From a virus: a stretch of DNA of 64,000 nucleotides. The translations under genes were made by a program, and so were the position numbers. The DNA lies in the IMG/VR virus record IMGVR_UViG_3300017991_000075, positions 1 to 64,000 of that record. One strand, written 5' to 3'. Each line of letters opens with the position of its first letter. The first letter of the stretch is position 1. Positions 1 to 64,000 of this stretch are shown here, one piece after another. The notes under the pieces are model-generated. The model was given only the letters and a program-made list of their open reading frames with translations, was not told the origin of the DNA and did no database searches.

Positions 1-2753
1 CAGTCATCACCGATGTCACTAAGAGCTTCGCTCAAGGTGTCATAAGGGTCCCACGGAGAACCGTCAGCGCCACTACTGCCGCCTTCAGATATATGGACAT
101 GTCGCGTGACAGAAGGAGTCCAGGTGGCACCACTACCACCCGTTACCCAGGCATCGAGCTTTCCAGTGCCATCTGCCTTTGGAATGGCGTTTGCAGCCGG
201 TGTTGCTGTAGCGATTTCATCACTGCCTCCGTGCTGATGGGACGAAGAATGCGACAATGGTGTACGAGCATCTGACAGTCTCGAATCGCCGGTATCGATC
301 AAGGTTCCATCAGAGATCTTCGCATTCACCTGGGCGAGTGTAGATGTCGAATGCTCGGCCCCTGCAAGAGCATGCGAACTTGGCGTACGGGGATCACCCG
401 CGTCATCCAGGTTGGCGTCGGAGATCTTCGCGTTGAGCTGTGCGAGCGTAGCTGTACTATGTTCCGCCCCAGCCAAACCGTGCGCATTAGGATCGCGGGG
501 ATCACCCGCATCGTCCAGATTGGCATCAGATATCTTCGCATTGAGCTGTGCGAGCGTAGCTGTACTATGCTCGGCTCCCCCAAGGCCGTGCGCATTAGGA
601 TCGCGGGGATCTCCGGCATCGTCCAAGTTGGCATCGGAGATCTTCGCGTTGAGCTGTGCGAGCGTAGCTGTACTATGTTCCGCCCCAGCCAAACCATGCG
701 CATTTGGATCACGAGGATCTCCGGCATCGTCCAGGTTGGCATCGGAGATCTTCGCGTTGAGCTGTACCAAAGTTGAAGCCGAATGAGATGCCCCACCGAT
801 AGCATGGATGGTCATTCCCGTTACCCAGGCATCGAGCTTTCCAGTGCCATCTGCCTTTGGAATGGCGTTTGCTCCAGGAGTCGCAGTGGCAATCTCATCT
901 CCACCGCCGTGCTGGTGCGAGGAAGCATGGTTGTTTGGATCACGAGGATCACCTGCATCATCCAGGTTGGCATCAGAAACCTTAGCGTTCAATTGAGCAA
1001 GAGTTGCCGTACTATGTTCAGTCCCTGCCAACCCATGTGCGTTCGGATCTCTCGGATCACCTGCGTCATCCAGATTGGCATCAGAAACCTTAGCGTTGAG
1101 CTGAGCAAGAGTGGCCGTGCTATGTTCGGCCCCGGCCAACCCATGCGCATTTGGATCGCGAGGATCACCCGCGTCATCCATATTGGCATCACTAACCAAA
1201 GCATTCAATTGAGCAAGAGTAGAAGCCGTATGCTTCACACCACCGAGAGCATGCGCTACGGTGTTATCAACAACAGTACCATTCTCAACGTTATCGCCAA
1301 CTGTGCCGGTTGAGCCTGTCTTCAGCCACTGCGTCAGACCTGTCTCCAACACACTTGAATTCACGATCACATTGACAGTCGGGGCGGCCGTCACATCCTC
1401 TGCGATAACCGGCCAATCGGCAGCACCGCTGAAATGACAATCAGTGATTTGAACGATACAGTTATTGATGAGCGTGATGAATGGGTTCGTCGTACCACGC
1501 ACCAGGCGTACGTTGTGAAGAACCAGACGATTCGTGACATCGGCCTGTACTTCATTGTTGAAGGAACCCGTCACATTGACATCATCAAGAGTCAGGTTCG
1601 CGTAATGAGCAACTGGATCACCGGCCGTATCCACGGGGAACCAACCGAGCAACTGCTGCGTGATGGCTGCACCCGCCTGAAGATTCGGAGTACGGGCGAT
1701 GTACGCATTGTCAATCTGGTAGTCAGCCAAATCCTTGTCATCGAATAACTTGTAACGAGTCAACAACCCTGGCGAATAATAGTCGTGCAGGATCGTCAAC
1801 TGTGAAATGCTGACAGTTGCCCCATCGGGACAGGTCAGCAACGCCGTTGAAGCGCTGCTCCCATATACCTGTGCGCCTTTGATAACGATGACATTAGTTC
1901 TGCCGGCAGCAAGCTCGATAATGCCGTCATCTTCGTTGTTGACAGGCATCGTAATATCGTTGGCATTCATAAACATGCCAAGAGGAGCTGATAGCGGGTA
2001 ATTTAGCTGAGAAGTTGTAATCCCCTGTGATGTAACAATCGTCAAGCACTCCATCCGACGAGCACTCATACCTTGTCCGGCCGTCGAAGATGAAATGCCG
2101 CCGCCACGCAGCAAGAGACCCATACGGCCATCAAATGCCGCAGCAGGAGACCCGTCACTTTGATATGGCAGGATCTCATTGGGCATGAGGAGAACATCAT
2201 CGATAGACCACACGGCGAGTTCTTCATTCAACCGGACATCACACTTGCGGATGGTGAGCCGATCGTCCTCAACCGCTCTAAAGGTGACATGCTTGAACTG
2301 ATGCAGATCAAGAACCTTGTCACCGTAATTCGTGCCGATGTCAAGATACTGAGAAGTAGCGTCATCCCTCCGCTTGAAGTACACGATGACTGAAGCAGTG
2401 TTGACACTGTAAGCCGCAGCAAGATCCAGGTGGAACTTCGCTAGAGCAGCATCAACGTCAGCGATAACATCCTCGAAGTACATCTCAACAACAGGTGGAG
2501 TAGCTTCCACGCTGAAAAGCCCATAGTCGTGCATGAACTCTTCAGCCAGTCTGTTGATCGCATCCAGATCCGTAGGATCTTGCATCAGCGGAATATTACC
2601 CACGAAATCGCTGGTCAATCCCGCAGCAGCAAGTTTTGCTGCGAACTGAGAGGCGTATCCGCCAGAGGTGATGATACCGTGCCGCATCAGGACCGATTCA
2701 CGGAGCCGAACTGCCGGGTCCTTGCTGACTATACTGTTGTTGTCAATCGCCAT
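1..2753 (-). CDS. Partial tail-fibre-like virion protein built of 36-residue repeats
   Basis: The frame is open from an ATG at 2753, preceded by a GGTGAAGG ribosome site, to the window edge. About 917 codons are present and the C-terminus is missing. The first ~470 residues contain no domain I recognise; they include beta-rich stretches and start MAIDNNSIVSKDP. From about residue 480 onward the chain is made of 36-residue repeats with the core LAQLNA(K/L), SDANLDDAGDPRDPN and AH(S/T)TATLAQLNA. These are interrupted twice by a different module containing HQHGGGDEI and GKLDAWVTG. Repeats of this LNA-SDA-DD-DPRDP style are familiar from phage tail fibres and virion appendages, so I infer a shaft-like structural protein. 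It is the last gene of the leftward block. It could instead be a capsid decoration or baseplate appendage; only the structural nature is reasonably supported. Confidence 0.6.
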   Translation of the reverse strand, partial: MAIDNNSIVSKDPAVRLRESVLMRHGIITSGGYASQFAAKLAAAGLTSDFVGNIPLMQDPTDLDAINRLAEEFMHDYGLFSVEATPPVVEMYFEDVIADVDAALAKFHLDLAAAYSVNTASVIVYFKRRDDATSQYLDIGTNYGDKVLDLHQFKHVTFRAVEDDRLTIRKCDVRLNEELAVWSIDDVLLMPNEILPYQSDGSPAAAFDGRMGLLLRGGGISSSTAGQGMSARRMECLTIVTSQGITTSQLNYPLSAPLGMFMNANDITMPVNNEDDGIIELAAGRTNVIVIKGAQVYGSSASTALLTCPDGATVSISQLTILHDYYSPGLLTRYKLFDDKDLADYQIDNAYIARTPNLQAGAAITQQLLGWFPVDTAGDPVAHYANLTLDDVNVTGSFNNEVQADVTNRLVLHNVRLVRGTTNPFITLINNCIVQITDCHFSGAADWPVIAEDVTAAPTVNVIVNSSVLETGLTQWLKTGSTGTVGDNVENGTVVDNTVAHALGGVKHTASTLAQLNALVSDANMDDAGDPRDPNAHGLAGAEHSTATLAQLNAKVSDANLDDAGDPRDPNAHGLAGTEHSTATLAQLNAKVSDANLDDAGDPRDPNNHASSHQHGGGDEIATATPGANAIPKADGTGKLDAWVTGMTIHAIGGASHSASTLVQLNAKISDANLDDAGDPRDPNAHGLAGAEHSTATLAQLNAKISDANLDDAGDPRDPNAHGLGGAEHSTATLAQLNAKISDANLDDAGDPRDPNAHGLAGAEHSTATLAQLNAKISDANLDDAGDPRTPSSHALAGAEHSTSTLAQVNAKISDGTLIDTGDSRLSDARTPLSHSSSHQHGGSDEIATATPAANAIPKADGTGKLDAWVTGGSGATWTPSVTRHVHISEGGSSGADGSPWDPYDTLSEALSDIGDD
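310..790 (-). repeat. 108-bp in-frame tandem repeats, block 1
   Basis: Five units with an exact 108-bp period (anchor TTCGC at 319, 427, 535, 643 and 751) lie inside the tail-fibre-like gene and encode 36-residue repeats. Neighbouring units are almost identical at DNA level, which points to recent duplication or gene conversion. A separate module at about 141-252 is repeated at about 819-930 (offset 678 bp) and brackets this block. Confidence 0.9.
930..1240 (-). repeat. 108-bp in-frame tandem repeats, block 2
   Basis: Three further copies of the same 36-codon unit have anchors at 981, 1089 and 1197 (period 108 bp). They are separated from block 1 by the second copy of the HQHGGGDEI module. 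They are more diverged from block 1 than block 1 units are from each other. Confidence 0.9.
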
Positions 2754-2799
2754 GCCTTCACCCTTTATCATAAGGAAGAAAAGAACTCTCTCACCTTAC

Positions 2800-3174
2800 C
2801 TACGATTTGTCCTCGATCTTGTCCTGGCTAATCAGGACGGGTGGAGGCGGGTGCCTTCCTTTATGGGGGACCTTACACCAATACCCCTCAGAATTGATAG
2901 CAGGCTCCAATACCGTCAACACAGTCCCGGCGGGGATCGGTCTACCATCGACCACTACGCGATCGGAAAGCTTCACCTGCTTAGGCAGGGCCGTGAGAGG
3001 GTGAACGAAACGTCCTTCTTTGGGAGATACCTGGCCGCACAAGAAGTTATCGCCCTTGTATCGAAGGATAAGGCAGCCATCGCACTCTTCCCACGGTAAT
3101 TCCTCCGTAGGAAATCTACCGGCGATCTCGTACTCGCCGCGTAGACAATTACGCTGCCTCTTTCGTCTTGGCAT
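2800..3174 (-). CDS. Hypothetical protein, basic N-terminus
   Basis: A 124-residue protein. It begins with a basic stretch (MPRRKRQR), contains two cysteine pairs that are not spaced as a zinc finger (EECDGC and FLCG), and ends in a proline-rich tail (HPPPPVL). Its ATG overlaps the stop of the upstream gene as TGATG, which indicates translational coupling. The middle section (SDRVVVDGRPIPAGTVLTV) resembles the beta-rich, hinge-like segments common in phage assembly proteins, but I do not recognise a family. It lies directly upstream of the tail-fibre-like gene with a 46-bp gap that holds only the next ribosome site. Confidence 0.6.
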   Translation of the reverse strand: MPRRKRQRNCLRGEYEIAGRFPTEELPWEECDGCLILRYKGDNFLCGQVSPKEGRFVHPLTALPKQVKLSDRVVVDGRPIPAGTVLTVLEPAINSEGYWCKVPHKGRHPPPPVLISQDKIEDKS

Positions 3175-3437
3175 CAGAATCGGATCTCGTCATCGTTGAG
3201 GTCCCTATAGTAGACCCCACCCTCTTCATAAGCGTCTTCCACCCTGGAGCAGCATCTACCGAACTGATGCCCTTCAGGGAACTGCGGATGTTTGGATTTC
3301 ACCACACGAAATACTCTGTGGTTCTGACGAGATCCGTCAGAAATGCAGCGAGCCACCACATTCCGTGGTGGCTGCCATGGTTTGCAGTCCTGTCCGGGAA
3401 TATCCGGTGAAAACGCTACGAGGTCTCCTCCTTGCAT
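3174..3437 (-). CDS. Hypothetical protein
   Basis: An 87-residue protein whose ATG at 3437 overlaps the end of the upstream gene by 22 bp. A GAGG sequence seven bases ahead supports this start. A longer version from 3500 would overlap the upstream gene by 85 bp and is less likely. It contains four cysteines and several charged residues but no motif I recognise, and ends NDDEIRF. Its stop forms TGATG with the next gene. Confidence 0.55.
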   Translation of the reverse strand: MQGGDLVAFSPDIPGQDCKPWQPPRNVVARCISDGSRQNHRVFRVVKSKHPQFPEGHQFGRCCSRVEDAYEEGGVYYRDLNDDEIRF

Positions 3438-4297
3438 ATGTGCCTCATCGTTACAGGATCGAAGAACGGTCTCAAGTCGAAGTACACCATAGGCCAACAA
3501 ATTGTGTTGTCCAGGTTCGACCTGTCAAAAAGCCATGATAGCAATTTCGAATCAGGATGCACCTGTTCGACTTCAAGAAACCCGGCGCTGTTCTTTTCAG
3601 TAGGATGTGAATCAGGAACATTCGCTGGCCGCAAGTGTTTTAGATCCTCGATGTCTTCGTTTTCCGTAGCGTCAGAACCAGCCCACAACATCTCAACCTT
3701 GTCGAGAGTCTCGAAACTGTCTTCCTCGACGACAACAAAACAACCACCAACAATACGAGCTTTACGTCGGCATAACATCAGAGAATCCGGATTAGTGATG
3801 GTGTTAGAGAACTTGAACTTGAGAGCCTCATCACCATCCTGAATAATCTCTTCCTCTTCCTTATCAATGAACGATCTCTTGACCGTCTTGTTGTGCTTCT
3901 TCAACTTGTCAGCAGACCATTGTCTCTCACCGCTAACTCGCACGAAACCACTACGAATGTAATAAAGCGATTCACACAGCGTGAACCCTTCGATCAACGA
4001 TACCACCATCCATAGCGGAAGAATCAACGGCCACTCATGCAGCTTGACGTTCTCAACGGCCTCAAGTAGTTTGACAACGCGATGACGCCGTTCACTATCA
4101 GGAGATAGCATGATGTCCATTTGACGTTCCGCTGTGAGAGCTTCTATCTGCTTTTCCTGGCAAACACTCTCCTCAAGAAGATCCGCAAGAAATTCCTGTA
4201 TGTCGGCTTCAGGCCCTACCAGCAAATGGAAACTCTCGTTTGAAAGAGTATCCGCAATACGGAGTGCCTGCTTTGCAAACTTTCTCATGTTCTTCAT
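3416..4297 (-). CDS. Hypothetical protein, 293 aa
   Basis: The N-terminal ~80 residues are predicted mostly helical (ALRIADTLSNESFHLL, EADIQEFLADLLEES). They are followed by one hydrophobic stretch (LHEWPLILPLWMVVSLIEGF, about residues 86-105) and a charged C-terminal half. The hydrophobic stretch might be a membrane helix or a buried core helix. No catalytic motif is visible and I do not recognise the family. It starts on an ATGA overlap with the upstream gene and so belongs to the same transcript. Confidence 0.6.
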   Translation of the reverse strand: MKNMRKFAKQALRIADTLSNESFHLLVGPEADIQEFLADLLEESVCQEKQIEALTAERQMDIMLSPDSERRHRVVKLLEAVENVKLHEWPLILPLWMVVSLIEGFTLCESLYYIRSGFVRVSGERQWSADKLKKHNKTVKRSFIDKEEEEIIQDGDEALKFKFSNTITNPDSLMLCRRKARIVGGCFVVVEEDSFETLDKVEMLWAGSDATENEDIEDLKHLRPANVPDSHPTEKNSAGFLEVEQVHPDSKLLSWLFDRSNLDNTICWPMVYFDLRPFFDPVTMRHICKEETS

Positions 4298-4620
4298 GCC
4301 TGTACTCCTATAGCTGGCGGCGGCGGGAGCATGACTATCGGAGGCGGTGCCGGCAGCACCGGTTTCTTAGGCTTAGGCTTCGGATCTCGTAATGCTGATT
4401 GATCAGAAGCATCAAACTCGGCGAGCACCTCAATAGGCTTTTCAGAATCTGTAAGCCAATCAACAGCAGTCGGCTCCACATGGCCGCCACGAACAACATA
4501 ATTATTCGTCCTGAGAATCTGCTCAAGATGTCGAGCGATCTGTGATGGCTCCAGATCGGGCGGCAAATAACAGCCACCTCGAACGGAGAACAACACATAC
4601 TGTCCTTTTCTATCTGGCAT
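4294..4620 (-). CDS. Hypothetical protein with proline-rich tail
   Basis: A 108-residue protein. The first ~70 residues look like a small folded domain (SVRGGCYLPPDLEPSQIARHLEQIL). The C-terminus is low complexity, alternating lysine-proline and proline runs (KPKPKKPVLPAPPP, MLPPPPA). Similar proline-rich tails occur on the proteins encoded at 5087-5770, 5783-7285 and 7305-7835, so this short operon shares an unusual compositional theme. It overlaps the next gene by ATGA. Function unknown. Confidence 0.6.
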   Translation of the reverse strand: MPDRKGQYVLFSVRGGCYLPPDLEPSQIARHLEQILRTNNYVVRGGHVEPTAVDWLTDSEKPIEVLAEFDASDQSALRDPKPKPKKPVLPAPPPIVMLPPPPAIGVQA

Positions 4621-4822
4621 TTGAATCCTCCATCAACCATTCATGAAACTTGGTTTTCAAATCACGAAGCACGGCCACTTTCAAACCGTGCTTCTTTCGT
4701 ATCTGCCTGTCGGGCCTTCCTTCAAGCAGCTCACAAAAAATTGTTTTGAGGGTCAGGCTGTCAACGACAGTACCACGACCCTCATAACTCATTTCACTAC
4801 CCGTCTTCCTCCATCGGCTCAT
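4610..4822 (-). CDS. Small HTH-like hypothetical protein
   Basis: A 70-residue ORF. An internal ATG at 4792 would give 60 residues and sits just after the upstream stop, but the longer start has the better-spaced GGAG. The segment LLEGRPDRQIRKKHGLKVAVLRDLKTKFHEWL is cut by a short turn between two helices and reads like a small helix-turn-helix. DNA binding is only a suggestion. It lies in a run of overlapping small genes. Confidence 0.5.
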   Translation of the reverse strand: MSRWRKTGSEMSYEGRGTVVDSLTLKTIFCELLEGRPDRQIRKKHGLKVAVLRDLKTKFHEWLMEDSNAR

Positions 4823-5090
4823 TCACCGGCTCCACGAAGATCAGCACTGTTGGTTTCTCTTTCGAAACAACGAGATGACGATTAGTAACTTCAACGATAA
4901 CAATGTGATCTCGACCTTCAACATAAACGTAGATCTTATCACCAACAACAAGGTCACAGGACTGTATTGGTAAATGCGATGGACTCGACCGTATTGCTTC
5001 TTTCAGAAAAGTCTCTATCGCAAGATCTAATTCCTTGTCTCCAGATTGTGAATGAAATTCAACCGTAGCAAGTGGCATCAGCATTGTCAT
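4797..5090 (-). CDS. Hypothetical protein, 97 aa
   Basis: A short, mostly beta-stranded protein by appearance (VGDKIYVYVEGRDHIVIVEV, TVLIFVEPV) with an acidic end. The VGDKIYVYVE segment resembles a small barrel fold, but that is too generic to name. Its ATG overlaps the stop of the upstream gene as ATGA. Function unknown. Confidence 0.55.
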   Translation of the reverse strand: MTMLMPLATVEFHSQSGDKELDLAIETFLKEAIRSSPSHLPIQSCDLVVGDKIYVYVEGRDHIVIVEVTNRHLVVSKEKPTVLIFVEPVNEPMEEDG

Positions 5091-5770
5091 TTCCGCTCTC
5101 CTTTCGCGGGATCAATTGACTTTGCCTCAGCATCAATGATAGCAGGATCAAGCTCGTTCACGTTCGGCTTAGCACGACTGGTAATCATCTCAAGCACCAC
5201 ATTGAGTACATTCGCAAGCTTCGGATGATCCGCGATATCAATCGACATCAACGGCTTGTTGCCTGCATTTACAGCAGCACTGATGAAACCACCGTTAGAA
5301 AGCTGATCGTAGATGTCCTTTTGGAATTTCAAGAACTCTTTGAATCTCTTATACGAGAAGTCACTTTCTTGATTACTTCCTTCTAACAAAGAAAGTGTCG
5401 CATCTTGATAATACAGTTCCGCCTGTTTTTGCAGTACGGCCTGTATACACCACATGCGTTTCATATAGTTGGTCTTGAAATCATGAACTTGAACGCTCGC
5501 CCACAACTTCTTACGCTCGGCTTCCCAGCCTTCTTTATCGGCCACTCTCCTTACAGAAGTACGATGCAATGAATAGATGCGACACAACGATGTGATATTG
5601 ATGTACTGATCAGAGAAATAATGCCCTTTGATAAGAGCTTGTTCTCCTTCCGGCAAAGTAACATAACCCCGTAAATCCGAGGCAGGCTCCGAAACAACAG
5701 GCGGCTGTGGTTGCGGCGCTGGTGGCACCGGCATCATATCAGCGGGTTTCGGAGTCTGCGCATCGGACAC
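5087..5770 (-). CDS. HTH protein, possible terminase small subunit
   Basis: The start is GTG at 5770 with AGGAG seven bases upstream. After a proline-rich N-terminal leader of about 30 residues, residues ~50-90 contain a helix-turn-helix followed by KEGW (INITSLCRIYSLHRTSVRRV, then ADKEGWEAERKKLW). This resembles the DNA-recognition domain of phage terminase small subunits, in which a rule such as LAxxYgVsxxTvrRrakkEGW is common. The remainder is helical with lysine and glutamate, as expected of an oligomerisation region. The large terminase is not in the window, so the role cannot be confirmed from context. It could instead be another HTH regulator. Confidence 0.45.
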   Translation of the reverse strand: MSDAQTPKPADMMPVPPAPQPQPPVVSEPASDLRGYVTLPEGEQALIKGHYFSDQYINITSLCRIYSLHRTSVRRVADKEGWEAERKKLWASVQVHDFKTNYMKRMWCIQAVLQKQAELYYQDATLSLLEGSNQESDFSYKRFKEFLKFQKDIYDQLSNGGFISAAVNAGNKPLMSIDIADHPKLANVLNVVLEMITSRAKPNVNELDPAIIDAEAKSIDPAKGERK

Positions 5771-5782
5771 GGTTGGCTCCTC

Positions 5783-7285
5783 TTAGTAAGGCGGCTGTTG
5801 AGGCGCTGGTGGCGCTGTTGGGGCGACGGGCGGCGGTGGCGGCGCTGCTGCCTGTTGAGCAACTTGCGCTGCTTGCTGTGGTGGCATTTGTGCCGCAGGT
5901 CCAGGTTGCGTCGGCTGTGGAGCTGCCGGTTGCTGCGGGACCTGTGGAGCAGGTGGTGCGCCTACAACGTTAGGCACTCCTTGTGGCGTAGTAGGAGCTG
6001 TTTGCCCAACGGGAGCCGAGAACGCAGGCGCTGCCCCAGGAACTGCAGGCCCTGCAGGCGGTGCAGGAGCTTGCGCCGGTCCCGGCTGTGGTCCCGGTAC
6101 AGGCGGTTGCATAGGCGGCTGTTGTGCCGGTGCAGCGGGCATTGCCGGTGCGGCCGTCTGCGGTTGCTGTGGCACCCCAGGCGCAGGCGGAGGCGGCGGT
6201 GATGCGGCCGGTTGCGCAGGCGGTACAGACGGCGATGCAACCTGCCCTGTCACAGGAGCCTGCGGCGGCATACCATATCCCGGCGTCGGGGCCGGTCCCG
6301 GTGCTGCAGCAGGAACACTTGCCTGACTTTGACCAAAACGCTGTTCAAGTTTCGGCATGAGTTCATCCATCGCGTTCTGGATCTCATCAGGCGTCGTCCA
6401 CTCGAACAGATTGACCCAAGGGACAACCTTGCCGAGCAACTTGTAGATCATCTCCATGTCGGGACTGCCATCAGCAAGCATCGACATAGGATACCCGAAG
6501 TCAGCTCCCGCCTGCTGATAGGGAGGCCCATAGATCGCGTGGATCGTACCGTAGCTTGTGTCGAACTGTCCTGTCCCTTCACGAGTGACTGACAAGTTCA
6601 CACCGTACCACAGAGGATCAAGCACATTGCGACGATGGCCGAAAGGTTCCTCGAAACAATAGTACCTCCAGCTCTGGTGAAAGTCACTGTCCCACACCAT
6701 GAGAGCCGACACGCCAAGGGTGTCATCCTTCGTGTGAAAAGCCTGCCCGTTTTTACCATAATTGACGACCTGCATCACGATGCGCCTTCTCACGAACAAC
6801 GCTGACCTGATAGCATTCTCCAACGGCGTACAAGCGGATTTTTTCTTGTACCGTATCTTCCCGTAGTTTGGATCTTCAAGAAACGCTTGAGCCGGGTCGA
6901 TCTGTGTTGCCGGTGCTCCCGGTATGCCATCAGTCGCGGGTGATACCTTGATCGCTCCGGGGAACAGTGTCATGCCTTTGCTGTCACTGTCATCCTTCGC
7001 GGGCAAGTACAGATCAAACGTCGCATAGGCGAAACCTTTCTCCCATGTGACATTCTGACCCTGCTGCAACAGTGGCAGATTCTCCTGAATCGCAGCATGA
7101 TCCGGCATTACTCTGAAGTGAGAAGCACCGACATCAAACTTGTTGAGAGGTAGAGCACAGCCATCAAGCTGAAGGCCGGACTCTTCTTTCTCGTGCTTCT
7201 CTTGGGATGCCCGTATGTTTTGCATGTACTCTGGCAGAGCCTGCTGCGCCTGCGGGCCGGGCGCTTGGTTTGGAATTCCTGACAT
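5783..7285 (-). CDS. Possible ssDNA-binding protein with proline/alanine/glutamine-rich tail
   Basis: A 500-residue protein. Residues ~45-310 form the only likely folded part. Features include FRVMPD near the front and LWYGVNLSVTREGTG followed by an aromatic-rich beta segment. These recall the KIRLLP and DLxVTKxGxG elements of gp32-like ssDNA-binding proteins. From about residue 325 to the end it is a low-complexity tail of proline, alanine, glutamine and glycine, with almost no charge. Phage SSBs usually carry an acidic tail, so if this is an SSB it is atypical. The gene sits two genes downstream of the DNA polymerase, a suitable place for an SSB. I cannot exclude an unrelated virion or scaffold protein. 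Confidence 0.4.
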   Translation of the reverse strand: MSGIPNQAPGPQAQQALPEYMQNIRASQEKHEKEESGLQLDGCALPLNKFDVGASHFRVMPDHAAIQENLPLLQQGQNVTWEKGFAYATFDLYLPAKDDSDSKGMTLFPGAIKVSPATDGIPGAPATQIDPAQAFLEDPNYGKIRYKKKSACTPLENAIRSALFVRRRIVMQVVNYGKNGQAFHTKDDTLGVSALMVWDSDFHQSWRYYCFEEPFGHRRNVLDPLWYGVNLSVTREGTGQFDTSYGTIHAIYGPPYQQAGADFGYPMSMLADGSPDMEMIYKLLGKVVPWVNLFEWTTPDEIQNAMDELMPKLEQRFGQSQASVPAAAPGPAPTPGYGMPPQAPVTGQVASPSVPPAQPAASPPPPPAPGVPQQPQTAAPAMPAAPAQQPPMQPPVPGPQPGPAQAPAPPAGPAVPGAAPAFSAPVGQTAPTTPQGVPNVVGAPPAPQVPQQPAAPQPTQPGPAAQMPPQQAAQVAQQAAAPPPPPVAPTAPPAPQQPPY

Positions 7286-7304
7286 TGTAAACGTTCTCCA
7301 TCGA

Positions 7305-7835
7305 TTATTGAAACTGCCCCGGCGGGGCTATACCTGACGCTGGCGGGGGCGGCATGTCACTTGCGGATGCCATGCTTCCATCGTATCGCCCCATGCCACT
7401 ACTATACTGTGACGGTGCTCTTTGTTCTCCTTCCTTTGCTGCTTCAGCCATGAAGCGTAAACGAGGCAAATACGTCCGCCTCAGATTCTCGATCATAGCC
7501 TGAATCTGGTCACGCTCAATACGTGTCCTGTTATAAGTCTCATCTGAAGCTTTCCAGATGTTCGCGAAATGCGTGTCTGTCCCTGGGTTCACCGGCCCAT
7601 TCTGAGGATTGGTGTTCTTGGGAATCTGTTTGAATCTTTGATAAGCGGCCGCCTTGTTCATGGCATGCCGCCTCTCGATATGCGGCAACGCTCTAGTGAG
7701 AGCCGCAAGCAGATCGCAACCGATTTCCCAGGCATTGTCAATACCGAAATTGCTGGCCTCGATGATCGGCGTGATGTCAAAGTTCTGTTGAACACCCCAC
7801 TCATCCATGTAACTGAATATACGGTGATTCGACAT
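7305..7835 (-). CDS. Hypothetical protein next to DNA polymerase
   Basis: A 176-residue protein. The middle is helical and charged (residues ~85-135, YNRTRIERDQIQAMIENLRR), and the end is methionine/proline/serine rich (SDMPPPPASGIAPPGQFQ). A good AGGAG lies ahead of the ATG, and it follows the polymerase stop by 9 bp, so it is surely co-transcribed with it. Function not recognised; the tail composition matches its downstream neighbour. Confidence 0.6.
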   Translation of the reverse strand: MSNHRIFSYMDEWGVQQNFDITPIIEASNFGIDNAWEIGCDLLAALTRALPHIERRHAMNKAAAYQRFKQIPKNTNPQNGPVNPGTDTHFANIWKASDETYNRTRIERDQIQAMIENLRRTYLPRLRFMAEAAKEGEQRAPSQYSSGMGRYDGSMASASDMPPPPASGIAPPGQFQ

Positions 7836-7844
7836 TTGTTCTCC

Positions 7845-10800
7845 TTAGATATATGGCGTGCTGCAGAACTCTTTCAAAGGATCAAGGTAACTGTGCTCAG
7901 AGAGACTCTGATACCAGTGCTCGTAAGGAACCACTCCGGTGTTTACATAAGGAAGCAAGTCAGATCCGATAACACTCAGATCCTCGATTCCCTTCTTCTC
8001 CTTCAGCGTAGTAGTATCATGAGCCTTGGACAAGTCAATCATCGAGCCCCAGGATGTACCCGCTTCGCCATCGGCCAGAATTGGCACAGGAGTCCCGACC
8101 AAGAACTGGAACGGAACATGCTCCATAACGTACTTGGTAGCGACTGCGACGATCGGCATTTCTCCTGGGGGGCAGTCCCATATGATCGAGTCATGGACTG
8201 AAATCACGACTCTCGATTTCAAACCCAGTCTCTTCGCCCAATTGTTCAACGTGAACCACGTCAACGTCATCATGTCACTGCCAGGACTTTGAATCTGAAA
8301 ATTGATTGCCTGACGTTTCGCCTGTGAAACGATATACTTCTCAGATGAAAAGAACGTAGGCAGATAACGCCGACGACCAGTTACTGTCCAAACGCAACAA
8401 GTATCGCGCAACGACTGCACGGTCTTCTGCTCGAACACTTTGTACTCAGGCATTCGAGCATACATCTTATCGAGGATGTCTTTGGTCTCATCCTCTGAAA
8501 TAATGAGGCCCTTCTTCGTAAGATCCTCAGCGATTCCCTTCGGAGATTCACCATAGAGAGGACCGAACCATATCGATTTGGTGTGTCCTCTGTACTCCCC
8601 GTTGTTAGCGAGGCATTCCTCGGAAGTCTTGTTCCATACTTCCATCGCAAGTTCAAGGTGAAGATCAGCACCTTCCTGATACCTCTCGATCATCCATGAG
8701 ATACCTGCAACGATTCCAAACAGACGCAGCTCCAACTGACTGAAGTCCCATTGCATCAAAGCGCCTGTCGGATCGATGTGTTTCGTGACAAACAGTTTCT
8801 TGATCGGCTTACTACCAGCACCCCTCGTCTTCATGGTTTGTATCGGCGGTTCTACTGCCGACTTACGGCCTGTCCTTGTACCCTTTCCTTTCTCCTTATT
8901 ACCTTGACCGCGATCGTTTCCTGTCATGATGAAGGAAGGATGGCACAAACCATCGTCCCTGATATACCCGATGCCGGTTTTCTTCTTTCCTTTAGTATCG
9001 ACGTACTCGTACTGTCCTTGCTGAAAAGGCAAGCAGTACGTACTGAGATTTTTCTGCCAGGTCCGCACATCGATGATTGCTTGACATACCGGGTCCTGCT
9101 CCTTCAGCTTGTTCATCGATTCCTTGTCAGTAGAAGCTCCACCGCTAGGCGTTGCCTTGACAGGATTGAGACCACAGTAACGTTTACCATACAAGAACTT
9201 CTGAAGATCTGGGTTGCTGTGAGGATTCAGCTCCAGCTCACTGACACGGTAGGTGCTGTTCTTCGCAAGAGAATCTCTTGTCTTGAGCATTACCTTCGCC
9301 ATACGTAGCTCATCAAAACCACCAGGCGCATACTCTCTCCCGGTCTGCCCATCCTCAGAAAACCATGCAACCGGCTTGTCGGCATGATGCATGCAGTGCT
9401 CGAAGTCTCTGTATATAAACCCTTCGTCACTCTGCAGATACTTGCCCTTGCCCTTCAAATCTTTTGATTTATCAACCATCCAAACCTTGTGTGCTGTCGT
9501 ATTCACTATAGGAATCTTGGCAGCATCAAGTTTTGTTTGGAAGTCAATCAACATCGAGTCTCGATGAGGTGTGTTGATAGCGACACCAGCAACCTGTGTC
9601 TCGATGACTGATCTCACATCAGGCATCGTCATCTTGTAAAAGTAATCGAGCATGTTGATGCTTCGAAGTTCTTCTTCGTACTTGACCCTCAACTGTTCTG
9701 TCGCATCCGCGTCAGCACAGCAGTAACGACCAAGCACATCGAGTGACACATGATTCTCATAGCAACGATTACCCGCCGTTACCTTCTTACCCTTCTCGTC
9801 ACGAAAACCATCGAGCAGCTCGTCATCATAGTAGCCCAGATCAGTATCCATCTCAGACAGGTACTTCAAACTATGAAACAGATTCTCATCAATCAGACCA
9901 TGAGCGAGCTGAGTGTCGAAATGGATGTTAGTTACCTCATACCCGTACTTGATTCTGAGGTAAGTTCCATCGTACGCGACGTTATGAGCGGTCTTCTCTG
10001 CAGGACTCTGCAAAGTCCCTTGCAGCGCCTGCAGAACATCGGCCAGACGATCCTTGTATGGGCAATCCTTGTGGTGCAGCGGAATGAAATAGGAGTTTCG
10101 ATGAACGTCAGCAAAACCAACACCAAGCACCTTCGACTTACTTGTGTAGGGGTCCAGAGCATACGGTGCCGGTCCCGCCTCGATATCGAACGCAAACCGA
10201 TCAAGACCCGCAAAGTATTGCAGTACCTGGATCGCAAAGTCGGCATCCTTTACGACATGATAATTCCTACCGGCAAATGTATCTGCGGCAGGATACGTGC
10301 CATCGAGAATACCCCTGATCTTCGTGAAATCGTGCATGATCTCTTTGAACACGAACGGTTCTCTGAAAGCCCATGCGATGTTCGATGTCTTCAACACATG
10401 ACATGGAAACTCACCACGATCCAACGAAGCCACAAAACGTTTCTTTTCCCCCACCAGAGGAGCTGATAGAGGGATCTGCCTGGGGACTTCCTGCACAAAT
10501 CCGCGTGTACGCTGAGGGAGTCCCAGAGCAGCGTACACATCTGTTTTCGCAGCACCACCTACACCGAATACAATGCGGGGTCTGTAGCGTGCGATCTCAA
10601 GAGCAAGCAAGTCAGCACAGTGCTTGTAGTGCTCCATAGTGGGTTTTGTCGCCCCTGATGGACAACGAACCAAAGACGCAAACCTAACATGCGGCACAGG
10701 ATCATCGATCTGCATCGCCTGAGCGATCTGTGCCATAATAAAGTTGCGTACCTGTTCGTCACCACAAACACCACCAGCCATTGAATCTTCATCCACGATA

Positions 10801-10976
10801 CGTGGCATGACGACAAACACTATGGGTGTTTCACTACCCCAACTAGAAAACTGTTTTGTGCAGACTGAAGCCGTACGATTCCAAAGACCGCAACGCTGAC
10901 ACATACCCTGAACGTCAACCTTTTCCATCTCGGTCAGAGGGAACGACTTTAGCTTTGATTGCTTGCCGGGCATCAT
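7845..10976 (-). CDS. polA: Family A DNA polymerase fused to an N-terminal Fe-S UDG-like domain
   Basis: The main replicative DNA polymerase, 1043 residues. Residues ~20-200 match family 4/5 uracil-DNA glycosylases: four cysteines C26, C29, C105 and C120, with the C-x14-C spacing typical of the [4Fe-4S] ligands, and a central GVGGAAK-type segment. The catalytic motif is degenerate: the usual GEAPG-acidic motif reads VVMPRIVDED. The 3'-5' exonuclease follows, with DIE near 264, NVAYD near 332 and CADAD near 421. The polymerase palm and fingers have motif A DFSQLELR (~744), motif B with R-x3-K-x3-F-x3-YG (~802) and motif C VHDS (~927, usually HDE). No 5'-3' exonuclease domain is present; that activity is a separate gene at 34413. 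The start is ATG 10976 (or the adjacent 10973) behind GGAG, overlapping the upstream gene by 62 bp. Confidence 0.95.
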   Translation of the reverse strand: MMPGKQSKLKSFPLTEMEKVDVQGMCQRCGLWNRTASVCTKQFSSWGSETPIVFVVMPRIVDEDSMAGGVCGDEQVRNFIMAQIAQAMQIDDPVPHVRFASLVRCPSGATKPTMEHYKHCADLLALEIARYRPRIVFGVGGAAKTDVYAALGLPQRTRGFVQEVPRQIPLSAPLVGEKKRFVASLDRGEFPCHVLKTSNIAWAFREPFVFKEIMHDFTKIRGILDGTYPAADTFAGRNYHVVKDADFAIQVLQYFAGLDRFAFDIEAGPAPYALDPYTSKSKVLGVGFADVHRNSYFIPLHHKDCPYKDRLADVLQALQGTLQSPAEKTAHNVAYDGTYLRIKYGYEVTNIHFDTQLAHGLIDENLFHSLKYLSEMDTDLGYYDDELLDGFRDEKGKKVTAGNRCYENHVSLDVLGRYCCADADATEQLRVKYEEELRSINMLDYFYKMTMPDVRSVIETQVAGVAINTPHRDSMLIDFQTKLDAAKIPIVNTTAHKVWMVDKSKDLKGKGKYLQSDEGFIYRDFEHCMHHADKPVAWFSEDGQTGREYAPGGFDELRMAKVMLKTRDSLAKNSTYRVSELELNPHSNPDLQKFLYGKRYCGLNPVKATPSGGASTDKESMNKLKEQDPVCQAIIDVRTWQKNLSTYCLPFQQGQYEYVDTKGKKKTGIGYIRDDGLCHPSFIMTGNDRGQGNKEKGKGTRTGRKSAVEPPIQTMKTRGAGSKPIKKLFVTKHIDPTGALMQWDFSQLELRLFGIVAGISWMIERYQEGADLHLELAMEVWNKTSEECLANNGEYRGHTKSIWFGPLYGESPKGIAEDLTKKGLIISEDETKDILDKMYARMPEYKVFEQKTVQSLRDTCCVWTVTGRRRYLPTFFSSEKYIVSQAKRQAINFQIQSPGSDMMTLTWFTLNNWAKRLGLKSRVVISVHDSIIWDCPPGEMPIVAVATKYVMEHVPFQFLVGTPVPILADGEAGTSWGSMIDLSKAHDTTTLKEKKGIEDLSVIGSDLLPYVNTGVVPYEHWYQSLSEHSYLDPLKEFCSTPYI

Positions 10977-11469
10977 CTACTCCAACTATGAACCAACGGA
11001 TGGCCTTGAACCAGATTACGAAGGTAGCGATCAGAAGGATCAGCAGCAGGCCGAACCACACCGTGCCCAACAAAAGGGACTGATCCTCTGTGAATGTCCG
11101 GATAAGGAGATGCAGCGCGAAGAAGGAGCATGCATTAGTAACAGCTCCCACGATGAAAAAAGCTATAAGGCCACGAAGACGGGTTTTGAGAGACTGATCA
11201 TTCGGCCCCTCAAGATACCCTCCAGCAGCGGTATACCCATCTTCGTAACCCTGTTCATAGCTCTTACTCGTTTCACGAACGGCTTCACGGCTCACTTGGC
11301 TTACAAGCCATTCGCCGAACGTGATCGGTGTTTCACCTTTCCAGCATCCAGACTCGATGTAGCCCTTATGAAAATCCCGAAGCTCAGGATCGTTTACCAC
11401 ATCGAATATGTCTCTGAGCTTCCTCAGATACCCTTCATCTGGTTCGGGTATCTTTGGATGCTCTGACAT
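10915..11469 (-). CDS. Predicted membrane protein with two transmembrane helices
   Basis: A 184-residue protein. The N-terminal ~100 residues are hydrophilic and acidic (EQGYEDGYTAAGGYLEG). Two hydrophobic helices follow: about residues 103-124 (LIAFFIVGAVTNACSFFALH) and about 133-155 (LLLGTVWFGLLLILLIATFV). A short basic tail comes last. This suggests an inner-membrane protein with a cytoplasmic N-terminal domain, although the topology is inferred. A holin cannot be excluded, but the long soluble domain and the location beside the polymerase argue against it. The 3' end overlaps the polymerase start. Confidence 0.6.
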   Translation of the reverse strand: MSEHPKIPEPDEGYLRKLRDIFDVVNDPELRDFHKGYIESGCWKGETPITFGEWLVSQVSREAVRETSKSYEQGYEDGYTAAGGYLEGPNDQSLKTRLRGLIAFFIVGAVTNACSFFALHLLIRTFTEDQSLLLGTVWFGLLLILLIATFVIWFKAIRWFIVGVDDARQAIKAKVVPSDRDGKG

Positions 11470-11472
11470 ATG

Positions 11473-13041
11473 CTACCTCTTCTTGCGACGAATCGCTTTC
11501 TTGCTGCCAGCTTTCTTCCTGACAACTTTCTTCTTGGTAGAACGCTTCTTTGAAGCAGCCTTCTTGCGCGGCGTTTTCTTGGCTACCTTCTTACGAGCAG
11601 CCTTTTTCTTGCTAGTACGTCCCTTGGACGACTGGCGGCTGCTGGTATTGCTGCTGCGGCTGTTGCCCGACTTGTTGCCCGCCCGCCGCGTGGAGGTTGT
11701 CGGTGATGATTTTCCCAGGCGTGCGGCCTCCAACAATGCAGTGGTGTTCGCTTCAATCGCAGCAGTCAGACGATCAATCTGGTCTGGTGTGACCGAAGGC
11801 ACTAGAACACCCGCAACTTCCTGCAACTCTCCGATATCAACGGGCTCTGGAGGTGCCCCTGGAGGAGCCGCTTCCATCGGAGCGACCTGAACCTGATTCG
11901 CTGTTGTAGCAGTGTTAGGCCCAGGAGCCTCGATAGTGGTCGTTGACTGTGCAGGAGCTGCAGGAGGACCTGCGGCAACTACCTCATGATAACCATCAGG
12001 CATTGGTACTTCGGCAGGCCAGAACTCTGCCTTGATCTTGCTGGCGACTTTACCGCCATCGGTCATAACATCAGGGCCGCCCTCAGCGGGGATACGAGCT
12101 GCCTTACCAACAAGCTTCTTTTTGAATTCCTTATAGACGGCATCCGGATTCTTGGTGAGCTTCGGAGACCCAGCTTCCCATGAGCGTTTCTTGAATCCGC
12201 TGAGAGAGGTGTCTGACAATCCCTTCGGGCCATGCTTCCGTATCACGAGTACGAGAGCAGCAAGCTCCATTTCCTGTTCCTTGGTTGTTGAATCAAAGAA
12301 GTAGTGCTGAGAGCTGTAAGGGATGTTGACATCCGGACCAACCCACTTCTCCTTCACCCATTCCTCACTGCCAACCGCCTCAATTGCGGCTGTAGCTGCT
12401 GCCGGTGGAGCCGCAGGAGCTGCCGCCGCCGGAGCTGCCTGTTGCGGTACTGGTGGGGCAGCGGGCTGAGCAGGCGGTGTCGGTGCCGCTGCTTGAGGTG
12501 CGGGTGGAGCAGCCGGTGTAGCTGGGGGCACCGGAGCTGCCTGTGGTGCAGGTTGAGCTGCCGCCGGAAGTGCCCATTCAAGATTGGCATCTTGGAAGTG
12601 CTGCTTGATGAGCGAAGTCACCCCCTCGACAACACCTGGGATCTGAACGAACATCGCGTTTGCCTGATCATCTGTAGACGGTGCCTGAATCTGGAAGACT
12701 CGGCAGAACGTCGCGATAATAGCACACGCCTGAACATCAACACCTGATGCCGGATTGAACGGCGCAACAGCCCCCATATCTGCGGCTGACGCAGCATAAG
12801 CAGCCATCGTACCGTCAAGGTGCGCAACCTCGTTGTTGCTTGAAAGATGTGTAGCAACCTGTCCCGCGAACTGAACCGTACGATTACCGTTCGCATCAAC
12901 ATACTGGTTGATAACGGAAGCCATGCCTTCAATAGCATAGGCACACTGACGAAGCCAATCCACGATCTGTGGATTGTTCAACGCCTGGGACCAGCTCTCA
13001 ATGCCTCTGAGCTGGGAATAAATCTGAACAGTTGAACTCAT
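11473..13041 (-). CDS. Protein with histone-H1-like lysine-rich C-terminus
   Basis: The ATG at 13041 is preceded by GGAG with nine-base spacing. An upstream ATG at 13077 lacks such a site. The 522-residue protein has four zones. Residues 1-150 form a helical domain. About 165-230 is an alanine/proline/glutamine linker. About 235-330 is a second folded segment (EEWVKEKWVGPDVNIPY, then DSTTKEQEMELAALVLVIRK and a basic stretch around GFKKRSW). The last ~60 residues are almost entirely lysine, arginine, alanine and serine (KKKAARKKVAKKTPRKKA and similar). The tail resembles histone H1 or chlamydial/bacterial H1-like proteins and should bind nucleic acid without sequence preference. A DNA-condensing or nucleoid-targeting role is inferred. 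Confidence 0.6.
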   Translation of the reverse strand: MSSTVQIYSQLRGIESWSQALNNPQIVDWLRQCAYAIEGMASVINQYVDANGNRTVQFAGQVATHLSSNNEVAHLDGTMAAYAASAADMGAVAPFNPASGVDVQACAIIATFCRVFQIQAPSTDDQANAMFVQIPGVVEGVTSLIKQHFQDANLEWALPAAAQPAPQAAPVPPATPAAPPAPQAAAPTPPAQPAAPPVPQQAAPAAAAPAAPPAAATAAIEAVGSEEWVKEKWVGPDVNIPYSSQHYFFDSTTKEQEMELAALVLVIRKHGPKGLSDTSLSGFKKRSWEAGSPKLTKNPDAVYKEFKKKLVGKAARIPAEGGPDVMTDGGKVASKIKAEFWPAEVPMPDGYHEVVAAGPPAAPAQSTTTIEAPGPNTATTANQVQVAPMEAAPPGAPPEPVDIGELQEVAGVLVPSVTPDQIDRLTAAIEANTTALLEAARLGKSSPTTSTRRAGNKSGNSRSSNTSSRQSSKGRTSKKKAARKKVAKKTPRKKAASKKRSTKKKVVRKKAGSKKAIRRKKR

Positions 13042-13114
13042 TTCAAATTTCTCCATCGAAGTTGTGGTTAGAACCACGAGTTAGAACTATGAATGTTTGC
13101 TTTTACCTTCTCCG

Positions 13115-13507
13115 CTAATCGAGCGGAAGATCAAATTCACCATCGGCAACCAGACCGACAGCGACTGTCACGACACCGTTGATACCGATGTCTTTGGGTC
13201 TCCTGTACTTTGAGACCTTACTCTTGAGAAGTTTCCACAACGCCCTGTTGATCTGCAACCTCTTTGCTGCATCAACCGTACTGATGCTCAGGTAGACGAA
13301 CTTCGCACTTGCTGGAACGATGTAAGTCCCGGTCGCCTCAGCGATCGCATCCTGGAACTCCTCGTCATTCATGATGACATCAAAAAGCGTCTCGTAGATA
13401 TACGTCAACCGAATATGTTTTGGCTGACGGTCCTTGAAACGCTCAAAGGTTTCAGCGTTCACCCGGTACGCCACGGACGCTGAACCTTTCTCCCTTACCT
13501 TCGGCAT
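13115..13507 (-). CDS. Hypothetical protein, 130 aa
   Basis: The ATG at 13507 has GGAG seven bases upstream, so the longer in-frame ORF beginning at 13561 is not used. The protein begins MPKVREKGSASVAYRVNAET and contains a helical middle and a beta-like C-terminus (NGVVTVAVGLVADGEFDL). The N-terminus looks DNA-binding in charge only. I do not recognise the family. It lies between the H1-like gene and an unknown 261-residue gene in the same operon. Confidence 0.55.
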   Translation of the reverse strand: MPKVREKGSASVAYRVNAETFERFKDRQPKHIRLTYIYETLFDVIMNDEEFQDAIAEATGTYIVPASAKFVYLSISTVDAAKRLQINRALWKLLKSKVSKYRRPKDIGINGVVTVAVGLVADGEFDLPLD

Positions 13508-13545
13508 GATGTTACTCCTTTGCTCACCTCCTTTGAGATGTTCTC

Positions 13546-14331
13546 CTACACATGGGGCCACTCAATCACTGTTCGCCAACCATTGGCAAAAAACTCACGT
13601 ATCTTGTTCAAGAACGACGCCAACTTCTGGAACTGTTCCAGAGCAAACGCAATTCGCATGGCCGAATGAAATTCTTTTGTTTTGTCATCGGCGACACTGT
13701 AGTGGATATCAACGACATCTGCTGAGGACGCCAGCATAGCCAGCTCCGTTCTCAACCATATTAGTGTCGTACCAACATGACTGCCTTCGTGTACCACGGA
13801 CAAATAGAACTTGACCTCGAATTGCTGTGCCGGAAGAAATCCATCTGACCCAACAGACAGAGACGCCTCTATCAACTTGGTGACGAATTCTTCACACGAC
13901 GATTCGTTGTATGACCAATTCTCTCTCGTCTGAACCATCTTGTAATGATAGCCCGCTTCCATCCAGTACATCGGGTTGAAGATCACAGCCGGAAAGATTC
14001 TACCCAGGCGTTTGAGCTGCAACATTTTGATCAAACCGAATGGCTCGTCAGGATTGAAGAATGGCACCAACTCTTTGTCATTGAAGACAGGATGCTCATT
14101 GTTACCTGCGGCCATGCTGTTTTCAATCTGCCGCAATCTGCGGTATCGGAATTCAAGGTCTGGTGGAATCTCCATGTCCGCATCAGCGTACTCGCCGACA
14201 ACCTCATCGAGAAGCTTGCGCAACTCGGAGGCAAGCTGGCCCCGCATGCCCGAAAGACGAGCGTGCGAGTCGGTTAGACTCTCGTATATACAGAATGGAT
14301 TGACGACTTGCGGTGCTGTACCCAAAGTCAT
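13546..14331 (-). CDS. Hypothetical protein, 261 aa
   Basis: ATG at 14331 with AAAGGAG six bases ahead; the more distal ATG at 14376 has no ribosome site. It is a mixed helix/strand protein. The N-terminal third is helical (RGQLASELRKLLDEVVGEYA, EFRYRRLRQIENSMA), followed by an aromatic-rich stretch (FNPMYWMEAGYHYKMV). It contains no cysteine-based or Walker motif. Function unknown. Confidence 0.55.
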   Translation of the reverse strand: MTLGTAPQVVNPFCIYESLTDSHARLSGMRGQLASELRKLLDEVVGEYADADMEIPPDLEFRYRRLRQIENSMAAGNNEHPVFNDKELVPFFNPDEPFGLIKMLQLKRLGRIFPAVIFNPMYWMEAGYHYKMVQTRENWSYNESSCEEFVTKLIEASLSVGSDGFLPAQQFEVKFYLSVVHEGSHVGTTLIWLRTELAMLASSADVVDIHYSVADDKTKEFHSAMRIAFALEQFQKLASFLNKIREFFANGWRTVIEWPHV

Positions 14332-14412
14332 ACGGTGCTCCTTTCTCCATCGAGCTGTCAGCATAGCAGCCGACAACTCGGAATCAAGTTTCGTTTACTG
14401 GAAAAACAAAAT

Positions 14413-15177
14413 TTATTGGGACGTTTTCGTGGCAGACTTTTCCTGCGTAGCAGTTATTGCGACCACATTATCGGACTTTCGAACTTTTTCAAAAGCAGCA
14501 GCCTGATCTTCAAAAGATACATCGTCCTGCCCGTAAGTAGCGATCTCTTTCACGAGCTTGTGTAGATCGAGATTAGAATCGACAGACGCCTGAGTGACGC
14601 TCGGCACTTCACCTTGCTTTATCTCATCCCAATCAATGACCGCCAAACTTGCCGGTACATTTGAAACAATTTCTTCAACAACACCACCACGAACAACGAC
14701 CTTAAAATTAGCCCTCTGTAACTGCGCCCTAATCTTGTAATCAGATTTCCACTTGAGCAATTCTTTTGCCAGATTACCCTCGGTGGTATCCTGCCGCATA
14801 CGATAACCCGTGACGTCACGATCGAGAATTGCTCGAATGATGTCTGTCAAATCCTGTTCGTTATCTCCAGCAAACAAATTTGACAACACTTCGAATAGAC
14901 CTTGCTTTGTCAAGAACGCCCTGTCCTCAGCTCGTGCATCTGTACCTTCATCCACCTTGGGTACGATCTCGAAACACTCTTTGTAGTCCTCATGACCGCA
15001 CGCTTTACAGCTACAACTCCCGCCCTCAGCATCCCAATCAGGGCTCTCATAATGCTGGATTCCATCATCATGAACCTCGAAAAGAGTTGTACCGAGAATC
15101 AAGAATGGCCCAAACGAACCACACGCCGGGCACCTCATCCCATCCAAACTATTCTCGTTCAATTTTACTTCACTCAT
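14413..15177 (-). CDS. Zinc-ribbon hypothetical protein
   Basis: A 254-residue protein with an N-terminal zinc ribbon: CPAC at ~16-19 and CSCKAC near 56-61. These are treble-clef or ribbon type, followed by a short acidic section. The rest is helical with a conserved-looking ELLKWKSDYKIRAQL segment and no nuclease motif. The start has AGGAG six bases upstream. Zinc binding is read from the cysteine spacing; any interaction with DNA, RNA or RNA polymerase is speculation. Confidence 0.6.
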   Translation of the reverse strand: MSEVKLNENSLDGMRCPACGSFGPFLILGTTLFEVHDDGIQHYESPDWDAEGGSCSCKACGHEDYKECFEIVPKVDEGTDARAEDRAFLTKQGLFEVLSNLFAGDNEQDLTDIIRAILDRDVTGYRMRQDTTEGNLAKELLKWKSDYKIRAQLQRANFKVVVRGGVVEEIVSNVPASLAVIDWDEIKQGEVPSVTQASVDSNLDLHKLVKEIATYGQDDVSFEDQAAAFEKVRKSDNVVAITATQEKSATKTSQ

Positions 15178-15205
15178 TTGTTTCTCCTATGCAACAAAAG
15201 TTAGT

Positions 15206-15553
15206 TCACAGTTCAAAATTAGTATAGTCACTCAAAGGGATCACTAAAAATGACTCGATATTATCACGAGTCTTTTCAAACTCCGAAGGCAACTGCCTGA
15301 CTAAACGACGGGCACGACGTTTCGCCAACCCAGCCCGGTGCCTCTGTAACACCCCCATGCATGTACCCGCATACAAAAAGTCGTACAGCTTGATGACTTT
15401 CTTTATCACTTGGATTACCTGGTCCAATCGAGCATGCCCGTAGTGCATCATGTCGAACGTGAGATCGCGGCTCATCTCATCGAGCCAATCGGTATCAAAG
15501 AACCCAAACGGAGTTTCTCGCTTGAACTCCATGACAAGTGTCGCTTCTCCCAT
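15206..15553 (-). CDS. Hypothetical protein, 115 aa
   Basis: Small protein with a basic helical segment (LQRHRAGLAKRRARRLVRQL, about residues 69-88) that could bind nucleic acid. The N-terminus is aromatic and acidic (FGFFDTDWLDEM). It starts 2 bp after the stop of the TopoVI-A-like gene, so the two are probably co-translated and may work together. Confidence 0.55.
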   Translation of the reverse strand: MGEATLVMEFKRETPFGFFDTDWLDEMSRDLTFDMMHYGHARLDQVIQVIKKVIKLYDFLYAGTCMGVLQRHRAGLAKRRARRLVRQLPSEFEKTRDNIESFLVIPLSDYTNFEL

Positions 15554-15555
15554 CG

Positions 15556-16509
15556 TTACTCTCCCCCATCTTCAATGTCACCGAAGTATTCGTCTAATTC
15601 CTCTTCCCAACGCTCCTCTATCAGCTCCTCGATCTCTGTCCAATTGTCGGTCATGAGTTCAATCTGACGACGCATCTTTCCCTCTTCACGCTTTAGTTTG
15701 TCGAACTTCACATCATCTCTAAAGTCGGCGACCGTATCTGCGATCAACCCGTTGATAACTTTCGGCTCAAGAGCATCAAGCTCCCAACTCTCATCACCGA
15801 ACTGAGCGACGTAATCCTTAGCACGAGGGTCCGTCATCTTCGCCGGGTTCGGTGGCGGCCCATATTCCACAACCTGTTCCATGTTCAACGCCAAACGCAC
15901 GACATGCAAATGACCGACAAACATCGCCATGCGATCGAGAATGTCTCTCGTCATATCGATCCCGCTAGAGTCATGATCACCGAGGTGCAGGATGACGGGC
16001 TGCTGACCACGCCCTATCAACTCTCTCATGCGACGAGCTGAACGCCACATTGCGCTTTGACTGTTGTACCCCTTACACGCAAAGTAAGGCACTCGTAAAT
16101 CCTCGCAAGTATTTTCGATGACCCCTTTGAGGGCCTCCTTTTCAATCCAAACTTCAGGTCGATAATCCTGACCCGACCAGAGATCGAGTTTGAACTGCTC
16201 AGCACACGCCGACAGTATGTTGGGCACACCGTTCCACGTCACGGGTTCTTCCACTTCGCGAGTACGATCGACAATCGTATCCCAATCAACGTACCCGGCC
16301 AGTCTGGCGTCATTGATGATGTTACCCAATCTGTTATAACTGGCTGTTGTGTTCGGCAACAGGTCACGACTGACAAACTGATAGTAGAGCTGCCTGAGCG
16401 TCAGGTCGAAACCTTGGGCAGCGTATTCGGCGATTATTCCGTTTGCCTGTTCAATGATCCTTAGAGTTTCAGGACGAAACTTCTTAGTGATATATTCAAT
16501 ACACGGCAT
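15556..16509 (-). CDS. TopoVI-A/Spo11-like protein (Topo mini-A candidate)
   Basis: A 317-residue protein combining two features of type IIB topoisomerase A subunits. Residues ~37-44 read TLRQLYYQ, matching the winged-helix catalytic-tyrosine motif in which the second tyrosine of R-x-x-YY (here Y43) cuts DNA. A Toprim domain follows: the acidic residue in VWIEKEAL (E123/E125) and the DxD in HLGDHDSSGID (D178, D180). It lacks the C-terminal part of a full TopoVI A subunit, and no GHKL-type B subunit is seen in the window. From the literature I recall that such short A-only proteins were reported from mobile elements as Topo mini-A. The C-terminal 90 residues are charged and helical. It may make double-strand breaks or act in DNA replication or segregation. 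Assignment to the superfamily is good; the biochemical activity is inferred. Confidence 0.7.
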   Translation of the reverse strand: MPCIEYITKKFRPETLRIIEQANGIIAEYAAQGFDLTLRQLYYQFVSRDLLPNTTASYNRLGNIINDARLAGYVDWDTIVDRTREVEEPVTWNGVPNILSACAEQFKLDLWSGQDYRPEVWIEKEALKGVIENTCEDLRVPYFACKGYNSQSAMWRSARRMRELIGRGQQPVILHLGDHDSSGIDMTRDILDRMAMFVGHLHVVRLALNMEQVVEYGPPPNPAKMTDPRAKDYVAQFGDESWELDALEPKVINGLIADTVADFRDDVKFDKLKREEGKMRRQIELMTDNWTEIEELIEERWEEELDEYFGDIEDGGE

Positions 16510-16511
16510 AA

Positions 16512-17090
16512 TTATCTCCCTCTAATCCGTGACGGCATGACCTTGATACCCTTGTACCTGTTATGCCGCATCTCTAACTCGTCTTTCGCGGAGTCGATAA
16601 CCGCCAACAGGTCCAGATGCCAATGCGGTTCGTGTACATTGATCTGCCACCATGAAACATGGTCATCTGTATCTATCGTGTTAGATATAACCCCATCAAT
16701 AAACACGATCTGTTTCACATTAGTCACAGGGTCACAGCGTATCTGAGCGCGAAGCTGGTATTCGGCATCTTCAACGCCAGGAACCGAGTAGCAATGATCG
16801 GAGCCGACATCGATGTCCTCACATTCTGGAACAGCGTGATCCTTGAACGCTATAAACATCATATCGACAGCAATCTTAGCTAGTTCCAAAACTCCTGACT
16901 GAACGTCCATAACAAAACCACCGTAATCATCATGTGCTTCGACTTCTTCAGTCCATCCCTGTGTAGCGCAAAAACACATCCACGCCAAAAAAGCGTGAGC
17001 GTCATCCGTCAGCACATAATCGGGTGTCGCAGCATTTGCGGCGCAGTAATAGTGGAGAGGGTTTTTCAGAAGTTCGAGATTCCCCTTCAT
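16512..17090 (-). CDS. Hypothetical protein, 192 aa
   Basis: An acidic protein with several tryptophans and histidines (FLAWMCFCATQGWTEEVEAH, WHLDLLAVIDSAKDEL). No motif is recognised. The start at 17090 overlaps the upstream stop by 4 bp. It is the first gene downstream of the small-gene cluster and lies 2 bp upstream of the TopoVI-A-like gene. Confidence 0.55.
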   Translation of the reverse strand: MKGNLELLKNPLHYYCAANAATPDYVLTDDAHAFLAWMCFCATQGWTEEVEAHDDYGGFVMDVQSGVLELAKIAVDMMFIAFKDHAVPECEDIDVGSDHCYSVPGVEDAEYQLRAQIRCDPVTNVKQIVFIDGVISNTIDTDDHVSWWQINVHEPHWHLDLLAVIDSAKDELEMRHNRYKGIKVMPSRIRGR

Positions 17091-17416
17091 AGGTTTGCTC
17101 CTTTAGCCGTTTCAATGGCCGCTGCGATATCGCTGTACTCGTTACTCACATCCATGTCATACTTTTCCAACGACTTCAGAAAATCGAGAACAGGGCAGCA
17201 TGCCGCATAGAGTTCCTGAGCAGCTCTTTTGATACGAGGAAGATCGTGCAAAGAACTTCTCGCAACTTCGAGAGCGTCCTCGATCTCTTTAGCGTAACGC
17301 ATGCTGTCGTTGTAATCTTCACAGCCCTCAACAAGACCTTCGGCCTCGTCGAGATAGTCACGCTGCTGATCTTCAGCAGCTTCAATAATTTTGTCTATCG
17401 CATCTGATAGTTTCAT
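17087..17416 (-). CDS. Hypothetical helical protein, 109 aa
   Basis: Almost entirely predicted helix with heptad-like spacing (LSDAIDKIIEAAEDQQRDYL, IEDALEVARSSLHDLPRIKR), acidic, and probably a coiled-coil or helical bundle. No named family. It overlaps the downstream gene by ATGA. Confidence 0.55.
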   Translation of the reverse strand: MKLSDAIDKIIEAAEDQQRDYLDEAEGLVEGCEDYNDSMRYAKEIEDALEVARSSLHDLPRIKRAAQELYAACCPVLDFLKSLEKYDMDVSNEYSDIAAAIETAKGANL

Positions 17417-17423
17417 GGTTCAC

Positions 17424-18632
17424 CTACTCCTTTCCAACCGAACACAACGCGAGTCGAACCTCTGCGAACTTCGGTTCAAGAATCTCAGCTAGCTGTGTCT
17501 TGGTTAGTTCTAAGCTGAAAAACGCTAGCGGAGCTGGCACCCACCTTTGCCACGCCTTCGTGAAGGACTGTTGCGTACATTCTTCACCAACATCTCTCAC
17601 AGGTTCTGCCTTATTATACTCGTGCGCACCCTCGTCATCCGCCGAGCACTCTTCCCACTGACCAGCATCCTTGAACTTTCGTTTGTGCTGGGGCCATGAC
17701 ACGATTGCCAGCCCGGAGCGCATCTCAATGTCACAATCATCGAAATCGAACAGTTCAAAGCGTTCGTTATCAACATGGCACCGAAGCCAATCGAGCGACT
17801 TACCTTGGAGGTTGTCGATGCGATACCTCATACACGCCTTGACGAACTCAACCCATTTCGTCGCTGACTCAAAGAAATCAGCCAGCCCGTTATAAGCGTC
17901 CCACAACGTATCAGCATCCTCTTCAGGATTATCGGCCTCAACATTCTCCCACGCCTCAATACAGCTCAGGATGTCACCAGCCTCAGTTGTGTGATGACCA
18001 CTCCATGTTCCTTCACGAGTGTACTCCTTCAATGTGTCAGCGGCTGTGTTCGTATCCCTGAACGTCAAGTGACCGCCGCCACGACCTTCGCCATACACCT
18101 CTGGAAATTTGTGCTCACCGAAGTAACCATCGCTGTTATGGCACTCGTCGGCCATATCGAAACGCCAGAAGTCATCGCGCTCCCACTCTTCAAGCTGCTC
18201 CATGACTTCTTCTTTGAGTTCAGGAACACCCATACTCTCATAACACTTGACATTGACTGACAACGAACCGTTGTAGATTTCTCCACCGGCTGACATGAAT
18301 GCGTTGATAGCCTCTTCAGCTCTGTCCATGACTCCCTGCACCTTGAGGCGTATTCGCTTCAACAGATAGGCTTTGAGGCTGCCGGCACAGCTATCAGCGG
18401 TAAAACCTAGAACTTCTACATCGGAAACGGAAACCTTGTCCTCATCAAATAACTCATCATGAACGCAACTGATCATAGCGTCTTCATCGAGCAACTCCTG
18501 CACTTCAAATATTTCCATGTCATCAAGCACAGGAGTCAGATCGAATCCAGGGTAAGCACACACCCCTTCCTGATGAAGCTCGTCGTTTACTTTCACCCTC
18601 ACGATTACTCTAAGCTCTTTTGTTTCTGACAT
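17424..18632 (-). CDS. Acidic hypothetical protein, 402 aa
   Basis: A strongly acidic, tryptophan-rich protein. Its N-terminus is beta-like (LRVIVRVKVNDELHQEGVCA), the middle carries glycine and histidine rich segments (YGEGRGGGHLTF, GTWSGHHTTEAGD), and the C-terminus is helical. Together with the 390-residue protein at 19334 it is one of two large acidic proteins in the small-gene cluster. I see no catalytic signature and cannot show that the two are homologous. Host takeover is a reasonable guess from position only. Confidence 0.5.
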   Translation of the reverse strand: MSETKELRVIVRVKVNDELHQEGVCAYPGFDLTPVLDDMEIFEVQELLDEDAMISCVHDELFDEDKVSVSDVEVLGFTADSCAGSLKAYLLKRIRLKVQGVMDRAEEAINAFMSAGGEIYNGSLSVNVKCYESMGVPELKEEVMEQLEEWERDDFWRFDMADECHNSDGYFGEHKFPEVYGEGRGGGHLTFRDTNTAADTLKEYTREGTWSGHHTTEAGDILSCIEAWENVEADNPEEDADTLWDAYNGLADFFESATKWVEFVKACMRYRIDNLQGKSLDWLRCHVDNERFELFDFDDCDIEMRSGLAIVSWPQHKRKFKDAGQWEECSADDEGAHEYNKAEPVRDVGEECTQQSFTKAWQRWVPAPLAFFSLELTKTQLAEILEPKFAEVRLALCSVGKE

Positions 18633-18673
18633 AACACTTTCCTTCCTTCAACGGATTTGAAAAAGTTGTTTAC

Positions 18674-19072
18674 TTACTCCACAATAAAAACGGTCATATC
18701 TCCATAACGAATGCCCATGCAGATGTAAACACCGTCTTCCTGATCAAACTCAACTTCGACAGCATCTGCGGCATAATCACCAAGATCGTCCGGAACCTCA
18801 TGCCCGAACGCTTTGTCGGCCTTATACGCAGCAATGACATGCTTGAACAACATCCGCACATGACTACGATACGTATCGTGGACCCACTCTAACGGCCCGA
18901 ACACTGGGCCGTTAGCCCCCCACCGACCGTGCTCGTCGTGATCCTCCTCGCTAATGAATCCATGAAACAGAGCCATATACATGCCCGGTAGCAGCTTGCC
19001 TTGATGACTCCCATAAACAACAAAACCTGCATCACGCAGGTCCTGTTCGATCTCTTCAATTGATTTTTTCAT
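18674..19072 (-). CDS. Hypothetical protein, 132 aa
   Basis: An acidic protein with aromatic residues; sections such as GMYMALFHGFISEEDHDEHG and GVYICMGIRYGDMTVFIVE suggest an alpha/beta fold. The ATG at 19072 shares one base with the upstream stop. No family recognised. Confidence 0.5.
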   Translation of the reverse strand: MKKSIEEIEQDLRDAGFVVYGSHQGKLLPGMYMALFHGFISEEDHDEHGRWGANGPVFGPLEWVHDTYRSHVRMLFKHVIAAYKADKAFGHEVPDDLGDYAADAVEVEFDQEDGVYICMGIRYGDMTVFIVE

Positions 19073-19350
19073 TAGATGTCAACCTCCCAACCTTCATCAA
19101 AATCGATGTCCGGGTGCAGGGCCTTCGCCAGTTTCGTAAGCTTATCCTCAATATTGTCAAGCCGCCTACGAATCTCGGTCAACGGGTCAACAGCTTCAGG
19201 GTTGTAAGGGTCGTTGCTTTCGACTTCACGAAGATCAACCATCCCACCACCGCCACACACGGGACAGATATGGATTATGTCATGGAACGCCGGACCACCC
19301 GGCATAGGTAACTTACCTGCGCCATCGCAGTTTTTACACATCACTTTCAT
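19072..19350 (-). CDS. DnaJ-type zinc-finger-like small protein
   Basis: The ATG at 19350 has AAAGGA seven bases upstream and overlaps the upstream gene by 17 bp. It is more likely than the distal 19392 start. The N-terminal half holds CKNCDGAG and CPVCGGGG, the CxxCxGxG repeats of the DnaJ cysteine-rich domain, which bind one zinc ion. No J domain is present. The C-terminal half is charged and helical (LTEIRRRLDNIEDKLTKLAK). Such isolated DnaJ-like zinc fingers occur in phage genomes; a role in protein or RNA interaction is inferred. Confidence 0.55.
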   Translation of the reverse strand: MKVMCKNCDGAGKLPMPGGPAFHDIIHICPVCGGGGMVDLREVESNDPYNPEAVDPLTEIRRRLDNIEDKLTKLAKALHPDIDFDEGWEVDI

Positions 19351-20506
19351 TGAACATCCTTTGCTGTCCGGGAGAATCCCAAACGAACTCAATCACTTCG
19401 AGTTCAAGCTCCTCAAGCCACTCAAGATACTCGGACGTTCCTACATCAGGACCATCGTAACGCTGGTATCCGTCCGTTGACCACTGAATCAGCGTTGGTT
19501 TCCACGGTGTGGCAGTCAGACCTGTAGACGGTACGAGTTCTCCAATCACCGTGCCTTGAGGCTGAAAATTCCAGTCAGTCCCGTAGCTGAAGCAATCATG
19601 TATTTTACTGATACCATAAGCAGCACCATGACCGCCGTCATCCCATAATTGTACGCGGTACGTTTGACGCTGCTCATCGTACTCAAAGTTCTTTCTCAGG
19701 TCCTCCCACGACTTAGGATAAAACTCGATCTCATCGCCGTAGTTATCGCAGCCTTTGTCCTTCAAGTATTGCTCGATCGGAAACCCCAAAGGAATCTCGA
19801 CGGTTATTCCCGGCAGATAACTTGAATAGAGCAGGTCTATGATCGCGCTCTCACCACTGCCATCACCCTGCCAGTTTTCGCCGTTATGCCACTCGCCTTC
19901 GGGGACACAACGGGCATCACCGCCACGATGAACCTGCACATAAGCCAGATAGCATTCACCGTATACGTAGTCTTCTGACGTTGACAACCACGTCATTTGA
20001 ATGTCGTGATTACCCGTGTAGCTGTCAGGATCGTTGTACGTGTATTCGGTGTGCCAAGCTACTCCGAACTTATCCGTGGTGGCGACAATCGCGGCACACA
20101 CCGCTTGAGCATACTGGAGTCCGTTTATGAATCTCGTGCTCTCGTAATATTCGGTATCGAGGTACTGCCAAAACCACGCCAAGTGTTCAGGTTCAATAGC
20201 TTCAAATTCAGCTTTGTACTTCTGCAACAGCTCTGTCAGCATGTTCTCATAATGCCCAGCACCATGAAACTCATCCCCTTCGTGAAACTTCACGATCGCC
20301 GGGAACAGCTTAGGCGTGACAGCACGCACCGCCTTTTCAATCTCACCATCATCGTCGTCAGGAACTCCACCGAGAAGTTTATGATCGACGTTAGCAACGG
20401 GAATTCCATCACAGATGTAGAGGAACTGTTCCTCTTCGAGAAGCTTACGAGCTTCCTCAGTTTTCGGTTCGACCACTTTCAGTTCAACCTGTTCTGTAGT
20501 CATCAT
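19334..20506 (-). CDS. Large acidic hypothetical protein, 390 aa
   Basis: Begins with MMTTEQVELK behind AAGGAG. Aromatic-rich and acidic throughout, with patches such as YLDTEYYESTRFINGL and VQLWDDGGHGAAYGI. No domain recognised. Its 3' end overlaps the DnaJ-zinc-finger-like gene. It is one of the two largest genes in the small-gene cluster. Confidence 0.5.
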   Translation of the reverse strand: MMTTEQVELKVVEPKTEEARKLLEEEQFLYICDGIPVANVDHKLLGGVPDDDDGEIEKAVRAVTPKLFPAIVKFHEGDEFHGAGHYENMLTELLQKYKAEFEAIEPEHLAWFWQYLDTEYYESTRFINGLQYAQAVCAAIVATTDKFGVAWHTEYTYNDPDSYTGNHDIQMTWLSTSEDYVYGECYLAYVQVHRGGDARCVPEGEWHNGENWQGDGSGESAIIDLLYSSYLPGITVEIPLGFPIEQYLKDKGCDNYGDEIEFYPKSWEDLRKNFEYDEQRQTYRVQLWDDGGHGAAYGISKIHDCFSYGTDWNFQPQGTVIGELVPSTGLTATPWKPTLIQWSTDGYQRYDGPDVGTSEYLEWLEELELEVIEFVWDSPGQQRMFNESDV

Positions 20507-20519
20507 TGATTACTCCTTT

Positions 20520-20711
20520 TCAAACAGCAGTAATAACAACAGCCGCCTGCACTCGCGGCTGTTCCAAATCGAGGTCCATAACCCAAATCCGTTTACAAGA
20601 AGCAGACACGTCTGCCTTAGTGACCGCAGCAGATGCCTGCATTCGTGTCCCTCTGACTATGACCGATTCTCCTTTCTTGAGTTTTTTCAAAACGCTAATC
20701 TTTGCCGCCAT
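20520..20711 (-). CDS. Small basic hypothetical protein, 63 aa
   Basis: The ATG at 20711 lies 14 bp past the stop of the upstream gene, behind AGGGG. Longer in-frame starts at 20735-20756 would overlap that gene. The sequence is alanine, lysine and valine rich (AAKISVLKKLKKGESVIVRG, DVSASCKRIWVMDLDLEQPR). Function unknown. Confidence 0.45.
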   Translation of the reverse strand: MAAKISVLKKLKKGESVIVRGTRMQASAAVTKADVSASCKRIWVMDLDLEQPRVQAAVVITAV

Positions 20712-20724
20712 GAGTTTCAAACCC

Positions 20725-21360
20725 CTAGTCATCATCAACCTCACTGGCCGCTTCAACTTCCTTTTCTTCTACCCATGAACCCCATGAGCACACCATGTAC
20801 TCTTCCTCTTCATGATCATACAACAACGTCGTGTCGTAAGTATCTCCGAGATTGACAAACGATGCTTTACCGTAATCCCATTCACCGTTGATACCAATCG
20901 ACTCAACGCCGTGTCCGCCGATGATCTCATTGGCGGCGCACATCACCAACTCTTCAGTCCACGGCTTGTTATAGCACTGCTTGATCCACGCTTTCGCCGA
21001 TGGAAACTCATCAGGTTCTAGGACATTTTCAATCAAGCATGCCAGCACGTAAGCGTGCCACGGCTCGACACCTTTGATGTCGAGGAGCTGTTCTTCAATA
21101 TCGCGTTCATCCTCTTCCATTTCATCTTCCTCTTCAGGTTCCTCTTCTTCAGGCTCGTTTGGATCAGGCCACCCGTTATAAGCAGCACAGCACGAATCAT
21201 CGCAGCACTCCTGATGCGGTGATTCTGGTCTGAACGTCCGCCCACACCACTTGCACTCGCGTGGTCTTCCCAGACCGTCAGCGTCCTTCCACGATTCAGG
21301 ACATCCTATTTCATGGCAGTAGACACCATTGATCATTGCAGCATTACATGAATCACACAT
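20725..21360 (-). CDS. Cysteine-rich hypothetical protein with acidic run
   Basis: A 211-residue protein. The N-terminal ~60 residues contain nine cysteines plus histidines (CDSCNA, CHEIGC, CKWCG, CCDDSCC), consistent with two zinc-binding sites. Residues ~70-90 are a run of glutamate and aspartate (EPEEEEPEEEDEMEEDERD). The C-terminal domain is tryptophan-containing and mixed alpha/beta. Acidic linkers beside zinc sites occur in phage proteins that bind host DNA-binding or RNA polymerase subunits, but I have no specific evidence. Confidence 0.55.
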   Translation of the reverse strand: MCDSCNAAMINGVYCHEIGCPESWKDADGLGRPRECKWCGRTFRPESPHQECCDDSCCAAYNGWPDPNEPEEEEPEEEDEMEEDERDIEEQLLDIKGVEPWHAYVLACLIENVLEPDEFPSAKAWIKQCYNKPWTEELVMCAANEIIGGHGVESIGINGEWDYGKASFVNLGDTYDTTLLYDHEEEEYMVCSWGSWVEEKEVEAASEVDDD

Positions 21361-21366
21361 TATTTG

Positions 21367-21558
21367 TTACTCCCTGTTATCTGGAAGGTCTTGCAAACCT
21401 TCTAACGTCGCATAAGCGAAATATTCGCCATCCTGTGTCCAGAACTCATGCCACTCATCATCCTCATCGAGATAACGAATAATGTGTCCTAGACCTAACG
21501 TAAATTGTTCTAATTGCTCCCGTGTAAAATGTTCAAGTCCTGTTTTCTTTTTAGTCAT
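21367..21558 (-). CDS. Small hypothetical protein, 63 aa
   Basis: Acidic, tryptophan-containing small protein (YLDEDDEWHEFWTQDGEYF) with a helical N-terminus. It is flanked by tight 6-9 bp gaps, typical of a phage early operon. No family recognised. Confidence 0.45.
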   Translation of the reverse strand: MTKKKTGLEHFTREQLEQFTLGLGHIIRYLDEDDEWHEFWTQDGEYFAYATLEGLQDLPDNRE

Positions 21559-21567
21559 AGCGTCGGC

Positions 21568-21891
21568 CTATTCAAGATTCGCGGCACTGATAATCAGCAC
21601 ATGCGGTTTCAACGATGGATCACCATGTAGTTTCTCATAAGCACCGCCTACCCATCCTAGATAGGTCGCAGAGTCACCCCAGCATGCCTGGGGTATGCGG
21701 TTAGCAACGTAAGCAACGATAGCCCCAATCTTCTTGAAGTTCGTATCGTCAGCTCGCGTCAACGCTTTCAAAAGATTGTTTTCAAGAACTGCCGTCAAGA
21801 AACCTCCGACACGTCGTCCGTGTACCACATAATGAGCTAAGGCAATCCTGATGTCTTCAGGACATTGATCAGCATCAAATATTTGCGGCAT
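21568..21891 (-). CDS. Hypothetical protein, 107 aa
   Basis: The ATG at 21891 has AAGGAG seven bases upstream and begins MPQIFDADQCPEDIRIAL. The preceding gene's last codons overlap this ribosome site. The body is helical and hydrophobic (VGGFLTAVLENNLLKALTRA). Function unknown. Confidence 0.5.
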   Translation of the reverse strand: MPQIFDADQCPEDIRIALAHYVVHGRRVGGFLTAVLENNLLKALTRADDTNFKKIGAIVAYVANRIPQACWGDSATYLGWVGGAYEKLHGDPSLKPHVLIISAANLE

Positions 21892-22156
21892 CTTTATTCT
21901 CCTTCTCAAGACGTGCTTCATACATTTCTTTAGCAACCTTTACATCCGTGCTCAGACCACAACCTTCCGTATCATGAACCGTGTAATGGCTCAGGTGTTG
22001 TGCTTGAAGAACGTACTTCGTTAGCTTCTCAATATCATCCGGGACCTCAACCAACTTCTTAGCGCAGATTCTCACTATTTCCTTTGCACGAGAATCAATC
22101 TCTGCCAAATGTTGACCGATTTGATCGTACACATTATCAGTTTGCTGTTGCGGCAT
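21875..22156 (-). CDS. Hypothetical helical protein, 93 aa
   Basis: The ATG at 22156 has AAGGAG upstream and lies inside the end of the preceding gene. It is helical (QIGQHLAEIDSRAKEIVRIC, LEKLTK-like segments) and ends in ENKDAANI. Its start cassette is a near copy of that of the next gene (see findings). Function unknown. Confidence 0.5.
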   Translation of the reverse strand: MPQQQTDNVYDQIGQHLAEIDSRAKEIVRICAKKLVEVPDDIEKLTKYVLQAQHLSHYTVHDTEGCGLSTDVKVAKEMYEARLEKENKDAANI

Positions 22157-22601
22157 CTTTATTCTCCTTAGCAATCTGCTCACGTTCATAGGCGTAGGGA
22201 TCGACATTTTCACTCAGTGCAACATCATACACCTCATACAAGTAATCCTTGATCTGGTTTCGATCCTTACCAGAAATCGTCATCGTAATCCCGTGAATCA
22301 GCGAAGGTTTCACACAGATGATATGCTCAGTCCAGCCGTCATAATACCCGACATCATTCATGTGGTGAAAACTGGTTATCAGAACCAGTTTTTCACCCGT
22401 GCTCGCATCAACGTCGATCTGCGTCCCATTATCAATACCAGCACCACTTGGCAGCAAGCTCTCCATATGCCTGATACCTTCGAGATGCTTTTCCTCCCAC
22501 AACGTGTTGTGGGTTTCAATACAACGCTTATAGGCGTCGATCCGACTGGCGATCGCCCTGTACAGCGGCTGCTTTATGATCGTTGTTTCCTGTTCTGACA
22601 T
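22137..22601 (-). CDS. Hypothetical protein, 154 aa
   Basis: A mixed alpha/beta protein, with helical N-terminus and a strand-rich middle (KLVLITSFHHMNDVGYYDGW, HIICVKPSLIHGITMTISG), ending ENKDAATAN. No motif recognised. It is coupled to the downstream gene by a 20-bp overlap. Confidence 0.5.
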   Translation of the reverse strand: MSEQETTIIKQPLYRAIASRIDAYKRCIETHNTLWEEKHLEGIRHMESLLPSGAGIDNGTQIDVDASTGEKLVLITSFHHMNDVGYYDGWTEHIICVKPSLIHGITMTISGKDRNQIKDYLYEVYDVALSENVDPYAYEREQIAKENKDAATAN

Positions 22602-22612
22602 GATCGTTCTCC

Positions 22613-22810
22613 TTAGTATTCGATGTCTGAAAGCTTATAAATGTCCGTCCACGTTCTCGCACATGTAGCGCAATGAACGTTCTGGCGCACTGCATCCGGT
22701 TCAAGTGCATTCTTTAGACCGAGTGCTTCTATCTCGTTTGATCCACAAAACGGACAGACAAGTCCACGCTTGTTGAGATATTCCTCAACAAATTCTTCTT
22801 GTTCCGCCAT
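22613..22810 (-). CDS. Zinc-ribbon small protein, 65 aa
   Basis: CPFCG near residue 19 and CATCAR near residue 47 form a classical zinc ribbon with a short connecting loop. The ATG has AAAGGAG upstream. Such short ribbons are common in phage early regions and often bind nucleic acid or a host protein; no specific assignment is possible. Confidence 0.6.
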   Translation of the reverse strand: MAEQEEFVEEYLNKRGLVCPFCGSNEIEALGLKNALEPDAVRQNVHCATCARTWTDIYKLSDIEY

Positions 22811-22832
22811 GATCTGTTCTCCTTTGACTTCA

Positions 22833-22860
22833 AAGCTCCAGCCTGTTTACGCTGGAGCTT
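22833..22860. other. Intergenic perfect 10-bp hairpin
   Basis: AAGCTCCAGC and GCTGGAGCTT pair around an 8-base loop in the 88-bp gap between the 22613-22810 and 22899-23243 genes. No T-run follows on either strand. It may stabilise or process the leftward transcript. Confidence 0.5.
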
Positions 22861-22898
22861 CCGTTCCTGTCGTCTTACGTAACGACTCCACAAATCTT

Positions 22899-23243
22899 TT
22901 ACAGCACTTCGAGATATTTGTATCCCCATGATTCAAATGACTCCTTAGCACGACCGGCGTCGATCTGTGAGCACTCTTCATAGCTCTTACCGAATTGTGA
23001 CATCGCCTCACATAACGCCGATGCGAATTTATCGTAACCGGAACCACCAGCGCGAGTGGTTGCGGAATTGGAGTTACCATCCTTACACAACGGACCCTTC
23101 CAAACAGAAACCGTAAGCGTGCAAGTGTAACCGCCACGACCGTCACCCCAATTGGCAACGATCTTACCGGCGAACTTGCCTTTGAACGTCAACGCCACAG
23201 CACTGACGCTCTTTACATGACTGAGATCGAAAGCCGTTCTCAT
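22899..23243 (-). CDS. Hypothetical protein, 114 aa
   Basis: A strand-rich protein (SVSAVALTFKGKFAGKIVANW, GGYTCTLTVSVWKGPLC) with a glycine/serine linker and a helical C-terminal third. The ATG shares bases with the TGA of the 49-codon gene upstream (ATGA) and has AAGGAG inside that gene. Function unknown. Confidence 0.55.
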   Translation of the reverse strand: MRTAFDLSHVKSVSAVALTFKGKFAGKIVANWGDGRGGYTCTLTVSVWKGPLCKDGNSNSATTRAGGSGYDKFASALCEAMSQFGKSYEECSQIDAGRAKESFESWGYKYLEVL

Positions 23244-23389
23244 GATTTGTTCTCCTTTTTAGGTTCTACGCAGACGATATCTTTCACCCCTTTAGCATTG
23301 AGTCGTTTCCACGTTCTACGCCACGCCTCACGAATCCGATAACGGACGCTTTCTGCTTCAGGGTCTTTACGGGCTGCTTTACTTTTCAC
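23240..23389 (-). CDS. 49-codon small basic protein
   Basis: A short reading frame starting at GTG 23389, three bases after the stop of the upstream gene. AGGGA lies ten bases ahead. It ends TGA, overlapping the next ATG as ATGA, which is strong evidence of translational coupling. The predicted 49-residue product is very basic (RYRIREAWRRTWKRLNAKG) with a lysine-rich end (EPKKENKS). It fills what would otherwise be the largest gap (about 150 bp) in this part of the cluster. Function unknown; nucleic-acid binding is plausible from charge. Confidence 0.55.
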   Translation of the reverse strand: MKSKAARKDPEAESVRYRIREAWRRTWKRLNAKGVKDIVCVEPKKENKS

Positions 23390-23391
23390 GA

Positions 23392-24030
23392 TCAGTCATC
23401 CCTGTGCATCGACAAGGCGATGCCGTTGGTGTAATGGCACGACACATCCTGACCTTCAGGAACGTCACCGGGCATTATCAGACGCATGGCACAACCACGC
23501 GGATCACGCTGATGGTACACGGTGCCGCCGAGCTTCTTAGCAATCTCTTCGGCATGATCGCGGAGTTTATCAATCGTCTTTTCCATGCTCTGCTCATAGT
23601 ACCCGTTACACTCCCGCGTATAGTACCCTCGCAGCTTTTCACTGATCTCGCAGAGCTTGTACACAGTGTCCCTGATTTCCCTAACAGGTAGATCAGGAAT
23701 CATGTCACGCTGGGCTAACCCTGCGAACACATGCCCGATCTTCTTACGCTTATCATACCGCATGCCCTTGAGCAACGGCCTCAAAAGCCTACCGCTCTCA
23801 CGCCACGCCTCGTACTTCGAAGCAGGTTCCACCTGAAGCGTCACCTTATCGCCGACGTTGTTGATCTTGTTTGAGATGTGAACATTACGCATCTCATCAC
23901 GACAAACCGCCGAAGCATAGATACATTCAGCGGTTTCCCTATCCGGGCACTCGATCGCGAGCACATTGGTTTTATCCCTAGCCTCTCCCCAACCGCTCAT
24001 GAAATCGTCAACCATTTGAACTATCAACAT
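23392..24030 (-). CDS. Hypothetical protein, 212 aa
   Basis: An alpha/beta protein with a VLAIECPDRETAECIYASAV segment and basic stretches (LLRPLLKGMRYDKRKKIGHV). The C-terminus carries GGTVYHQRDPRGCAMRLIMP. No catalytic triad or Walker motif visible. Overlaps the upstream gene by 23 bp. Function unknown. Confidence 0.55.
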   Translation of the reverse strand: MLIVQMVDDFMSGWGEARDKTNVLAIECPDRETAECIYASAVCRDEMRNVHISNKINNVGDKVTLQVEPASKYEAWRESGRLLRPLLKGMRYDKRKKIGHVFAGLAQRDMIPDLPVREIRDTVYKLCEISEKLRGYYTRECNGYYEQSMEKTIDKLRDHAEEIAKKLGGTVYHQRDPRGCAMRLIMPGDVPEGQDVSCHYTNGIALSMHRDD

Positions 24031-24247
24031 TTTGTTCTCCTAAGATAAGATGCTTATACAGAATCCGCCCCTCTTCAGTGGGTTTCCACACTTTGACTGA
24101 ACCCCATTTAGTATTTTCTTTTTTGACAAATTCACAATAAGCCACGAAACTCCACTGGTTACTCCAATGGTATCTATCAAATAACGCTAGAAGCACAGTC
24201 TTGTCTGCGTCATCTGCGTATAACTCGATTTCCTTTCGAACCTTCAT
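24008..24247 (-). CDS. Small hypothetical protein, 79 aa
   Basis: Begins MKVRKEIELYADDADKTVLL, with an aromatic-rich centre (FDRYHWSNQWSFVAYCEFV), and has a clear AGGGGAA ribosome site. The segments WSFVAYCEF and GRILYKHL suggest a small alpha/beta fold. Function unknown. Confidence 0.5.
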   Translation of the reverse strand: MKVRKEIELYADDADKTVLLALFDRYHWSNQWSFVAYCEFVKKENTKWGSVKVWKPTEEGRILYKHLILGEQNVDSSNG

Positions 24248-24256
24248 CTTGTTCCC

Positions 24257-24463
24257 CTATTCAGGATCGCTCATATTGCGATATGGTTTACCTTCAGCAA
24301 GTTCGCTCACCCGCACACCGCTGTGCGGATAATCATCCGGATAACACTTCTGAGCTTCTATTGACGCTTCAGTTCTAGTGTTCCACGCATAAGGCGGATT
24401 GTTTCCACTCAGCTTTACCGGCTTCCATACGCCGGGAGATACTTCGACTTCGATTACAAACAT
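24257..24463 (-). CDS. Small hypothetical protein, 68 aa
   Basis: Begins MFVIEVEVSPGVWKPVKLSG; beta-like N-terminus and a charged C-terminus (HSGVRVSELAEGKPYRNM). Its ATG lies behind AAAGGAGG and overlaps the upstream gene by 10 bp. No family recognised. Confidence 0.5.
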   Translation of the reverse strand: MFVIEVEVSPGVWKPVKLSGNNPPYAWNTRTEASIEAQKCYPDDYPHSGVRVSELAEGKPYRNMSDPE

Positions 24464-24717
24464 GTTTTGAAACCTCCTTTATGGAGATGAGCATTAGGAC
24501 ACTCGATCTCTTCAGCACCTTCAGGCGGTGCAATCTTCATAGGATCGTGCTGTGGTTTTTCCTCTGTTTCAGTGACAAACATCTTACAGCATGTCGGTAA
24601 AAATGTTTCGATCCACTCATCACGTTCCTTTTTAGACGCGAATATGTCATACCACCACGGCCCACCCGGACGCATGCCGGGCGCATTTATTACCCACCGG
24701 TATACGGTGTAATACAT
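24454..24717 (-). CDS. Small hypothetical protein with CC and CPNAHLH
   Basis: An 87-residue protein with an aromatic N-terminus (MYYTVYRWVINAPG), a helical middle (KKERDEWIETFLPTCCKMF) and a C-terminal CPNAHLHKGG that might bind metal with the CC pair. The ATG lies behind AGGAGG and its first base overlaps the upstream stop. Function unknown. Confidence 0.5.
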   Translation of the reverse strand: MYYTVYRWVINAPGMRPGGPWWYDIFASKKERDEWIETFLPTCCKMFVTETEEKPQHDPMKIAPPEGAEEIECPNAHLHKGGFKTCL

Positions 24718-25043
24718 TAGGGTCCTCCTGTCTTTTCGCGTTCACGCAAGCGATACCAGTAAAGCTCATCGCTTGAACAAATCTCAACAGTAACAAGACC
24801 GGCGCTGTACATTACGAACGCATACTCATCCGGATTTACCCAAACCGTATGAGACGTATCCCAACGCCAGTCCTGTCGTTCTATAAAGCCCGCAGGCAAC
24901 TCTCTAAACATTTCCTCCCGTGTATGATAACGACGCGGCCCTGAAAGGTGCGTCGTGATTGTTCCAGTCGGAGTCTTGCGTGTGAGAACTCCGTTGCAGT
25001 GCTTCTCGATGAAGCTATCGAATTCCGGCGTCAATCGCGGCAT
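24717..25043 (-). CDS. Hypothetical protein, 108 aa
   Basis: The ATG at 25043 gives the better start; a TTG at 25052 is also in frame. The protein has a threonine/proline rich N-terminus, then FRELPAGFIERQDWRWDTSH, with no recognised motif. It overlaps the upstream gene by 29 bp. The ribosome site is poor in both cases, so the exact start is uncertain. Confidence 0.45.
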   Translation of the reverse strand: MPRLTPEFDSFIEKHCNGVLTRKTPTGTITTHLSGPRRYHTREEMFRELPAGFIERQDWRWDTSHTVWVNPDEYAFVMYSAGLVTVEICSSDELYWYRLREREKTGGP

Positions 25044-25302
25044 CCTTAGCAACCCATTCCCTCAACTGCCGGACTTCACGCTTGGCTTTATCGGCCTTGC
25101 GCTGCTCACGAAGCTCGATTGCAACCCGTGCAGCCTTTTCATAGGGAACGCCAGTAACACGTTCCGTAAGCAATCCGGTGCCCTTAGCGAGATCACGCAA
25201 ACGGCGATTACTCATGTTGTTACGCAGGAACAGCTTTGCGAGAACATCAATCTGGTCAATGTTTTCTACCAGTGCCCTCACGAGTGTGTGCATCTTAGCC
25301 AT
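25015..25302 (-). CDS. Helical hypothetical protein, 95 aa
   Basis: Helical protein, basic in its second half (KAARVAIELREQRKADKAKR). It has RLRDLAKGTGLLTERVTGVP, which reads as a helix-turn-helix or helical hairpin. The ATG lies behind AAAGG. It is the first gene after the structured non-coding region at 25355-25713, so that region lies in or near its 5' leader. Confidence 0.5.
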   Translation of the reverse strand: MAKMHTLVRALVENIDQIDVLAKLFLRNNMSNRRLRDLAKGTGLLTERVTGVPYEKAARVAIELREQRKADKAKREVRQLREWVAKDAAIDAGIR

Positions 25303-25354
25303 GATTCAAACCTTTCTTGTTAGAACAAAAACACTTGGTTTATTAGTCAGGACT

Positions 25355-25425
25355 GCCCCGACTTCCTTATCGTCCGCAGGTACGGGCGATAAGAGAGTCG
25401 GGGCACTGTGTCTACACAGTGCCCC
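25355..25425. promoter_or_regulatory. Two mutually exclusive hairpins upstream of 25302
   Basis: Hairpin A pairs GCCCCGACT (25355-25363) with AGTCGGGGC (25396-25404), extended by CTTATCG/CGATAAG after a 2x2 internal loop. Hairpin B pairs GGGGCACTGTG (25400-25410) with CACAGTGCCCC (25415-25425) around a four-base loop. They share 25400-25404, so only one can form fully. This looks like a switch in the leader of the gene starting at 25302. There is no T-run beside either, so they are not simple terminators. They could be part of the larger structured RNA next door. Confidence 0.5.
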
Positions 25426-25713
25426 TCTCACGGATTGCTTTCCGTTCAACACAGTTTTTGATTGTGGTTATATTACTTCCACGCTCTTAGCGTTCAGTTC
25501 CTCATCGTACTAGGTTCACCGTATAACCGCGTCTGAGTCTTCACATTCATTACCTTGGGCGTACTCTGGACCCTCCGTAATATAGCTCGCTGATTCCCCG
25601 TCTCCCATAAGGGGCAAGCTGGTCACACTATCCACGCTGCACTTCTAACAGCGCAACGCTTTTTAGGAATCCGTTTTCATGCCTCTAAGAGTCCGTCCTG
25701 AACGAATCAGCGA
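25426..25713 (-). ncRNA. Candidate large structured non-coding RNA
   Basis: No gene of significant length is found on either strand. Long-range complementarity is dense. A 10-bp helix pairs 25587-25596 (TCGCTGATTC) with 25704-25713. An 8-bp helix pairs 25469-25476 (TATATTAC) with 25577-25584. Local hairpins include CGCTG/CAGCG near 25645, ACGCT/AGCGT near 25485, ACGGA/TCCGT near 25435 and CCCC/GGGG near 25605. The helices are compatible with one another and are perfect at sequence level, so the strand cannot be fixed; flanking genes run leftward, so minus is assumed. It lacks a tRNA-like T arm, so tmRNA is not supported, and I do not recognise RNase P or group I/II intron motifs. A large phage RNA such as GOLLD or ROOL is possible but not shown. 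Confidence 0.4.
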
Positions 25714-25767
25714 TACCTCTATAGCGCATTTTCACAAATTTTGATTAGAACCGCGTACCTACACTGT

Positions 25768-25779
25768 ACGGTATACCGT
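25768..25779. promoter_or_regulatory. Perfect 12-bp palindrome ACGGTATACCGT
   Basis: ACGGTATACCGT is self-complementary and lies in the 880-bp non-coding stretch between the genes at 25302 and 26186. It may be a dimeric repressor site or part of an RNA hairpin. Confidence 0.35.
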
Positions 25780-26007
25780 TCCGATGTCTGTCACCAGCAA
25801 CACGGAACCATGATTATTAGAGAGTATTTCCCTAACACGATACGCATTATCTAAAGGAGTTTTGCGTAAACGGATGATGATGTCAAATAGCGTAGACATA
25901 CCGCGACTAGCGATTATGACGTCTCCTTATACGTACTACGTCACAAACGTTTTTACGTTATGTCCGCAACAATCCGCGCAACATTTCCGCAATCGTACTA
26001 TGTTGCG

Positions 26008-26035
26008 CACAACCCGAAATATGTGGCGGGTTGTG
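26008..26035. promoter_or_regulatory. Inverted repeat CACAACCCG / CGGGTTGTG
   Basis: A 9-bp inverted repeat (26008-26016 and 26027-26035) flanking 10 bases. The arm ACACAACCCG is the same sequence found inside each 33-bp repeat at 26955-27053, and CGGGTTGTGT occurs again near 26169. This shared word links the two non-coding stretches on either side of the KEAT gene. The rest of 25780-26092 shows no gene I can support. Confidence 0.5.
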
Positions 26036-26092
26036 TCCGTTACGGGTTGTTACTTGCTATAATTGCCAAAAAACGGAGTGTAAACGGTTTTA

Positions 26093-26136
26093 CCGTTACT
26101 TATGCCCCTTGAACGTTCAAGGGGCATAAGTAACGG
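26093..26136. terminator. Perfect 44-bp palindrome downstream of the KEAT gene
   Basis: A fully self-complementary 44-bp sequence (22-bp arms, CCGTTACTTATGCCCCTTGA...). On the leftward strand it follows the 26186-26674 gene and is followed by a T-rich stretch ending in TTTTTT (26068-26073). It should form a very stable hairpin and probably terminates leftward transcription, although such an exact palindrome could also be a protein-binding or processing site. Confidence 0.6.
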
Positions 26137-26156
26137 CACTACAAATTGTAGTGCCG
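26134..26156. terminator. Second hairpin downstream of the KEAT gene
   Basis: CGGCACTACAA and TTGTAGTGCCG pair over 11 bp around a single central base. It overlaps the 44-bp palindrome by three bases, so the two hairpins lie back to back 30 bp past the stop of the KEAT gene. A tandem or bidirectional terminator is the likeliest reading. Confidence 0.55.
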
Positions 26157-26185
26157 TTTCAAGGTTTCCGGGTTGTGTTCGTTGC

Positions 26186-26674
26186 TTATGCCTTATTGAA
26201 AGCATCCGCTATCGCGTCCGTTACTGCCGTTTTTACGGCATCCGCTATAGCGTCCGCGATCGGTAGCATTGCAGAAGCTTCTGCCGTTGCTTCCTTAGTT
26301 GCTTCCTTGGTTGCTTCCTTGGTTGCTTCCTTGGTTGCTTCCTTGGTTGCCTTGCGTTTCGGTGCAAACGTTTCAAGCTTCATTCTGCTATGCGTTACTG
26401 TCAATCCCGCGAAACGTTTTGTTAGTCCAGAAACACGGGTTTTCGCTTCCTTCATCGCTTCCCGTAACGCGGTTTTCGGCAGTCCCGTTAGTGGGAGAAA
26501 ACAAGCTTTCCGCGTTTCCGTATTGCGTTTTGCCTTCGTTGCTCTGAATCCCCAAGCTTGCAAAGTGTTCGTTACTGCTTGGCGTAGTTCGTTGCTTTCC
26601 GATTGAACAAAACACCACAAAAAAGCACGTTCAACAATCGTAGTAACCTTGATACGAGTAACCTTGTTAGCCAT
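26186..26674 (-). CDS. Basic protein with five KEAT repeats
   Basis: A 162-residue protein. Residues 1-105 are basic and helical (MANKVTRIKVTTIVERAFLW, KAKRNTETRKACFLPLTGLP). Five exact KEAT repeats lie at about residues 110-129. The alanine-rich C-terminus (ADAIADAVKTAVTDAIADAF) is amphipathic. The gene is isolated: non-coding sequence of 880 bp lies downstream and 520 bp upstream, and it has its own promoter, structured leader and terminator. Base composition is T/A richer around it than in the neighbouring genes. This looks like a separately regulated, strongly expressed gene. DNA or RNA binding is suggested by charge. Function unknown; the ribosome site is AGGAGTGTATTACA followed by ATG. 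Confidence 0.65.
   Translation of the reverse strand: MANKVTRIKVTTIVERAFLWCFVQSESNELRQAVTNTLQAWGFRATKAKRNTETRKACFLPLTGLPKTALREAMKEAKTRVSGLTKRFAGLTVTHSRMKLETFAPKRKATKEATKEATKEATKEATKEATAEASAMLPIADAIADAVKTAVTDAIADAFNKA
26286..26345 (-). repeat. 12-bp tandem repeat encoding KEAT
   Basis: Five units of GTTGCTTCCTTG (plus-strand sense) run in frame from 26286 to 26345, differing by a single base in the first unit. Such identity at DNA level suggests recent slippage expansion. Confidence 0.9.
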
Positions 26675-26701
26675 TGTAATACACTCCTATGTAAAAGATC
26701 G

Positions 26702-26760
26702 TTTCCGCATAGGTAGCAAGGCATACCGTATGCCTTGCGTTTTAACCTTGCTAGCGGAAA
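26702..26760 (-). promoter_or_regulatory. Structured leader of the KEAT gene
   Basis: GCAAGGCATAC/GTATGCCTTGC pair (26716-26738, one-base loop). The outer arms TTTCCGC (26702-26708) and GCGGAAA (26754-26760) pair, as do TAGCAAGG (26714-26721) and CCTTGCTA (26746-26753). TAGCAAGG can pair in two ways (with 26733-26738 or 26746-26753), giving alternative folds between promoter and ribosome site. Confidence 0.55.
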
Positions 26761-26779
26761 TGTAAAAGAACCTGTACGG

Positions 26780-26807
26780 AATATAGCTTTATTTGTTGCT
26801 ATGTAAA
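26780..26807 (-). promoter_or_regulatory. Sigma70-like promoter for the KEAT gene
   Basis: On the minus strand TTTACA (-35) and TATATT (-10) are separated by 16 bp, in an AT-rich setting, with a predicted start near 26773 and about 100 nt of leader before the ATG at 26674. No competing gene is present upstream for 380 bp. Confidence 0.5.
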
Positions 26808-26864
26808 AACAAAACTTGATAGATACGCCAAAAAAAACTTTTTAGATAACACAAAAAACACTTG

Positions 26865-26886
26865 AAACCCCCATATATAGGGGTTT
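26865..26886. terminator. Hairpin with T-run, possible bidirectional terminator
   Basis: AAACCCC and GGGGTTT pair around an 8-base loop; TTTTT follows on the plus strand and TGTTTTTTG follows on the minus strand after a short gap. It lies between the primase gene and the KEAT promoter and could end leftward transcription of the primase operon. Confidence 0.5.
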
Positions 26887-26954
26887 TTAGGCATTTTCTT
26901 GGCAGATTATTTTGTATAAAATATCGTATTTTGTGGTAATTTTCTGGCCAAAAA

Positions 26955-27053
26955 ACGGCAAGAAAACCGCCACGAACACAACCCGAAACGGCAAGAAAAC
27001 CGCCACGAACACAACCCGAAACGGCAAGAAAACCGCCACGAACACAACCCGAA
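26955..27053. repeat. Three exact 33-bp tandem repeats
   Basis: Units start at 26955, 26988 and 27021, each 33 bp (ACGGCAAGAAAACCGCCACG...), followed by a partial fourth at 27054. All three are identical. They lie in the 520-bp non-coding gap between the primase and KEAT genes. The internal word ACACAACCCG recurs at 26008 and its complement near 26031 and 26169. They might be iterons of an origin or operator sites. The repeats are continuous with no spacers, so not CRISPR. The rest of 26675-27193 holds the promoter, leader and hairpin listed separately. Confidence 0.7.
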
Positions 27054-27193
27054 ACGGCGCACTACCGAACATCTGTATGCACAAACACTGGCCAGAAAAA
27101 CAGCAGGGGCGGACCAAAATCAGGCCGCCTAAAATCTGCCAGAAAAGTCAGGAAACCCACGCCACAGAAAAGCCCCAAGAAACCGGCTCGTAT

Positions 27194-28186
27194 CTACTCC
27201 CATAGCCAATCAGGCTCTGACGCCGATGCAAGCACCCTTTGACGGTCTCCCACAGACAGGTCGTTCCAGTCTTTTTCAACGGGTGTTCGTGCCAGGATTG
27301 CCCGTTTTCCGTGCCCAAGAAAAGCCCTGCATACGGCAGCGCTCTCAGAACGGGCGTCCGGATCGAACCCAAGAATGATTTGACGGGCTGGATGCTGCAA
27401 CAACAGACCGAATTGAGCAAGGCTAATGCTCTTACCGAAACAACTGATCGCCGGATAACCTGCCTGCTCCACAGCCCATGCATTGAAAACACCTTCTACC
27501 ACCACAACCGTATCAGCCTGCTCCCACCGATCATAGTTGTACAGGAACTGCGACTTACTGAGAGGTACATCCTTGTTGCTGGGGTTCAGATACTTGAGCT
27601 TCGGATTGAAACGTTTACCGTGATCCCACGCCTGAAAGTAGACGAAGGCCCCGCCGACATAAACCGGCAGACAGGTCCTCTCTCGATACTTACCTGTCAC
27701 GAAATACCCAGCACGCATGCCAAGAAAAAGATCAGGATCGAAACCACGATCAATGATCTCCTGAGCACTCTCGATCGCCGTATCAAGAGCCGCTTCATAT
27801 GGTGGAGTCTGCCCATGCCACATCAGACCTTCAACCTCAAGGTGCTGCAGGTAATCCGGGTCGGCCATTTCCGTAGCCTGGTTATTCCTGAACTCCTCGA
27901 ACATCTCTGCGATAAGATGCGGGTAACGAACATGATCGTCATCAGCAGCGTTGAACATCCGCCTGGCGCTGGCGTAGGTGATGTCCTCGTACTCGGCAAC
28001 AAGTGTTATACCGGTGCCGCCCATACCGCAGCGATAACAGATGAAACGATTCTTTCTAGCGTTGAACCAGAGCTTGAGTTCACGGCCGCAGAAGGGGCAA
28101 TCGAACTTGTACTCCTCGTCATCGCTGCCACGGAACGCAAGGTTGCGCTGTGCCCACTCAAGGATTTTATGGCCGATTTCAGACAT
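27194..28186 (-). CDS. DnaG-type DNA primase
   Basis: A 330-residue DnaG-like primase. The N-terminal zinc ribbon has ligands C30, C33, C50 and C53 (CPFC and CYRCG). The Toprim region has VVVVEGVFNAWAV near residue 235 and ILGFDPDA near 278, giving the acidic metal-binding residues. It should make RNA primers for lagging-strand synthesis with the DnaB-like helicase encoded two genes upstream. It is short compared with bacterial DnaG and lacks a helicase-binding C-terminal domain that I can recognise. The ATG at 28186 abuts the upstream stop as TAATG. Confidence 0.9.
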   Translation of the reverse strand: MSEIGHKILEWAQRNLAFRGSDDEEYKFDCPFCGRELKLWFNARKNRFICYRCGMGGTGITLVAEYEDITYASARRMFNAADDDHVRYPHLIAEMFEEFRNNQATEMADPDYLQHLEVEGLMWHGQTPPYEAALDTAIESAQEIIDRGFDPDLFLGMRAGYFVTGKYRERTCLPVYVGGAFVYFQAWDHGKRFNPKLKYLNPSNKDVPLSKSQFLYNYDRWEQADTVVVVEGVFNAWAVEQAGYPAISCFGKSISLAQFGLLLQHPARQIILGFDPDARSESAAVCRAFLGHGKRAILARTPVEKDWNDLSVGDRQRVLASASEPDWLWE

Positions 28187-28746
28187 TAGAACGGTGTCCA
28201 GTCATCAGGGCAGGCAGGAACAACACCCCATATGCGATTCGGCATCTGATCGTTCACAAGAATGCAATCAGGCAAACCGTATTTTTCTTCAAGATAATCC
28301 CGGATCGCTTTCCATTTGACATGCCAAAAACTATCCGGCTGATTGTAGGTCTGCGACTCAACAAAACGAGCGTCCGTTTTTTCGATTATTTCACGCAGCT
28401 CCTGAGACCGGATGAAGAAAAACTTCACTTGCCGCTCAAACGCTTCTGCAATCGACAGCTTGAACCAACACTTGCGTTTACCGTCGCCATTCATGCTGCT
28501 GGTACGATGCCGCTGATACACGACCACGCAGTAAACCTTATCCTCCTTGAGGCACTCGTTGAACTGAGGAGCTTTGATCACGACACGATAGTATTCATGA
28601 CAACAGGCTTTGACCTCGATAAACGGCTCCTGAAGATCAAACCGCTCACGCACGACTTTCTCAGCCAAGGACCCGGAGGTAGCGGTTCCCTTATGCTGCT
28701 GCTGCCAATACTCAGGCGTGAAAATCTTTTTCCTACGCTTGGCCAC
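28186..28746 (-). CDS. Hypothetical protein, possible PD-(D/E)xK nuclease
   Basis: A 186-residue protein between the helicase and primase genes. Residues ~27-48 give SLAEKVVRERFDLQEPFIEV, then KACCHEYY: the EVK with an upstream glutamate could be a PD-(D/E)xK active site, but the fold is not secure from sequence alone. Its position in the replication operon supports a replication or repair role. Otherwise no family recognised. Confidence 0.4.
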   Translation of the reverse strand: MAKRRKKIFTPEYWQQQHKGTATSGSLAEKVVRERFDLQEPFIEVKACCHEYYRVVIKAPQFNECLKEDKVYCVVVYQRHRTSSMNGDGKRKCWFKLSIAEAFERQVKFFFIRSQELREIIEKTDARFVESQTYNQPDSFWHVKWKAIRDYLEEKYGLPDCILVNDQMPNRIWGVVPACPDDWTPF

Positions 28747-30145
28747 TTTGTTGCCCGTTCAAAAATCCAAGCATCTGATCCTTACCCGGCAAAGGATAAG
28801 CACCCGCATTACCCTTTCTCTCTTTCTCTTCGAGACGTGCCAGGTTGAAATCGATGTTGAACATCAGTTCGTGATATTTAGGGCCAACACGATTCTTTGC
28901 CACGAACAACCGCATCTGGCCCATGTTGTACTCGACATCCGTCTGACAGATCGCAAGAATCACATCAGCTATCGCAGCCTTCTCAAAACACGCTGCAAGA
29001 TCCTGAAGCGTAACACGTTCCTTTTTCGATCCCTCACGATTTGTCTGCGTAGCTGTCACCAACGCCGCATCGAACTCAACAGCGATGCCACGGAGCTGCG
29101 TGTATAGATCAGCCAGCGCATCGTACTTGCTATCCCGTTTCGGCAGCTTCATGAGATCAGGGTAATCAAGCACGATGGCATCGATCTTGTGACCCCAATG
29201 AGCCTGCACTGTATTCAGAAACCCGTAGAGATCCTCGATTGCCAGCTTTCCTGTTGCAAACTCACCGAGAAAAAGCCTGGCTGTAGTGTTGTCTCTGAGG
29301 AAATGCACCCAATTCCAAACATCCTGAAAACGAGCCCGAAACTCCTGCGGGGGAATGCCAGTCAAACAGGCGAGCACCTTCTGCAGAATCAGCGCCTGAC
29401 TTTGTTCGAGCGTAACATGAACGACTTTCTTTCCCTGCTTCAGCATCGCCGCCGCACATGCCGCGAGCACTGTGCTCTTGCCTCTGTTCGGGGGACCTTC
29501 AAACAACAGCATCTCTTTACGGCCAGGACCGCCTGCGATACAGGAATCTATCGAGTTGATACCAAGCGGCACCGGATAACGAGGATCTTGAATGACAGCA
29601 GCCTGATATGTGAAATCGGCATCCCTGAACAGATCCATCCCCACCTGAAGACCGCCGCCGATGCTACTGATGTCCTTGAGTTTGTCAGCAAAACGAATCA
29701 CATCGATCTCACGACCTTGATCGATGTTCTCCTTCATCTCGACAACCATGCCGCGACACGCCTGTTCTTTCGCCCACTCATACACCTGGGTACGAACGTA
29801 ATCTGCATCGAGCATCGGAGCGTCAAACAGCGCCTGTTCGATCATCTGCATCTGAGCTTCGGCCTGCGGCTGCTCCGCCTCCATTCGAGCGGCAACATAC
29901 CTTTGCCGCTCAAGCTCAAACACGGAACGTACACACGGTGATCGGTACTTGTCGTAATAGCTATAGATGATCTCGACGGCTTGAACCAGGTAGATCCCAC
30001 CGAGCCCGGTACTGAAGAACTCAGGAGGCACGCAGCCTCTAACAACACTGAGAAAGTGAACATCTCTCGCCAACAACTTCACAACCGACTGAGAGAACGT
30101 TGGCGGAAACCGTTCAGCTCTTAGAAATTCTTCTGAGCTGCTCAT
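28733..30145 (-). CDS. DnaB-like replicative helicase
   Basis: 470 residues from ATG 30145, which has AAGGA six bases upstream; a longer frame from 30217 lacks a ribosome site. The N-terminal domain is helical. The RecA-fold core has Walker A GPPNRGKST near residue 218, Walker B VLDYPDL about 100 residues further, and a TATQTNRE segment typical of the DnaB family sensor loop. It should be the hexameric helicase that unwinds the fork and cooperates with the primase. It is co-transcribed with the loader-position gene upstream. Confidence 0.9.
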   Translation of the reverse strand: MSSSEEFLRAERFPPTFSQSVVKLLARDVHFLSVVRGCVPPEFFSTGLGGIYLVQAVEIIYSYYDKYRSPCVRSVFELERQRYVAARMEAEQPQAEAQMQMIEQALFDAPMLDADYVRTQVYEWAKEQACRGMVVEMKENIDQGREIDVIRFADKLKDISSIGGGLQVGMDLFRDADFTYQAAVIQDPRYPVPLGINSIDSCIAGGPGRKEMLLFEGPPNRGKSTVLAACAAAMLKQGKKVVHVTLEQSQALILQKVLACLTGIPPQEFRARFQDVWNWVHFLRDNTTARLFLGEFATGKLAIEDLYGFLNTVQAHWGHKIDAIVLDYPDLMKLPKRDSKYDALADLYTQLRGIAVEFDAALVTATQTNREGSKKERVTLQDLAACFEKAAIADVILAICQTDVEYNMGQMRLFVAKNRVGPKYHELMFNIDFNLARLEEKERKGNAGAYPLPGKDQMLGFLNGQQSGQA

Positions 30146-30746
30146 TACGAATCCTTCTGACCATTTCAGTAAACTCGGTATCGGCGGCGAACTGCTCGCA
30201 GACTTGTCGCACACCATCCAGGTAACTTCCCTGGAGCTGCCCTTCGTTCAGCAGCTTGATAAACGTTTCATCTGTCGCCAGAAAATAGGGCGACATCCCG
30301 CCAGCACTCATGCGCATCAACAATTCATAGTCGCTACCGAACAGCGCCTGATTCTGTTCAATCAACTGTAGAGTGCAAGTAATATCATTCCGGATCAAGT
30401 CCGCGTAGGTGTCGTTCATCGGGTGGCACTTGTTCAGCGGCTTGTAAGCCCGGTACTGCAAATACTTCGATCTGCAGTCCTGTGTGTTCAGATACTTCGG
30501 GCCTCTGAAGCGGGGCTTCAACCAAGGCACGCAGACTTGCAGGTAATCTTTCGACCAGATCCCCATCGTCAGGCACCACTGAAACATATTGTAAAACGTC
30601 GCGTAGTTCTTGCGCTGTTCGACAGATTTACCGGAACGACGATTGAAGATGTAGACAACGATGCCGTGTGCCTCGTGATACCGGCGCTCGTACAAGTCGA
30701 AGAGAGACCTGATAATCCTGTTCAACTCTTGCTGATCGTACTGCAT
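30114..30746 (-). CDS. Leader-controlled first gene of helicase-primase operon
   Basis: The ATG at 30746 is chosen because the promoter at 30867-30894 and the terminator at 30765-30798 both lie upstream of it. A longer ORF from 30881 would begin upstream of the promoter's -10 box. The 210-residue product has many aromatic and basic residues (FNRRSGKSVEQRKNYATFYN, KPRFRGPKYLNTQDCRSKYL), with a helical C-terminus. Being directly upstream of the DnaB-like helicase, it occupies the position of helicase loaders or replication initiators, but it lacks a Walker motif, so it is not a DnaC-type ATPase. Function unknown. Confidence 0.6.
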   Translation of the reverse strand: MQYDQQELNRIIRSLFDLYERRYHEAHGIVVYIFNRRSGKSVEQRKNYATFYNMFQWCLTMGIWSKDYLQVCVPWLKPRFRGPKYLNTQDCRSKYLQYRAYKPLNKCHPMNDTYADLIRNDITCTLQLIEQNQALFGSDYELLMRMSAGGMSPYFLATDETFIKLLNEGQLQGSYLDGVRQVCEQFAADTEFTEMVRRIRNEQLRRISKS

Positions 30747-30758
30747 CACAATCTCAAG

Positions 30759-30798
30759 AAAAAACCTCTGGCAGATGCTGTGACCCATCTGCCAGAGG
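30759..30798 (-). terminator. Intrinsic terminator between promoter and first gene (attenuator)
   Basis: On the minus strand CCTCTGGCAGATG and CATCTGCCAGAGG form a perfect 13-bp stem with an 8-base loop, immediately followed by TTTTTT. It ends just 13 bases before the ATG at 30746 and no gene precedes it in this direction. It therefore sits in a leader and would stop transcription unless anti-terminated. Confidence 0.75.
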
Positions 30799-30866
30799 CA
30801 CCCCCGTGCGCTAAATGACACGAGTTTATAGCTTCTTGCGCCGGTCACAGGCGGCTTAGATGAAGG

Positions 30867-30894
30867 AAGATACTTTGACACGATAACATGTCAA
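30867..30894 (-). promoter_or_regulatory. Leftward promoter with embedded inverted repeat
   Basis: Minus-strand TTGACA (30889-30894) with a 16-bp spacer to TATCTT (30867-30872). The -35 is one arm of the exact inverted repeat TTGACA-N8-TGTCAA (30875-30894), so a dimeric regulator could sit over it. Predicted start near 30860. Confidence 0.5.
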
Positions 30895-30905
30895 GAATTT
30901 TTCTG

Positions 30906-30933
30906 TTGACAGGCCCCGATTTCGTTCTACCTT
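30906..30933 (+). promoter_or_regulatory. Rightward promoter candidate
   Basis: Plus-strand TTGACA (30906-30911), 16-bp spacer, TACCTT (30928-30933). The -10 is weak. It diverges from the leftward promoter and would drive the recombination/replication genes starting at 31073. Confidence 0.4.
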
Positions 30934-30939
30934 TAGTGC

Positions 30940-31050
30940 AGCTACAGTGCTGCAGTGTACGAGGTTTTTTGATTGAACAGAATTCGGTCGCCCCATCCCT
31001 CGAAGCACTGTAGCTAGTCCTTCCTTGAGCCTCGGCACAAGAGGATGGGG
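30940..31050 (+). promoter_or_regulatory. Structured leader of the rightward operon
   Basis: AGCTACAGTGCT (30940-30951) and AGCACTGTAGCT (31004-31015) are perfect 12-bp inverted repeats, and CCCCATCC (30991-30998) pairs with GGATGGGG (31043-31050). The pairs cross each other in position, so they form either alternative folds or a pseudoknot-like arrangement before the ATG at 31073. Confidence 0.45.
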
Positions 31051-31072
31051 TGGCCTCCGTGACAGGGCCGGG

Positions 31073-31438
31073 ATGCAGTACGACTCTGCGAGTAATGTAC
31101 CGTCAGGACCTCGGACATATTTTCCGAAGGAGATCCCGGCCCATTGTCACATACCTCAATACATCCTCCAGGATCAACGTCTAACTGATTTCGAAAAAAT
31201 CCTATTCGGAAGACTCCGAGGATACGCTGGCGAAAAGCATTACTGCTTCGTCAAAGTCACGACCCTGATGGAGGAACTCTGCAAGTCAAGACGAGTCATC
31301 TATCGTGCGGTCGAATCGCTCGTAAAATTCGGCTACCTTTATAAATACCGCGCACACCCTCGTGCAACTACCAACTACTATTTCATCATCACACCGGAGA
31401 TAGACCTCTGGTTGAATGCAACGTCAAAAAGGGTTTGA
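31073..31438 (+). CDS. Winged-helix (HTH_36-like) replication-type protein
   Basis: 121 residues from ATG 31073; a TTG at 31025 would give a longer protein but lies in the leader. The sequence IPQYILQDQRLTDFEKILFG followed by a helix-turn-helix (TTLMEELCKSRRVIYRAVES, LVKFGYLYKY) matches the HTH_36 winged-helix domain that occurs in replication initiators and phage replication proteins. Immediately downstream lie five copies of a palindrome (31439-31570) that could be its binding sites, which fits an initiator or self-regulator role. DNA binding is well supported; the specific role is inference. Confidence 0.6.
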   Translation: MQYDSASNVPSGPRTYFPKEIPAHCHIPQYILQDQRLTDFEKILFGRLRGYAGEKHYCFVKVTTLMEELCKSRRVIYRAVESLVKFGYLYKYRAHPRATTNYYFIITPEIDLWLNATSKRV

Positions 31439-31570
31439 GGTGCCAAAAATGACACCCTTACAAATGCTCTCATCGCAATTTGAGGTGCCAAAAATGGCAC
31501 CTGCCCTTGTGCCAAAAATGGCACCTGTTAGTGTCAAAAATGGCACCTCAAAAGTGTCAAAAATGGCACC
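31439..31570. repeat. Five iteron-like palindromic repeats
   Basis: GGTGCCAAAAATGGCACC-type palindromes (7-bp arms around AAAA) at 31439-31456, 31484-31501, 31508-31525, 31530-31547 and 31553-31570. The last four start 22-24 bp apart, near two helical turns, so bound proteins would face the same side. The third copy and the last two copies have a slightly altered left arm. They begin at the very end of the winged-helix gene and run through non-coding sequence towards the next gene, in the manner of iterons or multiple operators. Confidence 0.7.
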
Positions 31571-31613
31571 TCCTAAAACAAGGACTTATAAACAGGGATT
31601 TCAAACAGGGAGT

Positions 31614-31635
31614 CTTTTATTCTAAAGAATAAAAG
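31614..31635. terminator. Hairpin after the iterons
   Basis: CTTTTATTC and GAATAAAAG pair over 9 bp around a four-base loop, with a further imperfect hairpin up to about 31660. It lies between the iterons and the helicase gene at 31683; it may be a weak terminator or RNA signal. No other gene is seen in 31571-31682. Confidence 0.35.
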
Positions 31636-31682
31636 AGCAGCTCGCCTTGCGGCTCGCTGTCATGAGATTTGAATTTTGAAAT

Positions 31683-33059
31683 ATGAGAGAGACGATCAAA
31701 ATAATCGAACACGGTCCCGTCACAAGAATCGTTCTTCCTGTGTCGGCATCCATCTATGACCGCTCCTCAATTTCCCTGGCGGCTAAACAAGCTGTCACCG
31801 CATGGAACAACGAAGGACGTGCGTTCGATTATTTCGACTCGATGAACATGACGCTGCTACGCGGACATACTCCTCGTGTAGTTCGTGCGTTAGAAGCACA
31901 CGGCTACAGCGTGTCATGGGAGATGACGACGCCGGCCCAGGAGAAGTTCATCTTCGGAGATCCGGTTGGCGAGTTACGGAATCTCCAGGAGTGGGGTGTG
32001 GGTGAAATGCTGAAGCACTACTACGGCATCATCTCTTTCGGGTGTCGTTTCGGTAAGAGCTACACCTACGCCGGGTGGTGGTGCGCTCGTGGTAGGCCCA
32101 GGACGATTATCTTCGCGCACACCGAGAAGATCTGCTCGCAGATGCATGAGGAGCTTTCGGAATGGCTCGGTGAGCCTGTGGGGGTTGTTGCACGGACTAC
32201 GGGGATCAAGGACAACTGGCAAAGACTTACCATCGCATGCGACAAATCATTTTTTGACAAAGAGCGCCAGCTCCTTCCGGACCACAAACCGTATCTGCTG
32301 AACACCGAAGCGATCATCCGTGATGAGTGCCACCAGTTCGGAGAACTCGGCGGTCTGATTTACGACCACTGTCCGAATCTGATTTACTCGTGGGGAGGTT
32401 CGGCAACTCCGTTCAAGAAACAGCCTGAAAAGGATCTTCTCATCGAAGGGTACTGCGGGCCGCTACGGGCCGAAGCCCCGGCAAAGATTTTAGCCGACCA
32501 CGGAATCGTGGCAATGCTTGTATGTCGGTGGAAACGAATATACCATCGGCCGATCATATGGGACACCTGGAACGTGTTGCGTGATAACGCGATCGTACAC
32601 AACTTCGAACGCAACAATGAGATCGCGAAGATATGCCATCACCACCGCGACCAGGGGCTGCGTGGGATCGTATTCGTCGATCGCGTGCCCCACGGGCAAA
32701 ACCTGGAGGCTTTACTGCCTGGCTCGGTGTTCGTAAGTTCGACGACAATGAGTAAGGCACAACGGGACGACTCTCTCAAAAAATTCAATCGCGGAGAGCT
32801 GCATACTGTTGTGACTACAAAAGTTTGGCGAGAAGGAGTCACGTTTTACGCGGACTATGCAATCAACGCAGAAGGTGGTCGAGCCGATCATGTCAACATA
32901 CAAAAAGCGGGGCGTCCATTGATGCCACGGACTGACGGAACCGCTGTTGCTTGGTATGACTTCATCGATCACGGGATCGATAAGCTGTACGATCACTCAG
33001 TAGACCGATATGACTGCATGACAAACGAGGGCTGGGAACAGGAGATACTCGATGGCTAA
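31683..33059 (+). CDS. SF2 DNA helicase
   Basis: A 458-residue superfamily 2 helicase. Motif I GCRFGKSY (near residue 119), motif II DECH in IIRDECHQFG (near 214), motif III SAT in WGGSATPFK (near 237), motif Ia HTEK, and motif VI QKAGRPLM (near 409), in which the second arginine of the usual QxxGRxxR is methionine. The domain order suits UvsW/RecG-like branch-migration helicases of phages rather than an RNA helicase, and the neighbours are recombination genes. Its stop overlaps the RecA-like gene by 8 bp. Confidence 0.85.
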   Translation: MRETIKIIEHGPVTRIVLPVSASIYDRSSISLAAKQAVTAWNNEGRAFDYFDSMNMTLLRGHTPRVVRALEAHGYSVSWEMTTPAQEKFIFGDPVGELRNLQEWGVGEMLKHYYGIISFGCRFGKSYTYAGWWCARGRPRTIIFAHTEKICSQMHEELSEWLGEPVGVVARTTGIKDNWQRLTIACDKSFFDKERQLLPDHKPYLLNTEAIIRDECHQFGELGGLIYDHCPNLIYSWGGSATPFKKQPEKDLLIEGYCGPLRAEAPAKILADHGIVAMLVCRWKRIYHRPIIWDTWNVLRDNAIVHNFERNNEIAKICHHHRDQGLRGIVFVDRVPHGQNLEALLPGSVFVSSTTMSKAQRDDSLKKFNRGELHTVVTTKVWREGVTFYADYAINAEGGRADHVNIQKAGRPLMPRTDGTAVAWYDFIDHGIDKLYDHSVDRYDCMTNEGWEQEILDG

Positions 33060-34410
33060 GAAAAAATATACACCACAATCGATGAAAATGCTGCTCGCCC
33101 AACACGCAGGTGTTAGAGAACACAAACAGCAGTACACGATACCATTTCGCAGCGACATCTTGAACCTGCTACTCGGCGGTGTTTCAACGAGCATGTTCAC
33201 GGAGATCTCCGGAGATCCGAACATGTTCAAATCAACGATCGCTGCTGAGATCATCATCAACGCTTTGATGATGAACGCGGTATGCATCGTTCACGACAAG
33301 GAGCGCAAGCTCATCGAGTCCAGGTTCACGACACTCGGCACCAACGCTTTCGCGTCACCTAACTTTCACTACATCGAAGATGAGTTCCCCGAATATCGTT
33401 TGACGATCGAACAATACTTCACGGACATGCTGCGGTTTGTCGAAGCAACTCGTTACGAAGATCTCGATCGCATCCGGAAACAGTTCAGCAACGACAAGAA
33501 AAATCCCAGCACAGCGAACGACGGGCTGTATGATTACTACCGCCGTTACCTGCCACTTGCCGATCGCGATCACAAACGTACTGAGGCCCGCTGCAACAAA
33601 ATCGCCGATCAGCTCAAAACACCGAACCTGTTACGTCCGGAAGATAAAACCCTGATCCTCACGGTGCTTGATTCAACAACGGCCGTACCGTCGAAAGAAG
33701 AGGCGTATGACCCAAAGACCGGCGAAGTCCCAGACCCGAACCCTGCGCTACAGGCACGGGTGTGGTCGCAGTTCCTGCGCACATGCTTGTGGATGGATGA
33801 TCGTGTTGCAGCTCTGCATCTCTCACAGAAACGTCTCAAATTGAACTTCACAGGTAACAGCTACGAGAGGGCAGCCGTAACAAGATCTCAGGAGTATTAC
33901 TACACGACCAGGATCATGCTTGCGATGGCCGCGAACGGGAAGCTCTACCGGCATCCGACAACTGGTGAGATCGTCATTGGCGACAGCGGGCACGCTCTCG
34001 ATCAGAAGATCAACCAAATTGGTCAGATCACGCGAGCACGTATCATGAAGAGTTTGACCGGCATCAAGACCGAAATCCCGTTATTCATGCTCGGCCAGAC
34101 CGGCACTGATCGCATCAACTCGATGTGGGAGTTTCTGCTGCAACGTAACTTGATCAAGCATTACCACGGCGGTCGTTGGCATTTCAACCACCCATTGTTT
34201 GACGCCATCTGGGACCCGAACACAGTCAAGTTCAAACGAACTGAGTTCATCGATCTGTATGTCCAGGACGGTGCCAAGCTTGGTCGCGTGTTGGAGCAAT
34301 ACAAGAATCTACTTCTCACCGGCCGCGAGGAAGAACCAGAAGAATCGACTAATGAGATGCCGCTTCCACCAACGGCATCACAAATGCCTCCACCGCCTGC
34401 AATGGAGTGA
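33052..34410 (+). CDS. RecA/UvsX-like recombinase
   Basis: A 452-residue RecA-fold ATPase. Walker A is GDPNMFKST (residues 54-62), in the style of phage UvsX proteins rather than GPESSGKT; Walker B is VLDSTTAVP (about 204). A phenylalanine-rich helical middle and a proline-rich tail (TNEMPLPPTASQ) follow. It should form filaments on ssDNA and perform strand exchange. Stop TGA overlaps the GTG alternative start of the next gene. Confidence 0.8.
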   Translation: MAKKKYTPQSMKMLLAQHAGVREHKQQYTIPFRSDILNLLLGGVSTSMFTEISGDPNMFKSTIAAEIIINALMMNAVCIVHDKERKLIESRFTTLGTNAFASPNFHYIEDEFPEYRLTIEQYFTDMLRFVEATRYEDLDRIRKQFSNDKKNPSTANDGLYDYYRRYLPLADRDHKRTEARCNKIADQLKTPNLLRPEDKTLILTVLDSTTAVPSKEEAYDPKTGEVPDPNPALQARVWSQFLRTCLWMDDRVAALHLSQKRLKLNFTGNSYERAAVTRSQEYYYTTRIMLAMAANGKLYRHPTTGEIVIGDSGHALDQKINQIGQITRARIMKSLTGIKTEIPLFMLGQTGTDRINSMWEFLLQRNLIKHYHGGRWHFNHPLFDAIWDPNTVKFKRTEFIDLYVQDGAKLGRVLEQYKNLLLTGREEEPEESTNEMPLPPTASQMPPPPAME

Positions 34411-34412
34411 CC

Positions 34413-35411
34413 ATGGAACGAACGCTGATACTCGATCTTCACAACCTGGCACATCGTGCTGCTTACGCCTTCAGGAACCTGTGGGCGGGAGATACCTTCA
34501 CAGGTCTTTATCACGGGGTGTTTACGATGATCGAGTCGTACATGAAACAGATGCAACCAACCCACGTTGCATTTGTCAGCGACCGTATTATGCGCCCCGA
34601 AGACGCGAAGGGCATGAGGAACTCTTGGCGCATCTCTATAAACGAGTCTTACAAGAATCGAGCTTCGAAACGAAACAAGGAACAGGAGAAGCAGTACCAA
34701 GCGATCCAGCGTCAGCTCCCCGTGCTCAGAGCGGCGCTGCAGTGCCTGCCCTGCTACTGGTTCGAGCAGGACATGATGGAGGCCGACGATCTGATCGCCT
34801 GGCTGGTTACGGAATTTTTCAAGACAACCGAGAACATCATCGTATCCACGGATAAGGATCTCATTCAGCTCGTAGGTCCTGGTACGACGATGTACTACCC
34901 CGGTGCCAAAGTGCAGGTATGGATCACGGCAACAGATTTCCCACAACAGACATCGAGGTTCATCGAGAGCAACAAAAAGGCTCACCCGTCAGAGCATTGG
35001 CACCCGCCGACACCGGCAGCGTGGCTTGACTACAAATGCTGCCTCGGTGACACCAGCGATAACATCGAGGGACTGAAAGGCATCGGCCCCAAGTGGGCGT
35101 GGAACATCGCCAGAGCTGGCGGCTTCACGATGGCGAGGATGCTATGGGCCGATAAGAAGGGCGGGAAGTACGAGTACATTTGTTCTGATGAAGCACTGAG
35201 AGATTACGATCTATCAAAGCAGTTATCGGAACTACCTAGCCGCTGGATGACGGACATGATTCATCGCACGCAGCACTATCACGGTCAGTACCCAGGTAAC
35301 TACGATGAGTTCGTACGCTGGTGCGAATCGTTGAGTCTGCAGAAGATCCAGCACGGGGTTTTACAAGAAAGGGCTCGCAATGGCGTTACAGTTGATCAGA
35401 TGCCCGGATAA
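34413..35411 (+). CDS. 5'-3' exonuclease/flap nuclease (FEN/RNase H-like)
   Basis: 332 residues from ATG 34413, which has GGAG five bases upstream; an in-frame GTG at 34407 is possible. Active-site acidic residues are visible in ILDLHN (D8), EADDLIA (near 130) and STDKDL (near 150), and CLGDTSDNIEGLKGIGPK contains the final aspartates and the helix-hairpin-helix H3TH. This supplies the 5'-3' exonuclease missing from the polymerase and removes RNA primers. Confidence 0.9.
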   Translation: MERTLILDLHNLAHRAAYAFRNLWAGDTFTGLYHGVFTMIESYMKQMQPTHVAFVSDRIMRPEDAKGMRNSWRISINESYKNRASKRNKEQEKQYQAIQRQLPVLRAALQCLPCYWFEQDMMEADDLIAWLVTEFFKTTENIIVSTDKDLIQLVGPGTTMYYPGAKVQVWITATDFPQQTSRFIESNKKAHPSEHWHPPTPAAWLDYKCCLGDTSDNIEGLKGIGPKWAWNIARAGGFTMARMLWADKKGGKYEYICSDEALRDYDLSKQLSELPSRWMTDMIHRTQHYHGQYPGNYDEFVRWCESLSLQKIQHGVLQERARNGVTVDQMPG

Positions 35412-36432
35412 AGTCTGGGCGGTGGGTGGTGGAGATCACCACATGCATGATCATGGGCAGTTCAACGACCCCAGCGTCAGGCCATACGGATCGCGCATCG
35501 AACGTAGCGTGACATCGCTGCGTTTCGGGTTCGACCAGGCAAGGTTCTACAAGGTGCCACTGATTCACAACGGCGATCTGATGCACCTCAAGAACTCAAT
35601 CAGCCCTTTAGTGCTTTGTGCGCTATACCAGATCTGCATAGACAACGCTGATGTTCTGTTTTGGGTCAATACCGGCAACCATGAACGACCCGACAAGCAC
35701 TCCAACATGACGACACTGACGGCTCTTGGGATGTTTCAGCATATCACAGTCATCCCGGCCGCCTGGGTGTTCGCTACCGAAGAATGTGTCTTCTGTTTCC
35801 TGCCGTTTTACTCGACGCAGGGACAGCGTGAAGCAGATCTCGAAGCGATCTGTGACATGACCAAAGAGATCACGGACAAACCAAAGATCCTGTTCACACA
35901 CTACCCGCTTGGCGGTGCCGCGATCGGGCGAGGGTTGAAGCTGACTGGAGGGCTGAAGTTCGATGACTTTGCTCCCGCATACTTTGACCTGATATTGTTC
36001 AACGACATCCACAAGCACCAGCCCGTAGGCACGCACGGGTATCATCTTGGTGCAACTCATGGTAATTCATTCAACGAGGCCGATTATGAATGTGGCTGGT
36101 GGTTGATTGGTAAAGACAGCCAAGGGCTTTGCATCTGGCCGGTACGTCAGGGAGATCTTCCGGAGTTCAAGATCGCAACTACTGAAGAAGAGGCGAAAGC
36201 TCTACAAGAACAAGGACACTTCGTTCGTCTCAATTTGGAAAAGCGTATCGCTGACGAACTTGAGATGAGTGAGGCACCCCGTATCACAACATCCGAACTC
36301 AACGAGCTGGTCAACGGATGGATTGAACACAAACTCGATAGCCGCAAGGAGCTGAACGAGGTTCAGATTCAATGCATTCGCGACCGCATTAGCTGGTGCC
36401 TTCAGCAGGGAGCAATCGAATGCGGCTCGTAG
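35380..36432 (+). CDS. SbcD/gp47-like metallophosphatase nuclease
   Basis: A 350-residue calcineurin-type nuclease. Motifs in order: DHH (19-21), GDLMH (near 66), NTGNHE (near 97), THYP (near 175) and NDIHKHQ (near 209). It pairs with the SbcC-like ATPase whose gene overlaps it by 13 bp; together they form an Mre11/Rad50-type complex that processes double-strand ends. The start overlaps the exonuclease gene by 32 bp. The C-terminal ~90 residues are helical and probably contact the ATPase. Confidence 0.85.
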   Translation: MALQLIRCPDKVWAVGGGDHHMHDHGQFNDPSVRPYGSRIERSVTSLRFGFDQARFYKVPLIHNGDLMHLKNSISPLVLCALYQICIDNADVLFWVNTGNHERPDKHSNMTTLTALGMFQHITVIPAAWVFATEECVFCFLPFYSTQGQREADLEAICDMTKEITDKPKILFTHYPLGGAAIGRGLKLTGGLKFDDFAPAYFDLILFNDIHKHQPVGTHGYHLGATHGNSFNEADYECGWWLIGKDSQGLCIWPVRQGDLPEFKIATTEEEAKALQEQGHFVRLNLEKRIADELEMSEAPRITTSELNELVNGWIEHKLDSRKELNEVQIQCIRDRISWCLQQGAIECGS

Positions 36433-38270
36433 CAAAGAACTTCAGGTCCTACGAATACTTCGACCTTCACTTCGTAGAAGGCACGAACAACCTGGTGCTC
36501 GGTGACAGTGGCAGCAACTCCGATTACGCTACCACCAACGCATCAGGAAAAAGCTCGATCATGTACGCAGTGATGTGGGCGCTGTTCGGTAAGTGGCCCG
36601 ACATGCAGAGCGCTAACAGCCCTGTGAATATCGTCGCTGAAAAAGAATGTGAAGTCTATTACGAGTTCAAGAATACCCAGGGCCAGGCGTGCGCTGTAAA
36701 ACGCTGCCGTAAACCCAATAGTCTTGAGTTCTGGTGTAACAGCGAACCCGTGACCGGCGACATGGCGGTCGTTCAGAATGCGATCAACGAAGCGATCGGT
36801 TGCACTTACGATTTCTATCTCAAGGTGTTTGTATACAGCGGAGATAAAGATACCAAGTTCTCAAGACTGACTGATGCGAAACAGAAAGAGATCCTCGATA
36901 CGATCCTGCCGATGGACTTTGAGGCCGCAAAGGAATTGGCTGTCAAACAGGGTCTTCAGATCAAATCAAAGATCGCCGAGAACAAACATCAGATAGATAC
37001 TTGGACAAATCAGGTTGAGACCCTGAAACTGAAGAGAGATCTCGCAAAGACCAATGCCGCTACTTTCGATCAACAGGCAACCCGTGATCGCACCCCTCTG
37101 GAACAGGATATCAGAGAAACGAAACGACGTATCACGGAGTACGAGGCGGTCATCGAACAGAACAGGGCGGCCATCATAAAGGCCCAGGAAGATCTGAGCG
37201 CAGCCAAACTAGCCACAGCCCGATTGAACGATAAACGCAACGAACGACAGCGTCTCCAGACTGCGATGCTGGAAGCAAATACTGCGCTTCATGGGCACTC
37301 TGAAAAACTTGACAAGATCCGAAACGAGGAGACTAAAGACTGCCCCATGTGCGGGCAGATCCTCGGTGCCCCGTATTCTAAACAGCAAGTCATCGCTACG
37401 ATGGATAAAGAGTGCGTTGAGCTGATTGCTAAAGCAGCCACAGCTACCAACGAGTACAACGCTGTCACTGAAGAGTTGAATCTGATGCCTGTTCCACCAT
37501 TAGACGTTTTCGAGCAGCGATACAGCGCCATTACTGCGGTGGAATCTGAACACAGAACGTATATTCAGCGAGCGCAGGATAGAATCAGTCGATTACAGAA
37601 AGAGATCGAAGCAATACCAGCTCCTGGAACTGAGAATCCGTACCACACCGAAGCACGAGTGTATGGACAGCAGATCGTAGATCTCGAAAGCGAGATCTGC
37701 ACCACAGATCAGCAGATCATCGGTTACGAGCTGGATCTTGACCTGTGGAACCATGTTATCGACGCCTTCAGCACCAAGGGCGTCAAGCACTATGCATTCG
37801 AAACGTTGTGCCCGGAAATGACAGCGATCGCACAGGCGTTCATGCACCATCTGTCCGCTGATCAGCTCAAATTGAAGTTCCGTTCTCACAAGGCATCCGG
37901 AAAAAAGATCATCGAAGGATTCCATGTCGAAGTCACACGTAAAATCGGTGGCAAAATCAAAGAAGGTTATGGCGATATGTCGGGCGGTGAGAAATCTCGC
38001 GTAGATCTCGTCGTTTTTCTGACGCTATATCTCATGGCACAAAAGCATGTCAACAACACAGGCTTACTGTTCCTCGATGAGATCGCAGATACGCTTGATC
38101 CGGCCGGTAAAGCGGCGGTTGTGGAGCTGCTTGACTTTTTCACCAAAGAATACGGCGTTACGTCACTCATCTTGACCAACGATGAGCGTGTAGCGTCATA
38201 CATTACTCAAGGATACCGTTGCAGACTGCTTGATGGTCGGGGACGTATCGAAGAACTGTCAGCAGCGTAG
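36420..38270 (+). CDS. SbcC/gp46-like (Rad50-type) ATPase
   Basis: 616 residues from ATG 36420 (GGGAG seven bases upstream); a GTG at 36396 is in frame but poorer. Walker A is NASGKSS (40-46) after an unusually long loop (GDSGSNSDYATT). Coiled coils flank the zinc-hook CPMCG near residue 308. ABC signature MSGGEKS is near 519 and Walker B LLFLDEIADTLDP is near 550. The coiled coils are short, as in phage gp46. It works with the SbcD-like protein in recombination and DNA-end processing. Confidence 0.9.
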   Translation: MRLVAKNFRSYEYFDLHFVEGTNNLVLGDSGSNSDYATTNASGKSSIMYAVMWALFGKWPDMQSANSPVNIVAEKECEVYYEFKNTQGQACAVKRCRKPNSLEFWCNSEPVTGDMAVVQNAINEAIGCTYDFYLKVFVYSGDKDTKFSRLTDAKQKEILDTILPMDFEAAKELAVKQGLQIKSKIAENKHQIDTWTNQVETLKLKRDLAKTNAATFDQQATRDRTPLEQDIRETKRRITEYEAVIEQNRAAIIKAQEDLSAAKLATARLNDKRNERQRLQTAMLEANTALHGHSEKLDKIRNEETKDCPMCGQILGAPYSKQQVIATMDKECVELIAKAATATNEYNAVTEELNLMPVPPLDVFEQRYSAITAVESEHRTYIQRAQDRISRLQKEIEAIPAPGTENPYHTEARVYGQQIVDLESEICTTDQQIIGYELDLDLWNHVIDAFSTKGVKHYAFETLCPEMTAIAQAFMHHLSADQLKLKFRSHKASGKKIIEGFHVEVTRKIGGKIKEGYGDMSGGEKSRVDLVVFLTLYLMAQKHVNNTGLLFLDEIADTLDPAGKAAVVELLDFFTKEYGVTSLILTNDERVASYITQGYRCRLLDGRGRIEELSAA

Positions 38271-38282
38271 CGAGAAACACTC

Positions 38283-38804
38283 ATGGCTAAAGAACCAAAA
38301 ATCGCGCTGTTTCAATTCGGCTATCTGATCAACGTTCCACCGCTCAAACAGGAGCTGTTCATCGATAACGATGACATTCTGCTCAAATGGGTGTCTCTTG
38401 GATGGCATACGATGCCCGATCAGATGCACAACGACAACACGGCACAGGGCGGTTTCTTCATTGTCCCTGGTTTGACCATCAAGATTGAAGATTTCGTCTA
38501 TATGCACCGATGGATCAACATCCAAGCTCCGGGAGCGGGACCGTGGCTTGAGCAGCACGAGTGGAATTACGACCGCACCGTGATCGGCTATGTTCACAAG
38601 ATTGTATTCAAGAACGGATGGCAATTAGAAACAGCCTCCCAACACAAGTTCGACGATGTGTGGTCGCCGAGGATCGCTGACAACCGCATAGCGCTGCTTG
38701 AGAACTCAGCCGTCAACCTGGAGTACGTATCAAAGGTAACGAGCTTCAGGACCAACCTGGCTGATTACGTACAGTTTCTGACTGAACGCAAGGAACAAGA
38801 ATGA
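38283..38804 (+). CDS. Hypothetical protein, 173 aa
   Basis: A mixed alpha/beta protein in the recombination operon (YLINVPPLKQELFIDNDDIL, TIKIEDFVYMHRWINIQAPG). No active-site signature recognised. Stop overlaps the RuvC-like gene by 4 bp. Likely a cofactor of replication or recombination by position only. Confidence 0.55.
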   Translation: MAKEPKIALFQFGYLINVPPLKQELFIDNDDILLKWVSLGWHTMPDQMHNDNTAQGGFFIVPGLTIKIEDFVYMHRWINIQAPGAGPWLEQHEWNYDRTVIGYVHKIVFKNGWQLETASQHKFDDVWSPRIADNRIALLENSAVNLEYVSKVTSFRTNLADYVQFLTERKEQE

Positions 38805-39589
38805 GATACGACTTCATCATCGGTATAGACCCCGGCTATGCGACACTCGGCCTCGCCATAATCGACCTGCGTAACGGTCGTCCTCAATTCGTTCACATGA
38901 GTTCAGCTCTTACCGTAAAAACGGTAAAGGCCCCCACCTCTAAAGAAAAGAAACAACTCAAGATCAAATTTCCGATTGAAGAATTTCAAGAACGCGAAGA
39001 GACCTTTCAACGAATCAATTTACTCGCTGACTATGTTCGAGGGGCTATACGCCACGTATGTAACCCAATATTCAAACTGAATGCTCTTATAGTCATTGAA
39101 GAATGGACCGCCAGTCCGAACGCTAGGTACGTAAAAACGATCTACTATCGTGGTGCGGCTGATGCGGCTGTTCGCCAGGTAGTCAACATGTACGGCGCAC
39201 AGACTCTAACGGTTGACAATATCTGGGTGAATCAGTTCTCCAACGTACAGGGCAAGAAAACAATCGACAAAGACAATCCGACACCTATGGAGATCCTGTT
39301 GTGCATACAAATGTTGTGTCCTTGGCTCAACGGATTTGACGTACAACAATGGCTCGAACATCGTGGCACCGCGCATACATTGAATGGTTCAAGACAGCAA
39401 AAGGGGGTTCCCGAAAAGGCCAAACTACACTATGCTGATGCTGCGGTGATGGCCACCATGGGAGTCCTGGCAATCGATCCAGATCTCGCAGGCCAACGCC
39501 CGCCAAATCAGATGGAGAAACTATCGTACCTGTGGGAGCGCCTGCGTGAAGTCCAAGACCATGATCTTCGACAACGAAGCGGCAACTGA
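38801..39589 (+). CDS. RuvC-like Holliday junction resolvase
   Basis: A 262-residue RNase H-fold endonuclease. Acidic active-site positions: D10 in FIIGIDPGYATLG, E100/E101 in LIVIEEW, and the HxxD of LHYADAA (H210, D213). It is longer than bacterial RuvC, with a charged insert at residues ~45-65 (SKEKKQLKIKFPIEEFQERE). It probably resolves branched DNA before packaging. It overlaps the sigma-factor gene by 44 bp. Confidence 0.75.
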   Translation: MRYDFIIGIDPGYATLGLAIIDLRNGRPQFVHMSSALTVKTVKAPTSKEKKQLKIKFPIEEFQEREETFQRINLLADYVRGAIRHVCNPIFKLNALIVIEEWTASPNARYVKTIYYRGAADAAVRQVVNMYGAQTLTVDNIWVNQFSNVQGKKTIDKDNPTPMEILLCIQMLCPWLNGFDVQQWLEHRGTAHTLNGSRQQKGVPEKAKLHYADAAVMATMGVLAIDPDLAGQRPPNQMEKLSYLWERLREVQDHDLRQRSGN

Positions 39590-40445
39590 GCTGGTACTCC
39601 AGATCAAAGAGCGTAATGCTCAAATCGCTTCCTTCTCAAAACAACGTGATCAAGCACCCCATATCCTGCAGGAGCTGCACGGTGAATTCTACGACCACTG
39701 TCAGCCGTTCCTGAGATCTGCTGTCCGTGAATTCGCTAAGGGTGCCAACATTCAGGATCACGAAGATCTTGCGCAGGATGCCTTCCTGAAGATCCTTCGA
39801 ATGATCGATCGCTACAGTCCGAAAAAGGGTCGCCTCCACAACTGGATGACCAAGATCACCAGAAACTTGTGCTGGGATTGGCTCCGGAAGAAAAAACCGC
39901 AGCTCCTGGCAGAGGGACTGCCCAAGGACACTCTCTCGATCGAACTAAAACTCGACGGCGAGTATAACTTTCCTCTGAACTTCGATCGCAAACCGAGTCC
40001 GGAGAACTTGATCGAGGATCGCAAGAAAGTCGATAACTACCTTGACAAAGAAGACTACGATATCATCAAAGATTCGTTTCCGTTCTACGTCAGCGATCGC
40101 CTGATGTTCGATCTACTAACCACCGTCGAACGACACCGCTTCACAGCCTGCCCGGCCTGCGTCGAAGACGTGCTTGCGCTACTTGAAGAAGAAGAAATCG
40201 ATTACACCGAGTATGGCAAGCCCGTAGAGATGGTGAACGCGACCATCATCCTGCTACGAGGGTTATTGATGCGAGTGATCAATCGAGCTGACATCATCAA
40301 GATGGCTCTGATCAAAAACCCGGAATTCAACGAACTCCGGGTCTTGACGAGATTCCTGGGTCTGGAAACAACGGAAAAACTGATCCTGCTACTGGGGGGA
40401 CTCAGGATACAACTCCCAGCCCCAAGACAATTCTACCGAGATTAG
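39546..40445 (+). CDS. ECF-like sigma70-family sigma factor
   Basis: GTG start at 39546 behind GGGAG. Residues 71-115 show sigma region 2 (DHEDLAQDAFLKILRMI, KKGRLHNWMTKITRNL, DWLRKKKP), the core-RNAP-binding and -10-recognition element. No canonical region 4 is seen; the C-terminal ~50 residues (LTRFLGLETTEKLILLLGG) could be a variant HTH. A glutamate/lysine-rich linker lies between. It may redirect host RNA polymerase to late genes, and the gene ends at the convergence with the tail module. Confidence 0.75.
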   Translation: MKSKTMIFDNEAATELVLQIKERNAQIASFSKQRDQAPHILQELHGEFYDHCQPFLRSAVREFAKGANIQDHEDLAQDAFLKILRMIDRYSPKKGRLHNWMTKITRNLCWDWLRKKKPQLLAEGLPKDTLSIELKLDGEYNFPLNFDRKPSPENLIEDRKKVDNYLDKEDYDIIKDSFPFYVSDRLMFDLLTTVERHRFTACPACVEDVLALLEEEEIDYTEYGKPVEMVNATIILLRGLLMRVINRADIIKMALIKNPEFNELRVLTRFLGLETTEKLILLLGGLRIQLPAPRQFYRD

Positions 40446-41806
40446 GTGAACAATGGCGGGAAGTTATTGATAGCTTCTGCCATCCCCGCAGATGGACAAC
40501 ACGGTATCAGTTTCCTGATGTCAGTCGCATCTGTCACATAGTAGAAATACACTTCCCAGCCGACAGCCGCATACCATTGACGCATGTCTTCATCGAGGGT
40601 CGGGTTGTACGCACCGGGATCTGAAACCGAATGCAGTCTAGGACGCACCGATACAGCAGCCGTGTTATTGACTCGATGCCAAAGATCGTGGAGAGCTGTT
40701 ATACCCGGTACTGGGCTTATTACGGTGGGCCACAGCAGCACCTCTTTACTGTAAGTCTCAGCCAACGGCCATAGATCCGGATCATCAAAATACTTCATGG
40801 CGAAGATTGGAGTGGTCTCTCCAGGTGCCAGCATTTGCTGGTTGTGGAGGAACGGCATGATGTCCTGGATCTGTGCGCCGGTATCAACGATTACTGTCGG
40901 GTTCACGAGGAAACTGCCGACTGTCCTGACAGCACTGTACTGCCCGTAGTACCGCTGACCCATGCAAACCTGCTGAGCCAACATCGACGCAGACTTTTCA
41001 CCGCCCGCGTAACGATTCGGGTTGTCTGTGAGAATGAAATACTCGATGTCCAGTGTAAATGCGTTCGTCGTTTGAACGTCGATCCCAAACTCGAAGTAAA
41101 GGGCATCGTCATCAGGCTGGATACCTAGTTCGATCGTTCTCCAAGCCCCTCCCGTGTCTTCAAGATACTGTGTCCCTGAATCCTCCTTCTGCCAGCCGTT
41201 AGCACCACCAGACCAAGTTCCGTACAGCTTGGCTGCCTGGCTGGCGTTACAACGGTATTTGAGTTTCATAGTGAGAGCCTTACCCGCCCAACGATGTCGA
41301 GGCAAGTGATAGCTGACCGGCTGGTAAAACACCGGGAGATCTTCAGTGACAGGATTACGATACCGCGTGCCAGCATCGAAGTAGAGCGTGAAGATATCTT
41401 CATCGGTTCCTGTGAAATCGCCGAAGTGCGTCGAGCCCAAAAGCAGCTCATACGCGATGTACCATCCGAGAGCTTGTGTCGGATGATAGGTATAATTGGT
41501 GCCTGCATAACCGAGCGTGTTACCGTCTTCCAGATTGAAGAAGTTCGTTGACCACACTCGATCTGTTGCGGCCGGGCTGATGTACTGTGGCAGTTTGTTT
41601 AGGATACGGGTCAATTGGAAATGCCCATTCACCTCTAAGATGCCAGCACCGAATAACGAGCTGTCCGGAGTTCCACTCTGAATGGCTGCGTACAGATTGA
41701 GGATCTCTGTTCTTGTGAGAGAAAAGTTACCCTCAATGTCATTGACATAATTACTAGGCGTAATCGGCAGGATGTAATCTTGTCCTGAAAATGGTGGGCT
41801 CGCCAT
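40442..41806 (-). CDS. Virion structural protein, likely tail tip/fibre
   Basis: A 454-residue protein, last gene of the leftward tail module. Rich in aromatic residues and beta-like segments (GALTMKLKYRCNASQAAKLY is not typical of enzymes). It contains no lytic or glycosidase motif. A structural role is inferred from position and composition. The stop overlaps the sigma-factor stop in a 4-bp convergent TTAG. Confidence 0.5.
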   Translation of the reverse strand: MASPPFSGQDYILPITPSNYVNDIEGNFSLTRTEILNLYAAIQSGTPDSSLFGAGILEVNGHFQLTRILNKLPQYISPAATDRVWSTNFFNLEDGNTLGYAGTNYTYHPTQALGWYIAYELLLGSTHFGDFTGTDEDIFTLYFDAGTRYRNPVTEDLPVFYQPVSYHLPRHRWAGKALTMKLKYRCNASQAAKLYGTWSGGANGWQKEDSGTQYLEDTGGAWRTIELGIQPDDDALYFEFGIDVQTTNAFTLDIEYFILTDNPNRYAGGEKSASMLAQQVCMGQRYYGQYSAVRTVGSFLVNPTVIVDTGAQIQDIMPFLHNQQMLAPGETTPIFAMKYFDDPDLWPLAETYSKEVLLWPTVISPVPGITALHDLWHRVNNTAAVSVRPRLHSVSDPGAYNPTLDEDMRQWYAAVGWEVYFYYVTDATDIRKLIPCCPSAGMAEAINNFPPLFT

Positions 41807-41808
41807 GA

Positions 41809-42075
41809 TTATTCCTCTTCAAGCTCGTAGTACACGGCCATGAACTTATTCCAGTATTCGAAGTTACCCACGTTGCAGCTCACCAGAACCGCCTTCGGGT
41901 GCTTCTTCTGAAAGGTGTCCAAGAATTCTTTTACAGCACTCTCGTGCATAATCTCGTATTTCAACTTCGCTTGCAGAGCGAAGGCAAACAGTGTCCCGTC
42001 AGCGAGAGTCTTCAAAGCTCCCAGCTTAGCGATTTCCGGTATATCGCCGATGTTTGGAAAAGGCATCCCCGACAT
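41809..42075 (-). CDS. Small hypothetical tail-module protein, 88 aa
   Basis: Mostly helical (FAFALQAKLKYEIMHESAVK, EFLDTFQKKHPKAVLVSCNV) with a good AGGAG ahead. It may be a chaperone or minor tail protein by location. No family recognised. Confidence 0.5.
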   Translation of the reverse strand: MSGMPFPNIGDIPEIAKLGALKTLADGTLFAFALQAKLKYEIMHESAVKEFLDTFQKKHPKAVLVSCNVGNFEYWNKFMAVYYELEEE

Positions 42076-42082
42076 AGCACTC

Positions 42083-43360
42083 CTACGGTGTTGAATTACA
42101 TATTGTTATTGTTTCCTTCAGCCCCCATGAAGATGTTCCGGCCGGCCAACCCGTGGGGGCGCTCCCCCACTGCCAACGAGGATCATTCCACGGCACGATC
42201 ACAGTTTCCTGCCTACAGGTCAAGGTTCCGCCTGTAGATCCGCGAGGACCGCCATCAGTTGGGATGTACCCGGGCATGTAATCTTCACCGAGAACGTACA
42301 CGACGGGATCTACATAAACGGCATCACCATCCGCCGAGTAATCAACCTCGTACATAAGATCGGCTAACATACCGAGGAACCCGCCGAATGGCGGCGCTCT
42401 TTCGACGAGCGTGTTCGTCGATGGAGAAACCGTAAACTCAAGATGAACGGTGATGTAATCGGTCGCGGAGACAGGAAGGTCAGATCGAATCTCGATCCAA
42501 TAAAGATTATCGACCAGAGCCAGTGGAATCGGAGCTGCAGGAGTGCTCGTATGCCATCCTGGAGATCCCGGCAGTGTTGCTGCATCGAATATCTCGATCT
42601 CTTCGATGACAGCACCGAGGTCCTGCGGCTGTGCTGTGTCGTATTCACGAAGACGAACGCGGATATTCCCTGATGGCGATCCGACTTTATTCAGGTACAA
42701 CCGGATCTCGTCAAGATATCCGTTGAACGCCGGGAACGTCGCGTAAACAGCGATGTTGGTCGCAGGTGTTCTGCTCAGATGAACTGTAGCTGTAGGAGCT
42801 GTCCCGCCGTACACAGTCCCGCTCACAGGAACGTACAGCGGTGGCAGTCCCAGAGTCGCACGATAAGCATTGATCTGTGTACGAAGATCAACACTGAGAT
42901 CGGCGAACTGCACATAATCAAGACCGAACAAGAAATCGAGGTTGTTACCATCGATATCGTGGATCGGCACGTACTTGACAACGTAATCATCGTTGTCATC
43001 AAAGTTCACTGCTGCACGGCCAATAACCTGCATGTTGCCGGTCTTGTCAATCTTCAGCAAAACAGGAGTGCCAATAGCATCAGCCACCCATTGCCGGGCT
43101 TGGTTGGCGACAAGACAATCACGAACAACAGGACGCCCGGATACTTCGATGAGCTTCACGTTAGCAACGAAAGCCACCTCTGTCGGTTGTCCCGGAGCAG
43201 CATCTTCAGGAAATTCTTTGGTACGAACATCCTCAAGCAGAATGCCGGTTGTGAATTCACGGCCGGCGGCAACTTCTTTACCGGCCCAGCCACGGATCGT
43301 ATCACGAACCCGCTGCCATTCAGCTTCTGTCTGCGCACCAAATCTTGTGTCAGTTGCCAT
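42083..43360 (-). CDS. Virion protein with beta-rich domains, 425 aa
   Basis: The N-terminal ~150 residues look like a barrel-type domain (GILLEDVRTKEFPEDAAPGQ; LKIDKTGNMQVIGRAAVNFD). The middle and C-terminal parts are beta-sandwich-like (IRVRLREYDTAQPQDLGAVI; DYITVHLEFTVSP). These are characteristic of baseplate or tail-tip proteins, although I recognise no family. Start after AGGATAGCATA. Confidence 0.5.
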   Translation of the reverse strand: MATDTRFGAQTEAEWQRVRDTIRGWAGKEVAAGREFTTGILLEDVRTKEFPEDAAPGQPTEVAFVANVKLIEVSGRPVVRDCLVANQARQWVADAIGTPVLLKIDKTGNMQVIGRAAVNFDDNDDYVVKYVPIHDIDGNNLDFLFGLDYVQFADLSVDLRTQINAYRATLGLPPLYVPVSGTVYGGTAPTATVHLSRTPATNIAVYATFPAFNGYLDEIRLYLNKVGSPSGNIRVRLREYDTAQPQDLGAVIEEIEIFDAATLPGSPGWHTSTPAAPIPLALVDNLYWIEIRSDLPVSATDYITVHLEFTVSPSTNTLVERAPPFGGFLGMLADLMYEVDYSADGDAVYVDPVVYVLGEDYMPGYIPTDGGPRGSTGGTLTCRQETVIVPWNDPRWQWGSAPTGWPAGTSSWGLKETITICNSTP

Positions 43361-45183
43361 TATGCTATCCTGAACACGTTCGCCGACATCATCGGAGCGA
43401 TACCACGGCCGATTTCTCGGTTGATTGCTTTCACCTTGTACTTGAAGCCCGTGTCCTCATCGAGAAACAAATCACCAGGCTCCAATAAAATATCCCTCTT
43501 CAATTGAATACTGCGCACGATCTGTTCTGACATCCGGATCGATAACTCGCGTTCAGCGAACGTAAGAAGACCGGGATTCGTAACTTCCGGCTGACCCGCG
43601 TTTGGCCCTGCTGCAACAACAGAGTCGTCCTTCGAAGAGAAGATGTAGTTTTTGATCTCGACTTCGCGACGCTCATACTGTCGAAAAGGTTGCCCGGCGA
43701 ATTTAGAGCCAAAGTGTTCAAGAACAACTTCGGTCTTCAGCTCCTTATAAACGGGTTCATACGGTATTGCCCAAATGTCGAACGAAAAGTTACCGACCTG
43801 TTGCAGCAGCCAGATCGCTGCCAACAACGCCGTAGAAGCCAGCAGATCGTAAACCATCGCCTGAGCGGTAGCAGTTATGTTGTCTGGGGAAGGTGCCCCT
43901 GGCGGGTGTACGTGGGCTGATGCCTGCTGCTTGATGTAAGAAGCAATCCCGATATTTATCGTGTAGGTCAGGAACAACGCAACCAATGTCACGTACACAA
44001 GATCAGTATTGTTTCTAACAGTGATCTTGTAACCGTATTGATCGTAGCTCAAGAACTCAGGATCTTCGATGAAGAATGTAGAACCCCCACCGAACACCCG
44101 AAATTCTCGACGCATGTTTCTAATAGCCGGACTTTCCGGAATAACGTTGCCGTTACCATCTTCAACATTAGTTCCGGTCAGAACCAGATAGGACCTTTGA
44201 TTGTCGTCACTCCAAGTATCTTCAAATTCAACACTAGGATCAAAGAACCCGCAGGTGCCATTACCCGTGGCCATCTTCTGGAAAGGTTTGATGACCTTCG
44301 AGATCTCTTTATCAAGACCAACGGCCGTAATACAGTTGACAGTATTGAAAGCCGTCGCCGACATCGCTGCGTTCGCTATCTGCAGTCCCGAATAAGATCT
44401 ACTCACGGTGCCATCGATTCGACGCGATACGAAACGCAGCTTACCTTCACCGTTGAACTGCGGAGCCAGGTGCAGGACCTCTCCGAGTGTCTTGAGAGCC
44501 TCAAACGGATTGACCTGAACGAATTGAAGTTGTTTCTCGATACGATAAGGGAGAGGGCCGATCAGAACTTCATCGTTCTCAAGGCCCATGCCCCATTCTG
44601 TGTTAGTAGCCAGTTCACGAGCGATGCTTCCGATATCGTCATAGCTGTCTCGATATGTGAAGTTTGGATCATCGTTATTTTTGACATTCGGATACCAAGA
44701 ACCGTCGCTCGTGATCTCACGTTCAGTGAACTGAGCCTCCCTACTTACAAATGAAAGATTCACCGTAGGAAGAGTCCCCCGCTCAGTCTGGCTTTCCTCG
44801 ATGTTGATCACTTTATCCTGGAGTCCTTCAGTTGCCCCAGGTTGACCAACGTGCCACCCTGTAAACGTATTCGGCCAATCATCTTCATCGACCCGCGAAT
44901 CGCCTTCGTAGATCTTGATGATGCAGTTATAGAACATACCTAATGACAGTTTTTTCAGAGCAATGGTAAGCGAGGCCGAACTGGCGTCACTCTTGCTGTC
45001 AAGATTCAAACTGCCGGTAAGAACATAGTCAGTGATGTTGACCGGCGTCTGTTTGTACGTTCCACGAACGATATCGCTATCGTTGTCCTGCCAACGAGAA
45101 AACCACATCACCTTGAAGGCGGGGATGTGGTCATGAGCTTGAGCCTTATCGTCAAGCTCGGTGCCTACTAGAGAGTTCAACAT
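43360..45183 (-). CDS. Tail hub-like protein (gp27/Tal-like), tentative
   Basis: A 607-residue protein. Residues ~125-260 contain INIEESQTERGTLPTVNLSF, ..FEALKTLGEVLHLAPQFNGE and GKLRFVSRRIDGTVSRSYSG. This resembles the GKLRF-type tail-hub and late-control D proteins that cap the tail tube. Two hydrophobic stretches near residues 400-420 and 442-460 (TLVALFLTYTINIGIASYIK; LLASTALLAAIWLLQQVGNF) are unusual and may insert into the host membrane. Overlaps the downstream gene by one base. Confidence 0.4.
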   Translation of the reverse strand: MLNSLVGTELDDKAQAHDHIPAFKVMWFSRWQDNDSDIVRGTYKQTPVNITDYVLTGSLNLDSKSDASSASLTIALKKLSLGMFYNCIIKIYEGDSRVDEDDWPNTFTGWHVGQPGATEGLQDKVINIEESQTERGTLPTVNLSFVSREAQFTEREITSDGSWYPNVKNNDDPNFTYRDSYDDIGSIARELATNTEWGMGLENDEVLIGPLPYRIEKQLQFVQVNPFEALKTLGEVLHLAPQFNGEGKLRFVSRRIDGTVSRSYSGLQIANAAMSATAFNTVNCITAVGLDKEISKVIKPFQKMATGNGTCGFFDPSVEFEDTWSDDNQRSYLVLTGTNVEDGNGNVIPESPAIRNMRREFRVFGGGSTFFIEDPEFLSYDQYGYKITVRNNTDLVYVTLVALFLTYTINIGIASYIKQQASAHVHPPGAPSPDNITATAQAMVYDLLASTALLAAIWLLQQVGNFSFDIWAIPYEPVYKELKTEVVLEHFGSKFAGQPFRQYERREVEIKNYIFSSKDDSVVAAGPNAGQPEVTNPGLLTFAERELSIRMSEQIVRSIQLKRDILLEPGDLFLDEDTGFKYKVKAINREIGRGIAPMMSANVFRIA

Positions 45184-48100
45184 TACAGATAGCCTTCTGG
45201 TGTCACCTTCAATGCCGCGCTGTAATCCTCTGTCAGCTTGTACATCACTGTCGTAGTATAGCCGTTCCTATGAGCAGCCGATACCACGATGAAATCTCCT
45301 ACAGCCAGCCCGCGTCCGGCGTCACCGAGCTGGTACGCGGTGCCTAACACGAGCGTGCCTATAATCTGCTGTCGTACTCCTGTAGATCCATTGATAAACA
45401 TCACTTGGGCTGTCTGGTAGGTCGCGTTAGACCCATCGTTCTCAAACTCAATCTCCGCCGTTTCAGACAGGAACTTCATACGCGGCATCGAGAATGCGTA
45501 CGCGAGTCCCTTGAGCCCCATCGTCGAAGGACCGCCTCTATTGGCCAGGGCCAGTGTCCCGTTCGAGCGACCCTGCTCGCGGAAATCGTAGAACGTGTTT
45601 GCGACACGAACGGCTGAACGATCGGTTGTCCCATCAAAGTGAATGTCCAAATGCGGGGTAGCTGGATTCGCGAACAGCCGAGATCCTTTACCCCACAGAC
45701 CAAGACGATAGATGACGCCTTCAGCAACATCGTAAAGCGGTATAGACCCAACATCGCCTTTCAGAATGATGTTCTTCACGCCTCCGGATGCCTGTACTTC
45801 AGAAAGTCCGCCGATCGGGAACATGATCGTATTGCCATCAAAGAAAGCTCGCACCTGGTTGCTACCGACAAGCTGTTGCGTGACCGCTGTTGTCGGTACA
45901 TGAAGTGCTATCGTATTGCCGCCGTTCGACCACTGCACCAGCACATAATCGGCTTCGCGAGACATGATCGTACCGGCGAGATCATAATCCTGCGTTGTAC
46001 CTGCGCCTTGAACGAGGAACACCTGGCTGCTGACATCTCCGATGATCGTAAAGCCGGAACCATTCCACGGATTCGGTGTCGTGATCGACAGCACGCCCCA
46101 CTCATTGAATTCGAACGAAGGCATCTCTTCAATGACATCGAGATCCGGACGCTCCCACATCAGGGATTCGCCGTCTACATTCAAAGGGAACGTACTTCTG
46201 ATCGTGTAGTCGTTAGTACCTGTGGCATCGACGATCACATCGTACTCAAGAATGTAGAATGAATCAGTCGAAGACAACCACGACCTGATATCGAGCACAG
46301 GAATCGAGGTCCCTTGATCGGGCAGCCGCATAGAGACCATAGCATTCCACAGCGTTACATCATCGGCCCAGGTCTGCTGGGTTACACCGTTCTGGTCGAT
46401 CAGCTTTATGTTTTCGAGATCAGGATACGTATGGGGAGCGGTAGGCGCTGGGTCAAAGAAATCAAGGAAGTTTGGAAAAGCTAGGAAGGGCCACAGCGGG
46501 ACCCTTGAGTTGAAAAGATAAGTAGGCGGGGCATCGAGATCCGCTATGGCCTGCTGCCCCCCAACAGAGTACAGACTTACTGCACGATCCCATAATGGGA
46601 TCTGTCTTACGACAATCTGTGTATCCGTAATCCCAATGAGCATGACGTGCTGCTCGTCAAGCCCATACCGGCGTAGAAAACGCTGATCTGTAAAATCGAC
46701 TATGGAAGAAATGTCAAGTGTGCCGCCGATCTGAATCATCTTTGGCGGTACATCAAGAAAGCCATTCGGCCCTGCAACGACGGCCGATTCAAAACGAGGA
46801 CCTACCCCGTACAAATTTTTGACGAAACGAAGTTCTGCTGCGGCCATTGACAGCTTATAGAAATTAGGATCTGCTGTCGTGTCAGCTCCGGCGTAGAACA
46901 CATCGAGATCTTCGCGGAAACAAAGACCCTCAAGATCTGCTCCATAAATTCCACTCGGATCGAACAGTTCAATCTGTGAGGCGTCATCACGATCGACTAT
47001 CCAGAATTTCTCCGGGTTCGCATCGTTGGTTCCGATGAGACGATTGCGCAGTGTATCGAACGTCAGCCCTACGAACGAAGTACCCATGTTGCCAACCAGC
47101 GTTGCGGAGAATCCCGCACTGATATCGATCTCGTACAACGGGTAGGGTGCTGTGCTGGAGCAACAGTAGATTACGTCACGTTCAGTGTCATATGCCAGAC
47201 CACGAACAAGATAGGCCCCGATAGTCCCTATCTCGGAAGCAGCGCCGGTTGACTTGTTGACCTCATAAATCTTACCGTCAGGAGTGCTGTTGAACCCACC
47301 AGCGATGAGTCGATCACCGACAGGATCAAAAGCCAATGCCTGACAATGCAGCGTGCCAGGTATGACGGACCCGCCGATCAACGTCATAACGCCTGTTTCA
47401 ACATCGACGGTATAGAGCGAGTCTGTACCGCCTCCGTCTTCCATCAAGTACATGGTGTTAGTGCTGTTATCGTATGCAAGACCGCCAGGGTATTTACCAA
47501 CGGTCAGATATGTGAACTGACCAACGACCTCAAATTCAGGTTCTCCTGTCGCAGAGATATACGCTACAGCGACACCGAAATCTGTTCCGCTGTACTGACC
47601 CCAATCCGGATAATCCTTACGACGGTACTTCGTGATTGTGTAATCACTGCCTGTCCACTTATAGGCGTAAGCTACTCGTGCAGTAGCTTCAACAGCTCCG
47701 CTCTTGAGAAAGTCAACCACAAACACGCCGTCACGTTGCCGCTGCAGATGCCCCAGCAGCCACGCTGTGGCTTCGGGGCTGAACGGTGCCATTGACACAG
47801 GTAGAATGATGCCATCGCCATCAGAACGAAGACGGATCTCTGTAGATGGCGGAACCGATGTGAAATTGAACTGTGACAAGCCTTGATCAAAATTTATTTG
47901 TGGCAGAGCGCTATCATCGTACGTTTCAAATTGAATGGGCACCTGCAACGGCGACACCACTCTAAACGTAATCACAAAGTCCTTGTAGTTAGGGTCACTC
48001 TGAGTCGAACGCAGTCTGATACGGATCGCGTAGATCTTCTGAGGGTCCGGATCTACGAGAGTGAATGTGCCAACTTGTTCAATCGGCTGTTGAACGATTG

Positions 48101-48335
48101 CCAGTACGCTGTCTGTCGAAGTTCCTTCAGTAACTCCGTCTTCAAATATCGAGACAAACTTCGCACCGCCATAGCTGCGAATACCGCCGTCATTACGCCA
48201 GAAAGGAAGCACCGACAAGGGGATGCTGACGTTACCTGTGATGCTCGGCACGTTTATGGTGTGCGGTTCGGCGGGATCAGTAAGATCCGCGAAACCTTCG
48301 GGGTTATTGACACCACTTCCCGGCAATCCGGCCAT
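45183..48335 (-). CDS. Virion protein with N-terminal domain, beta-propeller and C-terminal tip domain
   Basis: A 1050-residue tail-module protein. Residues 1-265 are a beta-rich N-terminal region. Residues ~268-508 form a beta-propeller made of repeating blades with pattern G-LAYD-x(5)-(M/L)Y....LY-(V/E)D..TG..T-IG (for example GGLAYDNSTNTMYLMEDGGG and RGLAYDTERDVIYCC). A long beta-rich C-terminal part follows, without recognised catalytic residues. It is probably an adsorption or tip protein whose propeller binds the host or another tail part. A second propeller protein lies at 51234-52574, suggesting duplication. Confidence 0.65.
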   Translation of the reverse strand: MAGLPGSGVNNPEGFADLTDPAEPHTINVPSITGNVSIPLSVLPFWRNDGGIRSYGGAKFVSIFEDGVTEGTSTDSVLAIVQQPIEQVGTFTLVDPDPQKIYAIRIRLRSTQSDPNYKDFVITFRVVSPLQVPIQFETYDDSALPQINFDQGLSQFNFTSVPPSTEIRLRSDGDGIILPVSMAPFSPEATAWLLGHLQRQRDGVFVVDFLKSGAVEATARVAYAYKWTGSDYTITKYRRKDYPDWGQYSGTDFGVAVAYISATGEPEFEVVGQFTYLTVGKYPGGLAYDNSTNTMYLMEDGGGTDSLYTVDVETGVMTLIGGSVIPGTLHCQALAFDPVGDRLIAGGFNSTPDGKIYEVNKSTGAASEIGTIGAYLVRGLAYDTERDVIYCCSSTAPYPLYEIDISAGFSATLVGNMGTSFVGLTFDTLRNRLIGTNDANPEKFWIVDRDDASQIELFDPSGIYGADLEGLCFREDLDVFYAGADTTADPNFYKLSMAAAELRFVKNLYGVGPRFESAVVAGPNGFLDVPPKMIQIGGTLDISSIVDFTDQRFLRRYGLDEQHVMLIGITDTQIVVRQIPLWDRAVSLYSVGGQQAIADLDAPPTYLFNSRVPLWPFLAFPNFLDFFDPAPTAPHTYPDLENIKLIDQNGVTQQTWADDVTLWNAMVSMRLPDQGTSIPVLDIRSWLSSTDSFYILEYDVIVDATGTNDYTIRSTFPLNVDGESLMWERPDLDVIEEMPSFEFNEWGVLSITTPNPWNGSGFTIIGDVSSQVFLVQGAGTTQDYDLAGTIMSREADYVLVQWSNGGNTIALHVPTTAVTQQLVGSNQVRAFFDGNTIMFPIGGLSEVQASGGVKNIILKGDVGSIPLYDVAEGVIYRLGLWGKGSRLFANPATPHLDIHFDGTTDRSAVRVANTFYDFREQGRSNGTLALANRGGPSTMGLKGLAYAFSMPRMKFLSETAEIEFENDGSNATYQTAQVMFINGSTGVRQQIIGTLVLGTAYQLGDAGRGLAVGDFIVVSAAHRNGYTTTVMYKLTEDYSAALKVTPEGYL

Positions 48336-48344
48336 GAGTCGCTC

Positions 48345-49763
48345 CTAGACTACATCCATCTTATAAACGTTCGATGCCTGCGTATTGTCAGGAATCAAGT
48401 ATCCGAATGGGACAGCAGGCTGCCCCGTCAAAATATTACCAGAGGATACTATCAGCACCTGTACCGCCATCACATCGCCAGGTACTAACCCAGGAAAGAT
48501 CGGAAATGAAATCGGGATAGGTCCGGCAGCTACTGCGGCCACTCCCTGTGCTCCGGGGTTCGTTGACCAGGTTCCGAGTATCCAATTGAAAATTCGAGGA
48601 GGCGAGAACGAAGGAGTAACAAGTAAATCCGCAAACGTAGCAGGCGGAGCATAAGCAAAGTTTTGTCCATTGAGAGCACCCCCATTCCATGTCGCGTCCT
48701 TACCCCCAACAAGGACGATCTCAGAAGCTCCCTTGATCCATGACGGAGGAGTCATCAGACAAAATACAGTTTGCCCGATAGTAACCGTGTAATCCGCAGG
48801 ACTCTGCGGATCGAGACGCCAGAAATCGTCAAGTATCGGAAGACCGACATTCGCCGGTCCCGGAATGAGGCTAGGTCCATCAGCATAGTCGATCGGAATG
48901 TTATTAGGAGTCCCTCCCGGTACAGCGGCCGCCACGGATGGGGCCAGATGCTGAATCATATACGCATGCCAACGGCCCGTATCCCCTATGACATGAAACC
49001 ACGCTGGTACAAAACCATTGGTGAACATTTCATCGTCGGATGTCTTAGCAGGAATTGCAGGCTCGTCATACCACGGCTCTAAAGGAGTCGGGGCGTTAGG
49101 CTGGTGGTAGATGGGGTCGTACGTGCCAGGCACGTAAACACCTTCATCAGGATCTCGATTAGTTGCTGTGAAAACGCCTTCAGGCTCACAGTCAACCGCA
49201 GACGCTCCTACGGAACCAGGACTGAACACCGCACCGGCAGGATCTGCTTCAGCAGCAGCCGGGGTCCAGTTAGGTTCCTTGTAAAGACAACACGCAAATG
49301 GAGCCATGCCGCTCTCGACACGCTCATCGAGTTCGGCGATCGAGCCTGACGGCCCTGATGCCAGCCAGAAATAGTAGACCTGGCTAACCTCGCGACGGAT
49401 GTTGCTGGAGATCAATTCCATCCGGAAGCACTGTGGCACACCATAATTCGGCTGAGGATCTTGCGGGAACCCAAGCTTCATTCCGCCAAGGGCTCCCTCG
49501 ATCGCCCACTGCTTGTTAGCGACTTCAACGAAACGACGTTCGGCCGCATCTGTGATGTCACCATCAACGACACGGCTAAGTTTATAACGGACGTTGATCG
49601 TGTCATTGTTGCCGAATACAACGAAGCGAACACCCAAGCCAATAAGCATAGGATTATATGACGACATACCGGCGTCACCGTCACCGAGCGTCAAGAAACG
49701 TTTGTCCCCAAACCCTCGACGCTCTTTGAGCAGTGAATACCGTAATGTTGTCGGACTTCCCAT
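48345..49763 (-). CDS. Tail-module virion protein, 472 aa
   Basis: A beta-rich structural protein. The N-terminal 150 residues share DAG...NP(M/I)L(I/R)GLG with the protein at 49773 (DAGMSSYNPMLIGLG versus DAGHGDPEGGHNPILRGLGM), so the two may be related. There is a proline/glycine-rich middle. It is preceded by AGGAAA and sits between two propeller genes. Confidence 0.5.
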   Translation of the reverse strand: MGSPTTLRYSLLKERRGFGDKRFLTLGDGDAGMSSYNPMLIGLGVRFVVFGNNDTINVRYKLSRVVDGDITDAAERRFVEVANKQWAIEGALGGMKLGFPQDPQPNYGVPQCFRMELISSNIRREVSQVYYFWLASGPSGSIAELDERVESGMAPFACCLYKEPNWTPAAAEADPAGAVFSPGSVGASAVDCEPEGVFTATNRDPDEGVYVPGTYDPIYHQPNAPTPLEPWYDEPAIPAKTSDDEMFTNGFVPAWFHVIGDTGRWHAYMIQHLAPSVAAAVPGGTPNNIPIDYADGPSLIPGPANVGLPILDDFWRLDPQSPADYTVTIGQTVFCLMTPPSWIKGASEIVLVGGKDATWNGGALNGQNFAYAPPATFADLLVTPSFSPPRIFNWILGTWSTNPGAQGVAAVAAGPIPISFPIFPGLVPGDVMAVQVLIVSSGNILTGQPAVPFGYLIPDNTQASNVYKMDVV

Positions 49764-49772
49764 GTATGTTTC

Positions 49773-50519
49773 CTAGCACAACGGATTCCCGTCGTTTGGT
49801 GCAAAACCAGGTCCTATGCCATCACCATCAGCGTCTCTCGTAAACACAACACCAGTATGATGCCCGGCCTGCCAATTCAAGGCCGTGATCATAGAGGCTG
49901 TCAAGAACGCACTTATATCGGGAACGAACATTGTCAATCTCTGACCGCTCGCAAAGTCGTACGTCGGATCACTGACGTGCTTCCAGAACCTGAAGCCTTC
50001 CCGCTGGAAGAGTTCGAACATCTCGAAGTCTTCAGTTTCTTCAGTTACCGGGCATCTGGCGGGTTCTGACTCGTCAGCGATGTCAAGTTGATACTCAACT
50101 CGACTTGTGCGTGTAATGTTTGTAAAGGTGAGGGCAAGTGTGAAGTGTACCCCCTGTGCGTAATCATTGTCAGTGATAACCGAAAAGCCGAGTCCGTCAG
50201 GGTCGCCTGCATATGTTCGCATTTCATACCGCCTGCTCCCGCGAGACTGGAACAGAGGTTTGAGATTTCTTGTATAAGTCGTGGTTCCATCATTGTAGCG
50301 AAGCTCTATTTCAAAGTTGCGGGTGTACTGGTTGAGTTCAAGGATGACAGTCATCCCCAAGCCTCGCAGGATCGGATTATGGCCGCCCTCCGGATCTCCG
50401 TGACCGGCATCAAACATCGTAAGGTTCAGGATATCCGAACGTGCGCGATTACGGGGCGGTCGTTCCAACCAATGCCCGTTTCCGTAACCAAGAACTGTTG
50501 TCCCGTACTTATACGGCAC
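49773..50519 (-). CDS. Tail-module virion protein, 248 aa
   Basis: GTG start at 50519 (AGG at its 5' side). Contains HNPILRGLGMTVILELNQYT, similar to the neighbour at 48345. Beta-sandwich composition, tyrosine-rich. Likely a distal tail or fibre-attachment protein. No enzymatic motif. Confidence 0.5.
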   Translation of the reverse strand: MPYKYGTTVLGYGNGHWLERPPRNRARSDILNLTMFDAGHGDPEGGHNPILRGLGMTVILELNQYTRNFEIELRYNDGTTTYTRNLKPLFQSRGSRRYEMRTYAGDPDGLGFSVITDNDYAQGVHFTLALTFTNITRTSRVEYQLDIADESEPARCPVTEETEDFEMFELFQREGFRFWKHVSDPTYDFASGQRLTMFVPDISAFLTASMITALNWQAGHHTGVVFTRDADGDGIGPGFAPNDGNPLC

Positions 50520-50522
50520 CTG

Positions 50523-51230
50523 CTACACCTCGTTGATGTTGAAGAAACCTGCTTCTTGCGTATCACTACCGCCGATCGACACCAGCGTGCCTTGTGGCAT
50601 CGCCTCAGCCCTAACACGATAATGAATTTCAAACTGATTGATGGTCCATCTCTCGTACGACTTCACTATACGGAGGTGCTCCGCGTCATTGGCACTCTCA
50701 TCGACACAACTTACTTGAGAAAGAATATAGTCAGTACGACCTCTGTATTCGGGTTTCCACTCCTCGCTTTCAATCATGATCTTCAGAATATCAACCGCGT
50801 ACGCTTTGTGAGTGCGATCAAACGGTCTCCATATGATGTATTCACCGGCATCCCAATCAGGATCATTCAGCCACATCTGTTCGACACGATGAATAAATCC
50901 CCATGTCACAGCCAGGCCGCCCTCTGGGCGGAAGATCTCTTTGATGATCGTATCGTCAGTTACCTGCGGGAATTTGGCAAAGACATTCGAACGTAACGTC
51001 TTAGCCGTAGCGAGATCTCGATCCGCTTTCACATCGAGTGTGAAGAACACTGTTTCATCGGGAAGAAACGGATAGATGATCTGCCTGGCGACAAGCCCAT
51101 CAAGAGCACTGTGATACAGAATGCGAGATCCGTTGACGCTACCAGCGGTCGGATCATAGTACGCTGCCGGGTTTTGCCCGAACATGTACGGCCCGAAACG
51201 ATGTCCTGTGCGTGCGAACGTCAACGACAT
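50523..51230 (-). CDS. Tail-module protein, 235 aa
   Basis: Alpha/beta protein (TDDTIIKEIFRPEGGLAVTW; DRTHKAYAVDILKIMIESEE). ATG behind GGAGGAGAATAA. Tyrosine and tryptophan rich, probably a structural protein of the tail tip. No family recognised. Confidence 0.5.
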   Translation of the reverse strand: MSLTFARTGHRFGPYMFGQNPAAYYDPTAGSVNGSRILYHSALDGLVARQIIYPFLPDETVFFTLDVKADRDLATAKTLRSNVFAKFPQVTDDTIIKEIFRPEGGLAVTWGFIHRVEQMWLNDPDWDAGEYIIWRPFDRTHKAYAVDILKIMIESEEWKPEYRGRTDYILSQVSCVDESANDAEHLRIVKSYERWTINQFEIHYRVRAEAMPQGTLVSIGGSDTQEAGFFNINEV

Positions 51231-51233
51231 GGA

Positions 51234-52574
51234 TTATTCTCCTCCGACTTCTCGAATCGTATCCCCGTTCGAGTCGATAGCCGTTGTGAACTCAAGTTTT
51301 TCAGCAAGACCAGTATCGTCATCAAGATTGTCCGGATCGATCGACATATCGACGATACCCGGATTGAACATGGCAACCTCATGTTCTGATGGCTGACCGG
51401 CCAGCATGTTGAGCAATCTGTACTTGGCGTTATGACCCGCCAAGCCGAGTGCCCGCTCAAGCATGTCGAGATCTACTTGAGCAGAAGTAGAGTCAAAGAT
51501 GTCGAGGTTGGCCTTGTCACGATGAAGGATCGAAAAATCAAGCGTACGACTGTCGCTGACACGAAAGACGCCGATGATGTAATACTCCTCTTGATAAGGA
51601 AGTATCGTCGAATCAAAGATCACCGTAGCGACACCACCGTTATCGATAAAGTTTGGGTTGCCGTCGATGTACAGCGCCGTATCCCATGAAGAGATATTCC
51701 ATTCGGCTGTTGCCGGTGGAAAGTCGAAACGATACAGACTTGTGCTGGAGTTGTTATAGAACAGCTTGTCGTCGTCAGTGTCGTAAGCCATCCCAAAAGG
51801 AGCTACGCCGACTGTTGCTCCCTTCAACGTAGCGATCGCCGTGTCTGGGTCTACCTCGTACAGATTGTGCGTGCCGCCAGAACTGGAAGTCATCCAAAGG
51901 ACTCTACGACGAGTGTCAAACGCCAGACCCGCCGCGATGCTGCCGATGCCTGTCGAGGCGATGAGTTGACAGGTCGCATCACTGGTATCGACGAGATAGA
52001 TCTCATCACTAGAGACCAACAGGTACAACCGGCCAGTGACAGGATCTCGTGCTAGGCTCTGTGGAGTCGTAATCGGTGTACCGCCAACAGTCAATGCTCC
52101 GATCAACGTTGCCACCGCTGTTGATGGGTTGATGCTGTACAGCGAGTTAGTCGTATCGCTGACACCCCAAATAACGCCTTCACCCGGTGAGTATTCGAGT
52201 CCTTCCATAGATGTAACAAGAGGGCCGATCGTGGCCACTGTTACCCCGGTGGTCTTATTGATCTTGACCAGGTTATTTGCGGATGAGGACGCGAACAGAT
52301 GCCCATCACCCGGATCATAGCTGTAGGCGTCGATCGCGATCGTAGTCGCAACAAACACATCAGGGAACGTCGGATCATTCAGCGAAGCTACCTGCGGCAT
52401 ACTAAAAGTGAAAGGCGTTCCGTCTGGAGTCGCGACAGGATCAATTCGCTTGATTCCGACGCCATGTGTCGCCACTGGCACAAACTGTGATGGTGAAAAT
52501 GGCGACATGAGCCGAAGGGCATCGCCCTCTCTCACCGGGATCACATGAAGATCTGGTATATTATTCCAGGGCAT
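51234..52574 (-). CDS. Second beta-propeller tail protein
   Basis: A 446-residue protein. Residues ~80-300 form the propeller (LVKINKTTGVTVATIGPL; EGLEYSPGEGVIWGVSDT; SLARDPVTGRLYLLVSSDE). The C-terminal section has LERALGLAGHNAKYRLLNML, a motif resembling the LERxLGLxxxN(x) segments of phage tail-tip proteins. The propeller has the same blade pattern as that in the 1050-residue protein. Probably host-binding or structural. The unrelated N-terminus suggests modular exchange. Confidence 0.65.
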   Translation of the reverse strand: MPWNNIPDLHVIPVREGDALRLMSPFSPSQFVPVATHGVGIKRIDPVATPDGTPFTFSMPQVASLNDPTFPDVFVATTIAIDAYSYDPGDGHLFASSSANNLVKINKTTGVTVATIGPLVTSMEGLEYSPGEGVIWGVSDTTNSLYSINPSTAVATLIGALTVGGTPITTPQSLARDPVTGRLYLLVSSDEIYLVDTSDATCQLIASTGIGSIAAGLAFDTRRRVLWMTSSSGGTHNLYEVDPDTAIATLKGATVGVAPFGMAYDTDDDKLFYNNSSTSLYRFDFPPATAEWNISSWDTALYIDGNPNFIDNGGVATVIFDSTILPYQEEYYIIGVFRVSDSRTLDFSILHRDKANLDIFDSTSAQVDLDMLERALGLAGHNAKYRLLNMLAGQPSEHEVAMFNPGIVDMSIDPDNLDDDTGLAEKLEFTTAIDSNGDTIREVGGE

Positions 52575-52583
52575 CGTAGCTCC

Positions 52584-53159
52584 TTACTGCACGCGAGCAG
52601 AAATCTCACCAACCACACGGTGAGTCTCATCCACAATCTTACGCTGGCTGTATTGGTAGATGACACTAGAACCCGGATCATCCGGATTGCCGTCATAGAT
52701 CGTTATTGTTGTCAGGCCAGGAACACCCATCGAAACTTCGTCATGTTCGATGACGGTATTCCACCCAAGCAGCCCGGCGATTCGTTTGACGTACTCGTTG
52801 ATCACCGCTGTGTTGATCGGACCGACAGTGCTGAAAGCAACATCAAATGGTATGAAGTGCCACTCATCAACGAGAGCAACCAAGCTATTGAAGATCCTCA
52901 CGCGATAGGTTTCACCCGTGGAATACTTCGTAGGATCAAGATGTATCTTGATGGCATTGCCCTGTGCCGGCCAGTTCACCGTACCGCTGTCTTTGATGGT
53001 CAGCGTTGACATCTCGGTGACTTCATAGCTCCAGGTCGTACTACCGCCAGCCCCGAAAGTCGGGTCTGGCAGAAACACCAGCACGTTTTTATCGAGCTGG
53101 TACTTAGGCAGCGTTGCCACCTCAAGACTGCCACCGTAACTAGGCGCACGTAAAGGCAT
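52584..53159 (-). CDS. Tail protein downstream of tape measure, 191 aa
   Basis: First gene after the tape measure, behind AGGAGG. A beta-rich N-terminal domain is followed by EYVKRIAGLLGWNTVIEHDE and TTITIYDGNPDDPGSSVIYQ. The KRIAGLLGWN...ITIYD pattern resembles phage tail proteins with RLxGLLGxN...RIRIYDS. In siphoviruses the gene after the tape measure usually encodes the distal tail (Dit-like) protein, but I do not see the Dit fold clearly. Confidence 0.5.
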   Translation of the reverse strand: MPLRAPSYGGSLEVATLPKYQLDKNVLVFLPDPTFGAGGSTTWSYEVTEMSTLTIKDSGTVNWPAQGNAIKIHLDPTKYSTGETYRVRIFNSLVALVDEWHFIPFDVAFSTVGPINTAVINEYVKRIAGLLGWNTVIEHDEVSMGVPGLTTITIYDGNPDDPGSSVIYQYSQRKIVDETHRVVGEISARVQ

Positions 53160-53169
53160 CTAAGTCCTC

Positions 53170-56100
53170 CTAGATCGTAGTTCCTCCAGTCGCACCTAAC
53201 GGATTACCCGCTGACATAGGCGCTCCAGAACGCATGAGTTCAATGATCGTATCCAGGCGCTTCTCAGTTCCACGCATTGAAGCCCTGAACGCTTCCTCGG
53301 TTTCCTTGATGGCGACCGTCGTGGTCCCAGAGATTACACCACGGATCTCTTCAGTGGAAGCCACTGCATCATCAACCGTGTCCTTGATGATTTCTGCGCT
53401 GCCCTGCAGGTTAGAGAGGAAGCCCGTCGCTATAGCGAGAAGACCCATAGCCGCAGCGGCTAGAGTCTTGTCAAAAACTTTGGTCAACAGGGCAGATAGC
53501 CCGCTCTCAGCAGCGTTCACCAGATAAGCGATAGCCTTGTCCGTCAGATCGTCGAAGATCTTCTTGGCGAACATACTGATCCTGTACAACGTCGCATTGA
53601 ATGAATTACCTGTCTCCTCAGCGGCTTTTCTAGCTGCATCGACAGCTTTGTTCGCCGAACCATCGATGACTCCGGTTATGGTGTCACCAAGAGCGGCACC
53701 GATCGGTGCTGCAATATTGCTATGTATGAACGGGTAGACCTCGACCTGACGCATTGCATCTTCGATGGTCTCCTTGACTTCCGCCGATATATCGCCGGCA
53801 GTAGCTGTTGAAAAATCGAAATCAGAATCGAGAGTAATGCCTTCCTTGGCAAGCTGGAATTCCAATCTACGACGTACTGAAGCAGCCTCTAACTTGGCGG
53901 CTTCACCTTCTTTACGACCCTTGAACAGCACTGCAACACGCTCAAGCTCATTCAGTTTTCTAACAGCCTCGGCAGTTGCAATTTCTGCCGTGCGCATCTC
54001 ACGCTTCAGATCTTTGGCTTCCTTCACGCCAAAGCCAGCCGCCTCGAAACTGAAGGCATCCGGACCCGCACCGGATAGTTCTTTGATCCGGGTTTGCAGC
54101 AGTTTGTTCTGCTTTTCTTCCTCTTGCGTCGTTTCCTGCTCGGCCTGTTTACGGTACTGAGCAAGATCTACAAGAGCATGGAGACGTTCTTCAATACGTG
54201 CTTCAAGATTGTGCTGCGCTCCGGATATCTGTAACTGCTCAGCAGCATACTGAAGCCGTTTACGAACCTCTTCCGTGCTGCCCGTGAGGAGCTGCTGCAT
54301 TGTCTCGAAGACATGTACCAGACGTTCGTCTTCTGGCAGCATCGCATCAAAGATCTCGAAGCCGAGATCAGATGCGGCATCCTTTAGAATGGCACGCAGA
54401 GCTTCACGTACAGCTAAGAATTGACGACGTTCGATGCTCTTTAGATTTTCTACGATACCCGCCGTGAATGGGGCTTTCTTGACGAGAGACTCACGAATCG
54501 ATTCAGGGAGGGTTTCTCCGAATAAACCCTTGAGCATTTCTGCCATTTTATCTTCAACGTCTTCTAAAACGCTGGCAGCAACTTCGAGCCCAAACATGTC
54601 ACCTTTGACCGCACTCTTTCTGGCGTCCTGCATTACTGCGGAAATCAAGTAGAGCTGATGCCTAATCTTGTTGAGACGCTCCTCGTCACCAACACCGATT
54701 GTCTTGGCGATGTCGCTAATGGCTTTGAATCGTTCTTCTGCGGCGTCGAATCCAATTTCGGCCTCGCTGCCTATCGTGGCTTCGAGGATCTTAGAGCGTT
54801 CGGCCTGCATGCTCGCGATGGCCTGTCCAACTTTATCATAATTACCACCGAGTTCTGCAACCTTGGTGTTGTACTCTGATTGCTTCGATACAATCTCAAC
54901 AAGGCGTGTGAGAATCGCATCGAACTTATGAACGTTCTTATCTAGCTCCTTACCGAGGTTCTCCTGAATCTCGACCTGTTTCTGGACTTCAGCGGATGCA
55001 TCCTGCAGTCGCTGATCCATGTCGGCCATTTCCTGCTCGTACACGGACCCGATCTGCTGGCCGAGCCGTACCAGCTCAGGAGCATCCTTCTTGAATCCCT
55101 CAAGAGCTGCAGCACCAGCTTCTTTGAACCCTTCGTTGATTTCACCCATCATGCCGGAAGCTTGCTTACGCAACTCGCGCTGAGCTTCGACTTGTCCGGC
55201 AGTAATCGCTCCAGGATCTACCAGGCCAAGCTCCTGCATCATCCGCAGATGCTTGACCAACTCCTGTGCGGAAACCTTTTCCTTCTTGTGCAGTTCGATA
55301 TTCTTGAGAATCGTGTCACGCTGTTTTTCAAGAGCTGCCACCTGGTCCCAATAACCTTCGGTCATAGGATCGAGTAGCCGTAACTGTTCTGCTTGGGCAT
55401 CCCACACATCACGAGAAGTAACACCGAGATCACCGATGACATCCCGCAGCTCATCAACATTATTACCAATTACCTTGATGGCGTTCTCAACATTTTCAGC
55501 GGAGATACCTTCATCAACAGCGGCTTTCAATTTCTTTTGAATCCCGCCGTAGAAACTCTCGATACGTGCGGCGTCCTTTTCCTGGCGATCTATTGTGTTA
55601 CCCCAGATGTCTGCAGTTTCTGCTGCTTCTTCCTTGAGTGTGTCGATGGCATACTGTAACCCGCTAGTCAGATCACCCTCATCGACACCGATGAACGGGA
55701 TCTCTACCAGAATCGATTCCAACCCTGAAGCGATGCTCTCGATAATAACAGCAACACCAAGTTTGATCTTGTTCCACAACCATTCACCGAGAGATAGGGC
55801 GAAGTTCTTGGCAAAACTAACTGCCTTGGCAGCGAACTTGATGAACTCTGCAAGAGCGTCAATACCAGCCTTAGCCAAAGTCGATTTGATCTTCGGTGGT
55901 ATTGCCGCAAAGATCATCTCCAGCCACGTCAGCACCAGACCGCCGCCGTGTTTCAGTAACGTGTTTATAGCGCCGCCAATGAACGTGAAGAAGGCATTGG
56001 CAACGGCACTGACATCGCTCCAGAATTTCTGACTGCCATCCTTGGCCTTGATCCAATTTTCCTTGACGTAATCGAAGATCAGTCCCAAAGATCTAAATGC

Positions 56101-59100
56101 GATACGTGTGAATGCACGAACGTGTTCAAGAATCGTCGTAACCAGACTGATACCATCCGTTTCAAGGTTGCTCATCAAATTCGCGAGGAAGGGCGCTAGT
56201 TCTTCAAATATAATGATCTTGATGCGCTCGAATATCTGCTTAGAAGTCTCGATGCTGGCTTTGAATTTTTCTGCGGCCTCAATACCCTTCTTACCGATCG
56301 GCGGGATCTTTGATGCGGCAATAATGGACCCGCTGATATCAGCAGTCGCATCCATGACCGCACCACGAAGTGTGCCGAATTGAGCACCCATCGCCTGCAG
56401 AAGACGTTCTTGGTCCCTCATGCTTAGAGTGCCACTACGGAGAGCTGTAACCATCCGCATGAACATCTCGTCAGGCTTCATTTTCTGTAGATCGTTGAAT
56501 GTGATGCCCACCTTAGCGAAAATCGATGACATCTCACCGACACCGCCCTCACTAATCACCTGGGTGACTGTAGATCTCAGTGTCAGGAACGCTTGTTGCA
56601 CTTCGCTGGCATTCACGCCGAGCATCTCGAAAGCACGAGTCAAACGATCGTACTGTTCGAGATCTACATCAACAGCAACGGCCTGGCGCTGTAGCTGAAC
56701 GAGTTTGTTTGCTGTTTCATCAATAAATTTGAACAACTCATTGATGCTACTCTGAATCATGCCGGTAACAGCGCCGATCACCTTACCGACAATACCAGTG
56801 AAAACACTTACCAGACGTAATGGCAACACAGCAACAAAACCTATGAACCCGGTTAGTGCTTTTACGACCATTCCAATTGTACCGAGGATCAACCCAAGCA
56901 CGCCTTTGGTCATGCTGGACATCTTCATCAAAAGAGTGCCCGGTAAAGAGATGACTTTCTCGAAGGTGTTCGCCAACCAATTTAGTGACGATGATATTCC
57001 AGCGGTAACACCTTGAACGACCTTACCAAGACTTCCGAGCACTGTTGAAAAAGCGCCAACTATTCCCTCATTGAAAACTCTCCCTACCAGTTCTTTTAGG
57101 TAGCCGACACCTTTCAACATCTGTTCACCGACAAGAGGTCCAAACTCACGCATCTTGATAATGCCATCACGGAGTGGACCATACTTCGGCAAAGAACTCG
57201 GCATCTGATCTCTGATAGCCGCCTTTAGAATGCCGGCTGTCGCTGCCTTCAGTTTATTACCGCCAGCGACGATGCCTTTGCCGAGTTCCTGCATCATCGA
57301 AATACCGGCTTTTGATGCACCGCTGACAAATTTATTTGTTGCCGTGCCGAGATCAGCGGTCCCTTTCATCATCTGATTACCGATGATGCTGCCGAACTGC
57401 CCCATTGCCACGAAGGTTCTACGGAGGGGTCCTTTCTTTGGCATCGACGACATGAAGTAATCGGCGACTGTCTGAGCTGCATTTGCGGAAGGCTTTTCGA
57501 GACTGCGAACACCTTTCTGCATTTCAGCAGCGATAGCCTCCAGCGTGTTATGTCCGGTAGCGACGATCTTTTTAGACTTGGCAATTCCGGAGAGACTATT
57601 CTCGATCTGTTTGACAACATTCTTCATCTCTGTCGCACGGATCTTGATTTTACCGAGACCCTTCATCGACAGAGCTTCTTGAATCTTCTTGACGATATTC
57701 TCACCAGATAAACCTTCTCCAATACCCTGCAGGAAGGTCTTCATTATGAGATCTTTGATCGCCTGAGACTGTTCTCCGAACTTATCAATGCCTCTTGTCA
57801 AACCGCCAGATAGTTTCTTCTCCAGGCCGTACATAGCATCGGCAACATTGGAGAACTGCCGTAAAGTTTCGATACCGAAGTTATCAACAGCCTGGGTCGC
57901 CAAACGGCTGTTGGAGCGCATATTGTTATAAAATGCTTTGATACCTTCCGACATCTCGGCAAGCTTTGCCGGGACATCACGCTGCATCGTCGCAACAGAA
58001 CGTTGAAACGCTAGGAAAGGGTCCCCTGTGCGAGCAAGTTCCTCAGAAAACTGGAATATCTTACTGCCTCGTAGATTACTTTCGATCTTGGAACTGACGC
58101 CCTTCACAGCCTGAGCAACAGCAGCCTGGTCCTTGCCGACAGCAAGCACGCCGGCCAGCAGCTTTTGCAAGCTGAGCCCCGTCTTCTGCATATCCTTAGA
58201 AGATGTTGCCAGACCTCCGCTGAGAGCTGCGGCTTTTGTTGTCACCTCAACAGCACGACCAGCCTGTACCTCGGATACTTTACGAAGATGAGAAGCGGCT
58301 CGTTGACTTTCAGCCATATATGCTTTAGCGGCTGCTGTAGATCCCTCGACAGCCGTTGTTTTTTCAGCTAGGGCTGCTGCTGTAGTCTGTTGCTGTTTCG
58401 TAAGTGCGATCGTTGCTTCAGTATCTGAAATAGCGATCTGCTCGTTGATGTCACCACGCTGTCTTTCGAGTGTCTTCTGCACCGCATTCAGCTCGGCAGA
58501 CATTGCCTTGAGCTGCTCATCGACGGCACCGAAAGTCAATTCTCCGGATTTGAATGCTTCTGATACAGCTTCTAACTGCGTCTTCGTGAGACCTGTGGCC
58601 TGTATCAGCTCGTCGGTAACTTTCAGCTCGCCCTGTCGAAGCTGCGTCTCCATCGCCAGGATACGCTCGCCCTTATCGATCTCTGCTGCAAGAGCATCCC
58701 GTTTGGCACGCATTTCCTTGAGCGTGACAAGCTCTTGGTTACGCTCATCAATTTCAGCATTGATAGAATCGATGACAGCTTGAGAGGCCCCTTCAATCCG
58801 GGCTCTACCAACACGTTCGACACGCTCCTGCTCGTTACGAGACTGAATCGTCTTACCGAGCCGCTCGTTTAGTTTATCGGCGAGCGTATTGCCAGCAGCA
58901 ACCTCAGCGACGTTGGTATCGAGCACCTTGAACATACGCTCAAAGTTTCCACGAATCTTACCGAGCATCCTCTGGTTATCGCCGTAAGCTGTGGAGATAC
59001 GGTCGATCTCCTTGTTGAGTTCAAGGACCCTGTTGAGTTGAGCGTTGTATTGCTCGGCAAGTTTCGGCTGCACCTTACCTGTGCGCTCAATGCTGGTGTC

Positions 59101-62100
59101 GATTGCCTTCATCGTTTCTTTCAACGATGTTTGAGCTTCCTCAAATTCGGCAACTGTCGGCTCTGCTGTCTTCAGAAGATCTCGTAGAGTCACCAATTCC
59201 ACACGGGCGTCATGCAGCGCATCACGGAATACTCGCATTCCGCCTTCAGGAACGAGACCTTCGAGTTCTTCAAATGCAAAAGCAGCCTGACGTAACGCCT
59301 CATTATTCTGTTTGAGTGTTTCCTCCATTTCACCGACAAGAGCTGTCTCATCCAGCTTGCCTGACAATGATAGGATATTCTTCTTGTAGAGTTCGTTGGC
59401 GGCTTTCAAATCTGGGAATGAGCGCTCGACCTCTGACATCACTGATGTCAGACGTTCCTGCAGTTTGATAGCTTGTTTTGACTTCGCATCCCGATCCTTT
59501 TCACGGGACTCGATCATCTTGGCGCGGCCCTCTTCCAACAAAGCCAACTCGGCCTCTGCATGCAGCAGTTTGTCGAGAGCTTTATCACTGTGCTCGGCGG
59601 GCTCCTGCAGATTCTTGATCTTCTGTTTAGTAGCCTGGATCTCGGCATTGAGTTCACGAATTGTCTTAGGAACCTGAGCTGAGGCTGTACCCTTCTTCAG
59701 GAAACTAATTTCCTTTGTGAGGTTCTTACTCTCCGCATCGAGCTTCATGAAATCGGCACTGAGTTTCTTTGCCTCCTTCGCAGCAGGACCAAGATCCTCC
59801 ATCAACATAGCGTACATCATGCCGAGCTTCTTACCGGCCTTAGTATTGTCCGCCAGGTTGAGAACCATCCCCTTTGTAGCAGCCTCAAGTTTTTCAGCCG
59901 CTTTTGTTATATCGATCTGAAACTCGGTCTCTTCAGCAAGTTCTGTTTCAGCTTTAGCGAACTCAGCCTTGAGTGAAGCGCTGATCTGTTTCTGACGAGA
60001 TGCCATCTGCGTGACGACATCCTGCACAACCTTCGCAGCGAATGCCCGATCAACTTCACCGGCCAGACGTTCTTCCTTGGCTCCTGCGGTTTCACGCCGA
60101 ACACGACCACCACGAGCCATCCGTTCGATCGGTTTTTCGATGACGACGCCAAGGGTCTTACCGAACCATGTGATAAACGGACCCATGATCGTTTTGAAAT
60201 CAGCGCCGACATCTTCCCAGGTCTGCACCATGCGCTGTTCAAAATTCTTAGCAAACTCTTCGGCACGATCGATACGGGCCTTCTGATCCTTATCAGAAGC
60301 AAAAGACCCCATCGTGAGAAGACCGCTCGCGAACGTACGAGCGAAACCAACCAGTTTGCCAAACCCTTTGAACAATGTTCCACCAACCCACTTGCCGACA
60401 GCAGCCAGGCCCTGGAACGATTTTTTGATGCTTTGGATAGACAGATCGACCGTCTTGATCGCTGTAGAGAACGAACGGGCAAACAGCCTGCCAAGCTGTG
60501 CGCCCATATTGATCATGACCTTCTTTGCGGCGGCTTTGCTGAATGGGGCAACCAACGCTAGTAATATCGCATTCTTAGCGAGACCTACGCCATCACCGAT
60601 GTGCTCACCGATATCACGCCCGACTCTCGCGAGAGCCCCTATAAATCCCGGTTGTTTCGCAGCTTCACGAATCGTGTCACCGAGACTACGAGCAAGATCT
60701 ACAGGAACGCCGAACACCTCAGCAATTTTTACACGGGCTGCAACGAACGCCCGCTTGAAAGCAAGCCCAAGAGGTTCGGTGATGTGTTTGCTGATAAGAG
60801 CACCGATATACACACCAACGCGGACAATACCCGGCTTCACCGTGTCGAATGCTGATTTCAAAAGCGCGGGGATGCCTTTGACAATATTGAAGATGCCACG
60901 AATGACGAGAGGACCAAGAGAAGCGCCGAGGGCGATCCCTATAATATCCATGTTCTCGGTGACGACAGATAACAAAGAATTGAACGCCTGTTCAGCGTAT
61001 ACCGGTACGGATGCGCTGATGATGCCTAGTTGTGAGAGAGACCAGTCCCAAAAGTAAGAAAGCCACTGCCGAGCTTCAGATATCTTGATGCGGAGGGTGT
61101 TCATAACCCCTCCCATCCAGATACTTGCATCACGGTTGGCGTCATTTAGGAAGTTCTCAAGCTTCGTTTTCTGCGCAGCATCTGTACCAAAAACAAGTGC
61201 TCCGAAGACTCCGCCTGCTGCCATAGCAGCCATGGTCGTTGTCGTTCGGAGCAGCACTCTGCCGATCTTCATTACGGTGGACTTTGCTTTACCGACCGCG
61301 CTAGTAGTATCGACAGTCTTGAAACTGAATGCAGAGCCGATCGTTTTTCCGAGTTGCTTGAATCGGCCCTCTACCTTGTCTGCGCCGTCTATCGCATCCC
61401 GCGCCCCCTTTCGACCGATACGCTCGAATGTCGATACACCGACATCGCGCACGCCGAGGATCGCCTTGACAATGCGGTCCATTCCCTTTTCCATGCGTTT
61501 CACCAGATCATCGATTTGTCTACCGAGCATCTGTACGACCCGCATACCATCCATGATAGTCGTCTGTACCTGTTTCACCTTCTTGATGAAACCACCCTTG
61601 GCGAACTCCCGGATTAGCTTCGCAATCGGCTTTGCGTTGTCAGCAATCGCCCCCATGATCGGGAACATCTGACGAATGGCTCTCAAGAACAATGTCGTTG
61701 CAGCACGGCCATCACCGGCTGCAGCTCGAAGTCTTAGTATAAAAGCACTGATTCTTGTAGCGAACAAACGAACAGCGAACATCACCGTTGTAAACACGCC
61801 TACCATCGGCGTAATAACACCAGTAAATCCAACGACCTGAGCCGTCAACAATTTCATGCTGACGGTTGCTGTCGTTAGTAATGACGTTATCAAACCAAAA
61901 CGTTCAACGAAAATCTTCGTCCTGTATAACAACCCAATCAAACCGTCGTTCAATGCCGCGATAAGGGAGGCAAATCGTGCCAAAGTGCTTTCTGGTTTAC
62001 GCCCGAGGAACCGCAAAAACAGACTCGTTAGACCCTTCATACCGCCAAAGATCAGTCCTGTCGTTGCTACGATACCGAGCAAACTCTGTGATATGTTGGT

Positions 62101-62670
62101 CAAGAAACCAAGCAGCCCCTTGAAGTCGAGCGTTATGATGGCTGTAACAATGTTCTTCAGTATCTCTGCAAGAGAACCACCACCTTCAATTGCAGAACGG
62201 AGGACACCGGGTATCAATGCTCTAATATCAAATCCCGCTTTTACCAGCCGTTCAACAAGAGCTGTAACACCGAGGATGCTACCTAGCACCAACGGGCTCA
62301 CACGACGAGCACCTTCAGTGATTATTCTGAATACTTTCGTAACGCCATCCTCAGCATCCTGTCCAACATCCTTGACCTGTTTGCCGAGCCCTTTAGTGAT
62401 CTGAGTTTGAACGTTGCCGAGTTTGCCGTCGAGCATGTCAAAGAAATTTGTTGTGATCTTGGCGAACTTCTCAGCGAGATCCGACATGACCGTGATCTTA
62501 TCAGCGATCTGATCGAGAGCCGTGATGGCCTTGTCATCGATCTTGACTTGAATCGGTTTACGGCCGGTGAGAACCTTGTCAAGGCGTTCACCGATTTTGT
62601 CCAGTTGCTTGAAAACCTGATCGAGGTTCGATTGGAATTCGATTGCAACCTGTCCGATATTGATCGCCAT
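53170..62670 (-). CDS. Tail tape measure protein, 3166 aa
   Basis: By far the largest gene. The product is mostly alpha-helical and coiled-coil (for example IKNLQEPAEHSDKALDKLLH; repeated glutamate/lysine/alanine heptads from residue ~850 to ~1500 and from ~2300 to ~2900). Hydrophobic segments lie near residues 205-235, 465-485, about 1920-1980 (VLGLILGTIGMVVKALTGFI) and about 3070-3110 (AAAAMGLLAIATGFLSNLQG). These are the features of siphovirus tape measures. The gene follows the two chaperone frames as expected. At about 0.15 nm per residue the tail would be roughly 470 nm long. I see no embedded lysozyme or peptidase motif. Confidence 0.9.
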   Translation of the reverse strand: MAINIGQVAIEFQSNLDQVFKQLDKIGERLDKVLTGRKPIQVKIDDKAITALDQIADKITVMSDLAEKFAKITTNFFDMLDGKLGNVQTQITKGLGKQVKDVGQDAEDGVTKVFRIITEGARRVSPLVLGSILGVTALVERLVKAGFDIRALIPGVLRSAIEGGGSLAEILKNIVTAIITLDFKGLLGFLTNISQSLLGIVATTGLIFGGMKGLTSLFLRFLGRKPESTLARFASLIAALNDGLIGLLYRTKIFVERFGLITSLLTTATVSMKLLTAQVVGFTGVITPMVGVFTTVMFAVRLFATRISAFILRLRAAAGDGRAATTLFLRAIRQMFPIMGAIADNAKPIAKLIREFAKGGFIKKVKQVQTTIMDGMRVVQMLGRQIDDLVKRMEKGMDRIVKAILGVRDVGVSTFERIGRKGARDAIDGADKVEGRFKQLGKTIGSAFSFKTVDTTSAVGKAKSTVMKIGRVLLRTTTTMAAMAAGGVFGALVFGTDAAQKTKLENFLNDANRDASIWMGGVMNTLRIKISEARQWLSYFWDWSLSQLGIISASVPVYAEQAFNSLLSVVTENMDIIGIALGASLGPLVIRGIFNIVKGIPALLKSAFDTVKPGIVRVGVYIGALISKHITEPLGLAFKRAFVAARVKIAEVFGVPVDLARSLGDTIREAAKQPGFIGALARVGRDIGEHIGDGVGLAKNAILLALVAPFSKAAAKKVMINMGAQLGRLFARSFSTAIKTVDLSIQSIKKSFQGLAAVGKWVGGTLFKGFGKLVGFARTFASGLLTMGSFASDKDQKARIDRAEEFAKNFEQRMVQTWEDVGADFKTIMGPFITWFGKTLGVVIEKPIERMARGGRVRRETAGAKEERLAGEVDRAFAAKVVQDVVTQMASRQKQISASLKAEFAKAETELAEETEFQIDITKAAEKLEAATKGMVLNLADNTKAGKKLGMMYAMLMEDLGPAAKEAKKLSADFMKLDAESKNLTKEISFLKKGTASAQVPKTIRELNAEIQATKQKIKNLQEPAEHSDKALDKLLHAEAELALLEEGRAKMIESREKDRDAKSKQAIKLQERLTSVMSEVERSFPDLKAANELYKKNILSLSGKLDETALVGEMEETLKQNNEALRQAAFAFEELEGLVPEGGMRVFRDALHDARVELVTLRDLLKTAEPTVAEFEEAQTSLKETMKAIDTSIERTGKVQPKLAEQYNAQLNRVLELNKEIDRISTAYGDNQRMLGKIRGNFERMFKVLDTNVAEVAAGNTLADKLNERLGKTIQSRNEQERVERVGRARIEGASQAVIDSINAEIDERNQELVTLKEMRAKRDALAAEIDKGERILAMETQLRQGELKVTDELIQATGLTKTQLEAVSEAFKSGELTFGAVDEQLKAMSAELNAVQKTLERQRGDINEQIAISDTEATIALTKQQQTTAAALAEKTTAVEGSTAAAKAYMAESQRAASHLRKVSEVQAGRAVEVTTKAAALSGGLATSSKDMQKTGLSLQKLLAGVLAVGKDQAAVAQAVKGVSSKIESNLRGSKIFQFSEELARTGDPFLAFQRSVATMQRDVPAKLAEMSEGIKAFYNNMRSNSRLATQAVDNFGIETLRQFSNVADAMYGLEKKLSGGLTRGIDKFGEQSQAIKDLIMKTFLQGIGEGLSGENIVKKIQEALSMKGLGKIKIRATEMKNVVKQIENSLSGIAKSKKIVATGHNTLEAIAAEMQKGVRSLEKPSANAAQTVADYFMSSMPKKGPLRRTFVAMGQFGSIIGNQMMKGTADLGTATNKFVSGASKAGISMMQELGKGIVAGGNKLKAATAGILKAAIRDQMPSSLPKYGPLRDGIIKMREFGPLVGEQMLKGVGYLKELVGRVFNEGIVGAFSTVLGSLGKVVQGVTAGISSSLNWLANTFEKVISLPGTLLMKMSSMTKGVLGLILGTIGMVVKALTGFIGFVAVLPLRLVSVFTGIVGKVIGAVTGMIQSSINELFKFIDETANKLVQLQRQAVAVDVDLEQYDRLTRAFEMLGVNASEVQQAFLTLRSTVTQVISEGGVGEMSSIFAKVGITFNDLQKMKPDEMFMRMVTALRSGTLSMRDQERLLQAMGAQFGTLRGAVMDATADISGSIIAASKIPPIGKKGIEAAEKFKASIETSKQIFERIKIIIFEELAPFLANLMSNLETDGISLVTTILEHVRAFTRIAFRSLGLIFDYVKENWIKAKDGSQKFWSDVSAVANAFFTFIGGAINTLLKHGGGLVLTWLEMIFAAIPPKIKSTLAKAGIDALAEFIKFAAKAVSFAKNFALSLGEWLWNKIKLGVAVIIESIASGLESILVEIPFIGVDEGDLTSGLQYAIDTLKEEAAETADIWGNTIDRQEKDAARIESFYGGIQKKLKAAVDEGISAENVENAIKVIGNNVDELRDVIGDLGVTSRDVWDAQAEQLRLLDPMTEGYWDQVAALEKQRDTILKNIELHKKEKVSAQELVKHLRMMQELGLVDPGAITAGQVEAQRELRKQASGMMGEINEGFKEAGAAALEGFKKDAPELVRLGQQIGSVYEQEMADMDQRLQDASAEVQKQVEIQENLGKELDKNVHKFDAILTRLVEIVSKQSEYNTKVAELGGNYDKVGQAIASMQAERSKILEATIGSEAEIGFDAAEERFKAISDIAKTIGVGDEERLNKIRHQLYLISAVMQDARKSAVKGDMFGLEVAASVLEDVEDKMAEMLKGLFGETLPESIRESLVKKAPFTAGIVENLKSIERRQFLAVREALRAILKDAASDLGFEIFDAMLPEDERLVHVFETMQQLLTGSTEEVRKRLQYAAEQLQISGAQHNLEARIEERLHALVDLAQYRKQAEQETTQEEEKQNKLLQTRIKELSGAGPDAFSFEAAGFGVKEAKDLKREMRTAEIATAEAVRKLNELERVAVLFKGRKEGEAAKLEAASVRRRLEFQLAKEGITLDSDFDFSTATAGDISAEVKETIEDAMRQVEVYPFIHSNIAAPIGAALGDTITGVIDGSANKAVDAARKAAEETGNSFNATLYRISMFAKKIFDDLTDKAIAYLVNAAESGLSALLTKVFDKTLAAAAMGLLAIATGFLSNLQGSAEIIKDTVDDAVASTEEIRGVISGTTTVAIKETEEAFRASMRGTEKRLDTIIELMRSGAPMSAGNPLGATGGTTI

Positions 62671-62678
62671 TTCAGCTC

Positions 62679-63766
62679 CTACACGCTGATGCCACGCCTC
62701 TTCAACTGCTCACGAAGTCCGCCACGCCCTCTGTCGATATCCCTCTTGATATCATCGAACTTCGACGTACTCAGGTTCGCTCTGTTATATGTAGCCCATG
62801 GGGCGTTTGTTGGCTTTCCTGTCATCTTCGCAAATCCGGCGTCAAGCTTCTGCAGTATCTTCCACGTCTTCTCAGCTTTCTTGAACTCCGCATCCTCCTC
62901 CGGAGGGGGTGGTTGTCGCTCTCGTGGAGCTGAATCACCCTTTTCTATACCTACGTCCCGCTCAGCAAACCCAGCTCCATAGAGACCCTTGTATTCACGA
63001 TCAAGAGTATTCACCTGGTCTGAAATCTTGGTATTCAGCTCGCTGGCGGTCTTACCGGCCTCCTCTGAAATGACTGAGGAGATCGCCAGGCTCATTCCAA
63101 GGGACTGAGCCTGTTGCGCCTCCAGTTTTTGCTTCAAGGTGAGATAGATGAACGCTTTGAAGTCCCTAAGCGTCATGCCTTCGCGGATTTCTTCGAGACG
63201 GAATCCGGCTCCTATGAGAAGATGCTCGGCCGAAGTCAACCCGATGAGTTCTCCATCAGGACCTTCAATCCGCTCACCCTCTTCGACTTGAGCGGCTAGT
63301 CTTCGGAGTCCTTCTGGTCCTCCGTCGTCTCCTCCGTCAGGAACTTCTTGGCGTATTTTTTTAGCGATCCCTCAACGAAATTCACGCGATAGAGAGCTTG
63401 GATCAGCATGATAACGTCATCCAGAAGAACCTCTTCAAGATCAGCTCGTGAAAGAACGGTGTCACCTGAGTCATTCACCTGACCGGCCACAACCAATCCG
63501 AGGATCTCTTCGTAATTGCTTTCTACGAGTTCAGCTCCTACCGCCATCCAGTCAACCAGATTGCTGATGTTGGTGGATGAGCCTTCAAAGGCCGTGAAGT
63601 CCTTGCCTTTTACGGCGTTGAGGATCTTCTTGATAAATCCAAGAACACCGATGACGTTGCGCACGCCGAATTCCTGGACCATGATCTTCTGGCCCGTGGA
63701 GATCTCTACGATCTCATTGGCGGCATTCTTGTTTTGTTTGCTTCCAGCAGCAGTTTCCTTACCCAT
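62679..63766 (-). CDS. Tail assembly chaperone G-T, made by -1 frameshift
   Basis: The first 137 codons are those of G (63766 to 63356). A slip of -1 at the A-AAA-AAA heptamer (63356-63362) leads into a frame that is open without a stop until 62679 (about 225 further codons), giving a predicted 362-residue fusion. The T-frame portion includes EEGERIEGPDGELIGL and the acidic/proline-rich PRERQPPPPEEDAEF. The T part has no good start codon of its own (only TTG at 63239), which supports production by frameshift. This is the standard arrangement upstream of tape measure genes, where the fusion chaperones the tape measure. Confidence 0.85.
63296..63766 (-). CDS. Tail assembly chaperone G
   Basis: The 156-residue unshifted product. 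Helical, with a glutamate/aspartate-rich C-terminus (EETTEDQKDSED). ATG lies behind TTTTGGAGGAAAA. It is made in excess over the G-T fusion and both are needed to assemble the tail around the tape measure. Confidence 0.85.
   Translation of the reverse strand: MGKETAAGSKQNKNAANEIVEISTGQKIMVQEFGVRNVIGVLGFIKKILNAVKGKDFTAFEGSSTNISNLVDWMAVGAELVESNYEEILGLVVAGQVNDSGDTVLSRADLEEVLLDDVIMLIQALYRVNFVEGSLKKYAKKFLTEETTEDQKDSED
63356..63362 (-). promoter_or_regulatory. -1 ribosomal frameshift heptamer A-AAA-AAA
   Basis: In the G frame the heptamer is the last base of CTA followed by AAA AAA, the X-XXY-YYZ form that gives high-level -1 slippage in bacteria. The seven adenines (T7 on the plus strand) are exactly in register, 60 bp before the G stop, and the -1 frame stays open. 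Confidence 0.85.
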
Positions 63767-63833
63767 TTTTCCTCCAAAAGTAACACCTCAAAAATAGCAG
63801 CAAATGTCTGTGTCAGCATACATCCTATGTGTG

Positions 63834-63869
63834 AAAAAGAAACAGGCAGGGAATAAATCCCTGCCTGTT
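63834..63869 (-). terminator. Intrinsic terminator after tail-tube gene
   Basis: AACAGGCAGGGA and TCCCTGCCTGTT form a perfect 12-bp stem with a 5-base loop; on the minus strand it is followed by TTTCTTTTT. It lies between the end of the partial gene and the chaperone gene, so it should lower transcription of the chaperones and tape measure relative to the abundant upstream protein. Confidence 0.8.
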
Positions 63870-63892
63870 CAAACACCGCTGCTGGAGGTGTT

Positions 63893-64000
63893 TTATGCGC
63901 AAGCTCCAGTAGGACTGACAAAGAAGTCGGTCCATTTCTTGAGCAGCACAAAGCGGCCACGCCGGCCACGACCATCATTCAGGATGGTCGCCATCATGGA
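63893..64000 (-). CDS. C-terminus of probable major tail (tube) protein, partial
   Basis: The frame enters at the window edge and ends at TAA 63893-63895. The visible ~35 residues end FVLLKKWTDFFVSPTGACA with a basic stretch (GRGRRGR). A gene directly upstream of the G/G-T chaperones, separated by a terminator, is normally the major tail tube gene. The identification rests mainly on position. Confidence 0.45.
   Translation of the reverse strand, partial: SMMATILNDGRGRRGRFVLLKKWTDFFVSPTGACA

Follow-up and report, generated by a model that had tools for sequence, protein, structure and literature searches.

Can the cleavage subunit of a type IIB topoisomerase serve a phage without its ATPase partner and, if so, in what process? 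This question is raised by an open reading frame in the IMG/VR virus record IMGVR_UViG_3300017991_000075. The stretch analysed (the window) covers positions 1 to 64,000 of this 99,054-nt record. A reading of the window from its letters and open reading frames (the sequence-only reading) had described positions 15556-16509 as the gene of a phage protein related to topoisomerase VI subunit A (TopoVI-A) and Spo11, lacking a B subunit and fitting the Topo mini-A class.

The gene and its phage

The proposed open reading frame exists and is encoded on the minus strand (15556..16509). It runs from an ATG at 16509 to a stop at 15556 and specifies 317 amino acids, while a plus-strand reading of the same positions is ruled out by stops throughout. 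A Shine-Dalgarno-like AGGGAG motif (16515..16524, minus strand) is found a few nucleotides 5' of the ATG, inside the 3' end of the upstream gene (16512-17090). The gene is confirmed as real, with similarity to other proteins far beyond chance. It is part of a run of minus-strand genes extending from a family A DNA polymerase (7845-10976) to a primase and a DnaB-like helicase (27194-30217). The polymerase (1043 amino acids) also has a weak match of the uracil-DNA-glycosylase kind N-terminal of its exonuclease domain, at residues 93-172; with E=1.8e-4 it falls slightly short of the Pfam cut-off. The gene at 11473-13077 (minus strand) encodes a 534-residue protein with an Ala/Pro-rich repetitive middle, a weak phrog_6734 match and a lysine-rich C-terminus carrying histone-H1-like AKK/RKK repeats.

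The genes for recombination are not adjacent to the mini-A gene in this genome. Region 31683-39589 includes a helicase, a UvsX-like recombinase (33052-34410, plus strand), a 5'-3' exonuclease (34407-35411, plus strand), SbcD-like (35380-36432, plus strand) and SbcC-like (36396-38270, plus strand) proteins and a RuvC-like resolvase. The genes from 33052 to 38270 form a compact plus-strand operon, which is followed by the resolvase and a sigma-factor-like gene (39546-40445).

A single open reading frame of 3166 amino acids (53170-62670, minus strand) lies in what is presumed to be the structural gene region. The remaining part of the record, beyond the window, encodes a large terminase, a major head protein and a tail protein and gives a weak portal match; the terminase, major head and tail genes identify a tailed phage. 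In sequence this phage is remote from named phages: identity to the best named-phage match is only some 24-27% for both its DNA polymerase and its terminase.

Family assignment

A PHROGs search with the protein identifies PHROG 6247, 'DNA topoisomerase' (E=2.9e-107, residues 5-299). By tblastn it has matches in 76 records of phages, the best at an E of about 1e-93, and coverage reaches at least 80% in 65 of them. The match in Pseudomonas phage NP1 has 42.3% identity over 281 residues (10-290; E=1e-68), and NP1 provides the Mini-A example drawn in a review (PMC7614492). It is because of this homology to the NP1 protein that we apply the label Topo mini-A to the 317-residue protein, and the class proposed by the sequence-only reading is thereby supported. 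The class is reportedly defined in a paper by Takahashi et al. from 2020 and is said to have been a named family since that year. Reviews describe its members as small, encoded by mobile elements and of unknown function (PMC8185306, PMC8084294); the papers that we found contain no report of Topo mini-A activity. The present gene is virus-encoded, with terminase, major head protein and tail genes in its own record, and its sequence makes it, on sound grounds, a further member of an already described family of virus proteins.

Like the NP1 protein, it is a short phage-encoded A-subunit homologue with a winged helix and a Toprim domain but no B subunit. Nothing decisive differs between them, although the phage here is unrelated to named phages and its protein has S where all other family sequences compared have P (DHDSSG for DHDPSG). 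In the deposited sequence of Roseobacter phage RDJL Phi 1 a frameshift divides the mini-A gene (approximately 6001-6899) into gp26 and gp27; the match in RDJL Phi 2 is unbroken.

Fold and relation to topoisomerase VI

Pfam identifies no relevant family in the 317-residue protein alone, with no TopoVI and no DUF2399 match, and searches of PDB sequences, both single and with a profile, return nothing relevant to TopoVI. Structure and profile-profile comparisons are therefore needed to show the relation. Other members of the mini-A family have weak Pfam matches to TP6A_N, TOP6A-Spo11_Toprim and DUF2399.

The AlphaFold model of the protein, built from 59 sequences, is confident (pLDDT 93.4, pTM 0.84). 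Using Foldseek, only three PDB chains match the model with E<0.001, and all are M. mazei TopoVI-A. The best chain, 9o0g_C (TopoVI-A in a cleavage state), is aligned over 319 columns including both domains (E=9e-5, probability 1.00). The Foldseek TM-score against TopoVI-A is only 0.32 and the rmsd is high, so the two domains cannot be overlaid together as a rigid unit; the predicted structure resembles TopoVI-A at the level of the fold alphabet, which falls short of a close match in structure. The earlier assignment nevertheless withstands this check, as TopoVI-A is the best PDB match of a confident model despite the low global score.

Profile comparison gives a similar picture. Aligned by hhalign with 25 TopoVI-A sequences gathered from archaeal genomes, the mini-A profile obtains E=8.7e-4 (7.3e-4 with a wider mini-A set, 0.45 for a reversed control), at a probability of only 23-26%. 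In the resulting register TLRQLYY is matched to TLRELYY, E123 to the glutamate of the Toprim domain and D178/D180 to the two aspartates of DxD. The model, the profile alignment and conservation delimit a predicted N-terminal winged-helix (5Y-CAP) part (approximately residues 1-105; 16195..16509, minus strand), whose border is approximate, and a predicted Toprim part (approximately residues 116-252; 15754..16164, minus strand) with E123, H175-L-G-D178-H-D180 and W242-E243-L-D-A-L. The model also includes C-terminal helices with an acidic tail (approximately residues 264-317; 15556..15720, minus strand), where the sequence is not conserved.

The protein is thus like TopoVI-A in its active-site residues and in both domains, which are in register. 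It differs in the missing subunit B gene, its shorter length and the lack of detectable single-sequence similarity in the PDB. Four archaeal genomes contain two Top6A-like genes each; the main gene in these has SIRQLFY and is about 31% identical to other archaeal TopoVI-A.

Active-site residues

The motifs reported from the sequence, TLRQLYY with Y43 as its second tyrosine and HLGDHD (175-180), are present as claimed. Y43 (codon 16381..16383, minus strand), the predicted catalytic tyrosine, aligns with the second tyrosine of the archaeal TLRELYY. We examined its conservation in 182 sequences, comprising the window protein and its relatives, and found it in all 182. R39, E123, K124, D178, H179, D180, S182, G183, D189, E243 and D245 are likewise invariant. 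Part of this set had been retrieved with patterns that include YYQ or DHDPSG; relatives retrieved without them show the same conservation. Residues 178-183 of the window protein (DHDSSG) are the sole exception to the DHDPSG of the other 181 sequences.

More distant proteins extend this result. Two Streptomyces plasmid proteins with 31% identity retain R39, Y43, E123, D178, D180 and E243, whereas both have changed H179 to F and D245 to E, and one has M instead of Y42. Y42 is also replaced by F in five of the 182 sequences. As Y42 varies (F or M), Y43 is the predicted nucleophile. Distant mini-A-like proteins of this kind (about 31% identity) occur on 37 Streptomyces plasmid records and are annotated as hypothetical where examined.

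The proposed acidic pair E123/E125 stands only in part. Both residues are present and E123 is found in 182/182 sequences, but position 125 is not conserved (D in 125, E in 48, Q in seven, A in one and N in one), which places E125 outside the catalytic set. The catalytic set of M. mazei TopoVI is R102/Y106/E202/D254/D256/E342 (PMC13040014), with R39/Y43/E123/D178/D180/E243 as the mini-A counterparts. For E243, correspondence to the TopoVI clasp residue E342 is suggested by a shared E-x-x-A/S-L pattern and not by superposition.

Search for a B subunit

The sequence-only reading was right in finding no GHKL gene in the window, and a search of the rest of the genome extends this absence to the full 99,054-nt record: neither PF02518 nor PF13589 has a match there, while both match in 14 of 14 control genomes. 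We also searched 48 virus records with a mini-A gene (35 from IMG/VR and 13 named phages). PF13589 is absent from 47, and in the single positive record (242.6 kb) the GHKL gene is more than 75 kb from mini-A. TopoVI-A was not found in eight bacterial or archaeal assemblies carrying mini-A. Topoisomerase VI, an A2B2 enzyme with a GHKL subunit B, is therefore not what this record encodes. Topo VIII resembles mini-A in being a type IIB core on mobile elements but carries a B part, often fused to the A part; the 317-residue chain ends in its Toprim domain and helices, with no GHKL.

A B subunit could also take another form, and we looked for a neighbouring gene that accompanies mini-A. None recurs across approximately 183 loci. 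The largest real cluster, an XRE-like regulator, is present at 26 of these; a group of ORFs at 28 loci proved to be an artefact, being antisense shadows of the mini-A gene. The commonest family accounts for five of the 147 immediate neighbours. The direct neighbours of mini-A in this genome are without relatives at the other mini-A loci, where matches are confined to a small number involving polymerase, primase, helicase, exonuclease and SbcC. As no neighbouring gene recurs, no substitute for the B subunit was found, and a conserved neighbour acting as a hidden B subunit is rejected.

Distribution

IMG/VR contains relatives of mini-A on at least 544 stretches; others are encoded on 184 stretches of contigs from prokaryote genomes and on 46 plasmids. 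The 80 genome-contig loci retained carry the labels of 16 phyla. In a quick tree of mini-A loci there are 22 changes of phylum label (minimum 15, shuffled mean 48), indicating that mini-A groups by the phylum of its host, with occasional crossing between phyla. Although the phage is remote from its named counterparts, its mini-A protein shares up to 54-58% identity with proteins from other phages. By this comparison it looks like a strongly constrained single-gene module.

Proposed mechanism

Homology, active-site composition and the missing GHKL partner are supported by sequence and model. The reading we favour, with a probability of roughly three in four, is that mini-A is a Mg2+-dependent homodimeric DNA breaker or rejoiner using 5'-phosphotyrosyl chemistry. 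Its dimerisation, cleavage chemistry and overhang are proposed by analogy with the known enzymes. Two copies would dimerise on bent duplex DNA and form two hybrid active sites. In each of these, Y43 from the winged helix of one subunit would attack the DNA backbone, while E123, D178 and D180 from the Toprim domain of the opposite subunit would hold Mg2+. The product would be a break whose 5' ends carry mini-A and presumably overhang by 2 nt. A clasp of R39 and E243 may restrain Y43 until the DNA is properly bent.

Cleavage of this type would be reversible and ATP-free. SPO11 dimers alone break DNA in vitro via hybrid active sites (PMC11922746), so that for this fold cleavage can proceed in the absence of a B subunit. 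Since mini-A has no GHKL partner, its cutting would not be tied to ATP-driven strand passage, and it would break or reversibly nick DNA without being a complete type IIB topoisomerase.

Biological role and alternatives

The likeliest role, which we put forward tentatively, is that mini-A supplies breaks for phage recombination or recombination-dependent replication, together with the UvsX-, SbcCD- and RuvC-like proteins. The gene set of this phage, from helicase to RuvC-like resolvase, could process Spo11-like breaks. The recombination genes are unlinked to mini-A, an SbcD homologue occurs in only nine of 48 mini-A records and there is no recombinase among the recurrent neighbours; the proposed role is thus based on gene content, not on conserved linkage. 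The same count (9/48) leads us to reject SbcCD as a general obligate partner comparable to Mre11-Rad50, which clears Spo11. Mini-A resembles Spo11 as a cleavage subunit without ATP-driven strand passage and in its R-x3-Y and Toprim set. Spo11, however, acts in eukaryotic meiosis and has B-like partners, whereas the recombination role of mini-A is one that we infer. It is possible, though on balance doubtful, that phages have in mini-A their counterpart of Spo11: a tyrosine DNA breaker that needs neither partner nor ATP, occurs across tailed phages of bacteria from many phyla and starts programmed recombination of phage genomes.

The main rival to a role in recombination is one in relaxing or swivelling. 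A mini-A dimer would then cut phage DNA reversibly and let it swivel, relaxing or decatenating it with neither ATP nor a B subunit and so easing replication or packaging. Tailed phages experience topological strain, the catalytic set is identical to that of TopoVI-A, one Topo VIII is reported to relax DNA independently of ATP (PMC7614492) and SPO11 to relax it through swivelling (PMC11922746). With no GHKL partner in the record, however, there would be no gated strand passage, and gyrase and topoisomerase IV are already supplied by the host. We consider this rather unlikely.

The absence of a visible GHKL domain would have a different meaning if a phage or host protein without one were coupled to mini-A, as MTOPVIB and Rec102 are to Spo11. 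Divergent B-like partners are known for Spo11, and the flanking genes here have no Pfam family match, so that a partner could hide among them. This is improbable given that immediate neighbours differ at nearly every locus and that the largest cluster, of XRE type, is present at 26 of about 183 loci. A partner supplied by the host may still exist.

Least probable is an endonuclease like those of Wadjet (JetD/MksG) or Gabija, selective for sequence or structure and acting by hydrolysis without a covalent intermediate against competing plasmids or host DNA: the Toprim fold is common to MksG/JetD, five of 25 mini-A members are weakly similar to DUF2399 (the JetD C-terminal family) and the mini-A Toprim part gives a profile E=0.003 against DUF2399 proteins, but this distant similarity is limited to the Toprim domain, these nucleases act with an SMC complex and no conserved JetABC-like partner is nearby, and MksG has no tyrosine at the 5Y-CAP position, so that the invariant Y43 leads us to reject a JetD-like identity.

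Significance

For the Topo mini-A family, the present analysis defines the invariant residues more sharply and strengthens the evidence that its members work without a GHKL partner. Even the most distant members keep the entire TopoVI/Spo11 catalytic set, with neither a GHKL gene nor a recurrent neighbour, which points to a very small natural TopoVI-A-like module. Mini-A may therefore provide a simple system for studying the cleavage core without its ATPase, and bears on the origin of Spo11.

Follow-up and report, generated by a model that had tools for sequence, protein, structure and literature searches.

A gene-free stretch in a tailed-phage genome probably encodes a large structured RNA

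The question raised by this locus is what a tailed phage encodes in an 883-nt stretch that holds no recognizable gene. The source is a 99,054-bp IMG/VR virus record, and the window is the whole stretch of DNA that was analysed, namely the first 64 kb of that record. Terminase, portal, and major head proteins are encoded, which identifies the source as a tailed phage, and it also encodes its own DNA polymerase, primase, DnaB helicase, SbcCD-like nuclease, and UvsX-like recombinase. The original prediction had placed a large structured non-coding region, possibly a new phage RNA, at 25355-25713. We find no coding signal, exceptional inverted repeats, and a homologous locus in a related contig, all of which bear out the central claim, but the right-hand end of the element reaches at least 25936 and probably 26158. 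We conclude that 25303-26185 probably encodes a functional structured RNA on the minus strand, and the support for this reading is the non-coding nature of the stretch, its conserved position, a conserved motif, and compensatory helices.

The stretch is flanked by minus-strand ORFs on both sides (Table 1). Its best ORFs score -20 to +3 in a self-trained coding model, compared to +19 to +54 for the flanking genes. It had been described as the largest gene-free gap, and this holds for the 64-kb window, where it is the longest stretch without a plausible ORF, but not for the whole record, in which a 955-nt gap lies outside the window; the other longer gaps of the coding model contain ORFs that it left unpicked, or the contig end. 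The structure model of p25302 is of low confidence (pLDDT 60). The p26186 protein is predicted to form a beta-beta-alpha-beta-alpha-beta domain (pLDDT of ~80 for much of the N-terminal portion), which resembles the eIF1/SUI1 and Prp protease folds only weakly in Foldseek, and its KEAT-repeat tail is encoded by a 12-bp tandem repeat. A type III toxin-antitoxin system was considered and rejected: 33-bp repeats are found upstream of p26186, but the protein has no Pfam or PHROG match, and a promoter-like site lies between the repeats and the gene.

Table 1. Features of the locus and its neighbours in the source phage (positions in the window; p values are for recurrence in the related contig G014)
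Feature	Position	Strand	Remarks
Stretch with the proposed RNA	25303-26185 (883 nt)	minus	no coding signal; syntenic gap in G014
p26186	26186-26674	minus	162 aa; upstream gene; lysine/alanine-rich tail
p25302	25015-25302	minus	95 aa; downstream gene
Best promoter-like site	26780-26807	minus	TTTACA-16-TATATT; upstream of p26186; consensus match only
Compound hairpin c1	26083-26158	minus	hairpin 26158-26132, 44-bp palindrome 26136-26093, third hairpin 26097-26083
Third compound hairpin	25973-26038	minus	TCCGCGCAACAT / ATGTTGCGC-ACAACCCG / CGGGTTGTG
Helix Pd	25936-25929/25847-25840	minus	recurs at L117:3769-3762/3680-3673 (p = 0.033)
Helix Pc	25875-25868/25676-25669	minus	8 bp; crosses Pb (pseudoknot)
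Helix Pb	25713-25704/25596-25587	minus	10-bp helix of the original prediction; recurs at L117:3598-3589/3505-3496 (p = 0.03)
Hairpin D	25634-25659	minus	recurs (p = 0.023)
Hairpin E	25584-25620	minus	AGCU/AGCU, CCCC/GGGG; CCUG/CAGG in G014
Helix Pa	25584-25577/25476-25469	minus	8-bp helix of the original prediction; alternative to outer stem of H
Hairpin H	25549-25581	minus	contains invariant motif AGGGTNCRGAGTACGCCCRAGG at 25574-25553; model R1
Compound hairpin c2	25354-25425	minus	hairpins 25425-25400 and 25405-25354 with common TGCCCC; switch of the original prediction

Most proteins of this phage led to no useful relatives in the collections searched. A nucleotide search with the region returned no relative among 50,697 phage records, the capsid gave a single weak match among phage records, and protein searches with DnaB, SbcC, terminase, polymerase, and topoisomerase led only to distant or single-gene relatives. 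The topoisomerase-like gene (15556-16509) has counterparts of 50-58% identity on 13 viral contigs with little else in common with this phage, which suggests that it may move between phages. A search with the major capsid protein led to three contigs, one with 85% identity (G014) and two with 76% (G015 and G016, identical to each other over the 16 kb compared), and a search with the capsid alignment added no further relatives. G014 retains the order of p28186-like gene, primase, p26186-like gene, gap, and p25302-like gene, and its gap of 786 nt (L117:3224-4009) lies between homologs of the same two genes, the products of which are only 31% (p26186) and 26% (p25302) identical. A conserved ORF had been named beforehand as evidence against an RNA; none was found in the G014 gap, and a small ORF beginning at the 3' side of hairpin H is, judged by eye, not conserved there. 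G015 and G016 keep the primase, with only a short gap and no motif; the proposed RNA is carried by two sequences only, those of the source phage and G014.

The two gaps have in common a 22-nt motif, AGGGTNCRGAGTACGCCCRAGG, which is invariant in both and is enclosed by hairpin H. On the minus strand, H reads ATTAC-GGA-GGGU-(9 nt)-GCCC-AAG-GUAAU in the source phage and ACCGU-GCA-GGGU-(9 nt)-GCCC-GAG-GCGGU in G014, such that three of the five outer pairs are changed on both sides (double compensatory changes), while a fourth changes from C-G to U-G and stays paired, as G-U, on the minus strand only. All 18 of 18 cells are paired (100%), versus 28-50% when the partner is slid. Random dealing of the partners, with just two sequences, matched this result in 67 of 500 shuffles, and the hairpin is therefore persuasive mainly jointly with its invariant loop. 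The loop sequence GAGU can pair with a downstream ACUC in both genomes, which is a suggestion only because these letters do not vary. A covariance model of the motif hairpin (R1), run against whole records, matches only the two loci, and against 93 other viral loci it gave one 20-bit match (E = 0.16). A pattern scan with the motif across 84,980 genomes of bacteria and archaea gave 13 matches, versus ~30 estimated by chance; these were mostly within ORFs, and none had the flanking helices. Two intergenic matches in Microcoleus were rejected at only 20-22 bits, compared to 58.

Beyond H, the two phages have further helices at corresponding positions whose sequences differ. Among 70 strong minus-strand stems, 11 (Pb, Pc, Pd, D, c1, and c2 among them) recur in G014 at p <= 0.05, against an expected 3.5, and on the plus strand 8 of 59 do so; these p values were obtained per stem from 300 shuffles and are uncorrected for the number of stems. 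Pc is extended to 15 bp in G014 (L117:3710-3696/3586-3572; p = 0.01 on the minus strand and 0/300 on the plus strand). Both long-range helices of the original prediction, of 8 and 10 bp, are present in the sequence. An exact 10-bp inverted repeat is unremarkable on its own at that distance, and Pb matters because it recurs in the relative; one of its arms is also the 3' loop strand of hairpin E. Recurrence of the 8-bp helix Pa is weak (p = 0.14 in a plus-strand test), and hairpin H is better supported than this competing helix. The proposed helices are thus not all mutually compatible, since Pa competes with H and Pc crosses Pb, and the core is predicted to be pseudoknotted and not a simple multibranched RNA. 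Covariation in homologs, which had been suggested as a check, is seen as the compensatory changes in H and as the helices at matching places, on the basis of two sequences.

Stronger inverted repeats lie to the right of the region first described and had been missed there. A perfect zero-loop palindrome of 44 bp (26093-26136) is the longest in the 99-kb genome, and it overlaps a perfect 27-nt hairpin (26132-26158); the hairpins of c1 have shared AACGG/CCGTT arms. Scanning for pairs of hairpins with at least 10 matched pairs each and one arm in common gave three strict cases in 99 kb, all three inside the stretch (25354-25425, 25973-26038, and 26087-26160), and none in five dinucleotide-shuffled genomes. 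In G014, c1 is represented by a zero-loop palindrome of wholly different sequence at the matching place (L117:3968-3991), and c2 (L117:3326-3262) keeps the GGGCA-TGCCC-GGGCA layout with a different upper stem. The notion that c1 and c2 arose as duplicates was dropped: they have only short common words (GGCACT and CTTAT.GCCC), and alignment gave no support. G016 has further arm-sharing pairs between genes (L118:7790-7831 and L118:8987-9064), in which the short hairpin again comes first when the minus strand is read; such pairs may be a general element of the phage group, including this distant relative.

Folding of the whole region is far more stable than that of shuffled sequences (z = -8.4 on the minus strand and -11.4 on the plus strand, from only 20 shuffles each). 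Sliding windows attribute most of this excess to c1 and c2, and since these carry most of the stability and both strands are stable, folding energy alone proves neither a large RNA nor its strand. The middle segment by itself (25426-25720) is weak, with z values of -1.4 (minus) and -2.7 (plus) against a control mean of -0.8 (sd 1.25). That it folds only slightly better than shuffles would fit ordinary intergenic DNA containing chance helices along with a few terminators or decayed genes, but the conserved synteny, the invariant motif, the recurring helices, and the absence of a U-tract directly after the c1 and c2 stems make this explanation very unlikely.

The RNA is very probably read from the minus strand, in the leftward direction, on evidence that is good but not decisive. 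The original prediction had read the region on the plus strand, whereas the wobble pairs in H and Pc, the structural alignment, and the neighbouring genes favour the minus strand. Wobbles in H, Pc, the c1 hairpins of G014, and the c2 stem of G014 read as G-U pairs on the minus strand but as A-C on the plus strand, while those in Pb of G014 and c2 of the source phage favour the plus strand. In a custom pairwise structural alignment of the core, no column shuffle out of 60 matched the minus-strand score, and the alifold energy was matched by 1 of 60 shuffles on the minus strand versus 36 of 60 on the plus strand. With a second setting the preference for the minus strand was weak, with alifold counts of 10 of 90 (minus) and 31 of 90 (plus), and the combined scores on both strands beat all shuffles. 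The minus strand also fits the direction of both neighbours and of the best promoter-like site. We detected neither a strong promoter nor a strong terminator directly at the ends of the RNA. Neither c1 nor c2 was called as an intrinsic terminator, there being no U-tract directly after the stem; the closest T run is ~20 nt past the c1 palindrome, unlike in a hairpin at 86022-86053 that looks like a canonical terminator.

Perfect palindromes are identical on both strands and could act as DNA, in a replication origin, a packaging site, or a protein-binding region. Seven of the nine genomic copies of ACAACCCG lie within 26009-27044, and AT-rich DNA with 33-bp tandem repeats adjoins the primase gene. 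Even so, we find such a DNA element quite unlikely, given that the motif-bearing hairpin H has compensatory changes and G-U pairs on one strand, that both phages have a better origin candidate, in which inverted-repeat iterons follow an initiator-like gene, and that no protelomerase or tyrosine recombinase is encoded. A protelomerase (tel) site was likewise discarded, as PF16684 and PF00589 are absent from the record, which is possibly incomplete.

Several repeats elsewhere in the genome were observed. A second non-coding stretch (26675-27193), which adjoins the primase gene, holds a perfect 33-bp tandem repeat in 3.2 copies, together with AT-rich DNA and a cluster of ACAACCCG, and the matching stretch of G014 (L117:4460-4929) likewise contains AT-rich DNA, besides repeats of the CTGCAAATTC type. 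An HTH_36 initiator-like gene is directly followed by about five copies of GGTGCCAAAAATGGCACC (31441-31572), G014 has a different inverted-repeat array (TGTTACGCCGTTTGTAACA) at the corresponding position (L117:9258-9325), and these iterons are a likely candidate for the replication origin. Two arrays of 108-bp tandem repeats lie near the contig start (308-1220).

A structured RNA at this position could also function in cis. It is possible that the region is a long 5' leader of p25302 and later genes that controls elongation, message stability, or translation, for example, through an arm swap in c2 (GGGGCA-TGCCCC-GGGGCA) or as an RNA antiterminator. The c2 hairpins precede the p25302 start by ~50 nt and no terminator intervenes, their shared-arm layout is preserved in G014, and in G016 an arm-sharing pair (L118:7790-7831) is found directly before an ORF start. 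However, typical leaders are much shorter and simpler than this RNA, and the c2 hairpins, which indeed share 25400-25405 but had been described as mutually exclusive, can largely coexist by abutting.

It is quite possible that the RNA has an excised form that acts in trans, which is the mode of action that we favour; the transcript, its processing, and its action are what we infer. An RNA of ~0.65-0.8 kb would be made leftward between p26186 and p25302, probably in one transcript with both. Its core would consist of the signature hairpin with the invariant loop, adjacent hairpins, and interlocking long-range helices with at least one pseudoknot, and would be bounded by the compound hairpins c1 and c2 (~20 bp). 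RNase III-like cleavage at the long c1 and c2 duplexes would then free a stable, pseudoknotted RNA of ~650 nt, which might act in trans as a folded RNA, like ROOL or GOLLD. A bolder version, in which this is a new class of large pseudoknotted phage RNA that is excised between shared-arm hairpins and has p26186 as its protein partner, appears rather unlikely at present, and the same low expectation attaches to the compound hairpins being a recurring processing or switching element of the phage group within that version.

If the RNA reading is true, it would add a further family, outside Rfam, to the large structured phage RNAs, of which only a handful are known, with unresolved functions, and it would do so in a phage group without a close relative in the phage records searched. 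More members can be sought directly with the signature motif and R1, and the arm-sharing hairpins at the two ends suggest processing or a switch, a hypothesis that can be tested.

Among known families, Rfam 15 covariance models gave no gathering-level match in the window, and a permissive search at both loci returned nothing beyond chance matches, of the microRNA type or other, far under the cut-off. Nothing credible was found at either locus for GOLLD, ROOL, HEARO, or OLE, and the absence of an RNase P or intron core, noted originally, agrees with the negative Rfam result for RNase P, tmRNA, and introns at both. The antiterminator RNAs encoded by the put sites of phage HK022 consist of a pair of neighbouring hairpins that lack a U-tract and occur in early phage transcripts. 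By description c1 and c2 are similar, but they differ in the arm common to their hairpins, in the much greater length of these hairpins, and in flanking a large RNA. The hairpins at which RNase III processes phage early transcripts are long near-perfect duplexes between genes of one transcript, similar to c1 and c2 at both ends of the core, whose processing is putative and whose arm-sharing layout is unusual. ROOL and GOLLD often sit near tRNA islands, whereas a tRNA search found none in the whole 99-kb record or in the G014 stretch; the locus thus differs from both families in having no tRNA genes in or near it and no Rfam match. Both are phage-encoded, multimeric (homo-oligomeric) RNAs of unknown function: ROOL, from phages and prophages, is 659 nt in a solved example and has multiple pseudoknots, and GOLLD is a very large structured phage RNA (PMC12286853). 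The candidate described here shows, in two sequences, what characterizes large structured phage RNAs, being hundreds of nucleotides long, non-coding, and conserved, with long-range helices or pseudoknots; it would resemble GOLLD in being a very large structured phage RNA and ROOL in being large, phage-encoded, and pseudoknotted, with a putative freed form of ~650 nt that would be of about the size of ROOL.
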